A stretch of DNA of 51,547 nt from an uncultured Haliea sp. (GCA_913061115.1 CAJXTK010000002.1:1-51547), one strand, 5' to 3'; positions 1 to 51,547 are shown, counted from the first letter of the stretch. Notes: a model not told the origin generated them from the sequence alone. Numbers and translations: made by a program.

Positions 1-34
1 GTCTCGTGGGCTCGGAGATATGTATAAGAGACAG
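1..34 (+). other. Nextera transposase adapter remnant (not genomic)
   Basis: These 34 bases match the Illumina Nextera read-2 transposase adapter, ending in the mosaic-end sequence AGAGACAG, with a single mismatch at base 20 (A instead of G). Genomic sequence starts at base 35, inside the rep gene. This is library contamination left at a contig end, not a mobile element of the organism. Confidence 0.96.
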
Positions 35-618
35 GCGTCTCAGGTGTGCGCCAAATGATACGCGACATTGACTACGAGGGCTGGCTTGACCAACTCAGTT
101 CCAGCGAGGACTTGGCAGAACGGCGTATGGGTAATGTCTATTTTTTGATCGACGGCCTGCAGCGGGTTATGTCGAACGAACAAGTTGCGCTAGATGAGGC
201 GATCTCCCGTCTGGTGCTGCGAGATCTTCTGGAGCAGCAAGACGAGGAAGAAAAAGGGCCCGAGAGTGTGCAGCTAATGACGCTGCACGCCGCCAAGGGT
301 TTGGAGTTTCCGCACGTCTACATTATTGGCATGGAGGAGAAACTACTGCCCCACCGAGCGAGTATCGAGGAGGATAACATTGAGGAGGAACGGCGACTGG
401 CCTATGTCGGCATCACTCGAGCGCAACAAACTCTGAGCATGACCATGGCTCTGAAACGTCGCCAGTTTGGCGAAACCATCAACTGTGAGCCCAGCCGCTT
501 TATCGCCGAATTACCTCAGGATGACCTGCAATGGCAGGGCGGTGGTCAGGACACGCAGGACGCCAATGAGGAGCGCGGCCAAGAAACGTTAGCCGGGCTA
601 AAAGATTTATTCGCCTGA
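35..618 (+). CDS. rep: ATP-dependent DNA helicase Rep, C-terminal part (5' truncated)
   Basis: This is the last ~190 residues of a UvrD/Rep superfamily 1A 3'-5' DNA helicase, which helps replication forks past bound proteins. The frame is open from base 37, directly after the adapter, so the gene is cut by the contig edge. Helicase motif V (LMTLHAAKGLEFPHVYI) and motif VI (RRLAYVGITRAQ) are intact. The segment IDYEGWL and the ending PSRFIAELPQDDLQW resemble Rep more than UvrD or PcrA. The ATP-binding Walker A half is missing. It converges on the cytochrome c5 gene, with an 11-base gap between stop codons. The Rep subfamily call rests on remembered similarity to E. coli Rep. Confidence 0.9.
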
Positions 619-629
619 GCAGATCCTCT

Positions 630-1058
630 TTACTGGCTGCCAGCAACCATGTAGTCCACAGCAGCATACACATCCTCATCAGAACAGCTCATACATCCAC
701 CTTTGGCAATCATGCCAGTACCAGGAACACCCCCTACACCCGTGGCATAAAGAGCCGGCATACCCCTGGCAATTCGTCCACTCCAGGCCACGGCATCGCC
801 ATATTTAGGCGCACCTGCGGCGCCAGTACTGTGGCAGGCCATACAAGCTGCGTTGTAAACCGCTTCCCCTGAGCGCGGTTCGGCACTCACTACAGTGGCA
901 GGGGCTGCGGCGCAGGTGTTATCACCTTCCACACAAGATGCGCCCACCGGCTTGATCCGCTCCACTATGGCGTTACGCTGGGCATCGCTCAAATCTGCAG
1001 CAAAAGCGCTGCCAGCCAGCAGAGCGACTAAAAAACTAAAAGCTATACGATTCATCAC
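630..1058 (-). CDS. Cytochrome c5 family protein
   Basis: A 142-residue periplasmic class I cytochrome c. Residues 1-20 form a signal peptide ending in AFA-A. The single haem motif is CMACH, and the axial methionine probably lies in the GTGMIAKGG segment. The tail GGCMSCSDEDVYAAVDYM carries the second cysteine pair (CMSC) typical of cytochrome c5. The family shuttles electrons between respiratory complexes and terminal oxidases. The ~60 residues before the haem domain also hold a C/C pair (ASCVEGDNTCAAA). It stands alone and diverges from the GST-like gene; a promoter is expected in 1059-1234, but no clear boxes were seen. Confidence 0.9.
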   Translation of the reverse strand: MMNRIAFSFLVALLAGSAFAADLSDAQRNAIVERIKPVGASCVEGDNTCAAAPATVVSAEPRSGEAVYNAACMACHSTGAAGAPKYGDAVAWSGRIARGMPALYATGVGGVPGTGMIAKGGCMSCSDEDVYAAVDYMVAGSQ

Positions 1059-1234
1059 GGCGAGTTCCTCGGTTGGTCAGCGGCGCATTATAGCCACATA
1101 TGGTCGGCGTTAAAACGTGATGATTGAAACTATTGCCCCAGACAAAAAAGAGCGACACACTAGCACCACTTTGGCGCAGGACTCTAGTAGGACCCGCTCA
1201 CCCGTCATCTTCTCCGCAACAAAAAAGGCCACAA

Positions 1235-1855
1235 ATGAGACTCTATACGTATGACCCCGCCCCCAACCCACGGCGCCTCTCCCTATTCCTCAAACTCAAA
1301 GGCATTCAGATCGACACACAACAGATCGATATGATGACAGCCGAGCAACTGAAGAACAGCTACCGGCAGGTCAACCCAGCATGCACCCTACCAGCCCTAG
1401 TGCTAGACGACGGCACAGTGCTGACAGAAGTGATTGGCATGTTCTCGTATCTGGAAGAGCTCTATCCCGAGCAACCGCTTATGGGCAGCACACCATTAGA
1501 ACGGGCCCAAGCTATCAGCTGGTGCCACAGACTGTTTCAAGGCCTGATGGTGGCCATCGCCAGCGCCCTGCGTAACCGCGGCAAAAACTTTCACAATCGG
1601 GCGCTGCCGGGGCCGCTAGATACCCCCCAAATACCTGAGCTGGCAGAACGCGGTTTAATGCAAATACACCACATTCTGCCGCAACTGGACGCACATCTGG
1701 CCTCATCAACCTGGCTGGCAGGTGACACTTTTACGATTGCTGATATTGATCTACTGGTGATGATCGATTTTCTGACTTGGATAAAAGAATCCATTCCCGA
1801 CACCTGTCCCGACTTGCAAGCCTGGCATCAGCGCGCAAGCGCCCGGGCAGCCTGA
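1235..1855 (+). CDS. Glutathione S-transferase family protein
   Basis: A 206-residue protein with a thioredoxin-like N-terminal domain (MRLYTYDPAPNPRRLSLFLK). The segment NPACTLPALVLDDGTVLTE carries the cis-proline of the glutathione site, and the helical C-terminal domain includes WLAGDTFTIADIDLLVMIDF, the conserved GST N-capping/hydrophobic staple region. It probably conjugates glutathione to electrophiles in the cytoplasm; the substrate is unknown. The frame is open from a TTG at 1124, but the ATG at 1235 was chosen because the GST fold starts there; the ribosome site is weak either way. A Ser/Tyr catalytic residue near the N-terminus is not obvious. Confidence 0.85.
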   Translation: MRLYTYDPAPNPRRLSLFLKLKGIQIDTQQIDMMTAEQLKNSYRQVNPACTLPALVLDDGTVLTEVIGMFSYLEELYPEQPLMGSTPLERAQAISWCHRLFQGLMVAIASALRNRGKNFHNRALPGPLDTPQIPELAERGLMQIHHILPQLDAHLASSTWLAGDTFTIADIDLLVMIDFLTWIKESIPDTCPDLQAWHQRASARAA

Positions 1856-1947
1856 CACCCGCTACGCTGCGCTAATAGACTAGAATTGATGCCGCATATC
1901 ATGGCCCTTTGCGTTATAAGGGAGTGGACCTCCGCAGGAAGCGATTT

Positions 1948-2850
1948 ATGCTGCATCGACGCACTCTTGGAAGTCGGCATGAGCGCAGTCGATGGCTCCT
2001 GTGTAGTGCGTTTCTCATTCTGCTAGACGGTTGTCAGCCTGCCGAGCCTGATCCACCGCTTGAGGTTTACCTCAGTAGAACAGGCTCATTCCAATCTATC
2101 GCCCCCTCCGACGAATTTAAGGTGCCACCGGTAGTCGTCGATCTGCAGCTGCCTATACCCTGGGGGACTCTCGACACGCTCGATCTAGTGAGTCTGAGTG
2201 GGTGTACCGTGCAAGCTACCATTGGCAAGCGCAACAGTAGCCTCGGTCGATATGCAAAACCATCACAGCGCCTCCTGCTGGAACTGGAATATCTGCGGCT
2301 CGCCCCTCACTGTATTGACCTGCTACGCGAACGCCACTTGGCACTGGCGAATGTCCTCGATGCAGCCTGGCGTCAGCGGCAGTTGCAATTACCCGCGCTC
2401 ATCTTTAATGCGACGCTGGGCAGCGACGAATATCGCTCACTCTGGCTAAACCCGGGGGTCCCCGCCGCCTATCCCCCTGTGAGCCACTCTGCGGCCGTGT
2501 CTGCGCTAGACCGCATCAACCGGGATGTATGCCGTTGGTTGAGCGGCGATTATCAAGCGCAGAATCGTAACTTCGAGGTATCGCTTAGCGAAGTCGCCGG
2601 GGGCGGCGCAGGCGCCTTACTGAACGCATTTTTGACGCACAGCAGTGTTTTATTCGCCGCTGGCCCGCCAAGTGAACGCCTTCAATCACGACTGACACCC
2701 GTCAAAACTCTGGAAACGCATCTCGCTAGCATCCTACCACTGCAATATCGCTATTGGATGGATGACCGAAATGATCGAGTGACAGCAGCCGCCCCCGATA
2801 AATTCCTCCAACCGCCTCCATCCTTACCCCAACCCTGCGGCATAAATTGA
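1948..2850 (+). CDS. DUF3080 family lipoprotein
   Basis: A 300-residue predicted lipoprotein. After a basic N-terminus and a hydrophobic stretch, the sequence LILLDGC forms a lipobox. The body fits the DUF3080 pattern seen in marine gammaproteobacteria: an N-terminal stretch rich in prolines, a segment with LVSLSGC and IGKRNSSLGRYAKPSQRLL, and a helical remainder. Function is unknown. The ATG at 1948 is preceded by AGGA at good spacing and leaves a plausible signal sequence, so it is preferred to the in-frame TTG at 1909. It is followed after ~85 bases by another lipoprotein gene on the same strand. Confidence 0.75.
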   Translation: MLHRRTLGSRHERSRWLLCSAFLILLDGCQPAEPDPPLEVYLSRTGSFQSIAPSDEFKVPPVVVDLQLPIPWGTLDTLDLVSLSGCTVQATIGKRNSSLGRYAKPSQRLLLELEYLRLAPHCIDLLRERHLALANVLDAAWRQRQLQLPALIFNATLGSDEYRSLWLNPGVPAAYPPVSHSAAVSALDRINRDVCRWLSGDYQAQNRNFEVSLSEVAGGGAGALLNAFLTHSSVLFAAGPPSERLQSRLTPVKTLETHLASILPLQYRYWMDDRNDRVTAAAPDKFLQPPPSLPQPCGIN

Positions 2851-2935
2851 CCCCCTTCGTGCCCAAACTCCTAATAATTGGTTACACTGAAGCCACAATC
2901 GCAACGACATGCGCCCACCTCTAATGGAGATTCTA

Positions 2936-3562
2936 ATGATCAATTCCTCTGTGACCCCATTGCGAGCACTGACTGTATTTTCAGTCAGCATCTTATTGGC
3001 CGCCTGCGCTAGCGGACCACCCAAGCCAACTGTAGATTACAAAGCCGATTACGACTTTAGTGCGGTGAAAACAATCGCTTTTTATCGAAACTCTGGCGAA
3101 GTCTTGGGTGATAACCCGATGCAGCTGAGCGACATACAGCGCGACCGTATCGACGAGGCGCTCTCCTATGCACTGACCAACCGAGGCTTTCAGATGGTAA
3201 CGGATGCGTCCACGGCTGATCTTTTACTCAGTTGGACTTTGGACACACAGAACAAAACTGACGTGCGCACCTATCAGACTCCCACGATGGGCATGGGTAT
3301 GGGCAGGGGATACGGTGGATATTACGGGGGCTACAATCGTTACAGTGCATACAATTGCTGGAACTGCAGCCCAACCCGTACCGAGGTCTCGGTACAAAAC
3401 TACACGCAGGGCACGTTCATCGTCGACATGATAGATCCCGAACTGAAAAAATCGGTATGGCGTGGTGTGACTCAATCGCGCCTCAAAGGCCAGCACAGCG
3501 AAGACCAAGGTAAATATAATGCCGCCGCTACGGCGATTTTTGCTGCCTTCCCTCCCGAATGA
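2936..3562 (+). CDS. DUF4136 domain lipoprotein
   Basis: A 208-residue outer-envelope lipoprotein. It has a signal peptide with lipobox LLAAC followed by a DUF4136 domain starting YKADYDFSAVKTIAFY. The middle contains ADLLLSW and a Gly/Tyr/Met-rich insert (GMGMGRGYGGYYGGYNRY) typical of the family. The domain is thought to be an envelope binding or structural module; no enzymatic role is known. The ATG at 2936 has GGAG six to seven bases upstream and is preferred to in-frame ATGs at 2909 and 2924. It converges on the NUDIX gene across ~100 bases with no clear terminator. Confidence 0.85.
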   Translation: MINSSVTPLRALTVFSVSILLAACASGPPKPTVDYKADYDFSAVKTIAFYRNSGEVLGDNPMQLSDIQRDRIDEALSYALTNRGFQMVTDASTADLLLSWTLDTQNKTDVRTYQTPTMGMGMGRGYGGYYGGYNRYSAYNCWNCSPTRTEVSVQNYTQGTFIVDMIDPELKKSVWRGVTQSRLKGQHSEDQGKYNAAATAIFAAFPPE

Positions 3563-3659
3563 TATTGCAGATTTCAGCCGCTAATGCGACACATTGAAGT
3601 TTGACGGGTAGGAGACGAAGGAAGGTAACGTAGCGGGCAAGTTGGTCTGACAGCACCCT

Positions 3660-4397
3660 TCAGATTGACTCGATTACAGACTTGCCATTGCGAACAAGAA
3701 CGAACGGACCAGGCGTTTCGGGGCCTGCCCCCTCACGTAACCGCCGCTCTAGCTCCTGCAACACGGCTCGAGTGATGTGCGGGAGTTGGTCCATTTCCTG
3801 CGCCTTTGACAGCCCCACCCAGTGCAAATCTAATAGCTCTCCCGAACCCTGTGGTCGCTCATGTACCTCCCCTTGAATATGTTCCGCATCAACCATAAAG
3901 AAGCGGGCATCAAATCGGCGATCGCGGTAAGGCGGCGTAATGGCTCGGGCAATAAGGTGCAGGACATCCAGTCGTGGATTGACATCGTGCTGCAGAAAAT
4001 CAGCCCAGTGTCGCGAGCGAGTTTTAATTGTGTGTGTGTGGGGTTCTCCAACGATCAGCCCTGTCTCCTCGTAGGTCTCCCGAATTGCAGCTAATGCGAG
4101 CGCACGCGCCCGGACTTCGGAGCAACCTCGGCGCAGACGTTTCATCACTTGCGGGTGCAAATCGTGCGGCGGCACAATGCGGCTATCCGCCGGATCCACC
4201 TTGCCACCGGGAAAAACAAATTTATTCGGCATGAATTTATGGCTGGCGGCACGCTTACCCATTAGCACACGTGGCTCCTTGCCTCCGCCACGCACAATAA
4301 TCAGAGTGGCCGCATCCTTGGGCCGCACCGCCCGCGTTGTATTGCGTAACTCATCAGGCGAAACGTAACTGGAATCACGCTGCTCATTGCAGTTCAT
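3660..4397 (-). CDS. NUDIX hydrolase
   Basis: A 245-residue cytoplasmic NUDIX enzyme, expected to hydrolyse a nucleoside diphosphate linked to another moiety. The box is split: FPGGKVD at residues 62-68, then a ~38-residue insert, then RETYEETGL at 106-114 with the metal-binding glutamates. An insert of this kind before the RExxEE helix is seen in NUDT7/NUDT19-like CoA diphosphatases, but no CoA-specific signature was confirmed. It lies downstream of mltD on the same strand with a ~70-base gap, so the two may be cotranscribed. Confidence 0.85.
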   Translation of the reverse strand: MNCNEQRDSSYVSPDELRNTTRAVRPKDAATLIIVRGGGKEPRVLMGKRAASHKFMPNKFVFPGGKVDPADSRIVPPHDLHPQVMKRLRRGCSEVRARALALAAIRETYEETGLIVGEPHTHTIKTRSRHWADFLQHDVNPRLDVLHLIARAITPPYRDRRFDARFFMVDAEHIQGEVHERPQGSGELLDLHWVGLSKAQEMDQLPHITRAVLQELERRLREGAGPETPGPFVLVRNGKSVIESI

Positions 4398-4467
4398 TGA
4401 TCTTCCTTATTGCTCAACCGGAAACAATCCAAACACATCCCCAGATATACCTTTGGTGAAAGAGATC

Positions 4468-5967
4468 TTACCCGGCGCTGGCTATTTTTAATTTTTGACC
4501 TGGCTGGATCGCCTTCTTAACAGAAAGCGCATTCCATGCTGCCAGTTGTTGCGTGGAAACCTTGAATCGCCGCGCAATGCTCCACAAGGAGTCGCCAGTT
4601 CGAATAACATACTCGCGCGCCTGTAACTGACCACCGACGATACTCGCGACCGACGAAGGTTGGCCCAGCTTATAGCCCGGCAAGCGTAGAGATTTACCCG
4701 CGCGGATAGAGTGATTGCTTAAGCCATTGAGGGCCATCACGTTTGATACAGAAGTCCCGTAGCGTTGGGCTATGGTCGACAAAGAATCACCCGGAACGAC
4801 GCGATGCATGCGGTCTGGCTTCTGCTGACTGAAATAAGCATTCGAGGGCAAGGACGCCACCGTCTTCTCCAGCGGCCTATTGAGTTGCGCCTTGGGCACC
4901 CGCAAAGGATAACCCTGGGGGATATATTTTTCCCCACTCCATACCGGCTCCAGCAGCGCCGGATTGTGGCGTTTTAGCTGATCAAGACTAATACCGGCAG
5001 CGCGGGCCAACGCACTGGCTGAAATGTAATCCGGCAACGTAACAACATAGAAAGACGTGGGTGACTCCAATGCTACTTTGCGGAAATAGCGCCCAGGATC
5101 ACTATCAATCTGCAGCGCTGCAAGAAATGAGGCGTAAAAGTTGCGCGAGGCAAAACCGAAGGAGGGACTCTTGTACTTGCGAACAATAACGCCGATATCC
5201 TTGGTGCCCAATGTCTTTGCCGCACGCGTCATTCCGCCCGCACCATGATTGTAACTGGTCAGGGCCAATGGCCAGGTGCCCGTAATTTTATAATTAGTCT
5301 TGAGTAGCCTGGCCGCGCCTTCAGTTGCAATGAAAGGGTCCATGCGCTCATCCATCACATTATCCACCCGCATATACTGACGTGCGGTAGCCGGCATAAA
5401 TTGCCACATCCCCGCCGCTGCTACCTTAGAGTACGCGCGGGGATTAAAGGAAGACTCCACATGGGGCAGCACCCCCAATTCCAGGGGCAAATCATGGTGG
5501 ATTAGAACTTCGCGGATATGCTGTTTCCATTGTCCAGAACGGGCTAGTCCGGCGAGAAAATGGTCCGACTGACCCAGTTGGAAACGAACCCGCTGAGCTG
5601 CAAGGGTAAAGGTCTCAGAGGACGTTTCTAGCGGCCAGGCGGCAAGCACCTCTGTTTCAGTGGCGCTGAAAGCGCTGAGTTTACCCTGGCCGAGGCTGTT
5701 CAGTGCGTTCTTGACACGCTGGGTCGCGGCGGCGATCTGCTGGTCTCGTTGGCGCCTAGTGAGCGCAGGCGAAACACTAACTGTCTGGTAGATAACGGAC
5801 AGATTTTCATCGTCATGGATGAATCCCTGTTGAGTAGAAATTTGGGTATAGACCTTGACCCAAAAACTGACGGCTGGCTCTAACGCCGGGGGCCGGGGAA
5901 AGGTTGACGCACTGACACGGAGAGACGCGAGTAACAAAAGAGTGGCGAAAATGACTACTCGGACCAT
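4468..5967 (-). CDS. mltD: Membrane-bound lytic murein transglycosylase D
   Basis: A 499-residue peptidoglycan lytic transglycosylase. It has a signal peptide ending near residue 20 (RVSAS). A SLT/GH23 domain carries the catalytic Glu at about residue 171 (VESSFNP), followed by AAGMWQFMPATARQY and SYNHGAGG. Two LysM peptidoglycan-binding repeats follow at about 389-435 (VVPGDSLSTIAQRYG) and 452-496 (IRTGDSLWSIARRF). It cleaves the MurNAc-GlcNAc bond, forming 1,6-anhydro products during wall remodelling. No LxGC lipobox was found, so anchoring by lipid, as in E. coli MltD, is doubtful; it may be soluble in the periplasm. Confidence 0.93.
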   Translation of the reverse strand: MVRVVIFATLLLLASLRVSASTFPRPPALEPAVSFWVKVYTQISTQQGFIHDDENLSVIYQTVSVSPALTRRQRDQQIAAATQRVKNALNSLGQGKLSAFSATETEVLAAWPLETSSETFTLAAQRVRFQLGQSDHFLAGLARSGQWKQHIREVLIHHDLPLELGVLPHVESSFNPRAYSKVAAAGMWQFMPATARQYMRVDNVMDERMDPFIATEGAARLLKTNYKITGTWPLALTSYNHGAGGMTRAAKTLGTKDIGVIVRKYKSPSFGFASRNFYASFLAALQIDSDPGRYFRKVALESPTSFYVVTLPDYISASALARAAGISLDQLKRHNPALLEPVWSGEKYIPQGYPLRVPKAQLNRPLEKTVASLPSNAYFSQQKPDRMHRVVPGDSLSTIAQRYGTSVSNVMALNGLSNHSIRAGKSLRLPGYKLGQPSSVASIVGGQLQAREYVIRTGDSLWSIARRFKVSTQQLAAWNALSVKKAIQPGQKLKIASAG

Positions 5968-6561
5968 ATCTTGTAGCCTTGAAAATGAGCTGTAGCGTGA
6001 GTTTATACCAGAGTTTTTTCAACCTGTAACCATCGACCTTCTACTTGGAGTCAGCCGAGGCCTATTCGCTCACCACACTGGTCTATTTTTTTGCAGAGCG
6101 ATGTCACGGATACCCACTGTTTCGGCGGCCTTGACCATTGAGTTGCCGTTGCCATAGGGCGAATCCTGGCTAAGCTCAGACGCACCTGACCCAGAAAATA
6201 CTTGCGTTCTCGTCAGGCAGGAATAAAATCGCGCCGACGTTGTAGCAATAGACATCTTATGCCATCGAATGCTCAGTCCTGCGCCTAAGGTTCCGTTGGT
6301 CTCGAGCGGCAGTTTACGGCTGAACTGGAGAGAAAAATAATGGTGCTTTGTGCTGAGACCAACCGGCTCTCCCGAAGCCTAACGCCTCATCTAGTGAGCC
6401 TGATTGGCTGAGGCTATTACTGTCTGCAGAATACTTCTTTATCTGACTCCTTAGACTCTGGTTTGGCGTCAGCGGCATTATCAGCACAGTGTCTACCACG
6501 GCAGACATCGTGCAAACGCGGGTCATTACCCGTAGCAACTGTATAACACGAGATACAACGT
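5968..6561. other. 594-base intergenic region upstream of speA
   Basis: No convincing gene was found between the divergent mltD and speA starts. Short open frames (for example 6070-6255 and 6314-6538, minus strand) lack ribosome sites and recognisable families. The stretch must hold the promoters of both genes. One weak sigma-70-like pair, TTGCGT followed about 16 bases later by TAAAAT, lies around 6203-6231 on the plus strand. Its length would also allow a leader RNA or a small RNA, but nothing specific supports one. Confidence 0.4.
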
Positions 6562-8508
6562 ATGCCCAAAGAGCGTCCCACTATCACATCAGCTGCAGCC
6601 ACGCCTGCAGGCTGGAGCAGCGAGCGCAGCGCCGAACTCTATGGCATCAACACCTGGGGCGCCGGATACTTTGATCTTTCAGAGCAGGGCGAAGCACAGG
6701 TGAACGTGGATTTCGGCGAGCATCAGGTCGCTGTGTCTATTATGGATATTGTATTGGGCATGCGCGCGAGGGGACTGCACATGCCGGCGGTGCTGCGTAT
6801 CCGCAACCTGCTTGATCACCGCATCAAGCTCTTGAACGAATCTTTTGCACAGGCCATAGAACAAGGCGGCTACCAGAATACGTACCGCGGCGTATTTCCC
6901 ATCAAGGTCAACCAGCAGTGCCATGTTATCGAAGAAATAGCCGATTACGGGCGCCGTTATCACCACGGCTTTGAAGCAGGCAGTAAAGCAGAGCTGATTA
7001 TCGCATTGTCGCAGCTGAAGGATCACGGCAGCCTGATTGTGTGCAATGGCTACAAAGATGCCGAGTTTATCGATCTGGGACTCTATGCCAGACAAATGGG
7101 CATTGCCTGTTTCTTTGTGCTGGAATCCATCACCGAATTGCCACTCGTGCTTGAGCGCAGCCGGATACTGGGCGTCGAGCCGCTCATTGGTGTGCGTATC
7201 AAAAATAGCGTAGCAGTTGATGGCCACTGGAGCCAGGACAGTGGAGATCGCTCTATATTTGGACTGTCCACAGATTCACTGATCAGTATTGTGGATAATC
7301 TACGCGACGCCGGGATGCTGCACTGCCTACAGCTATTGCATTGTCATCTAGGCTCCCAGATTCCCAATATTCGCAATGTACGCAGCGGAGTACTAGATGC
7401 CTGCCGATTTTACGCTGGCCTGGTCGAAGAAGGCGCACCGATGGGTTATCTCGATTTAGGCGGCGGCCTCGCAGTAGACTACGAGGGCGCGCGCACCAAC
7501 AGCACTCACAGCATGAACTACCAGCTGCATGAATACTGCACTAATATTGTAGAGAGTATTTGTGAGACCTTCGATCCACTCGGTATTGCACATCCTGTCA
7601 TTATCACCGAATCCGGTCGTGCCACCGTTGCCTATTCATCGATGTTGCTCTTTAACATACTCGATGTGCGCACCAGCAGTCCTGGACCGATCGCTGACAA
7701 TCTGCCGGCGGATTGCAACGAAACACTGGTCAACCTTCAGTCGGCACTCAACACAGTGTGCGCAGACAACTTTCAGGAAAGCTATAACGATGCTCTGTTC
7801 TATCGAGACGAGTTACGTGAAGAATTCCACCATGGTCAGGCTACTCTGCGGGAGAGGGCATTGGGAGAAAACCTCTACTTGGCTGTATTGCAGAAGGTCG
7901 CAGCGATACTTCCTCAATTAAACAGGGTGCCACCTGAGCTCGAGAATCTACCCGAATTATTGTCAGACATCTATTATGGCAACTTCAGCCTGTTCCAGTC
8001 ACTTCCAGACATATGGGCAATTGATCAAGTGTTTCCCATTATGCCGATTCATCGGCTCAACGAGCAGCCCACCCGGTCGGCGGTATTGGCCGACTTAACC
8101 TGTGACTGTGATGGCAAGATAGATCACTTCTCCACTCCGGAAGGAATCAGCCGAACACTCAGCTTGCATGCATTAAAACCAGACGAAGATTACTACCTTA
8201 GCGTGTTTCTTGTGGGCGCCTACCAGGAAACGCTTGGGGACTTACACAACCTGTTCGGCGACACCAACGTGGTCAACGTTGCCATTGATCGCGATGGCAC
8301 ATTCGAGTTTGAGCGTGAATTCCACGGTGACAGTATCTCTGATGTTCTCAGTTATGTTGAGTATGAACCCAAACAGATGCAGGAGAAGTTTCGCTTAGTG
8401 GCAGAAGATGCCGTGCGCAGCGGTAAAATAACCATCGCCCAACGTCAGGCGATTTTGCGAGCTTTTAAGGAAAGCCTGCACGGGTATACTTATTTTGAGC
8501 ATGAATAG
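6562..8508 (+). CDS. speA: Biosynthetic arginine decarboxylase
   Basis: A 648-residue PLP enzyme converting arginine to agmatine, the first step of putrescine synthesis by the agmatine route. It is of normal length (E. coli SpeA is 658). The PLP lysine is K115 in GVFPIKVNQQ. Other family motifs are HCHLGSQIPNIRNV, YLDLGGGLAVDYEG and ITESGRA. It is the first gene of a polyamine operon, five bases before the next open frame and 26 bases before that gene's preferred start. Agmatine must still be converted to putrescine by agmatinase or AguA/AguB, and neither is present in this window. Confidence 0.97.
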   Translation: MPKERPTITSAAATPAGWSSERSAELYGINTWGAGYFDLSEQGEAQVNVDFGEHQVAVSIMDIVLGMRARGLHMPAVLRIRNLLDHRIKLLNESFAQAIEQGGYQNTYRGVFPIKVNQQCHVIEEIADYGRRYHHGFEAGSKAELIIALSQLKDHGSLIVCNGYKDAEFIDLGLYARQMGIACFFVLESITELPLVLERSRILGVEPLIGVRIKNSVAVDGHWSQDSGDRSIFGLSTDSLISIVDNLRDAGMLHCLQLLHCHLGSQIPNIRNVRSGVLDACRFYAGLVEEGAPMGYLDLGGGLAVDYEGARTNSTHSMNYQLHEYCTNIVESICETFDPLGIAHPVIITESGRATVAYSSMLLFNILDVRTSSPGPIADNLPADCNETLVNLQSALNTVCADNFQESYNDALFYRDELREEFHHGQATLRERALGENLYLAVLQKVAAILPQLNRVPPELENLPELLSDIYYGNFSLFQSLPDIWAIDQVFPIMPIHRLNEQPTRSAVLADLTCDCDGKIDHFSTPEGISRTLSLHALKPDEDYYLSVFLVGAYQETLGDLHNLFGDTNVVNVAIDRDGTFEFEREFHGDSISDVLSYVEYEPKQMQEKFRLVAEDAVRSGKITIAQRQAILRAFKESLHGYTYFEHE

Positions 8509-8534
8509 AACAGATGAAGACGGGGGAAAGGACA

Positions 8535-9746
8535 ATGTCTAAAGTGATGATCATCGGGGCGGGTGGTGTTGGCGGCGTAGTGGCGCACAAGTGCGCGCAG
8601 TTGAGTGAGGTGTTTACCGAAATCGTTTTAGCCAGTCGCACCGAGTCGAAATGCAAGACGATTGCCGCCCAGTTGAGTCGACCCATCCGAACAGCACAGG
8701 TGGATGCCGACAATGTGCCCGCATTGGTCAACCTGCTACGGCAAGAAAAACCAGAACTGGTCATCAACGTGGCGCTACCCTATCAAGACCTGACCATTAT
8801 GGACGCCTGCCTTGAAGTCGGAGTCCACTACCTGGATACGGCCAACTACGAGCCGATCGATACGGCCCAATTTGAGTATCGATGGCAGTGGGATTACCAG
8901 CAACGTTTTGTGGACGCAGGATTGACTGCCTTGTTAGGCAGCGGGTTCGACCCCGGCGCGACCAATGTCTTTACCGCCTATATCGCCAAGCACTACTTCG
9001 ATGAAATTCATGAACTCGATATCATCGATGTCAACGGCGGCGACCACGGCCATCCCTTTGCCACCAACTTTAATCCTGAGATTAATATTCGCGAAGTGTC
9101 TGCTACATGTCGCCACTGGGAAAATGGAGAGTTTATAACGACCACAGCCATGTCAAAAAAAGCGCGTTATAGCTGTCCGGATGACGTTGGCACATTCAAT
9201 ATTTATCGGATGTATCACGAGGAACTGGAGTCACTCAGCAAGCACTTCCCCAGCCTCAAGCGCGCCCAGTTCTGGATGAGCTTTTCCGACAACTACCTGA
9301 AACACCTGCAAGTGCTGGAAAATGTCGGTATGACTAGCATTGCGCCTGTGGAATACCAAGGTCAATCCATAGTACCCATTCAATTTTTGGCGCACTTACT
9401 GCCCGAGCCCTCTACTTTGGGGGCACGCACCAAAGGCAAAACGTGCATCGGCTGTATCGTACGCGGAGTCAAAGAAGGTAAAGAAAAGGTCATGTATATC
9501 TACAATATCAGTGACCACCAGCGCTGCTATGAGGAGGTTCAGTCACAGGCTATTTCCTACACTACTGGGGTCCCCGCAGTCATTGGCGCCAAAATGATAC
9601 TGGAAGGTAAGTGGCGCGAACCCGGCGTCTGGAATATAGAGCAGTGCGACCCCGATCCGTTTATGGACGACATGAATCGCTATGGACTGCCGTGGAAGGT
9701 GGTGGAGCTGGATCCAAATTTCCAACTGGACATCGTCGAGAACTAG
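8535..9746 (+). CDS. Carboxy(nor)spermidine dehydrogenase, saccharopine dehydrogenase family
   Basis: A 403-residue NAD(P)-dependent enzyme with an N-terminal Rossmann motif (VMIIGAGGVGG). Its C-terminal half is that of saccharopine dehydrogenase-type proteins (DTANYEP, LGSGFDPGATNVF). In the alternative polyamine pathway it condenses aspartate semialdehyde with a diamine, giving carboxyspermidine from putrescine or carboxynorspermidine from diaminopropane. Its position between speA and nspC strongly supports this role over lysine metabolism. The ATG at 8535 follows GGAAAGG and gives a clean start (MSKVMIIG); an upstream in-frame ATG at 8514 looks untranslated. Confidence 0.93.
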   Translation: MSKVMIIGAGGVGGVVAHKCAQLSEVFTEIVLASRTESKCKTIAAQLSRPIRTAQVDADNVPALVNLLRQEKPELVINVALPYQDLTIMDACLEVGVHYLDTANYEPIDTAQFEYRWQWDYQQRFVDAGLTALLGSGFDPGATNVFTAYIAKHYFDEIHELDIIDVNGGDHGHPFATNFNPEINIREVSATCRHWENGEFITTTAMSKKARYSCPDDVGTFNIYRMYHEELESLSKHFPSLKRAQFWMSFSDNYLKHLQVLENVGMTSIAPVEYQGQSIVPIQFLAHLLPEPSTLGARTKGKTCIGCIVRGVKEGKEKVMYIYNISDHQRCYEEVQSQAISYTTGVPAVIGAKMILEGKWREPGVWNIEQCDPDPFMDDMNRYGLPWKVVELDPNFQLDIVEN

Positions 9747-9762
9747 CGTAACGGAGAGAGCC

Positions 9763-10929
9763 TTGCAATTCACGAACTTTGAAAAACTCGATCTCAATAG
9801 GCTGCCATCACCCTGCTTCGTGGTTGATGAAGTCGCCGTAGAACGCAACTTGAAAATTCTCGCACAGTTGGCAGAGGACAGCGGAGCAAAGGTGTTATCC
9901 GCATTGAAAGCTTTTTCTATGTGGCGTCTGGCGCCGCTCGTATCCAGCTATCTCAGTGGCACCTGCGCCAGCGGCCTACATGAGGCTCGCCTAGGGCGAG
10001 AATATTACGCAGGCGAAGTTCATGTCTTTAGCGCTGCCTATACCGAAGACGACCTAAAAGAAATTCTCGCTATCGCTGATCATGTGGTGTTTAACAGCTG
10101 CGCGCAGTGGCGCCGCTTTCGGCCACTCGCATTGGAGGCCAGAACCCGCCGACCGGGACTACAATTTGGCCTGCGCATCAATCCTCAGCACTCCGAAGGG
10201 GACGTTCCAATTTACGACCCTTGTGCTCCAGGTTCTCGATTGGGCATTCCGTTATCGGAATTGGATGCCAATGAACTTGAGCACATCAGTGGCCTGCACT
10301 TCCATACGCTGTGCGAGCAGGATTTTCCTCCGCTGCAGCGAACACTGCGGGCGGTAGAAGAACAATTCGCGCACCTGCTGGCCGACCTACAGTGGGTCAA
10401 CTTTGGTGGCGGGCATCACATCACGCTCCCGGGCTACCAGAGGGCCGAGCTGACCGCCTGTATCCGCGAATTCTCGAGCCGATATGACGTGCAGGTTTAC
10501 CTTGAGCCTGGTGAGGCTGTTGCTGTTGGCACCGGGGTTTTGGTCACTGAAGTGCTGGACCTAAGCTGGAACCAACTGAATCAGGCCATTGTCGATACCT
10601 CTGCATCCTGTCACATGCCGGACCTGCTGGAAATGCCTTACCGCGCGGATATTCTAGGCGCATCGGCGCCGCAAGAACTCGAACATACTTACCGTCTGGG
10701 CGGCCTGACGTGCCTAGCGGGCGATGTCATGGGCGACTACAGCTTTTCCGAACCACTGCAGGTCGGGCAGCGCCTTATGTTCAGCGATATGTCCCACTAC
10801 ACGATGGTCAAAACCAGCACCTTTAACGGCACCAAGTTGCCCGCCATTGCACTATGGAATTCCGCAACTGACGCACTTGAAATTGTGCGTGAGTTTGGCT
10901 ACGAGGCATTTAAGGGGCGCCTGTCCTGA
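9763..10929 (+). CDS. nspC: Carboxynorspermidine/carboxyspermidine decarboxylase
   Basis: A 388-residue fold-III PLP decarboxylase that completes spermidine or norspermidine synthesis. The PLP lysine is about K49 in SALKAFS. Other family motifs are GTCASGLHEARLG, HVFSAAYTEDDL, LHFHTLCEQ, NFGGGHHIT and LEPGEAVAVGTG. TTG at 9763 is chosen as start: it follows GGAGAG at good spacing and begins just before the conserved LPSPCFVVDE. The frame extends upstream into the dehydrogenase gene without a better start. It lies 16 bases after its partner gene, so the two are probably cotranscribed with speA. Confidence 0.95.
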   Translation: MQFTNFEKLDLNRLPSPCFVVDEVAVERNLKILAQLAEDSGAKVLSALKAFSMWRLAPLVSSYLSGTCASGLHEARLGREYYAGEVHVFSAAYTEDDLKEILAIADHVVFNSCAQWRRFRPLALEARTRRPGLQFGLRINPQHSEGDVPIYDPCAPGSRLGIPLSELDANELEHISGLHFHTLCEQDFPPLQRTLRAVEEQFAHLLADLQWVNFGGGHHITLPGYQRAELTACIREFSSRYDVQVYLEPGEAVAVGTGVLVTEVLDLSWNQLNQAIVDTSASCHMPDLLEMPYRADILGASAPQELEHTYRLGGLTCLAGDVMGDYSFSEPLQVGQRLMFSDMSHYTMVKTSTFNGTKLPAIALWNSATDALEIVREFGYEAFKGRLS

Positions 10930-10998
10930 CACACTCAATAGGCCTGTGAACCGTATTATGAGAGAAATTCGCTGACATTCGCGGGATTGTTGAGGATA

Positions 10999-12954
10999 AT
11001 GTTTCCTTTCCAATTTTGCGGATTTGTTACTATGCAGCGTCCCATATGGCTTTTATCTTTGGATTCAGACACGTTCCCCGCGGCCCCCATGACCACGGGC
11101 GGCCTCAAGGCTTATTATCATGAGTTTGGCAAAAACACCGCTCAGACGGACATCCAGCTGGTGCATTTTGTTAATCATCCCGAGCGTATTTCTCAGTGGC
11201 TCGAACAATGGCAGAAAGAGGAGCTCCCTCGCGCGCAAGCAGCCGCAGCTCAGGGTATGCAGCCGGTAATTGGATTTTCCGTGTATACGTGGAACGCTGC
11301 AGAGTTTCTCGATCTGATGCGAGACGTCAAAGACCTGTGTCCTGAAATATTGATTGTTGTCGGTGGCCCTCACGTGCAAAAAGCCAGTGATTATCTGTTT
11401 TCAGAGGCGGTGGACATTGTCGTCATGGGCGAGGGTGAAGCAACCTTTACCGATTTCCTAGATGCGTCGGGTCCTGAGCAGTGGCCTGACGTTGCCGGCC
11501 TGGCTTTTGTTCAAAAGGGCGAATTGGTGATGACGCCAGAGCGGCCACGTTTTCGCAATCTCAATCTTTTGCCGTCAGCCCTTGACGTCATCAGCCTACT
11601 GGACGATGAAGGTAATCCATATGACTGCATCGCCTACGAAACCAGTCGTGGCTGCCCCTACAAGTGCGCCTTTTGCGAATGGGGAACCGGCGCTATTGGC
11701 ACCAAAATGTTGTCCTTTTCTGTGGACCGGATACGCCACGACTGGAATTTCATTGTCGATGCCGGCATCAAGAACATCTGGCTGACCGATTCCAATTTTG
11801 GCGCATTACGCGAGGATGTAGAGAAGGCAAAGGCGTTATGCGAGATAAAGCAACGTACCGGCCTCCCTCATACCTTTGCTACCTCCTGGTCCAAAAAACA
11901 TGGCCCACGATCACAGGAAATTGTATTGTTGCTGCATGAAAATAACTTACTCCCGCATTATCATTTAGCGTTGCAAACATTAACACCGCTGGCGCTGGAG
12001 TTATGCCACCGCACCAATATGGACGCCAACAAATACGAGCCCATTGCGCGCGAGATGGCGAAAGCCCGCGTGCCGATTGCCTGTGAACTGATCTGGGGGT
12101 TGATCGGTGACAATCTGACTAGCTTTGAGACCAATCTCGATCGGCTCTTTGCAGTCTTTCCCACCATTAATATTTTCGGGTACACCCTGCTTCCCGGCAC
12201 CGAATTCTACGGCAAGCGTGAGGAATATCAGATAGAAACTCTGCCGGTCGCGGGTTACGGCAAGGCCAAGGGAGAGTACGTCGTGGGGTGCATGAGTTTC
12301 CCTATTGAAGAGGGTCTGGAAGGCTACTTCCTGATCACCGCGCATTTGTTAATGAGTCGTGGTTACATGATGCCACTCACCCTACGCTATCTTGCCTTGA
12401 CTGAGGCCGTGCCGGTGGCGGGGATGATGCGTTCAATGCTGCACGCCTTGTGTGCCGAATTTAGCGAAGAAATTCCCGGCCTCAATGCTGCTGACAAGAT
12501 GGGGGTGTATGAATTTCGTGAGGAGCTATTTGTTACCTCATTTACGTATCCCGAGCGCACCTATCAATGCGTGCAGCGCGTAGCATTACAGTGGATTGAA
12601 GATCACATGGATAATAACGCGCAAGCGGCGAACTTAAAGCATCGCGTCACTCAGTTGCTAGAACTGGATCAGGCCTTTGCACCTCACACAGGAGCCACCC
12701 GCGACATTACGGCCCACTTCAATTTTGACGCTGATAAGGTGATGGACACATTGGAGGGCATGGATCTTCCCGCTGCGGCTTTGTTTGCTGAGCAGCCCAC
12801 TGAAATAGGAATCCATATTCCTGGCGGCGTCGGTGACATCATCAAGGATCCGGATGGTGGCGTATGGATTCACGCGGAGCGATCTACCAGCAAAGACGAG
12901 CACGCTGCAAAATTACAACCAGTGACAGTTCAAGCTTTAGCACTGCCGGCCTGA
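10999..12954 (+). CDS. B12-binding domain radical SAM protein
   Basis: A ~651-residue protein. An N-terminal cobalamin-binding-type Rossmann domain (about 85-155; VIGFSVYTWNAAEF, VVGGPHV, IVVMGEGE) is followed by a radical SAM core. Its [4Fe-4S] motif is RGCPYKCAFC, with Cys at about 219, 223 and 226. The C-terminal ~250 residues are family-specific. Such proteins usually do radical methylation or rearrangement, but the substrate is not predictable here. It follows nspC at ~70 bases on the same strand; no shared pathway is obvious. The ATG at 10999 has GAGG very close upstream; ATG 11032 (MQRPIWLL) is an equally plausible start. Confidence 0.88.
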   Translation: MFPFQFCGFVTMQRPIWLLSLDSDTFPAAPMTTGGLKAYYHEFGKNTAQTDIQLVHFVNHPERISQWLEQWQKEELPRAQAAAAQGMQPVIGFSVYTWNAAEFLDLMRDVKDLCPEILIVVGGPHVQKASDYLFSEAVDIVVMGEGEATFTDFLDASGPEQWPDVAGLAFVQKGELVMTPERPRFRNLNLLPSALDVISLLDDEGNPYDCIAYETSRGCPYKCAFCEWGTGAIGTKMLSFSVDRIRHDWNFIVDAGIKNIWLTDSNFGALREDVEKAKALCEIKQRTGLPHTFATSWSKKHGPRSQEIVLLLHENNLLPHYHLALQTLTPLALELCHRTNMDANKYEPIAREMAKARVPIACELIWGLIGDNLTSFETNLDRLFAVFPTINIFGYTLLPGTEFYGKREEYQIETLPVAGYGKAKGEYVVGCMSFPIEEGLEGYFLITAHLLMSRGYMMPLTLRYLALTEAVPVAGMMRSMLHALCAEFSEEIPGLNAADKMGVYEFREELFVTSFTYPERTYQCVQRVALQWIEDHMDNNAQAANLKHRVTQLLELDQAFAPHTGATRDITAHFNFDADKVMDTLEGMDLPAAALFAEQPTEIGIHIPGGVGDIIKDPDGGVWIHAERSTSKDEHAAKLQPVTVQALALPA

Positions 12955-13065
12955 AACGCTGATCACCACAGCAGATAGAATCGTTCCAATGGTAGCGCGG
13001 ATCGATCTGCGGCCTGTATCAATAGATGAGCCAGGCCGACTTTTGTGAGCTGGTTTTCCAGACAT

Positions 13066-14700
13066 CTATTGCAGCATATCCAGCGCCATTGCCTCAGCAA
13101 CCTTGATGCCATCTATAGCCGCTGACAATATGCCGCCCGCATAACCGGCGCCCTCTCCGGCCGGGTATAGACCACGAGTATTTATACTTTGGCACTCCTC
13201 GCCACGCCTAATACAGATAGGAGATGAGCTTCGGGTTTCGATGCCGGTCAGTATCGCGTCTGGCATCGCAAAGCCTTTTATTTGTCTGTCAAACGCCGGA
13301 ATTGCCTCACGAATGGCGGCAATCGCAAATCCTGGTAATGCCTCGGACAAGTCAGTCAATGTGACTCCCGGCTGATAAGATGGCGCCACGCCACCTAACG
13401 CTTGCGATGGCCGACCCTGAAGAAAATCACCGACCAGCTGTGCCGGCGCATTATAATTTTCACCGCCCATTTTATAGGCGAGCGATTCCAGTTCGCGCTG
13501 TAGGTCAATACCCGCAAAAATATTGCCCGGGTAATCTTCATCCGGGTTTATGCCGACGACAATCGCTGAATTGGCATTGCGCTCGTTGCGTGAATACTGT
13601 GACATTCCATTAGTCACTACACGACCCTCTTCCGAGGTCGCTGCAACAACGGTACCGCCTGGACACATGCAAAAACTGTATACGGTGCGGCCATTATCAC
13701 AATGATGTACAAGCTTGTAATCTGCTGCCCCCAATATCGCATTGCCAGCGTATTCACCAAAACGTGCCTGATCAATTATCGACTGCGGATGCTCAATACG
13801 AAAGCCTATGGAAAACGGCTTGGATTCTATGTACACCCCTTGGTCCAACAACATTTGAAAGGTGTCGCGAGCGCTATGTCCTATTGCTAGTACAATGTGT
13901 CTACTCAATAGCGTTTCACCACTGCCAGTGGTCAGCCCGGTTACTTGGCCAGCGCCCTCACTGTCTTGTTCGCGCAACAGTGATTCCACTTTCACCCCAA
14001 AACGCACCTCGCCTCCCAAGCGAATGATTTCTGCACGCATTTTTTCCACCATTGTTACCAACTTGAAGGTGCCGATATGTGGCTTGCTCACAAACAAAAT
14101 TTCATTCGGTGCGCCAGCCTTCACAAATTCGGACAGCACTTTGCGGCCTAAATGACGGCGGTCTTTAACCTGACTATAAAGCTTACCGTCTGAAAATGTG
14201 CCGGCGCCGCCCTCACCAAACTGGACATTAGATTCGGTATTGAGCTTACGCTTGCGCCACATTGCCCAGGTATCCTTCGTGCGCTGACGCACTTCGCGCC
14301 CCCGCTCCAGCACAATCGGCTTGAGTCCCATCTGAGCAAGCAGCAGAGCGGTCAAAATCCCACAGGGACCAAAGCCAACAATGATAGGCCGCTGCTGCTC
14401 GGCCCGCGGGAAATGCGGACCAGCCTGCGCGACGAAACGATAATGCGTGTCCGGACTCGGGCCAACACGAGAGTCATTTTTAAACTGCTCTAACAGCTTG
14501 TGCTCTTGTGCAGAGCGCAGATCGACATCTAATTGGTAAATTAACAAGATTTTGGCTTTTTTACGCGCGTCATAACTGCGTTTGAAAACGCTAAAACTGC
14601 AGATATCTTCCTCACTGATGCCCAATCGCTCGGCGATAGCCGCCGTCAGATCATCGGCGCCATGATCGAGCGAGAGTTTAATTTCATTTAGTCTGAGCAT
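13066..14700 (-). CDS. FAD-dependent dehydrogenase, COG2509-type
   Basis: A 544-residue protein. A small N-terminal domain (MLRLNEIKLSLDHG) is followed by a dinucleotide-binding fold (IIVGFGPCGILTALLLA near residue 105). Later motifs include ERGREVRQRTKDTW, FGEGGAGTFSDGKLYS and CMCPGGTVVAATSE, with a C-terminal Gly-rich FAD contact (YPAGEGAGYAGGI). This matches the widespread uncharacterised NAD(P)/FAD-dependent oxidoreductases of COG2509. The reaction is unknown. It converges on the radical SAM gene; the ~110-base gap shows no clear hairpin. Confidence 0.88.
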   Translation of the reverse strand: MLRLNEIKLSLDHGADDLTAAIAERLGISEEDICSFSVFKRSYDARKKAKILLIYQLDVDLRSAQEHKLLEQFKNDSRVGPSPDTHYRFVAQAGPHFPRAEQQRPIIVGFGPCGILTALLLAQMGLKPIVLERGREVRQRTKDTWAMWRKRKLNTESNVQFGEGGAGTFSDGKLYSQVKDRRHLGRKVLSEFVKAGAPNEILFVSKPHIGTFKLVTMVEKMRAEIIRLGGEVRFGVKVESLLREQDSEGAGQVTGLTTGSGETLLSRHIVLAIGHSARDTFQMLLDQGVYIESKPFSIGFRIEHPQSIIDQARFGEYAGNAILGAADYKLVHHCDNGRTVYSFCMCPGGTVVAATSEEGRVVTNGMSQYSRNERNANSAIVVGINPDEDYPGNIFAGIDLQRELESLAYKMGGENYNAPAQLVGDFLQGRPSQALGGVAPSYQPGVTLTDLSEALPGFAIAAIREAIPAFDRQIKGFAMPDAILTGIETRSSSPICIRRGEECQSINTRGLYPAGEGAGYAGGILSAAIDGIKVAEAMALDMLQ

Positions 14701-14866
14701 AGCAGCAGGTTTACTTCATTAAGTTTTGGCTGAACATCAGCGACTAAAATACAGTGATTCTCTCGCATATCGGTGACTGAAAACAAGTCGCCGCTGCGTG
14801 CCGAGGCCGATCTCTACGGGCGCGACTTAAGCGGTAATATCATCATTTCAAATACATTATTGCCCG

Positions 14867-16099
14867 CTAAACATACTGTCCTGCACAAAAACCAGAAGAC
14901 CAGGCCCATTGGAAGTTGTATCCTCCTAAATGGCCACTCACATCTAATACCTCTCCGATAAAGAATAGGCCATCATGACCCCCGGCCTCCATGGTCCGGG
15001 AACTCATTCCCACCGTATCCACGCCCCCCAGAGTAACCTCTGCCGTGCGGTAACCTTCCGTGCCTGAGGGTTTCAATATCCAACTACCCAATAGCGCGGC
15101 AAGCTCGGTCAGCCTTCTGTCACTGTAGTCCGCCAGCTTCCGCTCTGCATCATTTGACCACCAGAGCGTTTGTAACTCGGCCACTAGCGCTTTTGGCAAT
15201 TTTTGCGCCAACAGGCTACGCAGCAAGCTATGACCCTGATCGCGCTTTGACTGCAGCAACCACTGGCTGATATCGAGGCTGGGTAGTAGGTTGATCGAGA
15301 CTGTGTTGCCAGGGTACCAGTAATTCGAAATTTGCAGTATCACCGGGCCACTGACACCCCGATGGGTAAATAACAAATTTTCAGTAAAGGACTGGCCGTT
15401 ACAGTGGACCTCCACTTCCAATGCCACGCCAGACAATCGCTCACAGATTGACTTCATGGCGTCACTGAACATCAGCGGCACCAGTCCGGCGCGGCGCTCG
15501 GTCAATGGTAATGAAAACTGCGCGGCGATGTCATAACCGATACCACTGCCGCCCAGCGTGGGTATGGAAAGTGCTCCGGTGGCCACCACCAGCGATTGGC
15601 AAACGACGGAGCGATTAGATTTTTCTGTATCTGGCCCCTGATCAAAAGACACAGAAAAACGACCGGTTGAATCACCCGCGGCCTCAATGGACCTGACCCC
15701 ACACCGAGAGGAGACCGTCACCCCTGCTTTATCGCATTCCTGCAATAGCATCGTGAGAATATCCTGAGCCGAATTCTGACAAAACAGCTGTCCGTGTGCG
15801 CGCTCTTCGTAGTCGATACCGTAGCGCTCAACCAAGGCAATAAAGTCCCATTGCGTATAGCGGCTCAGAGCTGACTTACAAAAGTGTGGATTGCCAGAAA
15901 CAAAGTGCTCTGGCTGGACAACGCGATTAGTGAAGTTGCAGCGGCCACCGCCGGACATAAGAATCTTTTTACCCACCTTATTGGCTTTTTCCAACACCAA
16001 AACGCGACGGCCGCGCGCGCCAGCGACCGCAGCACAGAATAATCCCGCCGCGCCAGCGCCGAGAATAATGACATCGTAGTGTTCTATTCGTTCGTGCAA
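14867..16099 (-). CDS. NAD(P)/FAD-dependent oxidoreductase, HI0933/YhiN family
   Basis: A 410-residue flavoprotein. An N-terminal FAD motif (VIILGAGAAGLFCAAVAG) is followed by the family signature KKILMSGGGRCNFTN at about 44-58. GALSIPTLGGSGIGYDIA is a further motif, and the C-terminus has the FAD contact GEVLDVSGHLGGYNFQWA. The family (HI0933, YhiN; BaiN is a relative) has no settled housekeeping function. It lies ~165 bases upstream of the COG2509-type gene on the same strand. The two may share a transcript, although no evidence of coupling is visible. Confidence 0.92.
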   Translation of the reverse strand: MHERIEHYDVIILGAGAAGLFCAAVAGARGRRVLVLEKANKVGKKILMSGGGRCNFTNRVVQPEHFVSGNPHFCKSALSRYTQWDFIALVERYGIDYEERAHGQLFCQNSAQDILTMLLQECDKAGVTVSSRCGVRSIEAAGDSTGRFSVSFDQGPDTEKSNRSVVCQSLVVATGALSIPTLGGSGIGYDIAAQFSLPLTERRAGLVPLMFSDAMKSICERLSGVALEVEVHCNGQSFTENLLFTHRGVSGPVILQISNYWYPGNTVSINLLPSLDISQWLLQSKRDQGHSLLRSLLAQKLPKALVAELQTLWWSNDAERKLADYSDRRLTELAALLGSWILKPSGTEGYRTAEVTLGGVDTVGMSSRTMEAGGHDGLFFIGEVLDVSGHLGGYNFQWAWSSGFCAGQYV

Positions 16100-16224
16100 A
16101 AATTTCTCATCGACTGAAACGTGAACCGCAATTGAATAACCTTCTGAATATACCCGCCATCGCGACTGAACTAATTGTTGTGTGATAGGCTCAGTCTCTA
16201 CCGGCCCACATTGGACTATTGGCT

Positions 16225-16494
16225 ATGCAAAACCATATTATTGACGCTATCGGCATGTTGGGCGCATTAATGGTGGTACTGGCCTACTATTTATTACAGC
16301 TCGAGCGGATTGATCCTAAAAGCCTTAGCTACAATTTGATAAATCTGGTGGGCGGTATCTTTCTCTTTTTTAGTCTGTGCTTCAACTTTAATCTTGCCAG
16401 TTTGGTGATTGAAGTTTTCTGGATAGGTGCTTCAATGATTGGCCTGTGGAAATACTGGCGCCGACCCGCAGTGAACGATCATTCCACCAATTGA
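16225..16494 (+). CDS. CBU_0592-type small inner membrane protein
   Basis: An 89-residue protein with three predicted transmembrane helices: roughly residues 5-22 (IGMLGALMVVLAYYLL), 37-55 (NLINLVGGIFLFFSLCF) and 58-78 (LASLVIEVFWIGASMIGLW). It matches the small CBU_0592 family, whose function is unknown. The ATG at 16225 is preferred to a TTG two codons upstream. Its last 16 bases overlap the 3' end of ppnN on the opposite strand, so the two transcripts are convergent and antisense at their ends. Confidence 0.8.
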   Translation: MQNHIIDAIGMLGALMVVLAYYLLQLERIDPKSLSYNLINLVGGIFLFFSLCFNFNLASLVIEVFWIGASMIGLWKYWRRPAVNDHSTN

Positions 16495-17837
16495 TAGCAA
16501 GGCTGATATTTCTCCTGATCCAACTTCATTCGTTTCTGCCTCACCAGCATCTGCAACAGTCGATCCATGCTGGATAGAAATTTCTTGTCACCCGACAGCT
16601 GGTAGGGACCGTGCAAGCGCACTTGTTCAATGCCGAATGCCTTCACGTTACCAGCCACTAGGCCCGAAAATACACGACGCAGCGCACTGGCTAATTCATG
16701 CTTGGGCAAGTGGGCATCAAGCTGCAATGCCGCCATCACGTCGTGTGTAGGAACAAAGGGCTCCTGCAGATCGGGCGAGATCACCAGTTCCCAGTTGAAA
16801 TAGTATGCCTGCTGCGTCGCGCGACGTTTTGCATGCACGTCATCGTTGGCCGAACGGATAGCGCGGCCAACGTCTTCCGCGCCGCCCACGATAACACGAT
16901 AGTGGCGACGCACGTCCTCGCCCAGGCAATCGACCAGAAATCGCTCCAGTTCGTCAAAGTACTCGCGGCAGCATTCTGGCCCGGCGAATACCAGTGGAAT
17001 GGCTTGATTGTTGTCTGGGTGCATTAGGATGCTAAGCAGGTAGAGAACCTCTTCAACGGTTCCTACTCCTCCGGGAAACACGATAATAGAGTGTGCAAGC
17101 CGGACAAAAGCTTCCAAGCGTTTCTCAATATCTGGCATGATCACCAACTCATTGACGATAGCGTTAGGTGATTCAGAAGCGATGATGCCCGGTTCGCTGA
17201 TCCCGATGTAACGGCCGCTCTTGATATGCTGCTTGGCATGCCCTACCGCAGCGCCCTTCATCGGCCCTTTCATTGCGCCAATACCACAACCGGTCACAAT
17301 ATCCAGCCCACGCAGGCCTAGTTGATAGCCTATGTGTTTAGCATAGTTATACTCTTGACGAGGAATAGAGTGCCCGCCCCAACACACCACTATTTGGGGT
17401 GACTGGTCAGGTCGCACGACACGGGCATTGCGCAGGATGCGAAATACCGTGTCGGTAATCTGGGCAGAACTGGGCAGCTTGGGCTGGGCCGCCGTTATTT
17501 TAAAATCGGTATACACAATATCGCGCAGTGCGGAAAACAAATGCTCTTGGATACCACGGATCATTTTGCCATCGACAAACGACTGGGGTGGCGCATTAAA
17601 CAGCTCTAACCTAAGACCACGCGGCTGCGGGATCAGGCGAACATCAAAGTCGGCGTAGTCGGTCAGAAGTTCTTCGGCATCATCCTTCACACTGTCGGTG
17701 TTCAGAATTGCCAGGGCACAGTGTCGAAACAACGCCAACAAATCGCCGCCGCTACTCGTGAGCCCCTCTACATCTGTTCTAGAAAGAAGGTTTAGCGACT
17801 TAAGGGGATTCACAATGACATGAGTGATTTTTTCCAT
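16479..17837 (-). CDS. ppnN: Nucleotide 5'-monophosphate nucleosidase PpnN
   Basis: A 452-residue protein of almost the same length as E. coli PpnN (YgdH, 454). It hydrolyses purine and pyrimidine nucleoside monophosphates to base and ribose 5-phosphate, and is activated by (p)ppGpp in E. coli. The central LOG-type Rossmann domain carries TGCGIGAMKGPMKGA at 182-196 and PGGVGTVEE at 255-263, the catalytic/phosphate-binding motif. The flanking N- and C-terminal domains typical of PpnN are present (start MEKITHVIVNP). It is preceded by a strong hairpin that separates it from the upstream lipoprotein gene. Confidence 0.95.
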   Translation of the reverse strand: MEKITHVIVNPLKSLNLLSRTDVEGLTSSGGDLLALFRHCALAILNTDSVKDDAEELLTDYADFDVRLIPQPRGLRLELFNAPPQSFVDGKMIRGIQEHLFSALRDIVYTDFKITAAQPKLPSSAQITDTVFRILRNARVVRPDQSPQIVVCWGGHSIPRQEYNYAKHIGYQLGLRGLDIVTGCGIGAMKGPMKGAAVGHAKQHIKSGRYIGISEPGIIASESPNAIVNELVIMPDIEKRLEAFVRLAHSIIVFPGGVGTVEEVLYLLSILMHPDNNQAIPLVFAGPECCREYFDELERFLVDCLGEDVRRHYRVIVGGAEDVGRAIRSANDDVHAKRRATQQAYYFNWELVISPDLQEPFVPTHDVMAALQLDAHLPKHELASALRRVFSGLVAGNVKAFGIEQVRLHGPYQLSGDKKFLSSMDRLLQMLVRQKRMKLDQEKYQPCYQLVE

Positions 17838-17880
17838 GGCGTGAATCTAGCACTCACTAATAATAAAATTTTACAACTAC

Positions 17881-17911
17881 AGGAACCCCATCAATACATG
17901 ATGAGGTTCCT
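17881..17911 (-). terminator. Strong hairpin, probable terminator of the lipoprotein gene
   Basis: AGGAACC pairs with GGTTCCT, and inside it CATCA pairs with TGATG around a five-base loop, with one mismatch between the two stems. On the minus strand it lies 54 bases after the stop codon of the glycine-zipper lipoprotein gene. It is followed by a mixed T-rich stretch rather than a pure T run, so termination may be partial. Confidence 0.6.
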
Positions 17912-17964
17912 GTGCTTCTAACATCACCAGATCAAGAAGACGGTAAGTCATCTTCCTGACGATA

Positions 17965-18558
17965 TTAACTTTCGCAGAACGCACGCATTTTCTTGTAAGC
18001 GATATCAGTCTGCTCCGTCGTTGCGGCTTTAAGCAGCTCTTGCTTCGCCGCCAAACAATCAGACGACTCTCGCACGGTTTCTGCGTTCATCGAACTATAG
18101 GCGGGATGCGAGGCGGGAGTTGAACACAATACTGAAGAAACGCGTCTGATATTGGCATGCGTACCCTGCTCCACAGAAACGCAGTCTCCTATCCGAACAT
18201 CCTGATTTTCCAACACGATATCAATCGTACTATTATTGACCAGACGCACGGTAAATCGCTCCGCAGTGCCGGCGGTTTCCTTGGCGACAAGAGCACCCAG
18301 TCCAGCGCCAGCGGCAGCTCCAGCTACCTGCGACGCACTTGAGTGTCCGCTCGTTGCCAGCAGCCCAAGGGCGCCTCCAAGTATAGAGCTTGCACCATAA
18401 CTAGGCGCCATCGCCACCTGCTGGACGTTCTCGACAATGCCGTATTGCACAGAAATGACCTGATTGCGACTCGAACCGGTTCCGGGGGTTGTACTAGCGC
18501 AGCCGGCCAAAGCGACCATTAGGGCGGTGGACAATACTGCAATTACTTTGATAGTCAT
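17965..18558 (-). CDS. Glycine-zipper outer membrane lipoprotein
   Basis: A 197-residue lipoprotein with signal peptide and lipobox LAGC, residue 20 being the lipidated Cys. A Gly/Ala-rich glycine-zipper segment follows (SILGGALGLLATSG, QVAGAAAGAGLGALVAKETAG), then a small beta domain (FTVRLVNNSTIDIVL). It resembles SlyB/Pcp-type envelope lipoproteins in layout. A C-terminal extension of about 55 residues contains three more cysteines and is less usual. Probable role: outer-membrane integrity; no direct evidence. It is a single gene bounded by the hairpin at 17881-17911. Confidence 0.75.
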   Translation of the reverse strand: MTIKVIAVLSTALMVALAGCASTTPGTGSSRNQVISVQYGIVENVQQVAMAPSYGASSILGGALGLLATSGHSSASQVAGAAAGAGLGALVAKETAGTAERFTVRLVNNSTIDIVLENQDVRIGDCVSVEQGTHANIRRVSSVLCSTPASHPAYSSMNAETVRESSDCLAAKQELLKAATTEQTDIAYKKMRAFCES

Positions 18559-18662
18559 AACGTGTGCGTCCTATTAAGAGGGAGGGTGTAAACAGTCAAA
18601 CATTATCGGTTAAGTATGGCAAATCTTGTTGTCGCAGTCACCCAATTGCAATCAGACGGCGG

Positions 18663-19532
18663 TTAGGCCGCATTCACATGAAGGTACTTTTGCGGGTCTG
18701 ATGCCACCGTGATCCTGTGAAGCAAGCGATCGTAGCCGTCATAACCGCCGTTAGCCTTATGCAACAGACTACGATTGTCCCAGATCACAAACATATTTTC
18801 CTGCCATTTATGGCTGTACTGGAACTCTTCTCGCGTTTGCCATTGATGCAACTCCAACAGCAAGGTAAACGCTTCGTCGTCTGCCATGCCCTCCACACCT
18901 ACAATATAGCCAAGGCAACCCAGCAGCGTCTCACGACCGCTTTCCGGGTGTTGCAAGATAAACGGATGACCGCGCACGTCTCTGGCATCCTCAGAGTAAC
19001 GAATAGCCATACTGCGCCCTGCGGCCCTATCCTTCTCTCCATACATACCATCGGGAGCATAAGCTCCCGCGGCGGAATGCAGTGCTATGCGTCCCTCAAT
19101 TTTTGCGCGCAATGCTGGAGGCATTCCTGCCAAAGCCTTTTGCTGATTGATAAACCCCGTGTCTCCGCCGATTGGCGGAATGATCCGACTGTACAGGCAG
19201 GTCCCGATCGGTGGCTCTTGCATAAAACTCCAGTCGGAGTGCCAGTTTTCCGCGAACAGAGGGGCTTTTTCGTCCGCCTTTCGCGTCAAGGCCACAACGT
19301 GTTCACTCCCCTCCATTGGTTCGAAATAGGGCTCACTGCCAAAAACCCCCAAGCTTTGGACAATCCTCTCTAGATCGGCATTCGTCAAGGTCTGGTCAGG
19401 GAAGGCAAGGATATGATGTTCTAACCAGGCCGACCGGACTGTCCGCAATGTGCCGACATCGAGACGCTTGGAAAGATCCAGCCCGGTGACGGCAGCGCCA
19501 CAGGCCTGGCCAGACGGGATAACCTTAATCAT
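18663..19532 (-). CDS. TauD/TfdA family Fe(II)/2-oxoglutarate dioxygenase
   Basis: A 289-residue dioxygenase. The iron triad is visible: H98 and D100 in ENWHSDWSF and H258 in NRSLLHKA. R273 (LLHRITV) would bind the 2-oxoglutarate carboxylate. The family oxidises sulfonates such as taurine, alkyl sulfates, chlorophenoxyacetates and other carboxylates; the substrate cannot be read from the sequence. The location near a sulfatase is compatible with organosulfur use but proves nothing. It is separated from the EthD-like gene upstream by 333 bases and may have its own promoter. Confidence 0.9.
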   Translation of the reverse strand: MIKVIPSGQACGAAVTGLDLSKRLDVGTLRTVRSAWLEHHILAFPDQTLTNADLERIVQSLGVFGSEPYFEPMEGSEHVVALTRKADEKAPLFAENWHSDWSFMQEPPIGTCLYSRIIPPIGGDTGFINQQKALAGMPPALRAKIEGRIALHSAAGAYAPDGMYGEKDRAAGRSMAIRYSEDARDVRGHPFILQHPESGRETLLGCLGYIVGVEGMADDEAFTLLLELHQWQTREEFQYSHKWQENMFVIWDNRSLLHKANGGYDGYDRLLHRITVASDPQKYLHVNAA

Positions 19533-19865
19533 TGAATGCCTCCCATAGACCGTAATTATTGCGCTTTCGAGGAGACACCAAGCCTCTCATTGAGCACAAT
19601 CTAACCCCTTGGCAATACTGTATACCAGTGTGCACATCATGCAATAATCATTGCCGACTTTATCTAGCAAAAAATTCGCGAGCAGCGCACCCGATGCGTC
19701 ACAAAGCGACCACTCGGTCAATCACGGGAGACCAGCAATCATAGCCTGCGCCATTTGCAAGGATCTGCTGGGCAAGGCGCAGACCAACATTTTGTGCCCG
19801 CTTTGTGCGGCGTCAAATATGAGGCCGTCAGTCGCGCGAGTTAGCAACAGTGCCCTGCTTTCTCC
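19533..19865. other. 333-base gap between the TauD-type and EthD-like genes
   Basis: No gene with a credible start, ribosome site or family was found on either strand. It probably contains the promoter of the TauD-type gene, but no convincing -35/-10 pair was picked out. The plus-strand frames here lack protein-like character. Confidence 0.4.
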
Positions 19866-20552
19866 CTATCGAAAATAATACTCGCTGGTCGCCAGAGAGA
19901 CCATATTATTGAAATCACAGAATCCGGGGAGTTCTTTCAGCATGGCTACTACGGCTTCCTGCGATCCGAAGTAGCGCTCATCATCCGTAAAGTCAGACAG
20001 TTCGCGAAAATGCTCACACACGATAGCGCGGTATGCAGGCGCGTCTGCTGTCAACGGCCTCGCCACAGCGTTTCGCACATAAGACCAGCGAAGAGGATGT
20101 AGATCAAATGAGGAGGTGGAATGCAGAACCTGCCAATTGTGATAGAACGCCTCATCAGACACGTCTTGCGGCTTACCGTTGGCGCCAAACTGAGTCACAC
20201 CCGGCCGACGTTGCCCTCCCTCCCACACCGGATCGAAAACCTGCGGCACAGATTCCGTGACTAGATAGCCGATGATGGCGTCGCTGATATCTGCCAGACT
20301 CGCCTCAAGAGGTGCACGCTGATCCAGACAATCGTGCCAAAATGACACCGCAGCTGACAGTCTCTGCCAGGGCCCTATCAGGCGACTCGGAGCCTGCTCT
20401 TGTATGCTCGGGTTGAGATCGGCAATATTGATGGTCAGCTGTGACGCCCCCAATGACTGCAGATGCGGTACCAGCTTATTGAGCAGGCTATCCCGAAACG
20501 TCTCGATTGAGACCGTCGCGGGCTTTTGCAAAAAATAAATACTCTTTTCCAC
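19866..20552 (-). CDS. EthD-like dimeric alpha-beta barrel protein
   Basis: A 228-residue protein that seems to contain two successive ferredoxin-like (EthD/ABM-type) modules. The first starts SIYFLQKPATVSIETFRDSLL, and the second contains VTQFGANGKPQDVSDEAFYHNW followed by HSTSSFDLHPLRWSYVRNAVARPL. Such proteins accompany degradation or tailoring enzymes of ring compounds, often without known catalysis. It is 61 bases downstream of the SRPBCC gene's stop and on the same strand, so a small operon SDR-SRPBCC-EthD is likely. The family call is by fold pattern rather than a diagnostic motif. Confidence 0.6.
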   Translation of the reverse strand: MEKSIYFLQKPATVSIETFRDSLLNKLVPHLQSLGASQLTINIADLNPSIQEQAPSRLIGPWQRLSAAVSFWHDCLDQRAPLEASLADISDAIIGYLVTESVPQVFDPVWEGGQRRPGVTQFGANGKPQDVSDEAFYHNWQVLHSTSSFDLHPLRWSYVRNAVARPLTADAPAYRAIVCEHFRELSDFTDDERYFGSQEAVVAMLKELPGFCDFNNMVSLATSEYYFR

Positions 20553-20613
20553 GCTGCACTACCCTCTCTCATAATAATTAATGGATACCGGACTCCGCGA
20601 CGGATAATTATCC

Positions 20614-21066
20614 TTACGCTCGATACAGTGACTCGGCACGCGCCTTAAGGCCCACAGCGCAATCGTTGAAACCCTTCTCCACCTGCGCACCCAACTGCTC
20701 AATCATCGGGCCTGAAAATTCGCCACTAAATTCATCAATGCTGCAGTAGCGGCAACTAGATCCATCAATAGGCGTTATACGCTGAATCCGGTCCGCATGA
20801 ATCGGATCGCCGGGTTTATTCTCCATGGACCATACAATCGTGTGTATGGGCTCAATTTTTGTCACATACTCCACCTGCGTCTGCAGCCCGTTACCCAAAT
20901 CAACTTGCATTTCAAGCGGCGAACCCAAGACCGCCTCACCTTTCATACTAGGGCAAAATGTGTTCCATAAGCCGTAGTTGGCAAAATCAAGAATGACGCC
21001 CCAGACCACTTCGGCCGGTGCATTGATGACAATCTCTTCACTGGAGACACTGTTAGCGGTAATCAT
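20614..21066 (-). CDS. SRPBCC (START/polyketide cyclase-like) family protein
   Basis: A 150-residue single-domain helix-grip protein. The start has the family pattern INAPAEVVWGVILDFANYGLWNTFCPSMKGE, and the end is a long helix (IEQLGAQVEKGFNDCAVGLKARAES). Such proteins bind hydrophobic ligands or act as cyclases. ATG 21066 is preferred because AAGGAG lies at ideal distance; a TTG two codons earlier is also in frame. It lies 45 bases after the SDR gene in the same direction, suggesting a shared transcript and substrate. Confidence 0.85.
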   Translation of the reverse strand: MITANSVSSEEIVINAPAEVVWGVILDFANYGLWNTFCPSMKGEAVLGSPLEMQVDLGNGLQTQVEYVTKIEPIHTIVWSMENKPGDPIHADRIQRITPIDGSSCRYCSIDEFSGEFSGPMIEQLGAQVEKGFNDCAVGLKARAESLYRA

Positions 21067-21111
21067 GATCAAACTCCTTCAGGTGACAGATGAATAGTAC
21101 TAACGGATCAA

Positions 21112-21876
21112 TTAATTGGCGTAGCTTATCCCGCCATTGACCCGCCAGGTCTGGCCGTTGACCCATTCGCCGTCATCAGACAACAAAAAGGCTACTGCGC
21201 CGGCAATGTCCTGCGGCGCGCCATGGCGCTGGCTGCGCACACCCTTTCGCATCGAATCTTTCATCGCCTGACTCATGTTCGCGTCCAGCTGCTCGGTCAG
21301 CACAAAGCCTGGTGATATCACGTTGCATCGAATACCTTCTTGACCCCACTTGGAGGCAATGTGGCGACACAACGAATTAACACCCGCCTTAGACGCGGCA
21401 TAAGCCGGTCGCTCAGCTTCGCCAATCACCGCTGCATCGGAGGACGTTAGTACCATGCAACCGCTGCCCTGCTCTAACATGTGCGGGAGAGCCGCGCGCA
21501 CCAACATCGCAGTACCGATCACATTCACCCGCAGGGTGCGTTCCCATAAAGCGCTGTCATTGCTAAGGATATCCCCGTCCACCAGCACCGATTGTAAATC
21601 TGCCACGTTGGCGAATAGGCCGTCCAGCCGACCAAAGTGTGCAACCGCTGAATCGACCAGGGTAGTAATCGTTGCCTCATCGGACTGGTCAAAGTACCAA
21701 GCCATGGCATCGAAGCCGGCAGCATTCAATTCTTCGACCAAACCCTCGGCCGCAGCCATATTGAAATCACCAACGCCGACGCGTGCGCCCTCTTCGCATA
21801 AACGGCGAACAGTGGCGGCGCCAATACCGGTAGCACCGCCACAAACCAAAATGTGCTTTCCCTGCAGGTTTTTCAT
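21112..21876 (-). CDS. Short-chain dehydrogenase/reductase (SDR)
   Basis: A 254-residue classical SDR. The cofactor motif is GGATGIGAATVRRLCEEG with the acidic GDFN after the second strand, suggesting NAD(H). The active site is Ser in VLTSSDAAVIG and YAASK for Tyr/Lys, and the end is GQTWRVNGGISYAN. It oxidises or reduces an alcohol/ketone; the substrate is unknown. It heads the SDR-SRPBCC-EthD run and diverges from the sulfatase across 143 bases. A role as the missing ketosphinganine or ceramide reductase of the distant island is possible but not supported by position. Confidence 0.92.
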   Translation of the reverse strand: MKNLQGKHILVCGGATGIGAATVRRLCEEGARVGVGDFNMAAAEGLVEELNAAGFDAMAWYFDQSDEATITTLVDSAVAHFGRLDGLFANVADLQSVLVDGDILSNDSALWERTLRVNVIGTAMLVRAALPHMLEQGSGCMVLTSSDAAVIGEAERPAYAASKAGVNSLCRHIASKWGQEGIRCNVISPGFVLTEQLDANMSQAMKDSMRKGVRSQRHGAPQDIAGAVAFLLSDDGEWVNGQTWRVNGGISYAN

Positions 21877-22019
21877 AATGTGGTCTCCAAAGACCAGTTT
21901 CGCCGCATTGCTATGCGATAGAAGAATTTGAGTGGGTTAGACAGATGTGACAGTATCTCTGCCTGATACGCCAATTTCCAGTGTAATTGGGCCGCCACAC
22001 CGATGGAAACTGAACCAAG

Positions 22020-23495
22020 ATGAATATTTTCATGTTTTTTTGGAACAGAATCACAGCAGCAGTCAGCACCCTGTTATTGCTGATTGTGCTGATCGCACTT
22101 TTTATGGGTTACCGTCTGGCCGGCAGCGGGCAATCCGAGAATCAGAACAGACTAAACAACAAACACGATTATCTGACCCAAATCAGCCAACACGATAAAA
22201 CTGATCGGACCGCTCCCAATATTGTCTTTATCCTTTACGATGATATGGGCTACGGTGATGTTGGCGCAGGTGCCGAAGATAGCCTGATGATCGCCACACC
22301 CAATATCAACACATTAGCAGCCGACGGCGTTGTGCTGACAGACTTTTATTCTCCTGCACCGGTGTGCACTCCCTCACGTGCGGGGTATCTCACTGGAAGA
22401 CTGGCGGCTCGAGCGGGACTGCCCAATGTGGTCTTTCCGAGCGGAGGGGCCAAGGGCTTTTTGTTCAACGCTTTGCTCACTCCCAAGGCCAATATACGCC
22501 TACCGGCGGAGGAAATTACGCTAGCGGAACTGCTGAGCGCAGCGGGCTACGCCACCGGCATGGTCGGCAAGTGGCACCTTGGAGATCGCAGTCCATCACT
22601 ACCCAACGACATGGGGTTTGACAGCTACTTTGGCGCTTTATACAGCAACGATATGCAGCCCTTTGCCCTCTATGCCAACCGCGACATCGCCGCAGAAGCA
22701 CCGGTAGACCAGCGCTTCCTAACCGAGCGCTACACTCAAGCGGCCACCAATTTCATCCAGCAACATGCCGAGGAACCCTTCTTCCTCTATTTCGCCCACA
22801 ATTTTCCTCACGCTCCACTTTCTACCAGACCCGAGCGCAGCGGCACTTCGAGGGCCGGCCTTTACGGTGACGTGCTGGAGGAAATAGACGACAGCATCGG
22901 TGCAATCGTTGCGGCACTGGAGCGCACTGAAAACCTGGACAATACACTGATCATCATCACCTCAGACAACGGGCCCTGGTTTCTAGGTGACGCAGGCGAT
23001 CAGCGTGGCCGCAAGGGCAACACCTTCGAAGGCGGCATGAGGGTACCCTTCATTGCCCATTGGCCAGCGGGTATCGCGCCAAACAGGACTGAACATGCAA
23101 TGGCAATGGGCATTGATCTACTGCCAACGGTGCTGGACCTGTTGCAGCTACCTGCGCCATCGGATCGAACCCTCGATGGTCGCAGTATTCTTAGCATTTT
23201 GACTCATGGCGGACCGTCTCCGCACGATTATCTTTACTACTATGATGGTGAGACTCTGTTCGCGGTGCGCGACCAGCACTTTAAGTACCGTGGAGCTGCA
23301 GGCGTTCTCTATGGTACCGATCAGGCACCGATAGGTGTCGCCATACCAAAGAAAGAATGGCTTTTTGATCTCGCGGGCGACACGCGGGAATCCTATGATA
23401 CGTCCAATCGGAACCCGAAAAAGTTAATTCAACTGCGCGCTGCCTTCGAGGCTAAAAACCGTGAAATGGCTGAGAACAAGCGGGGCTGGAAATAG
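22020..23495 (+). CDS. Type I sulfatase (formylglycine-dependent arylsulfatase family)
   Basis: A 491-residue sulfatase anchored by an N-terminal membrane segment (about 8-30). Metal ligands D74 and D75 lie in FILYDDMGYGD. The signature C116-TPSRAGYLTGR is the Cys that anaerobic or FGE-type maturases convert to formylglycine. GMVGKWHLGDR and TSDNGPW are also present. It hydrolyses sulfate esters, probably in the periplasm; the substrate is unknown. No maturase gene is in the window. It diverges from the SDR gene and ends at a clear terminator. It could serve sulfated algal compounds or the cell's own sulfated products. Confidence 0.94.
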   Translation: MNIFMFFWNRITAAVSTLLLLIVLIALFMGYRLAGSGQSENQNRLNNKHDYLTQISQHDKTDRTAPNIVFILYDDMGYGDVGAGAEDSLMIATPNINTLAADGVVLTDFYSPAPVCTPSRAGYLTGRLAARAGLPNVVFPSGGAKGFLFNALLTPKANIRLPAEEITLAELLSAAGYATGMVGKWHLGDRSPSLPNDMGFDSYFGALYSNDMQPFALYANRDIAAEAPVDQRFLTERYTQAATNFIQQHAEEPFFLYFAHNFPHAPLSTRPERSGTSRAGLYGDVLEEIDDSIGAIVAALERTENLDNTLIIITSDNGPWFLGDAGDQRGRKGNTFEGGMRVPFIAHWPAGIAPNRTEHAMAMGIDLLPTVLDLLQLPAPSDRTLDGRSILSILTHGGPSPHDYLYYYDGETLFAVRDQHFKYRGAAGVLYGTDQAPIGVAIPKKEWLFDLAGDTRESYDTSNRNPKKLIQLRAAFEAKNREMAENKRGWK

Positions 23496-23559
23496 CCGGT
23501 GGGCGAAGATCGCCTACCGAGTGAATAACGGAAAACGGTATTCTTGAATACCCCCGGAA

Positions 23560-23587
23560 CTGCGTAGAACCTGACGCAGCTTTTTTT
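23560..23587 (+). terminator. Rho-independent terminator after the sulfatase
   Basis: The stem CTGCGT/ACGCAG with an eight-base loop is followed by C and then seven T residues. It lies ~65 bases after the sulfatase stop codon and immediately before the DUF3313 lipoprotein gene, so it separates the two transcripts. Confidence 0.8.
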
Positions 23588-23611
23588 AAAAAATGCATGA
23601 GGGCAATTATC

Positions 23612-24301
23612 ATGAACTATTCAATGGCTGGCAGTGCGCTGGCGTGTCTGTTGCTGGTCGCTTGTCAAAATACACCCCAGATCCAAACCGGCGAAAATGC
23701 GGAAGTCATTCAGGGCAGCCTCGTTCGCGTTGATCACTCACGCACCAAACTGGCCTATATAGATCCCAGCGCGGATTTCAACAAATACACTGCCATTCTG
23801 CTAACACCCCTGGGCGTGGACAATGTGGAGGTCATTCAGCCAACCAACAGCTACAGGACCACTAGAACTCCCAACTGGGAACTTACCGACGCCGACAGAC
23901 TAAGGCTACAGAAAGACTTTCATGAGGCGATGTCAAAGCAACTTGCTTTGCAAAAAACTTACCCGCTGGTCACGGCGGCCGGTGACGATGTGCTGCTGAT
24001 ATCAGCCAAGTTGACCCGCATCGCACCCACAGCGCCGAAGGACGATAATCGCTCACGGCCTGCAGGGCGCAGTAAAATTGTGACAGAGGGCGCCGGCAAG
24101 ATCAGTGTCGAGGTTACGTTCAGCGACTCTGAAACCGGCGAAGTGCTCGCTCTGGCAAAAGACACCCGGTCCGGATCTTCCCTGTGGGGCCTAAACAATA
24201 GCATCACCAATGCAGCGCAAGTGCGCCGAGTTTTCACTTCGTGGGCTATGCAGATACGAGCGCAACTGGATAGAGTCCACAGCCAGAAAATTGTGGAGTA
24301 G
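23612..24301 (+). CDS. DUF3313 family lipoprotein
   Basis: A 229-residue predicted lipoprotein with a signal peptide and lipobox LLVAC. The body matches the DUF3313 pattern: an early segment YIDPSADFNKYTAILLTPLGVDNVEV, then LTDADRLRLQKDFHEAM, and a late FSDSETGEVLALAKDTR. Function is unknown. The ATG at 23612 is chosen because GAGGG lies upstream; ATG 23597 would add five residues. It stands alone, with a terminator before it and a hairpin after it. Confidence 0.78.
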   Translation: MNYSMAGSALACLLLVACQNTPQIQTGENAEVIQGSLVRVDHSRTKLAYIDPSADFNKYTAILLTPLGVDNVEVIQPTNSYRTTRTPNWELTDADRLRLQKDFHEAMSKQLALQKTYPLVTAAGDDVLLISAKLTRIAPTAPKDDNRSRPAGRSKIVTEGAGKISVEVTFSDSETGEVLALAKDTRSGSSLWGLNNSITNAAQVRRVFTSWAMQIRAQLDRVHSQKIVE

Positions 24302-24310
24302 CGTTCTGAT

Positions 24311-24336
24311 GACCGCAGGGCGATAACACTGCGGTC
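24311..24336. terminator. Perfect 8-bp hairpin between convergent genes
   Basis: GACCGCAG and CTGCGGTC form a perfect eight-base stem with a ten-base loop in the 63 bases between the DUF3313 and DUF3581 stop codons. No T run follows on either strand, so it could be a weak bidirectional terminator or an RNA 3'-end protecting structure. Confidence 0.45.
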
Positions 24337-24364
24337 GCGTGGTCTGCATTGCGGGATATGATTA

Positions 24365-25069
24365 TTATGTCGAAAAAGATAGCTTACTATCGTTATAGGA
24401 ACTAATGGCGCCTTCGATGGCGTCCTCGTCATACTCACGCAGGCCCATTAGCAACATATGCTTCTTCCCGCGTCCAACAACTTCTCCATCATCCTCAAGA
24501 TGAAACGCGAGCTCAACACTACCGCGCTTTCCGTTGACCTCAAGTTTGTTGTAATCGCCACGGAGTAACGGCTTCTCGACGTCAAGCCTGTCAAGGTCGA
24601 TAGACATGCTCTCATAAATGACCAGCGGACGATCAGGGCGAATCATTACATTTTGCTCAGCGAGAAGTGGCACCAGAATATGTGGGAAGGTTTGGCCAGA
24701 AAATTGCACGTAACTCTGCGTTAGATTCTGCAGTAAAGATTCGTCATGAGATACATTCCCCGCGCGCTTCACCCGCAGATACTCCCTCCCCTCCTCATCA
24801 TTGATGTGCATTTCTTCCGCGGGCTCGGGCATAAGGAGTTGCACGCCTGCGACAACCATACCGGAAAAGACGAATTCCATATGCTGGCTGATCCCGTACT
24901 TAGCTAGAATAATAGAAAACAACAGATCGCCGGGGATGCAAAATCGTTTAGCATCAATATCGTGCAGAGGATTAAAATCATCGGCCATTTGCTTGGCAAA
25001 ATTACTGCCTTGCTCGCGCGTAAAGCAGACATTGCCATTAGGCTCGCTAAAATATCGATCGATGATCAT
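24365..25069 (-). CDS. DUF3581 family protein
   Basis: A 234-residue cytoplasmic protein found in gammaproteobacteria. The N-terminal signature is FTREQGSNFAKQMADDFNPLHD followed by DAKRFCIPGDLLFSIILAKYG. That layout (a DFNPLH segment near a hotdog-like helix) recalls MaoC/FabZ-like hotdog proteins, but the function is unknown. It is the last chromosomal-core-like gene before the glycolipid island. Its promoter should lie in 25070-25177. Confidence 0.75.
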   Translation of the reverse strand: MIIDRYFSEPNGNVCFTREQGSNFAKQMADDFNPLHDIDAKRFCIPGDLLFSIILAKYGISQHMEFVFSGMVVAGVQLLMPEPAEEMHINDEEGREYLRVKRAGNVSHDESLLQNLTQSYVQFSGQTFPHILVPLLAEQNVMIRPDRPLVIYESMSIDLDRLDVEKPLLRGDYNKLEVNGKRGSVELAFHLEDDGEVVGRGKKHMLLMGLREYDEDAIEGAISSYNDSKLSFST

Positions 25070-25177
25070 GGTCGAATTGACTCGCCAGTAGTTGCTTTTA
25101 ATTATGCAGTTTATCAGCTAATTGACTGCAGAGCGCATCAGGAGGCCCATTTGAGTAAATGGCCGTCAATATAGGGG

Positions 25178-25894
25178 TCAAAAACGCTGAATTTTTTTAC
25201 CTATAAGACGATCACGTAACTTCCAGAATAGATTGTCCGGATTGACCACAATAATGAAAACCCTACGCAGACGATCTTCAGGACATTCGATCGGGTTCAC
25301 CGCGTGCCAGGCATGATCCCCACGCAGTATAAGAGAGCTGTAGTTCCCGAGGCAGTCGCATTCGATAACGTTATCGAACTCTTTAATATCGGGGGCCGAG
25401 TTATAGTCTAGTCGACCACCATCGTCCAATACCAGCGTGGAGCCGCCCCATGCCGCGTCCCAATCGTCAGTGGAATTAAAATAAAACAGATGCGAACCGT
25501 GTTCGCGCTTGGCATCACAATGCGGGGAAACATCAGCACCACTGGGCGTATAATGCCAATGAAAGCGAAACTCTGCTTTTTTCGCACCTAACAAACGCTC
25601 GATTTCTTTACGGTAGGCATCGGAGCAAAGCTCACCGATGAATTCCTTCCAAGGTTTAGGCACGGGCATATCCGGCGTATATTCTAGTGAGTACCGGTCA
25701 TGTGGTGCCTGTCCAGCCCGACGTTCATAACCAAATTTCTGTTCGAACATCTCCTGTGGCGGCATATTCTCCAACAGATCCTGGAAGCCTGATTCAGTCA
25801 GAACGCCTTCGCTATTGAAATACGGATAGGGATTAACGGCCAAGAATTCTTCTCGGGATAGACTGCGCAGCTTCTCAATATTTAGGTAGTTCAC
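25178..25894 (-). CDS. 2OG-Fe(II) oxygenase
   Basis: A 238-residue prolyl-4-hydroxylase-like dioxygenase. Iron ligands H125 and D127 lie in VSPHCDAKREHGS, the distal His is H197 in HAWHAVNPIE (H194 is an alternative), and an Arg at 210/211 (DRLRRVFIIV) would bind 2-oxoglutarate. The GTG start overlaps the stop of the upstream GT-like gene in GTGA. It is therefore translationally coupled as the last gene of a three-gene operon (sulfotransferase, GT-like, oxygenase). Inference: it hydroxylates a lipid chain or sugar of the product made by this island. A second unrelated-looking oxygenase lies at 36063. Confidence 0.85.
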   Translation of the reverse strand: MNYLNIEKLRSLSREEFLAVNPYPYFNSEGVLTESGFQDLLENMPPQEMFEQKFGYERRAGQAPHDRYSLEYTPDMPVPKPWKEFIGELCSDAYRKEIERLLGAKKAEFRFHWHYTPSGADVSPHCDAKREHGSHLFYFNSTDDWDAAWGGSTLVLDDGGRLDYNSAPDIKEFDNVIECDCLGNYSSLILRGDHAWHAVNPIECPEDRLRRVFIIVVNPDNLFWKLRDRLIGKKIQRF

Positions 25895-26805
25895 GCGGCC
25901 ATTCCCTCTAGATTGGGAGTGCGGTCCAACACTTCAAAAGCGTCATGGCGCACATGATTTTTACTGATTTCGTCTCGGACAAGATCTTCGCTGACATGTC
26001 CTGAATGCAGACACTCTTTCAGCAGGCCGAAAAAAAACTGCTGTTGGCGCAAGTCCGGATGTTTTTTATAACGACCCAGCAGGCCATATTGACCAAACAT
26101 CTTTATCCGCAAGCTATTGGCAGAGTCCAGTAGCGGGTTACCCTTGAATTTTTCAGCGGGCGTATAATCCACAGGCAAACCTGTTTTCCATGGCTGTGTT
26201 TTGCGCTTCGTATTGTGCAGTAAGCGCGTATTGGCATCGAGATGGTCAAAGTCGTTCCAGCAGTCTTCGAGGTAGCCGATATTGGCGGGGTCGTCGTAAG
26301 CGAGCACCATCCACTTTTTATAGTCTATTTCCGAGCGGAACAGCTGATCGAACTCCAATTCGGCATCCCAATGCTGCAGGCGAGCACAGTCCATCAACAT
26401 CACACTGGTGGCAACCTGGAGCGCTTTCCTCTGGCTTCCTGAGCGGCGACGGCCCATGACAGCGGCGCCCTTCATGTCCTTTTGTAACAGGTCGTAGATA
26501 TCACCCACTGCGAAAATGTCTGGATCGGTCAGCACCGCGCGTCCCTGCCAATTCATCAACTTCGGCGGCAAAAAGCGCAGTGGCGTGAAGGATTGTAAAT
26601 CGTCCATGTGCCAAACACGCTCAGTACCACCGCGCAGGAAGGTCTGGCCTTCCTTGGCGCTGAGATAGGGGTAGTCACGAGTATGAATAAACTTAACGTC
26701 AAACTTGTCCGCATGGGCTGAATTTCGACGAAAGGAATATTCAGCAACCAAAGCCCCCAGCCATTGCCGCTCATTGGTGTGAATAAAGACGCAGTTATTC
26801 GTCAC
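25891..26805 (-). CDS. GT-A-like glycosyltransferase family protein (paralogue 1)
   Basis: A 304-residue protein, one of three paralogues in this island. They share an N-terminal CVFIHTNERQ-type segment, a central WHMDDLQSFTPLRFLPPKLM and the motif DPDIFAVGDI (D94-P-D96). That motif looks like the DxD metal/nucleotide-sugar site of GT-A enzymes such as GT8. Further shared motifs are QPWKTGLPVDYTP and QFFFGLLKECL near the C-terminus. No membrane segment is seen, so cytoplasmic sugar transfer to a lipid carrier or ceramide is suggested; donor and acceptor are unknown. GTG start; its first base overlaps the stop codon of the sulfotransferase upstream. Confidence 0.6.
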   Translation of the reverse strand: MTNNCVFIHTNERQWLGALVAEYSFRRNSAHADKFDVKFIHTRDYPYLSAKEGQTFLRGGTERVWHMDDLQSFTPLRFLPPKLMNWQGRAVLTDPDIFAVGDIYDLLQKDMKGAAVMGRRRSGSQRKALQVATSVMLMDCARLQHWDAELEFDQLFRSEIDYKKWMVLAYDDPANIGYLEDCWNDFDHLDANTRLLHNTKRKTQPWKTGLPVDYTPAEKFKGNPLLDSANSLRIKMFGQYGLLGRYKKHPDLRQQQFFFGLLKECLHSGHVSEDLVRDEISKNHVRHDAFEVLDRTPNLEGMAA

Positions 26806-27728
26806 TATGCCTCCGCGACCTCTGTGCTGGTATAACCGAACGCCGGCAAAAGAAACGAATCTACCATAGCATCCAACTCCGCCACTTGATCGTCATCAAA
26901 ATAATCGCGGTAACCGCCGACCTTGGCTTTCCGCACCTTGAACGTATTGGGATCATTGACGTCCTTGGCCTGCACGCGACTGCCACTGCGCCAGAAATAA
27001 TTTTCCTGTTCTTTCTTCCGCAGATTCTCCACCGAAGCAAACTCCGCTGTATCCCGGAGATAGTCTGTATTAGCTTCAAGCCCCAGAAATGTGACAATTT
27101 TTGCCATTTCCTGTTCAGGATGTGAGCGCAAGTCTTCATACCGTACCACCAGCAAATGCTGAATTTTCGGTAGCTCTCTAGCCCAATTGTTAAGAAATTC
27201 AATGATGTGCGAGAGGCCCTGGTTGTCGTCCTTCACAAAATCGTAAACCGAAATATCCGCCTCATGTGCGGGATAGTGATTCATGGCCTTCTTCTCCGGC
27301 CGCATGCGGTACTTCCACTGAAAAAACTGTGACACGGCGACATCGATGGGGTTGCGCACTAGCAGCACTGTCTTCTTGCTATAAAAATCTTTTTTCGAAC
27401 CGACATTACCCGTGTAGCCGCGCAGGTAGTTATCATGGGTAAAGAAGATTTTAGGGATATCCCCGTTGAGCCGGGTAAAATTATCAAAGCCCATTAAAAT
27501 GTTGTCGGGCAACTTGTACACCAGCTGGTAGTAGCGCGAGATCATTACCCGCACCCACGTGCGGCCGCTCTTACCGTAAGAGGCAAAAATGTACTGACAG
27601 TGGTTGTACTTCCAGAATTCCTCTCTACCTCGACGCCAGCGCTGTAACTCGTGCGCCTTAGCCTCTGGTAAAAATACCGAAATTGCCCGTACCAACCATT
27701 TGATCAGTCGCTTGATAATCATATGCAT
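26805..27728 (-). CDS. PAPS-dependent sulfotransferase (paralogue 1)
   Basis: A 307-residue Sulfotransfer_1-type enzyme. The 5'-phosphosulfate loop is YGKSGRTWVR (about 51-60), the candidate catalytic His is H99 in FFTHDN, and the 3'-phosphate site is VRNPIDVAVSQFF with R126 and S134. The C-terminal PAPS loop reads VRKAKVGGYRDYF rather than the classical RKGxxGDWKNxF. It would transfer sulfate to a hydroxyl of a sugar or lipid. ATG 27728 follows AGGAG at eight bases. It is the first gene of a tightly overlapped operon with GT-like and oxygenase genes, behind a candidate promoter at 27768-27794. Confidence 0.88.
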   Translation of the reverse strand: MHMIIKRLIKWLVRAISVFLPEAKAHELQRWRRGREEFWKYNHCQYIFASYGKSGRTWVRVMISRYYQLVYKLPDNILMGFDNFTRLNGDIPKIFFTHDNYLRGYTGNVGSKKDFYSKKTVLLVRNPIDVAVSQFFQWKYRMRPEKKAMNHYPAHEADISVYDFVKDDNQGLSHIIEFLNNWARELPKIQHLLVVRYEDLRSHPEQEMAKIVTFLGLEANTDYLRDTAEFASVENLRKKEQENYFWRSGSRVQAKDVNDPNTFKVRKAKVGGYRDYFDDDQVAELDAMVDSFLLPAFGYTSTEVAEA

Positions 27729-27767
27729 GTAAATTTCTCCTGATCGCGGACAGATCGCGAAGCGAAG

Positions 27768-27794
27768 GTTATAGGATGATCATGCCATTCTCAA
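27768..27794 (-). promoter_or_regulatory. Candidate sigma-70 promoter for the sulfotransferase operon
   Basis: On the minus strand, TTGAGA (27794-27789) and TATAAC (27773-27768) are separated by 15 bases, slightly short of the optimum. It lies ~40 bases upstream of the sulfotransferase ATG. It is supported only by position and consensus fit. Confidence 0.35.
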
Positions 27795-27937
27795 GGATGT
27801 GTGGTATTTTTAACGCCTTTCGCAGATCGCCACAAGCAATTGATTTTAATGAGGATTAGGTAAAAACACGGCCTTCAGCTGAAGCTCTCACCGCGTTGAC
27901 TAAACGTCTTGAGCAAGCCTCTCACCAACCGCCCGGG

Positions 27938-27947
27938 GAGTTAACTC
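27938..27947. promoter_or_regulatory. Palindrome GAGTTAACTC inside a longer inverted repeat
   Basis: A perfect 10-base palindrome is flanked by GG/TCC and by CCGC/GCGG arms about 28 bases apart. It lies in the divergent region between the sulfotransferase operon and the lipid-kinase operon, 55 bases before the latter's first start codon. It could be a regulator binding site or an RNA hairpin; no regulator gene is in the window. Confidence 0.3.
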
Positions 27948-28001
27948 TCCCAAAGCGGCTCTGGCCCAAGGTCACTTTTTTCGTCACGATGGTTATTCAA
28001 T

Positions 28002-28841
28002 ATGACTAAGCTAGCTAGAATTATCTTCATCAACGTGTTCATGGCGCTATCCAGCGTTAGTCAGGCCTCTACCATCGAAGCCCCGCAGCTACCTGAGTGG
28101 CGTGTAGTGGAGTTCGAGCAAACAGCGTTTTGGGCCACTGCGCGATCACGCATCGAAGTTCTTCCCGTCGCTGATGATCCGGAGCGCTGGGAATTGTACG
28201 TCGAGAGCTCTGTAGTGAATAATTCAGAGCGAGTGCGGGTGAATTTTGAGCCAGCCACGGGCCGGGCACTCACCCGCTCGCGCCTTAGCCAAGGCAAGCA
28301 AGAACGGGTGAAATCCTACGAGTATGAGGCCGATTTTATAGTCCGTGAACGTCGCGAGCCGGTGACTGATGACGATACCCTACCCCAGGATTGGCCGGCA
28401 ACGTCGCGCACGGAGCTTGTCTATCCTGCTTCGGCGAATGAAATCATGGTGACAACGCCCTACATGCTGCTGCTGCTTGCACAACAGTTGCAGGCGCAAG
28501 GGCCGGGAAAATCTATGGATGTGCTGATTCACACTGATTTGAACTTCTATCGAGTACATCTCACCAGTGGCAATGGCATCCCGATCACCGTTGACTACGA
28601 CATCACGGGGGAAGACCGTGCCGCTGGCACGCGTGAAACACTGGCCGTGGCCATACACGCCAAGCCGGACACGATACTCGAGAAAAAAAATGACTTCAGG
28701 CTGCTTGGACTGAATGGAGAGATTATTTTGTTCTTCGACCGCACTACTGGCTTGCCACTTCAAATACGCGGGCAAGCACCGCGCATTGGCGCCACCGAAA
28801 TCAACCTCAAGTCCGTCACTATGAGGGAATCCCTATTGTGA
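28002..28841 (+). CDS. Secreted protein of unknown family preceding the lipid kinase
   Basis: A 279-residue protein with an N-terminal signal peptide (cleavage likely near residue 22, VSQAS). The mature part is hydrophilic and appears beta-rich; segments include VNNSERVRVNFEPATGRALTR and RTTGLPLQIRGQAPRIG. I do not recognise the family. No metal or catalytic motif stands out. Its stop overlaps the GTG of the lipid-kinase gene in GTGA, so it is translationally coupled to it. Inference: a periplasmic factor for handling or transporting the kinase operon's lipid product. Confidence 0.75.
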   Translation: MTKLARIIFINVFMALSSVSQASTIEAPQLPEWRVVEFEQTAFWATARSRIEVLPVADDPERWELYVESSVVNNSERVRVNFEPATGRALTRSRLSQGKQERVKSYEYEADFIVRERREPVTDDDTLPQDWPATSRTELVYPASANEIMVTTPYMLLLLAQQLQAQGPGKSMDVLIHTDLNFYRVHLTSGNGIPITVDYDITGEDRAAGTRETLAVAIHAKPDTILEKKNDFRLLGLNGEIILFFDRTTGLPLQIRGQAPRIGATEINLKSVTMRESLL

Positions 28842-29803
28842 GACCGATGGCAGGTCCGATAGGTCTGATCAGCAACCCCAGCAGCGGCCACAACCGCGAC
28901 CAATTCGAAGGCATCCGCTCACGTATCGAGCGGCATCCAAGCATCCACCACCGTATTACGCACTGTACGGCTGATATCGGGCCTGTGCTGCAGGAACTTG
29001 CCGACCTCAATGTCCGGGTACTGGCAATCAATGGCGGCGATGGGACAGTGGCGGCCATTCTTGGTGCGCTTTTAGAATCGAAACCCTTCGTCACACCACC
29101 TCTAATCGCCCTACTGCCGGGCGGCACAGCCAACATGAGTGCTGGGGATGTAGGCCTGCGTGGCTCACTTAATAAGGCGGTCACGGACTTCTGCCGGTGG
29201 AGTGAAGGCAACCGTGAAACTGCTAATAAAATCGCGCAACGGGCAATGCTGCGGGTGGTCATAGACACCGACCAACCCGAGCGCTATGGAATGTTTCTCG
29301 GTGGCGGGGCAGTCATTCATGGCACGGAATACGCCCACAAGGAAATCCACTCGCGGGGCCTGCGCGATGATTTTAGCCTCGCGCTGGGCACACTGCGCAC
29401 TGTGTGGGGGGTCGTACGTGACGACCCAGATTTCAATCAGCAGGTCGACATCACACTGTCACTTGAAGACAGTGATCCGACCCAATACAGCACCCTAATC
29501 CTCGCCGTGAGCACTCTGCAGCGTCTGGCTTTCGGTATGCGCCCGTTCTGGAGCACAGAGCCTGGCGCCATTCGCCTGACTCTCATGGAACAGGGCTGTA
29601 CTCGCTTTGCCCGCACCTTCTTCTCTATTGTGCGCGGTCGTCACAGTCGCAATGCGATGCCGACATCGGGCTACCATAGCCACAACACCAATAGGGTAAC
29701 GCTTAAAATGGAAGGTAAAATCAATCTGGACGGAGAACTACTGCAGGTTGCCCAAGCTGCGACGATAAGCGCCAGCGAACCTCTGGCATTTTTGCGCCTG
29801 TGA
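28838..29803 (+). CDS. Diacylglycerol/sphingosine/ceramide kinase-type lipid kinase
   Basis: A 321-residue DAGK-catalytic-domain protein. The ATP-site opening is LISNPSSGHNR (residues 10-20), the central loop is NGGDGTVAAIL with GGDGT at 66-70, and LLPGGTANM lies at 93-100. The family phosphorylates the hydroxyl of diacylglycerol, sphingoid bases or ceramide on the cytoplasmic face of the inner membrane. The nearby serine palmitoyltransferase-like and ceramide synthase-like genes favour a sphingolipid substrate; from memory, Caulobacter has a ceramide kinase (CpgB) of this fold. GTG start within GTGA overlaps on both sides, so it is the middle gene of a coupled trio. Confidence 0.82.
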   Translation: MRPMAGPIGLISNPSSGHNRDQFEGIRSRIERHPSIHHRITHCTADIGPVLQELADLNVRVLAINGGDGTVAAILGALLESKPFVTPPLIALLPGGTANMSAGDVGLRGSLNKAVTDFCRWSEGNRETANKIAQRAMLRVVIDTDQPERYGMFLGGGAVIHGTEYAHKEIHSRGLRDDFSLALGTLRTVWGVVRDDPDFNQQVDITLSLEDSDPTQYSTLILAVSTLQRLAFGMRPFWSTEPGAIRLTLMEQGCTRFARTFFSIVRGRHSRNAMPTSGYHSHNTNRVTLKMEGKINLDGELLQVAQAATISASEPLAFLRL

Positions 29804-30753
29804 ATACCTACCCCAAGGTCGCCGGTCCCGACGCAGTATTGGACCCGACGCTAGCGGCGCTGTTGGCACAACTTGATGCCCGCCATCACGGTACTATCTG
29901 CAGCACGTTAGTGTATGGCTCCTGCCTGCGCAGCGGCGATATCTATGACGGGCTGCTGGACCTGTATCTGATCTGCGATAGCTATCGCGCAGCCTATCGC
30001 CGCCCTCTACTAGCGGCTGCTAACTGGCTGTTACCTCCCAATGTCTTCTATGCCGAGCAAAAGCCGGTAGACGATGGCAATGAGGGCAAGACCCTGCGCA
30101 GCAAAGTCACCGTCATTTCCTTGCGCGATTTCCAACGAGGTTGCTCACCAGCCTGGTTCGAGTCCTATATCTGGGGCCGTTTCGCGCAGCCCACCCGCAT
30201 CTTATATGCCCGTGACCAATCAGTGCGAGGTCAGATAGAAACAGCCCTCACGCAGGCAGCGCATACCCTGCTGCGAAAGGCTCTGCCAGCTCTACCCGCT
30301 CAGGGCAGCCTTCTGACCTTGTGGGAGCAATCGCTAAGCCTAAGCTATGCGACAGAACTGCGTACAGAGCGCGGCGGGCGGGCCCAGGAGTTAGCAAGCA
30401 CGTCCCTGGACTTCTATGGAGCCCTGACGCGGCATCACGCAAGCGACCTCGGGTTTTCCTTCTCCTTGCACACGCAGGACGAGGAACTGCATTATCGCAG
30501 CCAGATTGGCACCATCAGGCGCCGACTTGCGACGCTGGCATGGGCGCTTCGACGGGGCCAAGGTAAGCTCCTATCTATCGTGCGGCTGATCAAAGCGCTG
30601 TTCACTTTCGAGGGCGGATTGGACTACATAGCCTGGAAGCTCGAGCGTCACTCGGGGGAGGAAATCCTCATCCCCGATGCGGTCAGGCGTGCGCCACTCA
30701 TCCACCTATGGGGATTTTTTTGGGGTCTTTACCGCCGCGGGATTTTTAAGTAA
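29800..30753 (+). CDS. Tam41-like CDP-lipid synthase (nucleotidyltransferase fold)
   Basis: A 317-residue protein that lines up by eye with mitochondrial Tam41 CDP-diacylglycerol synthases. Similar features are LVYGSCLRSGDIYDGLLDLY (nucleotidyltransferase YGS at 39-41 and acidic D54), then NWLLPPNVFY, KVTVISLRDF, YIWGRFAQPTRILYARD and LSLSYATELRTERG. Tam41 activates phosphatidic acid with CTP. Directly after the lipid kinase (GTGA overlap), it could activate ceramide 1-phosphate or phosphatidic acid with CTP. The match is from recalled motifs, not an alignment. The C-terminal ~100 residues are basic with a hydrophobic end (LWGFFWGLYRRG) suited to membrane contact. Confidence 0.6.
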   Translation: MNTYPKVAGPDAVLDPTLAALLAQLDARHHGTICSTLVYGSCLRSGDIYDGLLDLYLICDSYRAAYRRPLLAAANWLLPPNVFYAEQKPVDDGNEGKTLRSKVTVISLRDFQRGCSPAWFESYIWGRFAQPTRILYARDQSVRGQIETALTQAAHTLLRKALPALPAQGSLLTLWEQSLSLSYATELRTERGGRAQELASTSLDFYGALTRHHASDLGFSFSLHTQDEELHYRSQIGTIRRRLATLAWALRRGQGKLLSIVRLIKALFTFEGGLDYIAWKLERHSGEEILIPDAVRRAPLIHLWGFFWGLYRRGIFK

Positions 30754-30882
30754 CAACGGACTGATATCCAGCGTAGCGCGTACTATTCACGTTCAAAACA
30801 GTTCCTCGAAATAGCAAATTAAGACGTATTCCTTTATAGTTTTAGGATCATTAAAGTGACCTCTGACAGCCTTGGCAACCCC

Positions 30883-31827
30883 ATGAAAGCCTCCGTATTT
30901 ATTCAAACCAACCATAAGCAAATTACCGGTGCCATCGTCGCCAAACACGCCCTGCGTCGCTACTCCCTCAACAACGACAAGTTCGATGTGCAGATTATGG
31001 ACAGCCGCGACTACCCCTTTTTCGCTGCTAGGGAAGGTCAAGAGTACCTTCGTGACGGCGTCAAGCGTACCTGGCTGAATGACGATTTGCAGTCTTTTAC
31101 GCCAACACGGTTCATGCCGCCAAAGCTGATGAATTACGAGGGCCGCGCTGTGGTCATCGACCCCGACATCTTCGCCACTGCCGATATTTGGGCGCTACTT
31201 AGTCGGAACATGGAGGACAATGCCATCATGTGCCGCATGCGATCCGGCCCCAAGGGTCTGATCGATAAATGTATGGCCAGCAGCGTTATGCTGCTTGATT
31301 GCGCCAAACTCCCCCATTGGGATGCCCACAAAAGCTTTGAAGCCATGTTCGATTTCACCCAGGACTACCAACCTTGGATATGTCTGAAGGAAGAGGATCA
31401 AGCCTCAATCGGTTTTTTCGAGACCCAGTGGAACGATTTCGACAAGTTCTCACTGGACACCAAATTGCTCCACACCACACGGCGCAAGACTCAACCCTGG
31501 AAGACCGGCCTGCCTACCGACTGGCGTCCCGCGGAACGCTTTCGCCTGTTCCCCCCTGCGGCCTGGATCATGCGCGCACGCCGCAAACTGTTTGGCGAGT
31601 ACGCTTTTTTGGGCAACTATAAGCAGCACCCCGATCGCAACCAGGAAGCGTTCTTCTTTGGCCTGCTTAAGGAGTGCATACAAGAGGGCAAGATTAGCGA
31701 GGACTTCTTACGCGCTGAGATGGCACAGAACCATGTTCGCCATGACGCATTGGAAATTCTGGCCAATACACCCGATTTACCCTCGGCACCGCTGCATCCG
31801 CTCAGCGCGTTATCACAAGCTGCCTGA
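30883..31827 (+). CDS. GT-A-like glycosyltransferase family protein (paralogue 2)
   Basis: A 314-residue paralogue of the proteins at 25891 and 33050. Shared blocks are VFIQTNHKQITGAIVAKHALRR, WLNDDLQSFTPTRFMPPKLM, the DxD-like DPDIFATADIW, KTQPWKTGLPTDW and EAFFFGLLKEC. The ATG at 30883 aligns with paralogue starts; a GTG at 30856 is the other option. Its last 26 bases overlap the 3' end of the ELM1-family gene on the opposite strand. It follows the lipid kinase/Tam41-like trio by ~130 bases and may be cotranscribed with it. Confidence 0.6.
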   Translation: MKASVFIQTNHKQITGAIVAKHALRRYSLNNDKFDVQIMDSRDYPFFAAREGQEYLRDGVKRTWLNDDLQSFTPTRFMPPKLMNYEGRAVVIDPDIFATADIWALLSRNMEDNAIMCRMRSGPKGLIDKCMASSVMLLDCAKLPHWDAHKSFEAMFDFTQDYQPWICLKEEDQASIGFFETQWNDFDKFSLDTKLLHTTRRKTQPWKTGLPTDWRPAERFRLFPPAAWIMRARRKLFGEYAFLGNYKQHPDRNQEAFFFGLLKECIQEGKISEDFLRAEMAQNHVRHDALEILANTPDLPSAPLHPLSALSQAA

Positions 31828-32914
31828 CCGTCTGCGCTGCGCGCTTCAGTTCATTGTGTGCAACTGATCCGGACCCCTGCGAAGGAGCAGAAGGCGACGC
31901 GATAGCCGCCCTCAAGCCATCTGCAGCAGAGTGGATCATACTGGGCTCCAACCATCGTGCCCCACCATCGCGCACCAAAGTATTCTGAATATTACCAATA
32001 TCGCGCCGCATACGGGCGGGCCCGAAACGCATTGCAACGCGGTGACTGAGCGGTTTGTAGCGGTAGCTGTGCGGCAGCGTCCACCAATGCGCCGCGCCGT
32101 CGCCCACATCAAATATGTAAAGCGGCCGGCCCGTATCGACGGCTTCGCCCAGCATGGACATGGACTCGCCAGTGACCACAAAAGCATCTGCCAGCGCCAA
32201 CAGTCCTCGATAAGGGTTGTCATCCCCACTGCCCCAACGGTAGCAAAGATTCGGAGCGGTCAATTGCGCCTGCAAAGCATCTCCGGCCGCACGCGGTGTG
32301 CGTGCACTGTCGGTCAACAACACAGAGCCGCCTGCAGCAGTAGCAAGATCCGCAGCCAGTGAGCCCAGCCGCCGACCCTTCTCACCGGTCATGACAAAGC
32401 GGCCACTGTCACCCCCTACAAGCACTGCCAACCAAGGACGCGGAAGGGCCGCCAACTGCGGGCGCAACTGATTTTCGGCACGTCTGAGGCCTTCCAGCGA
32501 CACACGGTGCAATGGCAGAGTGTTGTGCAGGATGTTGTCCTGCTGTGGCAAAAAGTACTGTGGGGTCGTCACGATCAGATCCCAACTCGACAGAGACGCC
32601 CAGGGGCGGCCAATATGGACCAGACGAGTGAGTCCACCAGATTGCTGCCTTATCCACTGTGCTACAGGCTCATTGCGACGCCCGGCGCTGATCACAATAT
32701 CCGGCCAGGGAGCCTGCAAATCACTGGATTGACGGCGATCGATCCCCACAAGCGTCGCCCCAGTGCCGAGATGACTCAACAGTTCCCAGGGCCTGGCCGC
32801 TATAGACTTCTCTACGCTGTCCAAGTCCAATTCCGCAGCCAGAGCGCGCACCTGCGTATTATCGCCGGCTTTCTTCCCCAGCAGACACCAGACTGTTAAT
32901 TGATCCTCGCCCAC
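31802..32914 (-). CDS. ELM1-family (DUF1022) protein, paralogue 1
   Basis: A 370-residue member of the family named after plant mitochondrial fission factor ELM1. Typical blocks are VWCLLGKKAGDNTQVRALAAEL at the N-terminus, LQAPWPDIVISAGRRNEPVAQWIR, THIS-type pattern LVHIGRPWASLSSWDLIVTTPQY, AVLVGGDSGRF and DAFVVTGESMSMLGEAVDTGRPLYIFD. The late VTGESMSMLGEA block and two-domain layout look like GT-B glycosyltransferases, and bacterial members often sit in lipid A/core loci, but the activity is unknown. GTG start. It diverges from the third GT-like paralogue. Confidence 0.8.
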   Translation of the reverse strand: MGEDQLTVWCLLGKKAGDNTQVRALAAELDLDSVEKSIAARPWELLSHLGTGATLVGIDRRQSSDLQAPWPDIVISAGRRNEPVAQWIRQQSGGLTRLVHIGRPWASLSSWDLIVTTPQYFLPQQDNILHNTLPLHRVSLEGLRRAENQLRPQLAALPRPWLAVLVGGDSGRFVMTGEKGRRLGSLAADLATAAGGSVLLTDSARTPRAAGDALQAQLTAPNLCYRWGSGDDNPYRGLLALADAFVVTGESMSMLGEAVDTGRPLYIFDVGDGAAHWWTLPHSYRYKPLSHRVAMRFGPARMRRDIGNIQNTLVRDGGARWLEPSMIHSAADGLRAAIASPSAPSQGSGSVAHNELKRAAQTVRQLVITR

Positions 32915-33049
32915 GCAGTTTCCTTATTACATCGATTGTCGGTAACGGCCACACCAGAGCGTCGCTCCAAAAATTGCCAAAGCCAGACGTTTGTAGAAGA
33001 TCGCAGTAGCGTTAAACTATCCCACACATTATGCGCGAGAAGAAACAGT

Positions 33050-33937
33050 TTGAAACCAACCGTTTTTATTCACACAAACCACAAGCAGATGCTAGGCGCA
33101 CTGGTCAGTCGTTATTCGCTGCGCAAACGTTCTGCTCACACGGATAAATTCGATGTGAAATTCATCGAGTTAAAGAGCTACCCCTGCATGCTGGAGCGTG
33201 AAGGACAGCTCTACCGCCGCGACGGTGAATTGCGCCCGTGGCTGAATGACGACCTACAATCCTTTACCCCGCTGCGCTTCGCCCCACCCCAACTGATGAA
33301 CTACGAAGGCCGCGCAGTGATCATGGATCCAGATATTTTCGCCGTTGGGGATATTTGGGAGTTACTGAGCCGTGACATGGCAGGCGCGTCAATCATGTGT
33401 CGCCCAAAATCTGGACGCAAGGGTCGCAAAGGTGCTTACGCCTCTAGTGTGATGCTGCTTGATTGCGCCAAACTCCAGCATTGGCAGTTTGAAAGCAACT
33501 TTGCGGATATGTTCGAGCCAGCAAAACGGGATTACATGGAATGGATATCGCTTAAACTGGAAAACCCCGCAACAGTTAACCCACTTGAAAATCAATGGAA
33601 CGATTTCGATCATCTGACTGAAGACACTAAACTGCTGCACAATACCAAACGCAAAACACAACCCTGGAAAACAGGTCTCAAGGTCGACTATCGCCCCGCA
33701 GACACGTTCCAGTTATTTCCCCCCAGACACTGGTTGCGACGTGGTCGCCGTGCCTTGTTTGGCGATTATACATTTGCCGGCACCTACACCGCTCACCCCG
33801 ACCCAAGGCAGGAAGCCTTCTTTTTTGGATTGGTGCGCGAAGCACTCGAAGATGGAGAATTTACCGAAGCCCTGCTGCGTGAGGAGATTGCTCAGGGGCA
33901 CTTACGCCCTGATGCACTGGAACTGATCGGCGCCTGA
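33050..33937 (+). CDS. GT-A-like glycosyltransferase family protein (paralogue 3)
   Basis: A 295-residue third paralogue with the same blocks: TVFIHTNHKQMLGALVSRYSLR, WLNDDLQSFTPLRFAPPQLM, DPDIFAVGDIWELL, RKTQPWKTGLKVDYRPAD and EAFFFGLVREAL. TTG 33050 is chosen because it aligns with the conserved start of the family (KPTVFIHTN); the frame stays open for 50 codons upstream without homology. The ribosome site is weak (GAGAAG). It is more similar by eye to paralogue 1 than to paralogue 2 around the DxD-like motif. Confidence 0.6.
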   Translation: MKPTVFIHTNHKQMLGALVSRYSLRKRSAHTDKFDVKFIELKSYPCMLEREGQLYRRDGELRPWLNDDLQSFTPLRFAPPQLMNYEGRAVIMDPDIFAVGDIWELLSRDMAGASIMCRPKSGRKGRKGAYASSVMLLDCAKLQHWQFESNFADMFEPAKRDYMEWISLKLENPATVNPLENQWNDFDHLTEDTKLLHNTKRKTQPWKTGLKVDYRPADTFQLFPPRHWLRRGRRALFGDYTFAGTYTAHPDPRQEAFFFGLVREALEDGEFTEALLREEIAQGHLRPDALELIGA

Positions 33938-34055
33938 ATCCACCGTTAACGATTCACGATCGATACGAGCAAGACGGCCAAAAACACTGGTCCTACCTAT
34001 AACTAAAAGGGAGAAAGCACTCGCCTTGCGTTGGCCGAGAATCCGAAGTGACGGG

Positions 34056-34988
34056 TTACTTGTAATTAAAGAGGGGGGCCAAGGTGTCCGCCAGTCTGGC
34101 GTCGATTGTGGCGACTTCTTCATCAGTAAAGTAATCACGATAACCACCGACTTTGGCGCGACGAACCTTGAAGCTGTCGGGGTTATCCTTATCGCGAGGC
34201 ATCATGCGACCGCCAGCGAGGCGAAGCTGCTGCGACCCTTCCATTTTTTTCATATTCTCATAAGAAGAGTAATCCACGGCTGCATTGACTTGCGTCTCAG
34301 TGGCGTCCACCTGCATGAAATCGAGCATGCGACGCAGTTCTTCACGCGGCCGCGCGCGCAGGTCCTCATAGCGCAGCAAATGAAAGCACTCCATCTTATC
34401 CACTTCCCGCGCCCATAAATTCAGATAATCGGTCACGGCCTGCATACTGCCGCCGTTGTCGCCCATGACAAAATCGAACAGACTTATATCACTGCCCCGG
34501 GGCGGATAGTTGTTGATTGCTATCTTGGTTGACTTCACCCGGAACTTCCATTGAAAAAACTGTGATACCGCGACATCGCGAGGGTCCCGGGCAAGCAGAA
34601 TCACGCGCTTGTCATAAAACGGGGCTTTCGTGTCGAAGTCTCCGGTAAAATCTTTGATGTAATTGTCGTGCGTAAAAAACGTTTTGGGGACTTCGCGGTT
34701 AAGATTGTGGAAGTTATCAAACCCCAGAATGGCATTTTCAGGAAACTTGTACATCACACGAAATAGATGGGAGATCATCACCCGCAACCAGGTCCGCCCG
34801 CTTTTACCGAAAGACACTATCACGACGTCAGCCCTGTGCAGCTTGTCAAACTGCTCTACGCCGCGGAGCTTGCGCTCAGCCACTAGAATATCTGCCTCTG
34901 GCTGACCACGCATACGCCAGTGCAACGCTCGACGCGAGAGCTTCTTACTCGCTGTCTGCAGGGCTTGGCGTACATTTTGAAAAGCCAT
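34056..34988 (-). CDS. PAPS-dependent sulfotransferase (paralogue 2)
   Basis: A 310-residue sulfotransferase. The PAPS motifs are SFGKSGRTWLRVMIS (5'-phosphosulfate loop) and LARDPRDVAVSQFFQWKFR (3'-phosphate site), with FFTHDNYIKD holding the candidate base. The C-terminal loop is VRRAKVGGYRDYF. ATG 34988 lies two bases after the stop of sulfotransferase paralogue 3 and is preferred to an in-frame start inside that gene. The two are a tandem pair sharing one transcript, clearly duplicated but diverged. Confidence 0.87.
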   Translation of the reverse strand: MAFQNVRQALQTASKKLSRRALHWRMRGQPEADILVAERKLRGVEQFDKLHRADVVIVSFGKSGRTWLRVMISHLFRVMYKFPENAILGFDNFHNLNREVPKTFFTHDNYIKDFTGDFDTKAPFYDKRVILLARDPRDVAVSQFFQWKFRVKSTKIAINNYPPRGSDISLFDFVMGDNGGSMQAVTDYLNLWAREVDKMECFHLLRYEDLRARPREELRRMLDFMQVDATETQVNAAVDYSSYENMKKMEGSQQLRLAGGRMMPRDKDNPDSFKVRRAKVGGYRDYFTDEEVATIDARLADTLAPLFNYK

Positions 34989-34990
34989 AT

Positions 34991-35971
34991 TCACGGCTGC
35001 TGCCCCCCGTAACCGAACAGTGGATCCAACTGAGCCACCATTTCTTCGAGCTGCTGGCACTGCTCATCGCTGAAATAATCGCGATAGCCGCCGACCTTGG
35101 CCTTGCGTACTTTGAAGGACTGAGGGTTGTCCTTGTCACCCGGCTTGACTCGGGCACCACTACCTTTAAAGAACGTATCTTCTTCCATTTTTTTCATGTT
35201 GTCATAAGCAGCAAACTCTACCGCCTGCTGCACCTGGTCTGCAGTCACTTCAGTGCCAGTAAAGGCCAGTATTTTTGCCAACACATCACTGGGCTCCTTA
35301 CGCATATCCTCATAACGAACCACCAACACATCTTTCAATTCAGGAATTGCCTGCGCCCAGCCATTGAAGTAGTCAACAATACGTGGCACCCCGGCTTCTT
35401 TATCCAAAACAAAGTCCCAGACGTCTATCGCCGATCCATGGGGCGGGTAGTCATTGATGAACTTCTTTTTAGGGCGCATGCGAAACTGCCACTGGAAAAA
35501 CTGGGATACAGCGACATCGCGCGGGTCACGCACAAGAAGAACGATGCGCTTGCCCTGGAAGTGAATTTTGGAATACTGGTTGCCGGTGTAATCGCGCAGA
35601 TAGTTATTGTGGGTAAAAAATACCGCAGGCAGCTGTGGATCATGCTGCTTGAAATTATCAAAATCCAGCAAGTCACTCGCATCCAGATTGCCTTTCAGTT
35701 GATAGGCCCTGGACAGCATCACCCGCAACCAGGTCCTGCCCGATTTACCCCAGCTCATCAGTACCCAGTCACTGCGCTGTAGCTTCCCAAACTCTTCGCG
35801 CCCACGCAGCCAGCGTTCTATTTTTTTACGGCGTTCAGCAGGCAGCCAAAAGCAGAGCAATGAAATGATATGGCGTACGACGACCATTGCTCTATCGGCC
35901 ATAGATTGAATTATCCTCGGCAACGTCTTGAAAAGGCTCAGAATAATACCGTATATCACTGTTTGCCGCAC
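34991..35971 (-). CDS. PAPS-dependent sulfotransferase (paralogue 3)
   Basis: A 326-residue sulfotransferase with the loop SWGKSGRTWLRVMLS, FFTHNNYLRDYTGN (the residue before the first N is His), VRDPRDVAVSQFFQWQFRM, and the C-terminal VRKAKVGGYRDYF. The first ~45 residues include a hydrophobic, basic segment that may associate with the membrane; an internal ATG 23 codons in (MADRAMVV) is an alternative start to the GTG used here. First of the tandem pair; it diverges from an oxygenase gene over about 90 bases. Confidence 0.87.
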   Translation of the reverse strand: MRQTVIYGIILSLFKTLPRIIQSMADRAMVVVRHIISLLCFWLPAERRKKIERWLRGREEFGKLQRSDWVLMSWGKSGRTWLRVMLSRAYQLKGNLDASDLLDFDNFKQHDPQLPAVFFTHNNYLRDYTGNQYSKIHFQGKRIVLLVRDPRDVAVSQFFQWQFRMRPKKKFINDYPPHGSAIDVWDFVLDKEAGVPRIVDYFNGWAQAIPELKDVLVVRYEDMRKEPSDVLAKILAFTGTEVTADQVQQAVEFAAYDNMKKMEEDTFFKGSGARVKPGDKDNPQSFKVRKAKVGGYRDYFSDEQCQQLEEMVAQLDPLFGYGGQQP

Positions 35972-36062
35972 TAATGGGTAAGACCTGATTTACCGCACTA
36001 TTAACATCCTCATGCTTATCACTGCCTTGCCGGACTTACAACAGGCGTACTAAAATGCGCTA

Positions 36063-36689
36063 ATGCCACTGACCAATCTTAATGCTCTGCGCGCAGCGCG
36101 CGTAGAAACTGATCCCTATGACTACCTAGTAGTACCGAGCTTCCTCGACGCCCCCTCACTGGAGCAAGTCAACCGCGACTATCCCGCAATAGACAGTGCG
36201 GCCAACCACACACTGGAAAGTCTCACTTATGGCGTCGCCTTCAAACAGTTGATGCAGGAGTTGCAGAGTCCAGAATTTGCGGCCGTGCTTGGCGAACACT
36301 TCGATATGGATTTAGTTTCCCTGCCGACTACCGTGACGGTGCGTAAGTTCTGCGAACGTACCGATGGCAACATTCACACCGATCACAAAAGTAAGGTTAT
36401 TACGGTACTGGTCTACTTTAACGAGAAGTGGGACAACGAAGCCGGCCAACTGCGTCTGCTGCGCTCAAAAGACGACATTGAGAACTATGCTGCTCAGGTT
36501 ATTCCATCGGGGGGTAACCTTCTCGCATTTCGCCGCACTGATCACTCTTGGCACGGACATACCCAATTTGTCGGCGAACGCCGTATGGTGCAGTTAAACT
36601 ACTTGGATCAGAGTCTGTTTGCTGTTGTCGCCCAGCGTGTAAGTCGTTTTGGCACGCATTTTATGAAGAACGTGCTCGGGATACGCTGA
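36063..36689 (+). CDS. 2OG-Fe(II) oxygenase (second of the island)
   Basis: A 208-residue dioxygenase. Iron ligands H105 and D107 lie in NIHTDHKSKV and H164 in DHSWHGHTQF, with R174 (GERRMVQLNYL) as the 2-oxoglutarate ligand. The segment VITVLVYFNEKWDNEAGQLRLL is characteristic of 2OG-FeII_Oxy_3-type proteins found in polysaccharide loci. It is likely cotranscribed with the FAD oxidoreductase that starts 66 bases downstream. Substrate unknown; hydroxylation of an acyl chain or sugar is inferred only from context. Confidence 0.85.
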   Translation: MPLTNLNALRAARVETDPYDYLVVPSFLDAPSLEQVNRDYPAIDSAANHTLESLTYGVAFKQLMQELQSPEFAAVLGEHFDMDLVSLPTTVTVRKFCERTDGNIHTDHKSKVITVLVYFNEKWDNEAGQLRLLRSKDDIENYAAQVIPSGGNLLAFRRTDHSWHGHTQFVGERRMVQLNYLDQSLFAVVAQRVSRFGTHFMKNVLGIR

Positions 36690-36754
36690 GTAACGTGGCG
36701 CTGGATTGAAAACGGTGACCCAGAGTAGCGATCATCACATCAAGGCATAAAATA

Positions 36755-37870
36755 GTGAAAAAGCGCGTTGTGATAGCCGGATTTGGTGATACCGGGCTCT
36801 TGGTTGCCATCAATCTGGGCAAGGACTTCGATATCGTGGGAATCGGCCCCAAGCCCTGCCTTGTGAGTGGTCAGGAGTTGGGCATGCGCCTGACACAGCC
36901 CAAAGCGTGGAAAAAAGACTATTTGATGCCCTTTAGCCGCTACAAACAGCTGCGTGGGGTACGCACGCTGCAAGGGCTGATTACGGCTATAGATCCCCGT
37001 ACAACCACCGTTACCGTGCGACTGCACGATGACAGCGAACAGGTGGAGCACTACGATGCACTGGTGATCTCTTCCGGCGTGACCAACGGCTTCTGGCGCA
37101 ACAATGTGCTGGAAAATACTGATTCCATCAACCAGAACACTGACCGCGCCTCACAACAACTGTTGCAGGCACAATTGGTAGCGATCATTGGGGGCGGCGC
37201 CACTGGCGCGAGTGTCGCGGCCAACCTAGCGGCACGATGTCCCGAAAAATCTGTGTACTTTTTCTTCAGTGAAGACCAGCCCCTGCCCGGCTATCACCCT
37301 AAAGTGCGCAACAGCGCAGAGCAGCACTTGCTCGATGCTGGCGTGAACTTACGCCCCAATCATCGCGCAGTCATACCGGATGGCTTTCAATGCGATCGTT
37401 TTACCACTGAACCCATTGCATTCTCAAGCGGGCAAGACGACTTTAACGCCGACATTACACTGTGGGCAGTCGGCAAAATGACCCCCAACAACGACTTCAT
37501 TCCCGCCGACATGCTTAACGACAATGGTTTTGTAAAAACTGACCCTTTTTTGCGTGTGGACGGCTATGACAATGTCTTCGCAGTGGGCGACATTGCCGCC
37601 TCAGACCCTCATCGAAGCTCGGCTCGAAACTGGGGATATCGCCTGCTCGGACACAATATTCACGCTTATCTTGACGGTAGAAACATCAGCATGAAACGCT
37701 ATGAGTCGCCACGCTATCGCTGGGGCTCAATCTTCGGCGTACAGGGCGATGGCTTGCGCGTATTTCAACCAGAAGGTAGCAGTTTTCGCTTCCCCAATTG
37801 GACAATCCGCACCCTATTGTTTCCACTGGCGGTCCGTACAATGATTTACAAAGGTATCCACAAAGCTTAA
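36755..37870 (+). CDS. Pyridine nucleotide-disulfide-type FAD oxidoreductase
   Basis: A 371-residue two-dinucleotide-domain flavoprotein of the NDH-2/AIF-like type. FAD motif VVIAGFGDTGLLVAINLG lies at 5-22, the NAD(P) motif VAIIGGGATGASVAANLA is mid-protein, and the second FAD contact is DNVFAVGDIAASDP. No redox-active CxxxxC is visible. Electrons may go to quinone or to a partner enzyme such as the neighbouring oxygenase. It might supply a reduction step of lipid synthesis, but this is speculative. GTG start. It follows the oxygenase on the same strand. Confidence 0.85.
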   Translation: MKKRVVIAGFGDTGLLVAINLGKDFDIVGIGPKPCLVSGQELGMRLTQPKAWKKDYLMPFSRYKQLRGVRTLQGLITAIDPRTTTVTVRLHDDSEQVEHYDALVISSGVTNGFWRNNVLENTDSINQNTDRASQQLLQAQLVAIIGGGATGASVAANLAARCPEKSVYFFFSEDQPLPGYHPKVRNSAEQHLLDAGVNLRPNHRAVIPDGFQCDRFTTEPIAFSSGQDDFNADITLWAVGKMTPNNDFIPADMLNDNGFVKTDPFLRVDGYDNVFAVGDIAASDPHRSSARNWGYRLLGHNIHAYLDGRNISMKRYESPRYRWGSIFGVQGDGLRVFQPEGSSFRFPNWTIRTLLFPLAVRTMIYKGIHKA

Positions 37871-37961
37871 GGAACAAATGCCCTCTCTGGTTAGACGCTC
37901 AAGGCCCACGCCTGCGGCGACAGAAAGTGCGCCGATGTTAGTCCAGTCGCAGCAATCGGCA

Positions 37962-39056
37962 CTAAAAAAGTGCCTGAATACGCCTTACTACTAAGCCTGC
38001 ATCATCAGGCAATTGCGCACTGGGCTGCACAAAGGGTTGTCCTGACCAGACCGCCAGTCCCTTGTCGACCAGCAGGCGATGAAACGCGCGGAAATCTCGA
38101 GTAGCGCACAACACCTTGAAGATATCCACATAGTAAAACCCCCTCGCAAGACGATGACGCCAACGATCCCAAGTAGAATCCAGTGTTGGATTAAACAGCC
38201 AGTGAGCCAATGAGCGACGCCGTTGATCAATACGGCCCAGCCAACCCCCAGGTAAGGGAAAAATCGCCAGCGGTTTGTGCAAATAGATAACTTCCACCAT
38301 CATGGACACGCTGTCGGCTGTCACGATGAACCCGTCGGCGCAACCCAGTAGAGCCCGATAGGGATTATCCTCTGCCTCTGCAGACCATGCATAAAAAACA
38401 GCCTGTTCTGGAAGATCACGACGCAATATCTCCACCACCTCGGGTGTGGTGCGGCGACTGGTAGTGACATAGGGCGTACCGCCCAACTCATCAACAACCC
38501 AGTGCGCCGTCGCCACCAAATCGTTGGCTACCTGCCGATTCATAATGAACGGGTTGGTCTCACCACCGACCAGCATAGCAATCAATGGCTTGCGCAGTCC
38601 GTCGAACCGTTCCTGCCAGGCCAAAACCTCACTTGCCACATCGTCAGAGCCGACACGCATCAGAGGCAAAGTGATCGGTAAAAAGTTGTGCATCGGTGGC
38701 AGCTGGTTCTCGGCGCTGGCAACCACCAAAGAAAAATCGAGCATATGTCCGGACGGCTTACCCACCAATACTATTTTGGTCTTATTGCCCGATTGCTTGC
38801 GCACCCAAAGGGCCACCATCGAAGGACGCCGGCCAACGGTAACAATCAAATCGGGCCATGGGCCCTCTAGAGTGTCACTGCGACTCAAATCAAGGTGATC
38901 CACGGAAGGTCGATAGCGCGGCTTGCCCAGTACCCACTGGGGACGCATGTGCACGTATTTGTGTTCGGCCGGCCACGGCAGTGCGTCAACGATCGTCTCC
39001 ACTTGGCCGTTATCGCCTCGCTTGTCACTGAGGATAACCCAGGTACGAGGTGTCAC
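37962..39056 (-). CDS. ELM1-family (DUF1022) protein, paralogue 2
   Basis: A 364-residue ELM1-family protein. Blocks are WVILSDKRGDNGQVETIVDAL, LEGPWPDLIVTVGRRPSMVALWVRK, IVLVGKPSGHMLDFSLVVASAENQLP, AMLVGGETNPFIM and DGFIVTADSVSMMVEVIYLHKPL. GTG 39056 begins right at the conserved N-terminus and two bases after the sulfotransferase stop; a TTG at 39083 would overlap that gene by 25 bases. Translational coupling to the sulfotransferase is likely with either start. It is the most divergent of the three paralogues. Confidence 0.78.
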   Translation of the reverse strand: MTPRTWVILSDKRGDNGQVETIVDALPWPAEHKYVHMRPQWVLGKPRYRPSVDHLDLSRSDTLEGPWPDLIVTVGRRPSMVALWVRKQSGNKTKIVLVGKPSGHMLDFSLVVASAENQLPPMHNFLPITLPLMRVGSDDVASEVLAWQERFDGLRKPLIAMLVGGETNPFIMNRQVANDLVATAHWVVDELGGTPYVTTSRRTTPEVVEILRRDLPEQAVFYAWSAEAEDNPYRALLGCADGFIVTADSVSMMVEVIYLHKPLAIFPLPGGWLGRIDQRRRSLAHWLFNPTLDSTWDRWRHRLARGFYYVDIFKVLCATRDFRAFHRLLVDKGLAVWSGQPFVQPSAQLPDDAGLVVRRIQALF

Positions 39057-39058
39057 CG

Positions 39059-40000
39059 TCAGGCGTCCGTTACGCCCTGACAATAGCCCAGCTCCGGCAG
39101 AATATTATCCCGCACCAAAGCTTCGAGTTCCGCCACTTGGGCCACATCAAAATCTTCTCGATAACCACCGACTTTTCCTCGCCTGACCTTAAACGTACTG
39201 GGGTCACTGGCGTTTACCAGCTTCATGCCACCCTGACTAAAAGTCCCACTGGTCTCCAACTTCTGCAGGTTGTCGAAGGAACCCCATTCCACCGCCGCGC
39301 TAATTTCGTCTACACTGAAGTCCTCACCCATGAGCTGCGTAATCCGATGCAGTGTTGGCACAGGCTGAGCACGTAAATCCTCATAACGAGCCAGCATTCC
39401 ATGCTCCAGTTCCCGCACGTTGCGGGCCCAGGTGTTCTGGTATTCGATAAGGCTGGGCAGGCCAATATCCGAATGGCGCACAAAATCCCACATCTGCACC
39501 GTGCGGCGATCAATGGGGTGATCCACAAAATGGTTAATGAGTTCCTGCTTAGCTCGGGACTGACGCTTGGTAAACTGATGAAACCAGGACACCGCAATAT
39601 CGATCGGGTTACGTGCCAGAAATAACACCGGCTTATGCCGCAGCGGGTTATCGAGCGCGCCACAGGCCAGCAGTTTACCCACCTCGCCCTCATAACTGTA
39701 GTAGGCGTTGGTTGCTGCCAAACGAGGAATCTCAGGGATTTTACGCGCAAATTCGTCAGTGTTGATAAGCGTCGACTCGGGCAGGTTGTACCGCAACTGA
39801 TACAAGCGCGAAATCATAACTTTGAGCCAGGTGTTGCCGCTCTTAGGGTGCCCGATAATCAAAAAATTGGCACGCTGCGCTTTGGCCATCTCTAGGCGAG
39901 CCAAGTGTTTACGACGCACGGCAACCCGAGCCCTGGCTGGCAGGGGCTGAGTTGGAATGAGAATCAGCGCCTTCTTGACACCATCACTCAAATTTAACAT
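39059..40000 (-). CDS. PAPS-dependent sulfotransferase (paralogue 4)
   Basis: A 313-residue sulfotransferase. Motifs are IGHPKSGNTWLKVMIS (5'-phosphosulfate loop with the more classical PKSGNTW form), LARNPIDIAVSWFHQF (3'-phosphate site) and VRRGKVGGYREDF at the C-terminus. It is clearly less similar to the other three, and the usual THDN block is replaced by ATNAYYSYEGEVG, so the catalytic base is unclear. It heads an operon with the ELM1-family gene and diverges from lptF. Confidence 0.85.
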   Translation of the reverse strand: MLNLSDGVKKALILIPTQPLPARARVAVRRKHLARLEMAKAQRANFLIIGHPKSGNTWLKVMISRLYQLRYNLPESTLINTDEFARKIPEIPRLAATNAYYSYEGEVGKLLACGALDNPLRHKPVLFLARNPIDIAVSWFHQFTKRQSRAKQELINHFVDHPIDRRTVQMWDFVRHSDIGLPSLIEYQNTWARNVRELEHGMLARYEDLRAQPVPTLHRITQLMGEDFSVDEISAAVEWGSFDNLQKLETSGTFSQGGMKLVNASDPSTFKVRRGKVGGYREDFDVAQVAELEALVRDNILPELGYCQGVTDA

Positions 40001-40133
40001 TTAGTGTAATACTCGCAGGCAGGGTGTATTTGCATTCGCAAAGCGTGCAATTATGCTCGAAGCAAGCCAAAATGGCCAGATAACGGGCGCTTCATGTAGA
40101 ATAGCGGCCTGCATCGACAGGAACACGACCCCC

Positions 40134-41201
40134 TTGATTATCGACCGCCACATCAGCCGGGAAATTATTCGCCCCTTCTGTACGGGGCTCGGCCTCCTAG
40201 TACTGATTTTCATCGGCTTTTCCGCGGCGCGCCAACTGACCCTCGCCGCAAGCGGGCAACTGGATATGCTGACCGCGCTCAAGCTTGTCAGCCTCAATAC
40301 GCTGATCACACTGGAGATATTGTTGCCCTCGGCATTTTTCTTCTCAGTGTTGTCGGCTATCGGCCGACTCTACCGTGACTCCGAGATGAGCGCGCTCTAT
40401 GCCGCAGGCGTTAGTAGGGCACGTATTCTGCAAGCGGTGTTGAAGCTTGCACTGGTCATCGCTCTCATCACCGGATTGATGTCCACTCTGGGTCGCCCGT
40501 GGGCTTTTCGCACCAGCTACGCCTTGGAATCACAGGCCGCAGCTCAATTTGATTTAAAACAGATGTCAGCCGACGAGTTCGTCACCATGGATGGCAGCGA
40601 CTACACCTTTATCGCCCAAGACGTAGACCTGGAAAGGGGGTTACACAAGGGTGTATTCCTACAAAAGAATTACCAGAAGGAGGCGCGCTCTGAGATCATC
40701 GTTGCAGAATCGGCGGCGATGCCCACGCTCAATCCGGGTCAAGCTATGCAAGCGACTTTTTATAATGGTTACAATTACCTGCTGGACAATAGCGGGCAAA
40801 AGGATTTGACGCTGAAGTTCAAAGAGTTGGTCGTCCAACTGCCCAACGAAGAGGCGCAAGAGAAATACCGGCGCAAGGCGGAAACCACGCTGAACCTGTC
40901 ACAATCCTCCAATCCCAAGGATGTCGCGGAATACCAGTGGCGAATCACCACGCCGCTAGCAACGATACTTCTCGCCTTGATTGCCGTGCCACTGGCTCGC
41001 TCCGCACCAAGAGAATCCCGCTTTCGCAACGTTTCTATTGCCCTGTTAGCTTACATCACACTGTTCTCCATGGTCAGCGTACTGCGCACTCTCATGGAGC
41101 AAGGTACACTCGGGGCGATACCGGGGCTGTGGACTGCCTATGTCCTGCAGGCCGGGCTGCTGGCACTACTACTGACGTTCCCAAGGATGAAACGGCGATG
41201 A
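40134..41201 (+). CDS. lptF: LPS export ABC transporter permease LptF
   Basis: A 355-residue YjgP/YjgQ-family permease. It has an N-terminal IIDRHISREIIRPFCTGLG helix block, three early and three late transmembrane helices, and a periplasmic beta-jellyroll domain in the middle (about 115-255). With LptG and the LptB ATPase it extracts LPS from the inner membrane and passes it to LptC/A/D. TTG 40134 is chosen because it matches the usual LptF N-terminus; AGGA lies upstream. The stop overlaps lptG in ATGA. pepA, the usual divergent neighbour in gammaproteobacteria, is absent here; a sulfotransferase takes its place. Confidence 0.9.
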   Translation: MIIDRHISREIIRPFCTGLGLLVLIFIGFSAARQLTLAASGQLDMLTALKLVSLNTLITLEILLPSAFFFSVLSAIGRLYRDSEMSALYAAGVSRARILQAVLKLALVIALITGLMSTLGRPWAFRTSYALESQAAAQFDLKQMSADEFVTMDGSDYTFIAQDVDLERGLHKGVFLQKNYQKEARSEIIVAESAAMPTLNPGQAMQATFYNGYNYLLDNSGQKDLTLKFKELVVQLPNEEAQEKYRRKAETTLNLSQSSNPKDVAEYQWRITTPLATILLALIAVPLARSAPRESRFRNVSIALLAYITLFSMVSVLRTLMEQGTLGAIPGLWTAYVLQAGLLALLLTFPRMKRR

Positions 41202-42268
41202 TCCTACAACGCTATATAGGCTTAAGCGTAGTCAAAGGCTGGCTACTTGCCATGGTGGTACTGGGGGCCATTTTCGGTCTGATCAGCTTCACCCAAGAGT
41301 TGGATCATACCGGATATCAATACAATACCCTCGCAGTGGCGCGCTATACGCTGCTCATCCTACCCAACCAATTAGTGAACCTGGCCCCGGTGATTGCGCT
41401 GCTAGGCAGTATCGTTGCGCTGTCCAGCCTCGACCGCTACAACGAGTTAACCATCGTCAGCTGTACCGGTTTCTCCCCGACACAGTTGCTCGCCACACTC
41501 GCCTTACCGACCTTGCTGCTAATGGCCGGGCTCTGGGTCTGCATGGAATACGTCACGCCACAACTGCAGCAATCGGCAGGACAGGAACGGCAGCGATTGC
41601 GCGATGGAACGTCCGGATGGCTTCCCGATGGCGGAGTCTGGTCCACAGACGGGCAGAGTTACATCCATCTGACAATCATGTCCGAGGACAACGTGCCGGG
41701 CGGCATTAGTCTCTTTGAATTTGATGAGTCCAATCAGCTGGTTCGCGCCATGCGAGCGAACACAGCAATCGTCAAAGACGATAGAACATGGGTATTTCAA
41801 ACGGTCAAAGAAAAAATATTAGTGGACGGTCAACTTCAAACCCAGACCCATGATGCACTGGAAATTACTAACCTTTGGTCCCGTGACGAGTTGCCTACAC
41901 TCACACTGCCGGTTGCCAGCATGAATCTGTCGTTACTCTATCGATACAGCCAATATCGGGCCACTAATGGGCAGCCCGTAGGAAAATACATGAATGCGTT
42001 CTGGCAAAGACTGCTGATGCCACTGACCGTTTGTGCCATGGTTCTGCTAGGCACCTCAATCAGTGCGAGCATCACTGCGGGGCGCGATCGCAGCTTGGGT
42101 GTCAGCATAGGCATTGGTGCTGTACTGGGTATACTGTTCTATTTAGGCGCACAGATTATTTTCTCACTCGGACAACTCTTGCAATGGAATATTCCACTGG
42201 TAGCCCTTTTACCGACGTTAATTACGCTTGCCGCCGCCCTGTTACTGCTGCGGCGTATGCGTTGGTGA
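41198..42268 (+). CDS. lptG: LPS export ABC transporter permease LptG
   Basis: A 356-residue YjgQ-type permease (start MILQRYIGLSVVKGWLLAMV). It has six predicted transmembrane helices and a central periplasmic domain with DGTSGWLPDGGVWSTDGQSYIHL. It pairs with LptF to lift LPS or, in this context, possibly another lipid. The ATG overlaps the lptF stop codon (ATGA), giving coupled translation and a 1:1 ratio. The ABC transporter gene follows 73 bases later on the same strand. No lptB, lptC or lptA is in the window. Confidence 0.92.
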   Translation: MILQRYIGLSVVKGWLLAMVVLGAIFGLISFTQELDHTGYQYNTLAVARYTLLILPNQLVNLAPVIALLGSIVALSSLDRYNELTIVSCTGFSPTQLLATLALPTLLLMAGLWVCMEYVTPQLQQSAGQERQRLRDGTSGWLPDGGVWSTDGQSYIHLTIMSEDNVPGGISLFEFDESNQLVRAMRANTAIVKDDRTWVFQTVKEKILVDGQLQTQTHDALEITNLWSRDELPTLTLPVASMNLSLLYRYSQYRATNGQPVGKYMNAFWQRLLMPLTVCAMVLLGTSISASITAGRDRSLGVSIGIGAVLGILFYLGAQIIFSLGQLLQWNIPLVALLPTLITLAAALLLLRRMRW

Positions 42269-42341
42269 GCCAAACTGTGACGCACGTTATGACAAAATTG
42301 ACAGCGCTTTTCGCTCTAGCCACTGCCGAGGACATATCCAC

Positions 42342-44087
42342 TTGCGTCTGATACTCAGCTTTTTTCGCGCTTATCCCTGGCAAAGCGCACTGATGATTTT
42401 GGCTCTACTGCTGTCGGGTGCAGCCGAGGGCATCGGACTATCCGCCCTGCTACCGCTGTTGAATATTGCGCTGGGACCCGAAGCAACCAACATGTTACCG
42501 GGCGCGGATATGGCAAACCAGAATGAGTTTGAACGCACCGTGCTCGACACACTGGCGAGCATTGGTATTACGGCTACCCTGCTCAATATGCTCCTAATTG
42601 TACTGGGCGGGGTTGCCTTTAAAAGTCTATTTCTGCTTATAGGTCAGCGGCAGGTAGGTTATACCGCAGCCCAAGTCAGCACCGACTTACGCCTGCAGTT
42701 GCTGCGTGTGGTATTGCGCAGCAAATGGGAATATTTTTTGCATCAGCCTGTAGGCAAATTAACCAATGCACTGGCCTCAGAAGCCCAGCGATCGTCTGCT
42801 GCTTTTATCAATGGCGCCACCGCGATCATCTACCTGATTCAAGGACTGATCTATGGGGCCGTAGCCTTTGCATTGTCCTGGCAGGCATCGGTGGCGGGCA
42901 TCGGCGCCGGGATTATCGTGATTGGCCTGTCGCACTTTTTGGTAAGAATCACCCGTCGGGCCGGTAAAAAACAGACCCTGCTAATGACGTCACTCATGTC
43001 TAATCTTACCGATACCCTACAATCGGTCAAACCATTAAAGGCAATGGCGCGGGAACACCTCGCGGACAAGGTACTAGCGCAGGACACTAATCGTCTGAAT
43101 AAGGCCCTGCGCCGCCAGGTGATGAGCGCCGCTTCACTGGACTCGGGCCAGGAACTGATGTTCACCGCATTTATTTGCCTAGGCGTGTATGTCTCAGTGG
43201 CCAAATTCAGCATGGATCTGCCCGTAGTCATGGTGTTAGTCGTTGCCTTAGGCCGTGCCTTTGCATTCTTTGGAAAAGTGCAAAAGCAATACCAAAAACT
43301 GGCACAGGGGGAGAGTGCTTACTGGGCCCTGTTGGATTCCATCAATGATGCCAGCAATGCCGAAGAGCATCTTGGCGGCGACGTCAGCCCACACTTTGAA
43401 ACAGCCATCTACTTCGCCAACGTCACTTTCGATTACGACGAGCGGCACCCTGTATTTAACGGCCTATCCTTGCAGATTAAAGCGGGCTCATTAACAACAC
43501 TGGTCGGATCTTCTGGCGCGGGGAAAACCACTATTGTCGATCTGACGATAGGCCTACTCCAGCCCAAGAGGGGCGAGATTCTAGTAGACGGAACTCCGTT
43601 GCGGGACGTCGACCTCAGGCTATGGCGAAACATGATAGGTTACGTGCCGCAGGACACCATTCTGCTGCATGACAGCATCTTGCATAATGTGACGCTAGGA
43701 GACCCGAAACTGAGCATCAGCGACGCGGAGCAGGCGCTGCGTGCTGCCGATGCCTGGGAATTCGTGTCCGGGCTGCCAGAAGGCTTGAGCACAATGGTCG
43801 GCGAAAGAGGCGGGAAGCTCTCCGGTGGCCAGCGCCAGCGTATCGTAATCGCTCGGGCGCTGGTAAACCGACCGCGCCTGTTAATTCTCGATGAAGCCAC
43901 CAGTGCCTTGGATCGCGAGAGCGAGGATGCTATCTGCAAAACACTGGGAGGCCTGAAAGGGCAGCTCACCATTTTGGCTATTTCCCATAATCGCGCCATG
44001 GTACAGGCGGCCGATTATGTCTACAGGATGACCGATGGCACTGCCAGCTTATTGCCCAAGGAAGACCAGTCAGCCCTTGCCAAGTAG
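42342..44087 (+). CDS. MsbA-like ABC transporter (fused permease-ATPase)
   Basis: A 581-residue half-transporter with about six transmembrane helices in the first ~310 residues and a C-terminal ATPase: Walker A GSSGAGKTT near 389, signature LSGGQRQR near 492, Walker B LLILDEATSALD near 512, and His in ISHNRA. It is of the MsbA/McjD/lipid-exporter type; the insert EGIGLSALLPLLNIAL after helix 1 is common in glycolipid or peptide exporters. TTG 42342 follows GAGGA. Placed after lptFG, it would flip a lipid to the periplasmic leaflet before extraction. Its end overlaps the convergent ELM1-family gene by 18 bases. Confidence 0.88.
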   Translation: MRLILSFFRAYPWQSALMILALLLSGAAEGIGLSALLPLLNIALGPEATNMLPGADMANQNEFERTVLDTLASIGITATLLNMLLIVLGGVAFKSLFLLIGQRQVGYTAAQVSTDLRLQLLRVVLRSKWEYFLHQPVGKLTNALASEAQRSSAAFINGATAIIYLIQGLIYGAVAFALSWQASVAGIGAGIIVIGLSHFLVRITRRAGKKQTLLMTSLMSNLTDTLQSVKPLKAMAREHLADKVLAQDTNRLNKALRRQVMSAASLDSGQELMFTAFICLGVYVSVAKFSMDLPVVMVLVVALGRAFAFFGKVQKQYQKLAQGESAYWALLDSINDASNAEEHLGGDVSPHFETAIYFANVTFDYDERHPVFNGLSLQIKAGSLTTLVGSSGAGKTTIVDLTIGLLQPKRGEILVDGTPLRDVDLRLWRNMIGYVPQDTILLHDSILHNVTLGDPKLSISDAEQALRAADAWEFVSGLPEGLSTMVGERGGKLSGGQRQRIVIARALVNRPRLLILDEATSALDRESEDAICKTLGGLKGQLTILAISHNRAMVQAADYVYRMTDGTASLLPKEDQSALAK

Positions 44088-45116
44088 TTTGCGCACAGCT
44101 GCGACAGCGCGCTGCAGGTCGGTCTGCGCCGGCACCTTTGGCGTCACTCGTGCTTCCTCCATCCATGTGGCGCAGCCTGACTCATGCAGTTGACTATGCA
44201 CCAACGTAATATCCCGGCTCAGCGGCTGCCAGAACCAGCGTAGCAGTGCTGCGTAAAGCGCGCCGCCTAGGCGAAAATCCCTAACAGTCCTATCATGGAA
44301 GTCACGCATGCCACCTAGATCGAATATGGCTACGGGCTTACCTGTGGCCAAGGCCTCCGACAACATCGCGATACTGTCACCGGTAACAATTAAATGATCA
44401 GCCCACGCCAAAATACCCTCGTAGGGATTCTCCAAACCCTCGCCCGGCCAGCGATAAAAGTAGCTCGGCACGGTAATGGCAGACTGCAGTGCATCCTGTG
44501 CCGCCGAGCAGGTACGCGAACTAGTGGAGACCAGCAGCGACCCGCCATGAGCCTTCGCCACGCGGGAAGCCTCCGCGCCCAAGCGGGCTGCCGCCTGCGG
44601 CCCTAGCGTGAATGGTCCGCTGTCACCACCCACCATTACTGCGAAACGCGGACCTGGCAAATCAGCAAACGTCGACTCCCATTGAATCCGAGCCTGTGCC
44701 AGACGCGGCGCTGTCACACTGTGCAAAGTCAGCATATTGTTAAGCACATTAGGATGAGGCGGCACACGATATTGTGGCGTGGTAATCACCAGGTCAAAAG
44801 AATCTAATGCACCCCAGGGTCGCCCAACATGCACATAACGTGTCCGATCTCCGGACTGGGCTCGAATCCAACGACAGATTGGTTCATTGCGCACGCCACT
44901 ACTGATCACCAGATCCGGCCAAGGAGGACTGAGTGTCGCAGCGGACTCAAAGGTGATACCCCGCAGGGTCGACTGGCCCAATGCATGTGGTAAAAACACA
45001 TGGCTGCGATAGCTCAGCACCTTAACCTCGCAAGGCCAGCCTAATGCATCGACTAGCGCACGCACCTGCCCACGCTCGCCTGCGCGATAGGCGTCTATCA
45101 ACCAAATTACTGGCAT
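44070..45116 (-). CDS. ELM1-family (DUF1022) protein, paralogue 3
   Basis: A 348-residue ELM1-family protein starting MPVIWLIDAYRAGERGQVRALVDAL. Shared blocks are LSPPWPDLVISSGVRNEPICRWIR, YVHVGRPWGALDSFDLVITTPQY, AVMVGGDSGPFTL and DHLIVTGDSIAMLSEALATGKPVAIFD. It is closest by eye to paralogue 1 (31802). It is transcribed toward, and overlaps, the ABC transporter end, and it diverges from the ACP-SPT operon across 77 bases. Probable glycosyltransferase-like fold, activity unknown. Confidence 0.8.
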   Translation of the reverse strand: MPVIWLIDAYRAGERGQVRALVDALGWPCEVKVLSYRSHVFLPHALGQSTLRGITFESAATLSPPWPDLVISSGVRNEPICRWIRAQSGDRTRYVHVGRPWGALDSFDLVITTPQYRVPPHPNVLNNMLTLHSVTAPRLAQARIQWESTFADLPGPRFAVMVGGDSGPFTLGPQAAARLGAEASRVAKAHGGSLLVSTSSRTCSAAQDALQSAITVPSYFYRWPGEGLENPYEGILAWADHLIVTGDSIAMLSEALATGKPVAIFDLGGMRDFHDRTVRDFRLGGALYAALLRWFWQPLSRDITLVHSQLHESGCATWMEEARVTPKVPAQTDLQRAVAAVRKLLGKG

Positions 45117-45193
45117 TACTATTATTCCATCGGTATAGTTTAAGCCTCTGAAATTTAGCGACTTACCTTGATCGACGCAAGAGCAGCAACAAA

Positions 45194-45436
45194 ATGATCG
45201 ATTATTCGGAATACCTCAGCTTCCTTTGCAGCGCACTCGAATCACAGAATAAAAAGAAGCTGATTTTGTCTGAAAACACTTCGCTGGTTGCAGATATCGG
45301 GCTTAGCTCCCTAGAAGTGATGGAGTTTATCGAAAAAATCGAGGATCACTTCGACATATCCATTCCCTTAAATATCCTTCCTGACGTCAACACGATTGGT
45401 GACCTCGCAACAAAGGTTAGACAACTCAATCTCTAA
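45194..45436 (+). CDS. Dedicated acyl carrier protein
   Basis: An 80-residue ACP. The phosphopantetheine Ser is S39 in VADIGLSSLEVMEF; the residue before it is Ser instead of the usual Asp of the DSL motif. The acidic second helix (EFIEKIEDHFD) should dock partner enzymes. It is only 35 bases upstream of the serine palmitoyltransferase-like gene, so it probably supplies the acyl thioester for that condensation in place of acyl-CoA, an arrangement known from other bacterial sphingolipid loci. A phosphopantetheinyl transferase from elsewhere is needed. The ribosome site is weak. Confidence 0.9.
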   Translation: MIDYSEYLSFLCSALESQNKKKLILSENTSLVADIGLSSLEVMEFIEKIEDHFDISIPLNILPDVNTIGDLATKVRQLNL

Positions 45437-45471
45437 GCGTCACTGGTGAATTCCCGAGGCAGATCAAAACC

Positions 45472-46674
45472 ATGATGTTCGACAAGTTTAAACCTATGGC
45501 CGACTTTCAGGCCGAGCTCGCAGAGCGCAGCGTTGAGCCCTTTGGCGCCATTACCGAAAAAATTCTGTCTGCCACAGAGGGTGTAGTGCAAGGCCGTAAC
45601 GTTATCCTAGCGGGCACCAATAATTATCTCGGGCTGTCTTTTGACCCTCGCTGCATTAAAGCCGCCCAAGATGCCACAGCACTCTGGGGGACGGGCACCA
45701 CCGGGTCCCGACTCGCCAACGGCTCTTTCGCTGAACATCAAGCGCTGGAAACCGAAATAGCGCAGTTTTACGGCGTAGACAACGCAATCGTATTCTCCAC
45801 GGGCTATACCGCAACCATGGGCATGTGCGCCACGTTGGCCGGCCCTGGAGATGTGATTCTCCTTGATGCCGACAGCCACGCGAGTATTTACACCGGGGTC
45901 AAACTGAGCGGTGCAGAGATTATACGTTTCAAGCATAGCGACCCCGAGGATCTTGCCAAGCGACTGCGCCGGCTGGGTGATCGTGCTCATCAGACGTTAA
46001 TTATCGCAGAAGGCATTTATTCTATGCTGGGCGATGTTGCGCCACTGCAGGAAATTGCTGCGGTTAAGCGCGAGTACGGTGGCTATCTGTTTGTAGATGA
46101 AGCCCATTCCATGGGCGTCATGGGTGCTACCGGACGAGGTGCAGCCCAAGCCGCTGGAGTGGAAGCAGATGTCGACTTTTTTTGCGGGACATTCAGTAAG
46201 AGCCTGGGCGCCATCGGTGGGTTTTGTGTCAGCCGGCATGCGGAATTGGCGGCCATTCGCTTTTGCATCAACTCCTATATCTTCACCGCATCGTCCTCAC
46301 CCTCTGTCATCGCTTCCACACGCGAAGCGTTGCGCATAACTGCCGCTGAACCCGAATTACAGGCAAAATTGTGGAACAACTGCAACCGTCTTTACCAGGG
46401 GTTAAAGTCCATGGGCCTCCCAGTAGGCCCTACCGCCAGCCCGGTCGTTGCGGTGGCGATGGAGGATCGCTCACGCACAATCGACTGCTGGAAGGCGCTG
46501 ATGGAGGCTGGAGTCTATGTCAATCTGGTTATCCCACCAGCCTCACCTTCGACCAATTTCCTTCTGCGTAATAGCGTCAGCGCAGCCCACACGAGCGCGC
46601 AGATCGATGCCATCATCGCCGCCTATGCCGGCCTGATATCTGCCGGCCTTATTACCGGCACACAGGCACACTGA
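45472..46674 (+). CDS. spt: Serine palmitoyltransferase-like alpha-oxoamine synthase
   Basis: A 400-residue fold-I PLP enzyme of the SPT/AONS/KBL family. The PLP lysine K243 lies in [13 protein letters not shown], the form typical of SPT rather than GTLGKA of AONS. H136 (DSHAS) stacks on the cofactor, and D209/H212 lie in [14 protein letters not shown] condenses an acyl thioester with serine to 3-ketosphinganine, the first step of sphingolipid synthesis. The adjoining ACP and a ceramide-synthase-like gene nearby support this over biotin synthesis, whose other genes are absent. An alpha-oxoamine synthase with a different amino acid remains possible. Its stop shares one base with the murA start. 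Confidence 0.85.
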
Positions 46675-47924
46675 TGGAACAAATTTTTATCACGGGTAAC
46701 GGCCCATTGCGTGGTGAGGTCACAGTAGCAGGTGCAAAAAATGCTGCCCTCCCGATTATTGCTGCCTCTTTGCTCAGTGCCGAACCCCTGCACATCAGCA
46801 ATTTACCTGACGTGCGCGATATAGGCACAGCGTTGCAACTGCTGGAATTGCTCGGCACGCAAGTGCAGCGCTCTGGCACCGAACTGGTCCTCGACAGCAA
46901 CCAAATACATTCGGTACGAGCACCCTATGAGCTAGTAAAGACCATCCGCGCGTCAATCCTCCTCCTCGGCCCACTGCTGGCCCGCTTTGGGGAAGCCGAT
47001 GTATCGCTACCCGGAGGCTGCGCCATTGGTTCACGGCCCGTCAATGAGCATATTGTTGGACTGCAGGCACTGGGCGCAGACATCCGTATCGAGGCGGGCT
47101 ATATAAAAGCCAAGGCTAAGCGCTTGCGAGGCGCACATTTCGCGTTCGATGTACCTTCGGTCACAGCCACTGAAAACCTCCTAATGGCCGCCACTCTAGC
47201 CGAGGGCGTAACAACTCTAAAAAACTGTGCCATGGAGCCGGAAATAAGCGATCTGGCGCGGTTACTGCAATCTATGGGTGCCCACATTGCTGGCGCGGGC
47301 ACCAGCACCATTACCATCGAAGGCGTCAAGCACCTGCACGGCGCCACCCACAAGGTGCCGCCTGACCGCATAGAAACTGGAACATTCCTAGCCGCTGCCG
47401 CTGCTACGCGCGGCAGTATCACCGTGCTGGAGACCAATCCCGACTATCTACAACACGTATTAGACAAACTTGAACAGGCGGGCTGCCGTCTGAAACTGGG
47501 GCCAGATTGGATTCATCTCGACACTGACGGCAAGCGCTGTAAGGCAGTCAATATACACACAGCACCCTTTCCTGCTTTCCCCACCGACATGCAGGCCCAA
47601 TTCATGGCGCTCAACGCGTTGGCCGAAGGCTCTGCCACGGTAGTAGAAAACATCTTCGAAAACCGCTTTATGCACGTCGCTGAGCTACAACGCATGGGAG
47701 CGGATATTGAGCTGCAGGGCCGAACCGCCATTGTTCGGGGTCGCGAGCGACTGCAGGGCGCTCAGGTTATGGCCACTGACTTACGCGCCTCTGCCTCATT
47801 AATCATTGCTGCTCTGGCAGCCGAGGGTGAGACTGTCATCGACCGTGTCTATCACCTCGATCGAGGTTACGCCAATATCGACAGGAAACTAGCGGAGCTG
47901 GGGGCCTCCATCCGCCGAGCTTAA
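46674..47924 (+). CDS. murA: UDP-N-acetylglucosamine 1-carboxyvinyltransferase
   Basis: A 416-residue full-length MurA. It transfers enolpyruvate from PEP to UDP-GlcNAc, the committed step of peptidoglycan synthesis. Key residues are present: K22-N23 (AGAKNAALP), the catalytic loop Cys C116 ([11 protein letters not shown]), Asp in FPTDMQAQF and Arg in DLRASASLI. The Cys form predicts fosfomycin sensitivity of this enzyme. The ATG overlaps the spt stop codon by one base (TGATG), so it is translationally coupled to spt. In gammaproteobacteria murA normally follows the mla genes and bolA/ibaG; none is here. Whether it is the only murA cannot be told. Confidence 0.95.
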
Positions 47925-48010
47925 TACCAAACCAGGCGTACACTATTGGTTGCGATGTCAGGCGCTCATCGGTAAATGCTACAATGACAGGCGACGAGGA
48001 ACATCAAGCC

Positions 48011-48931
48011 ATGCCGCAGTGCTTCGCACAACTCTCTGATCCCCACCTCAGTTCGCTGAAAGGAGTGCGCGGGCGCGACCTTTTTAGTAAGCGGGGCCTA
48101 GGCTACCTGTCTTGGCGCAGAAAGCGCCGCTTCGAGCACCGCACGGAAGTTCTCGAAGCACTGCAGCGCGACTTAGAGTTATCGGAGCTCGATCAACTAC
48201 TCGTCACCGGCGACCTGACCCATATCGGTTTGCCGCAGGAGTTCGAACAGGCTCGGCAGTGGCTGCAGGAACTGGGCAACCCCGGCCAAATAGCGCTGGT
48301 ACCGGGCAATCACGACGCTTGTGTTGCGGCGCCCTGGAGCGAAACTTTTGCCTTATGGCAGGACTATATGGCCTCAGATAACGACCACAACACCGCAAGG
48401 GAAACAGTGAACTTCCCCAGCCTGAGAGTGCGCGAGGGCATCGCCTTTATCGGGTTATCCAGCGCTTGCCCCAAGCCACCTCTTATGGCCACAGGCACTA
48501 TTGATAGCGAACAATTGAACAGGCTACCGGCGCTATTGCAACGCACAGCGGATGCAGGCCTGTTCCGGGTCGTCTATTTGCATCATTGTCCAGTGGCGGG
48601 AAAAGAAAAGTGGCGTAAGCGCCTGACCAACGCACCCGAAATACAAGCCCTGCTGGAGGAATATGGCGCCGAAATGGTTTTGCACGGACACGGGCACCGC
48701 GCACATTACAACGAACTACAGACTCGCCATGGCAGCCTGCCCATTATCGCTGTCCCATCGGCCTCTGCCCTGGGACTGCACGGGGCAGATATCGCCCATT
48801 ACAACCGCTATCAAATAGAACGCACTGGCGGAGGCTGGCAGGCAAGCATCGATTCGCGGCGCTACCGACCTGAAGTGGGGGAGTTTTGTGAAGGGACAAA
48901 CAGAACGCTGCGAATCAATCGCAGCCATTAG
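48011..48931 (+). CDS. Calcineurin-like metallophosphoesterase
   Basis: A 306-residue phosphoesterase with all the dimetal motifs: QLSDPHLS, VTGDLTH, VPGNHDA, YLHHCP and LHGHGHRAHY. It resembles class III phosphodiesterases (CpdA-like) more than LpxH. Possible substrates include a phospho-lipid or nucleotide-linked intermediate of this island. ATG 48011 begins just before the conserved core (PQCFAQLSDPHL) and follows GAGGAA at a longish distance; an ATG at 47984 is also in frame. It follows murA by ~85 bases in the same direction and ends seven bases from the convergent nucleotidyltransferase stop. Confidence 0.87.
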   Translation: MPQCFAQLSDPHLSSLKGVRGRDLFSKRGLGYLSWRRKRRFEHRTEVLEALQRDLELSELDQLLVTGDLTHIGLPQEFEQARQWLQELGNPGQIALVPGNHDACVAAPWSETFALWQDYMASDNDHNTARETVNFPSLRVREGIAFIGLSSACPKPPLMATGTIDSEQLNRLPALLQRTADAGLFRVVYLHHCPVAGKEKWRKRLTNAPEIQALLEEYGAEMVLHGHGHRAHYNELQTRHGSLPIIAVPSASALGLHGADIAHYNRYQIERTGGGWQASIDSRRYRPEVGEFCEGTNRTLRINRSH

Positions 48932-48938
48932 CACTTTA

Positions 48939-49757
48939 TCAGGCGTCTTCTTCCGCCGCTTTCGCCAGCGCGCCCTTGACCAACATCAGGTCAGCGATTG
49001 AATCCACGTCTATGGCGGCATTCGCGTAAGGCAGAATGACCGCACGCATGCGCAGTCCCAGACGCTTACTCAGTTTGGCCAACGCCTCTTCCAGGGACAG
49101 GAATCCGAAGCGATAACGTATGACTGCCCACCACCCCAGCAAACCAATGACCACCAGTGGCTTCTTGCGCTCTTGTTCGATCTTGCGCCAAAACTTGGCA
49201 GCGCGCCGTCCTTCTGGGGTAATGAAGGCAAACAGGTTGCAACCGCAGAAGTCCCCGTCACTGAAGTGCAGTACCGTTTTACGTATGCCGGGATAGGCCT
49301 CAGCAACCAGTGCATAGGGCGCTAGACCGACCGTGACATCAACATCGTCTGCTAGGCTCTGCCGACCGAATGCATCAACAATTTCAGGCGTCAATAATGG
49401 GTGGTCGGCCGTCGTCAGTAGCACTGCATCCTCAGGACCCAACCGCGACATGACCTCATAGGCACTGGTACTAGGACTAATACCGGGCTCGCTCCAAGTC
49501 ATTTCACCATCGTCAACCCACTTTTGCAGGGCGGGGTCAGTCGCCACCTCACTGGCCTCAGGCCCGGTCATATAGATTCTACTCACCACCCGCGAGACGC
49601 GCAGAGAGTCGAGTACCCTGCGCACCATAGGGGTGCCATCCAGATCAATCATGGCCTTGCTGCCGGCCTCAGTATGATTGATCAATGAGTCTGCCTTAGT
49701 ACGATCGCCTGCCAGTACGATGGCGACCATTTGATGTGATTCCGGATCAAGTTGCAT
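48939..49757 (-). CDS. MobA-like nucleotidyltransferase (sugar/lipid head-group activation)
   Basis: A 272-residue GT-A-like NTP transferase. The N-terminus VAIVLAGDRTKADSLINH departs from the usual LAGGxGxRM loop. It continues SKAMIDLDGTPMVRRVLDSL as in that family, and LLTTADHPLLTPE provides the metal Asp. It would couple NTP with a phosphorylated compound. It lies two bases after the ceramide-synthase-like gene and is surely cotranscribed. From memory, a phosphoglycerate cytidylyltransferase (CpgD) with this type of fold acts in Caulobacter ceramide phosphoglycerate synthesis, which would fit. Specificity is not provable here. Confidence 0.8.
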   Translation of the reverse strand: MQLDPESHQMVAIVLAGDRTKADSLINHTEAGSKAMIDLDGTPMVRRVLDSLRVSRVVSRIYMTGPEASEVATDPALQKWVDDGEMTWSEPGISPSTSAYEVMSRLGPEDAVLLTTADHPLLTPEIVDAFGRQSLADDVDVTVGLAPYALVAEAYPGIRKTVLHFSDGDFCGCNLFAFITPEGRRAAKFWRKIEQERKKPLVVIGLLGWWAVIRYRFGFLSLEEALAKLSKRLGLRMRAVILPYANAAIDVDSIADLMLVKGALAKAAEEDA

Positions 49758-49759
49758 AA

Positions 49760-50902
49760 TTACAAGTCTTTTTGATAGACGCGGTAGCGTTTATACGCCA
49801 CGCCGCCGATGGTTTCAATAATACTGCGCATGCCGTCGTTATCCTCAAGTATCCAGCCCATCTCAACATCCTTTACACCGCGGGCATGTAACGCCTTGCG
49901 CACCGCGTCTATGACCATGAAGGCCAGTGTCGGGCCGAGACGAGAATGCTGAAAACTCTGCTTGACGCCCATCAGGGGGACGCGGGCTGTTTTGGGGTGA
50001 CGCACTTTAAGGCGCCAAAGAAGCTTGGCCCAACCAAAGGGCAACAAACGGCCATTAAGATCGTGGGCAGCCTCGTTAAGATTCGGCAGTGCCACAATAA
50101 AGGCGACCGGCTCGCCGTCATACTCTGCGATCTGAATGTAGTCATCCGGCATCAGCTTGGCAAGTGTTGACACCGTTTCAAGCCACTCAGACTCTGCCAA
50201 GGGCACAAAACCCCAGTTGTTCTGCCATGCATCGTTGAAGATTTTCAGCATAATGCGCGCGTCCTCCGCCAGATGCTTGCGCCTCATAGGTCGCGTTTTC
50301 ACCCGATCAGACACCCGACTGGCCAGCCGCTCCATGACTCGGGGAGCTTCAAAGTCAGGCCGCACCTGATAAGCCAGAAGGTCTTTCGCGCCCACATAAC
50401 CCTGGGCCTCCACTGAGGGGCCGTACCAGCGGCGCGCATGGCCCATCAGTACGTAGGGCGCCGTGGCAAACCCATCGACCAACAGCCCCACCTCTTCGTT
50501 GACGTGTAAATTAAAGGGGCCGCGCACCTGCTGCATTCCCTCACTTCTCAGCCAGTCTTCGGCTGCATCAAACAGGGCCGAGAATATAGCCGGGTCATCA
50601 TCCGCCTCCAGCATACCGAAATATCCGGCAGCGTCGGCGTGTTGCTGCAGGTGCATTTCATCAATCTGTGCGGTGATTCGTCCTACTGTGATGCCGTTTC
50701 TATAGGCAATCCAAGCGCGCCAGCGAGCATGCTCGAAAAAGTGATTGGCCTTGGAAAGCTGCTCACGCTTCATGAAATTCAGCGGCGCAATCCAAGCAGG
50801 GTCAGGCGCATAGATACGATGAGGTAGAGCCAAAAACTGGCGCAACGCCTTGGCCCCGGTCACCACCTCCACAGAGATGGATACATTGTTATTCTGGCTC
50901 AT
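49760..50902 (-). CDS. GNAT-fold N-acyltransferase, bacterial ceramide synthase-like
   Basis: A 380-residue protein of the large GNAT family that older annotations call 'dATP pyrophosphohydrolase' and to which the bacterial ceramide synthase bCerS belongs. Typical blocks are PHRIYAPDPAWIAPLNFMKR, NHFFEHARWRAWIAYRNG, TVGRITAQIDEMHL, VRGPFNLHVNEEVGLLVDGF and ARRWYGPSVEAQGYVGAKDL. bCerS N-acylates a long-chain base to (keto)ceramide in the cytoplasm. The proximity to SPT and ACP is the main support for function. It is the first gene of an operon with the nucleotidyltransferase. Family members also occur without SPT, so the activity is inferred. Confidence 0.75.
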   Translation of the reverse strand: MSQNNNVSISVEVVTGAKALRQFLALPHRIYAPDPAWIAPLNFMKREQLSKANHFFEHARWRAWIAYRNGITVGRITAQIDEMHLQQHADAAGYFGMLEADDDPAIFSALFDAAEDWLRSEGMQQVRGPFNLHVNEEVGLLVDGFATAPYVLMGHARRWYGPSVEAQGYVGAKDLLAYQVRPDFEAPRVMERLASRVSDRVKTRPMRRKHLAEDARIMLKIFNDAWQNNWGFVPLAESEWLETVSTLAKLMPDDYIQIAEYDGEPVAFIVALPNLNEAAHDLNGRLLPFGWAKLLWRLKVRHPKTARVPLMGVKQSFQHSRLGPTLAFMVIDAVRKALHARGVKDVEMGWILEDNDGMRSIIETIGGVAYKRYRVYQKDL

Positions 50903-51318
50903 GGCTGCCTTATGCTTGAGGGCTGTGCGTACTTACTTAACACGAAATAGTATATAGCGGGGGAGGGGGTTAAAAAAGACTAATAGTGCCTAACAAGAGA
51001 CCCTCTGTGTCATGTCATGTCCAGTCAGGTCGCATGATCCAATGCCATTGGTACCACGTGATTTCGGACTATCCAGAAGCGGCCTTTATATCTAATGCAA
51101 GCACAGCATTAACCTTCTCTTCTTGAGAATGCCTGCTTCTATTGGTCCTTCCAGCAGATCACCTATGTAAACCCGCCACTTGGCCACATCTATTTTCAGC
51201 CTGGCATGCAGTTCTGCCCTCTTATAGGCGGCCAGCATTACGTCGCGCTCAAGCGCTGGATTAACATCACACCTCTGGTACAGCCACCCTAACCGCTGGT
51301 AGCCTATTGAGGGTTCAG
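50903..51318. other. 416-base gap with an 80-codon open frame lacking an early start
   Basis: No established gene was found. On the minus strand the frame ending with TAG at 51092-51094 is open for 80 codons back to about 51334, where it overlaps the end of the FkbM gene. Its first ATG is at 51238, giving only 48 residues (MLAAYKRAELHARLKIDV, then WRVYIGDLLEGP). The composition looks protein-like, so it may be a remnant of a degraded gene or a short real gene; no family was recognised. The promoter for the GNAT operon lies at the left of this gap. Confidence 0.35.
50949..50979 (-). promoter_or_regulatory. Weak candidate promoter for the GNAT-nucleotidyltransferase operon
   Basis: On the minus strand a TATATACT -10 element (50956-50949) is preceded by a T-rich -35-like stretch about 17 bases away, separated by a striking C-rich spacer (GGGGGAGGGGG on the plus strand). 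It lies ~45 bases before the GNAT start codon. The -35 match is poor. Confidence 0.3.
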
Positions 51319-51547
51319 TTATTTTTGCGAGACTTTATCATCCTTAAATTGAAAAAATACTGTGTTAAGTGTTTTGCCGAAAAGCGCATAGCCTTGGCCG
51401 GCCAAGTAGCTACATGTCGCGTCATCCTCGTTTAGCAATAGGGCATCGTTGATGCACTCAACGAGGAGAAATTTCGGCCGATAGCGCTTCCAGTCATTGG
51501 ACTTTAGCCCCTCCAAATCAACACCCTCAACATCTACTGACATGAAG
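51319..51547 (-). CDS. FkbM family methyltransferase, C-terminal part (cut by window edge)
   Basis: About 75 residues with the FkbM signature SVDVEGVDLEGLKSNDW followed by YRPKFLLVECI, the region after the SAM-binding core. The frame stays open to the window end through a Phe codon before the apparent Met, so the true start lies outside. FkbM-type enzymes O-methylate sugars, polyketides or lipids; in this island the likely role is glycan methylation, by inference. Its position at the island's right end suggests the cluster continues beyond the window. Confidence 0.75.
   Translation of the reverse strand, partial: FMSVDVEGVDLEGLKSNDWKRYRPKFLLVECINDALLLNEDDATCSYLAGQGYALFGKTLNTVFFQFKDDKVSQK

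Follow-up and report, generated by a model that had tools for sequence, protein, structure and literature searches.

A cpgB–cpgC-like gene pair in a Halieaceae sphingolipid gene cluster and its possible route through CDP-ceramide

Introduction

In Caulobacter, CpgB (CC_1160/CCNA_01218) has been shown biochemically to be a ceramide kinase (PMC10331486), and CpgC (CC_1161/CCNA_01219), whose step follows ceramide 1-phosphate, is required for the formation of ceramide phosphoglycerate (CPG) (PMC11324152). Mutants of CC_1152 (cpgD) accumulate CPG (PMC11324152). The mechanism by which CpgC converts ceramide 1-phosphate to CPG was called unidentified in 2025 and again in 2026 (PMC12275187, PMC13228409); a suggestion made in 2024 from an InterPro hit is that CC_1161 may form an NDP-activated ceramide (PMC11324152). 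Phosphosphingolipids of this kind allow Caulobacter to dispense partly with LPS. A further described protein of relevance here is EipB, an envelope protein of the periplasm that is similar to LolA and LolB and whose function is not settled (PMC10787603).

Organization of the gene trio

The window analyzed here is a whole stretch of 51,547 nucleotides from an uncultured Haliea sp., a marine gammaproteobacterium (CAJXTK010000002.1:1-51547). Three reading frames claimed within 28002-30753 by a first-pass annotation are found exactly at the following positions.

28002..28841, plus strand: gene 1, a 279-aa secreted/periplasmic protein with a predicted EipB (DUF1849)/LolA-like beta-barrel fold; lineage-specific partner
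28838..29803, plus strand: gene 2, a 321-aa CpgB-type ceramide kinase homologue of the DAGK_cat fold (PF00781, 5.8e-13)
29800..30753, plus strand: gene 3, a 317-aa CpgC-type Tam41-like nucleotidyltransferase (weak PF09139 match, fold), the proposed CTP:ceramide-1-phosphate cytidylyltransferase

The four-base GTGA overlaps that the same annotation had described at both junctions are also seen, at 28838-28841 and 29800-29803, where a GTG start overlaps a TGA stop. In 20 loci from related genomes (tblastn-based gene coordinates), the order of the trio is identical; the first junction (gene 1/kinase) is -4 in 16 loci and -1 in four, and the second junction (kinase/Tam41-like gene) is -4 in 18 and +2 in two. 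The same order and tight junctions in 20 relatives therefore indicate that the coupling of the trio is conserved rather than fortuitous. In each of the 53 loci holding both, the kinase and Tam41-like genes share a strand, and in all 35 loci that were measured the kinase gene immediately precedes the Tam41-like gene; the gene for the 279-aa protein was not found in 19 further loci (L158-L176). The conserved unit is the kinase/Tam41-like pair, and the secreted-protein gene is lineage-specific. Chromatocurvus halotolerans, Pseudohaliea rubra and Mangrovimicrobium sediminis, all cultured, are among the relatives with the pair.

Sphingolipid genes in the window and the genome

Downstream in the same window, the following genes are placed.

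40053..41201, plus strand: LptF-like permease (LptF2), putative sphingolipid export (8e-13 to LptF of the Caulobacter-type locus L158)
41201..42268, plus strand: LptG-like permease (LptG2) (PF03739, 9.7e-51; TIGR04408, 249 bits; start inferred inside ORF 40937-42268)
42228..44087, plus strand: MsbA-type ABC exporter, putative flippase (PF00005, PF00664; TIGR02203, 247 bits, below cut-off; start uncertain)
45194..45436, plus strand: acyl carrier protein, AcpR-like (ACP models, E 6.5e-11)
45472..46674, plus strand: serine palmitoyltransferase, Spt (NF047599, 585 bits; cut-off 500)
47984..48931, plus strand: CC_1158-like metallophosphoesterase (42% identity, 2e-63, to the gene at the CC_1158 position of L158)
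48939..49757, minus strand: CC_1153-like, MobA/CofC-like nucleotidyltransferase (33% identity, 3e-29, to the gene at the CC_1153 position of L158; PF12804)
49760..50902, minus strand: GNAT-family ceramide synthase, CerS (45% identity, 1.6e-108, to the gene at the cerS (CC_1154) position of L158)

A CerR homologue is found elsewhere in the genome, on contig C98 (5e-43). With Spt, ACP and CerS in the window and CerR on C98, the known ceramide-synthesis set is therefore present in this genome.

The presence of the Tam41-like gene follows that of Spt closely. Among 57 relatives, the gene is found in 26 of the 28 with an Spt scoring over the cut-off and in none of the 29 without (Fisher 3e-14); one of the two Spt-positive exceptions, G010, is a genome of only 74% completeness. 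Across 397 genomes of the phylum, it is found in 29 of 39 Spt-positive genomes and in 1 of the 358 others (Fisher 2e-34, with phylogeny ignored), and in this sole Spt-negative carrier (G344, locus L175) a divergent Spt-like gene adjoins the Tam41-like gene.

Correspondence with cpgB–cpgC of Caulobacter

Locus L158, probably from a member of the Caulobacteraceae judging from its cluster layout, carries genes for AasR, CerR, ACP and Spt, followed on the opposite strand by a Tam41-like protein, a DAGK and a CDP-alcohol phosphotransferase, and continues with a phosphoesterase, LptF, LptG, CerS (GNAT), a CC_1153-like protein and a CpgD-like nucleotidyltransferase. The names AasR, CerR, CpgA and CpgD are assigned provisionally from sequences and positions in this locus. 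The published C. crescentus cluster from CC_1165 to CC_1152 has the same layout (PMC11324152). The protein at the CpgC position of L158 was detected with profile A1 at 1.8e-42 and is 31% identical to the 317-aa protein of the window. As a Tam41-like homologue thus occupies the place of cpgC beside cpgB, genes 2 and 3 of the trio are taken to be cpgB–cpgC homologues.

The assignment of gene 2 to the DAGK/ceramide-kinase fold, already made in the first-pass annotation, agrees with its PF00781 match and with an invariant GGDG motif: in 21 relatives, NGGDG (residues 65-69) and LDGE (297-300) are invariant and PGGTAN is conserved. The kinase, which is the sole DAGK_cat gene of its genome, scores below all NCBIfam cut-offs. 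In the kinase tree, a single clade with the cluster-linked CpgB kinases is neither rejected (p-AU 0.148) nor recovered; orthology to CpgB is therefore argued from synteny.

Fold and conserved residues of the Tam41-like protein

The 317-aa protein matches Pfam PF09139 (Tam41_Mmp37) over residues 100-191 with 22.7 bits, below the curated cut-off of 24. Among 42 homologues, the best E-value against this model is 3.3e-9 and 16 match at E <= 0.1; PF09139 has no match in any control genome, including that of Caulobacter vibrioides. A single-sequence phmmer search of the PDB with the 317-aa protein yielded nothing meaningful, and profiles were therefore needed to reach the Tam41 structures. A profile built from the 42 diverse homologues detects mitochondrial Tam41 (6ig2, 1.4e-4) and Firmicutes Tam41 (7ecd, 3.8e-4).

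An AlphaFold model built from 21 relatives (pLDDT 87.5) superposes on the Firmicutes Tam41-CTP-Mg structure 7ecd with a Z score of 19.0 (2.9 A over 225 residues) and on mitochondrial Tam41 with 15.9 (6ig4) and 15.7 (6ig2); the closest structure outside Tam41, that of an aminoglycoside nucleotidyltransferase, scores 6.7. Foldseek aligns the model with 6ig4 at 2.1e-9. The 317-aa protein is thus predicted to have the Tam41 fold, and the Tam41-likeness first proposed from the sequence is borne out by structure prediction.

Residues invariant in the 42 homologues are Y39-G40-S41, D54, P80, K102, R127, Q130, Y183, E186, R188 and E190. In the profile alignment to 6ig2 and 7ecd, YGS and D54 align with YGSGV and with the Asp of MIDF/QIDL (a segment that scores weakly when taken alone), K102 with the lysine of KYGV/KYGI, R127 to P131 with the Arg-to-KP stretch, and SYATELR with SYLGDIR/SYSGDTR. 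The catalytic acidic residue looked for in the alignment is therefore present and invariant as D54, and a single acidic residue is as expected because, of the three acidic residues usual in this fold, Tam41 retains only one.

Approximately 47 C-terminal residues lie outside the Tam41-matched region (model residues 6-270) and include five invariant residues, Y276, K280, R283, H284 and G286. This is a family-specific part, and the invariant positions in it mean that the substrate or the chemistry could differ from those of Tam41.

The secreted/periplasmic protein

The 279-aa protein has a hydrophobic N-terminal segment (MTKLARIIFINVFMALSSVSQAS) and is probably periplasmic. It has no Pfam or NCBIfam match and no PDB profile match, and DUF1849 in Pfam is matched by none of 20 members of the family. 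Its AlphaFold model (pLDDT 89.5) resembles Brucella EipB (6ntr) with Z 13.8, over 204 aligned residues at an rmsd of 3.7; LolA-like proteins reach a Z of about 8, and chain 9fqr_Xh of a bovine sperm axoneme 15.1. As a guess, this protein might carry or chaperone the new lipid in the periplasm.

A Halieaceae-type cluster without cpgA

No homologue of CpgA, a CDP-alcohol phosphotransferase, is matched in the genome, which is 93.6% complete, and full-length CpgA matches occur in only two of the 57 relatives (G020 and G043). The genome has only two CDP-alcohol phosphotransferase (PF01066) genes, of which one, adjacent to a uvrC-like ORF, is PgsA-like; with CpgA absent, no CDP-ceramide-consuming enzyme was recognized in it. 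Around the trio, three other families are found.

26805..27728, minus strand: sulfotransferase, Halieaceae-type accessory gene (PF00685, 1.3e-22)
30856..31827, plus strand: unnamed conserved family adjoining the trio (no Pfam match; paralogues at 25891-26805 and 32900-33937)
31802..32914, minus strand: ELM1-like protein, accessory (PF06258, 4.8e-56; paralogues at 37962-39083 and 44070-45116)

The window has at least four sulfotransferases, with paralogues at 34056-35060, 34991-35971 and 39059-40000. The unnamed family has no PDB profile match, and neither this family nor the sulfotransferases are found in any of the 19 loci L158-L176. Clusters of the Halieaceae carry sulfotransferases, ELM1-like proteins and the unnamed family in place of CpgA; because CpgA is missing and other genes stand instead, the final lipid is probably not CPG2 (ceramide diphosphoglycerate). 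The simplest guess is that it is a sulfated phosphosphingolipid. What is newly described here is this Halieaceae-type variant without cpgA and with sulfotransferases, ELM1-like proteins and the unnamed family; in the literature searched, subscription papers excluded, nothing was found that joins bacterial sphingolipids to sulfotransferases or Halieaceae to sphingolipids.

Proposed pathway and alternative explanations

The reading we favor, and hold to be reasonably probable, is that genes 2 and 3 are the cpgB–cpgC pair of a bacterial phosphosphingolipid pathway that proceeds via CDP-ceramide, with export by the LptF, LptG and ABC proteins. Spt, ACP, CerR and CerS would produce ceramide, which the DAGK-fold kinase would phosphorylate to ceramide 1-phosphate. 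The Tam41-like protein would then transfer CMP from CTP onto ceramide 1-phosphate, yielding CDP-ceramide and PPi, and a further enzyme would exchange CMP for a headgroup. The LptF, LptG and ABC proteins would export the lipid, perhaps with the help of the EipB-like periplasmic protein. Sequence, fold, synteny and co-occurrence carry the proposal as far as the two enzyme folds, the conserved residues of the CTP site, the sphingolipid context and the match to cpgB and cpgC; that CTP is the donor and CDP-ceramide the product, what the periplasmic protein does and which headgroup is added are inferred beyond this. Weighing against this reading are the sub-threshold PF09139 score of the 317-aa protein, the negative PF09139 result in the control genomes, the C-terminal part outside the Tam41 region and the finding of no recognizable consumer of CDP-ceramide in the genome.

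The CDP-ceramide route had been guessed at in the first-pass annotation. Its link to ceramide is supported because the ceramide pathway is present, the co-occurrence with Spt is nearly perfect and synteny with Caulobacter cpgB–cpgC is seen; CDP-ceramide itself would be the product if the Tam41-like enzyme acts as proposed. The accompanying view that the intermediate is undescribed holds in part: the phrase 'CDP-ceramide' occurs in no paper of the literature searched, subscription papers excluded, but because a ceramide activated with an NDP had been proposed in 2024 (PMC11324152), the idea is only partly new. The proposal is an independent rediscovery, strengthened by the fold, the residues and the co-occurrence.

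Since the characterized Tam41 relatives produce CDP-DAG with the same fold and CTP-site residues, and the window kinase has the DAGK_cat fold, the pair might instead salvage diacylglycerol: phosphatidic acid formed by the kinase would be converted by the Tam41-like protein to CDP-DAG, the product of true Tam41. This is improbable: the genome already has its own separate CdsA (190.7 bits) and DgkA (108.6 bits), the Tam41-like gene occurs almost only alongside Spt and within sphingolipid clusters, and the Caulobacter gene at the same position is required for ceramide phosphoglycerate (PMC11324152). With four sulfotransferases and members of two more protein families crowding it, the window would also suit capsule or sulfated-glycan synthesis, with the sphingolipid genes nearby by chance and a lipid other than ceramide as the substrate. 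The pair is, however, present in other proteobacterial loci that lack those genes yet have Spt, CerS and LptF/G, and the co-occurrence with Spt is nearly complete, which makes such a role very improbable indeed.

A third possibility is that CpgC acts on ceramide 1-phosphate as in the favored pathway but by a reaction other than cytidylylation with CTP, using another nucleotide or joining a headgroup directly, for example from CDP-glycerate. According to the genetics, CpgC acts after ceramide 1-phosphate and before CPG with no further known transferase, CDP-glycerate is produced in the Caulobacter pathway, and the conserved C-terminal part of the family is absent from Tam41. Nevertheless, the CTP-site residues of Tam41 are invariant in the family, and the fold is far nearer to that of CTP-using Tam41 than to those of ATP-using nucleotidyltransferases. 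As to the donor, CPG is made in Caulobacter without cpgD, so CDP-glycerate is not needed for the CpgC step. Reactions of this type are thus considered rather unlikely.

For the CDP-ceramide route, a Tam41 fold whose CTP site is intact offers a definite candidate reaction at the CpgC step, and, if the proposal is true, the principle of CDP-activated lipids would extend from glycerolipids to bacterial sphingolipids. The cluster of the Halieaceae suggests that marine bacteria have a sphingolipid variant not yet reported. The widest version of the proposal, in which CpgC-type enzymes produce CDP-ceramide in alpha-, beta- and gammaproteobacteria, and in which the Halieaceae turn it, with sulfotransferases, ELM1-like proteins and the unnamed family instead of CpgA, into an undescribed sulfated phosphosphingolipid exported by a dedicated system of LptF, LptG and ABC proteins with an EipB-like carrier, is speculative and, taken as a whole, doubtful.

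Comparison with known systems

The catalytic domain and the GGDG motif of the window kinase are common to the YegS/DgkB lipid kinases (2bon, 2jgr, 4wrr), but unlike these the window kinase is linked to ceramide genes. EipB, the DUF1849 envelope-integrity protein of Brucella (6ntr), and the 279-aa protein share a beta-spiral LolA/LolB-like fold and, as predicted for the latter, a periplasmic site; unlike EipB, the 279-aa protein has another gene neighborhood and no sequence-level match, at approximately 10% identity.

The CDP-DAG synthase Tam41/TAMM41 (PF09139; 6ig2, 6ig4, 7ecd) and the 317-aa protein have in common a fold of approximately 225 residues, the YGS motif, the single Asp, the Lys, the Arg and SYxx(D/E)xR, and presumably also the use of CTP. 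Unlike Tam41, the 317-aa protein falls below the Pfam cut-off and has its own C-terminal part, and it is linked to sphingolipid genes whereas Tam41/TAMM41 is linked to mitochondrial cardiolipin synthesis.

Closest of all in gene content are CpgB and CpgC of Caulobacter, which are likewise encoded by adjacent same-strand kinase and Tam41-like genes amid spt, acp, cerS, lptF2/lptG2 and CC_1153- and CC_1158-like genes. Unlike the Caulobacter cluster, the window has an EipB-like protein coupled upstream and no CpgA homologue, its pair is surrounded by sulfotransferases, ELM1-like proteins and the unnamed family, and the sequence divergence from Caulobacter-type CpgC is large, as the identity to the L158 protein indicates.

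murA and its coupling to sphingolipid synthesis

The serine palmitoyltransferase gene (spt) is directly followed by a full-length murA:

46674-47924, murA (TIGR01072, 585 bits)

The murA gene overlaps the spt stop codon (junction TGATG), no further murA was found in the Haliea sp. genome, and in most of the 28 relatives, among 57 compared, whose Spt exceeds the cut-off, the genome's single murA likewise directly adjoins spt. This gene arrangement couples sphingolipid synthesis to an essential peptidoglycan gene.

Paralogous families of the cluster

22020-23495, sulfatase
26805-27728, 34056-35060, 34991-35971, 39059-40000, sulfotransferases
25891-26805, 30856-31827, 32900-33937, DPDIFA-motif family
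31802-32914, 37962-39083, 44070-45116, ELM1-like (PF06258)

Four paralogues of the sulfotransferase family are packed into one 15-kb stretch and are accompanied by the sulfatase gene, and the sphingolipid cluster encloses all three ELM1-like paralogues. The three DPDIFA-motif proteins (about 310 residues) belong to a conserved family occurring in Halieaceae clusters and in other sulfotransferase-bearing clusters; a Pfam scan of two of them and a profile search of the family against the PDB gave no match. This family is possibly a GT-A-like glycosyltransferase.

Clusters in unexpectedly labelled MAGs

Two loci, L088 and L096, come from MAGs that bear the labels Rhodobacteraceae and Roseovarius. 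Both contain the kinase/Tam41-like pair, and the sulfotransferase and ELM1-like genes found with it match those of Halieaceae, suggesting horizontal transfer or misbinning. This marine-type cluster (L106, contig CAMAXE010000013.1) is also present in a MAG labelled Klebsiella pneumoniae; since that contig equals in length the one of G043, a relative's genome placed in the order of the window, the label looks wrong.
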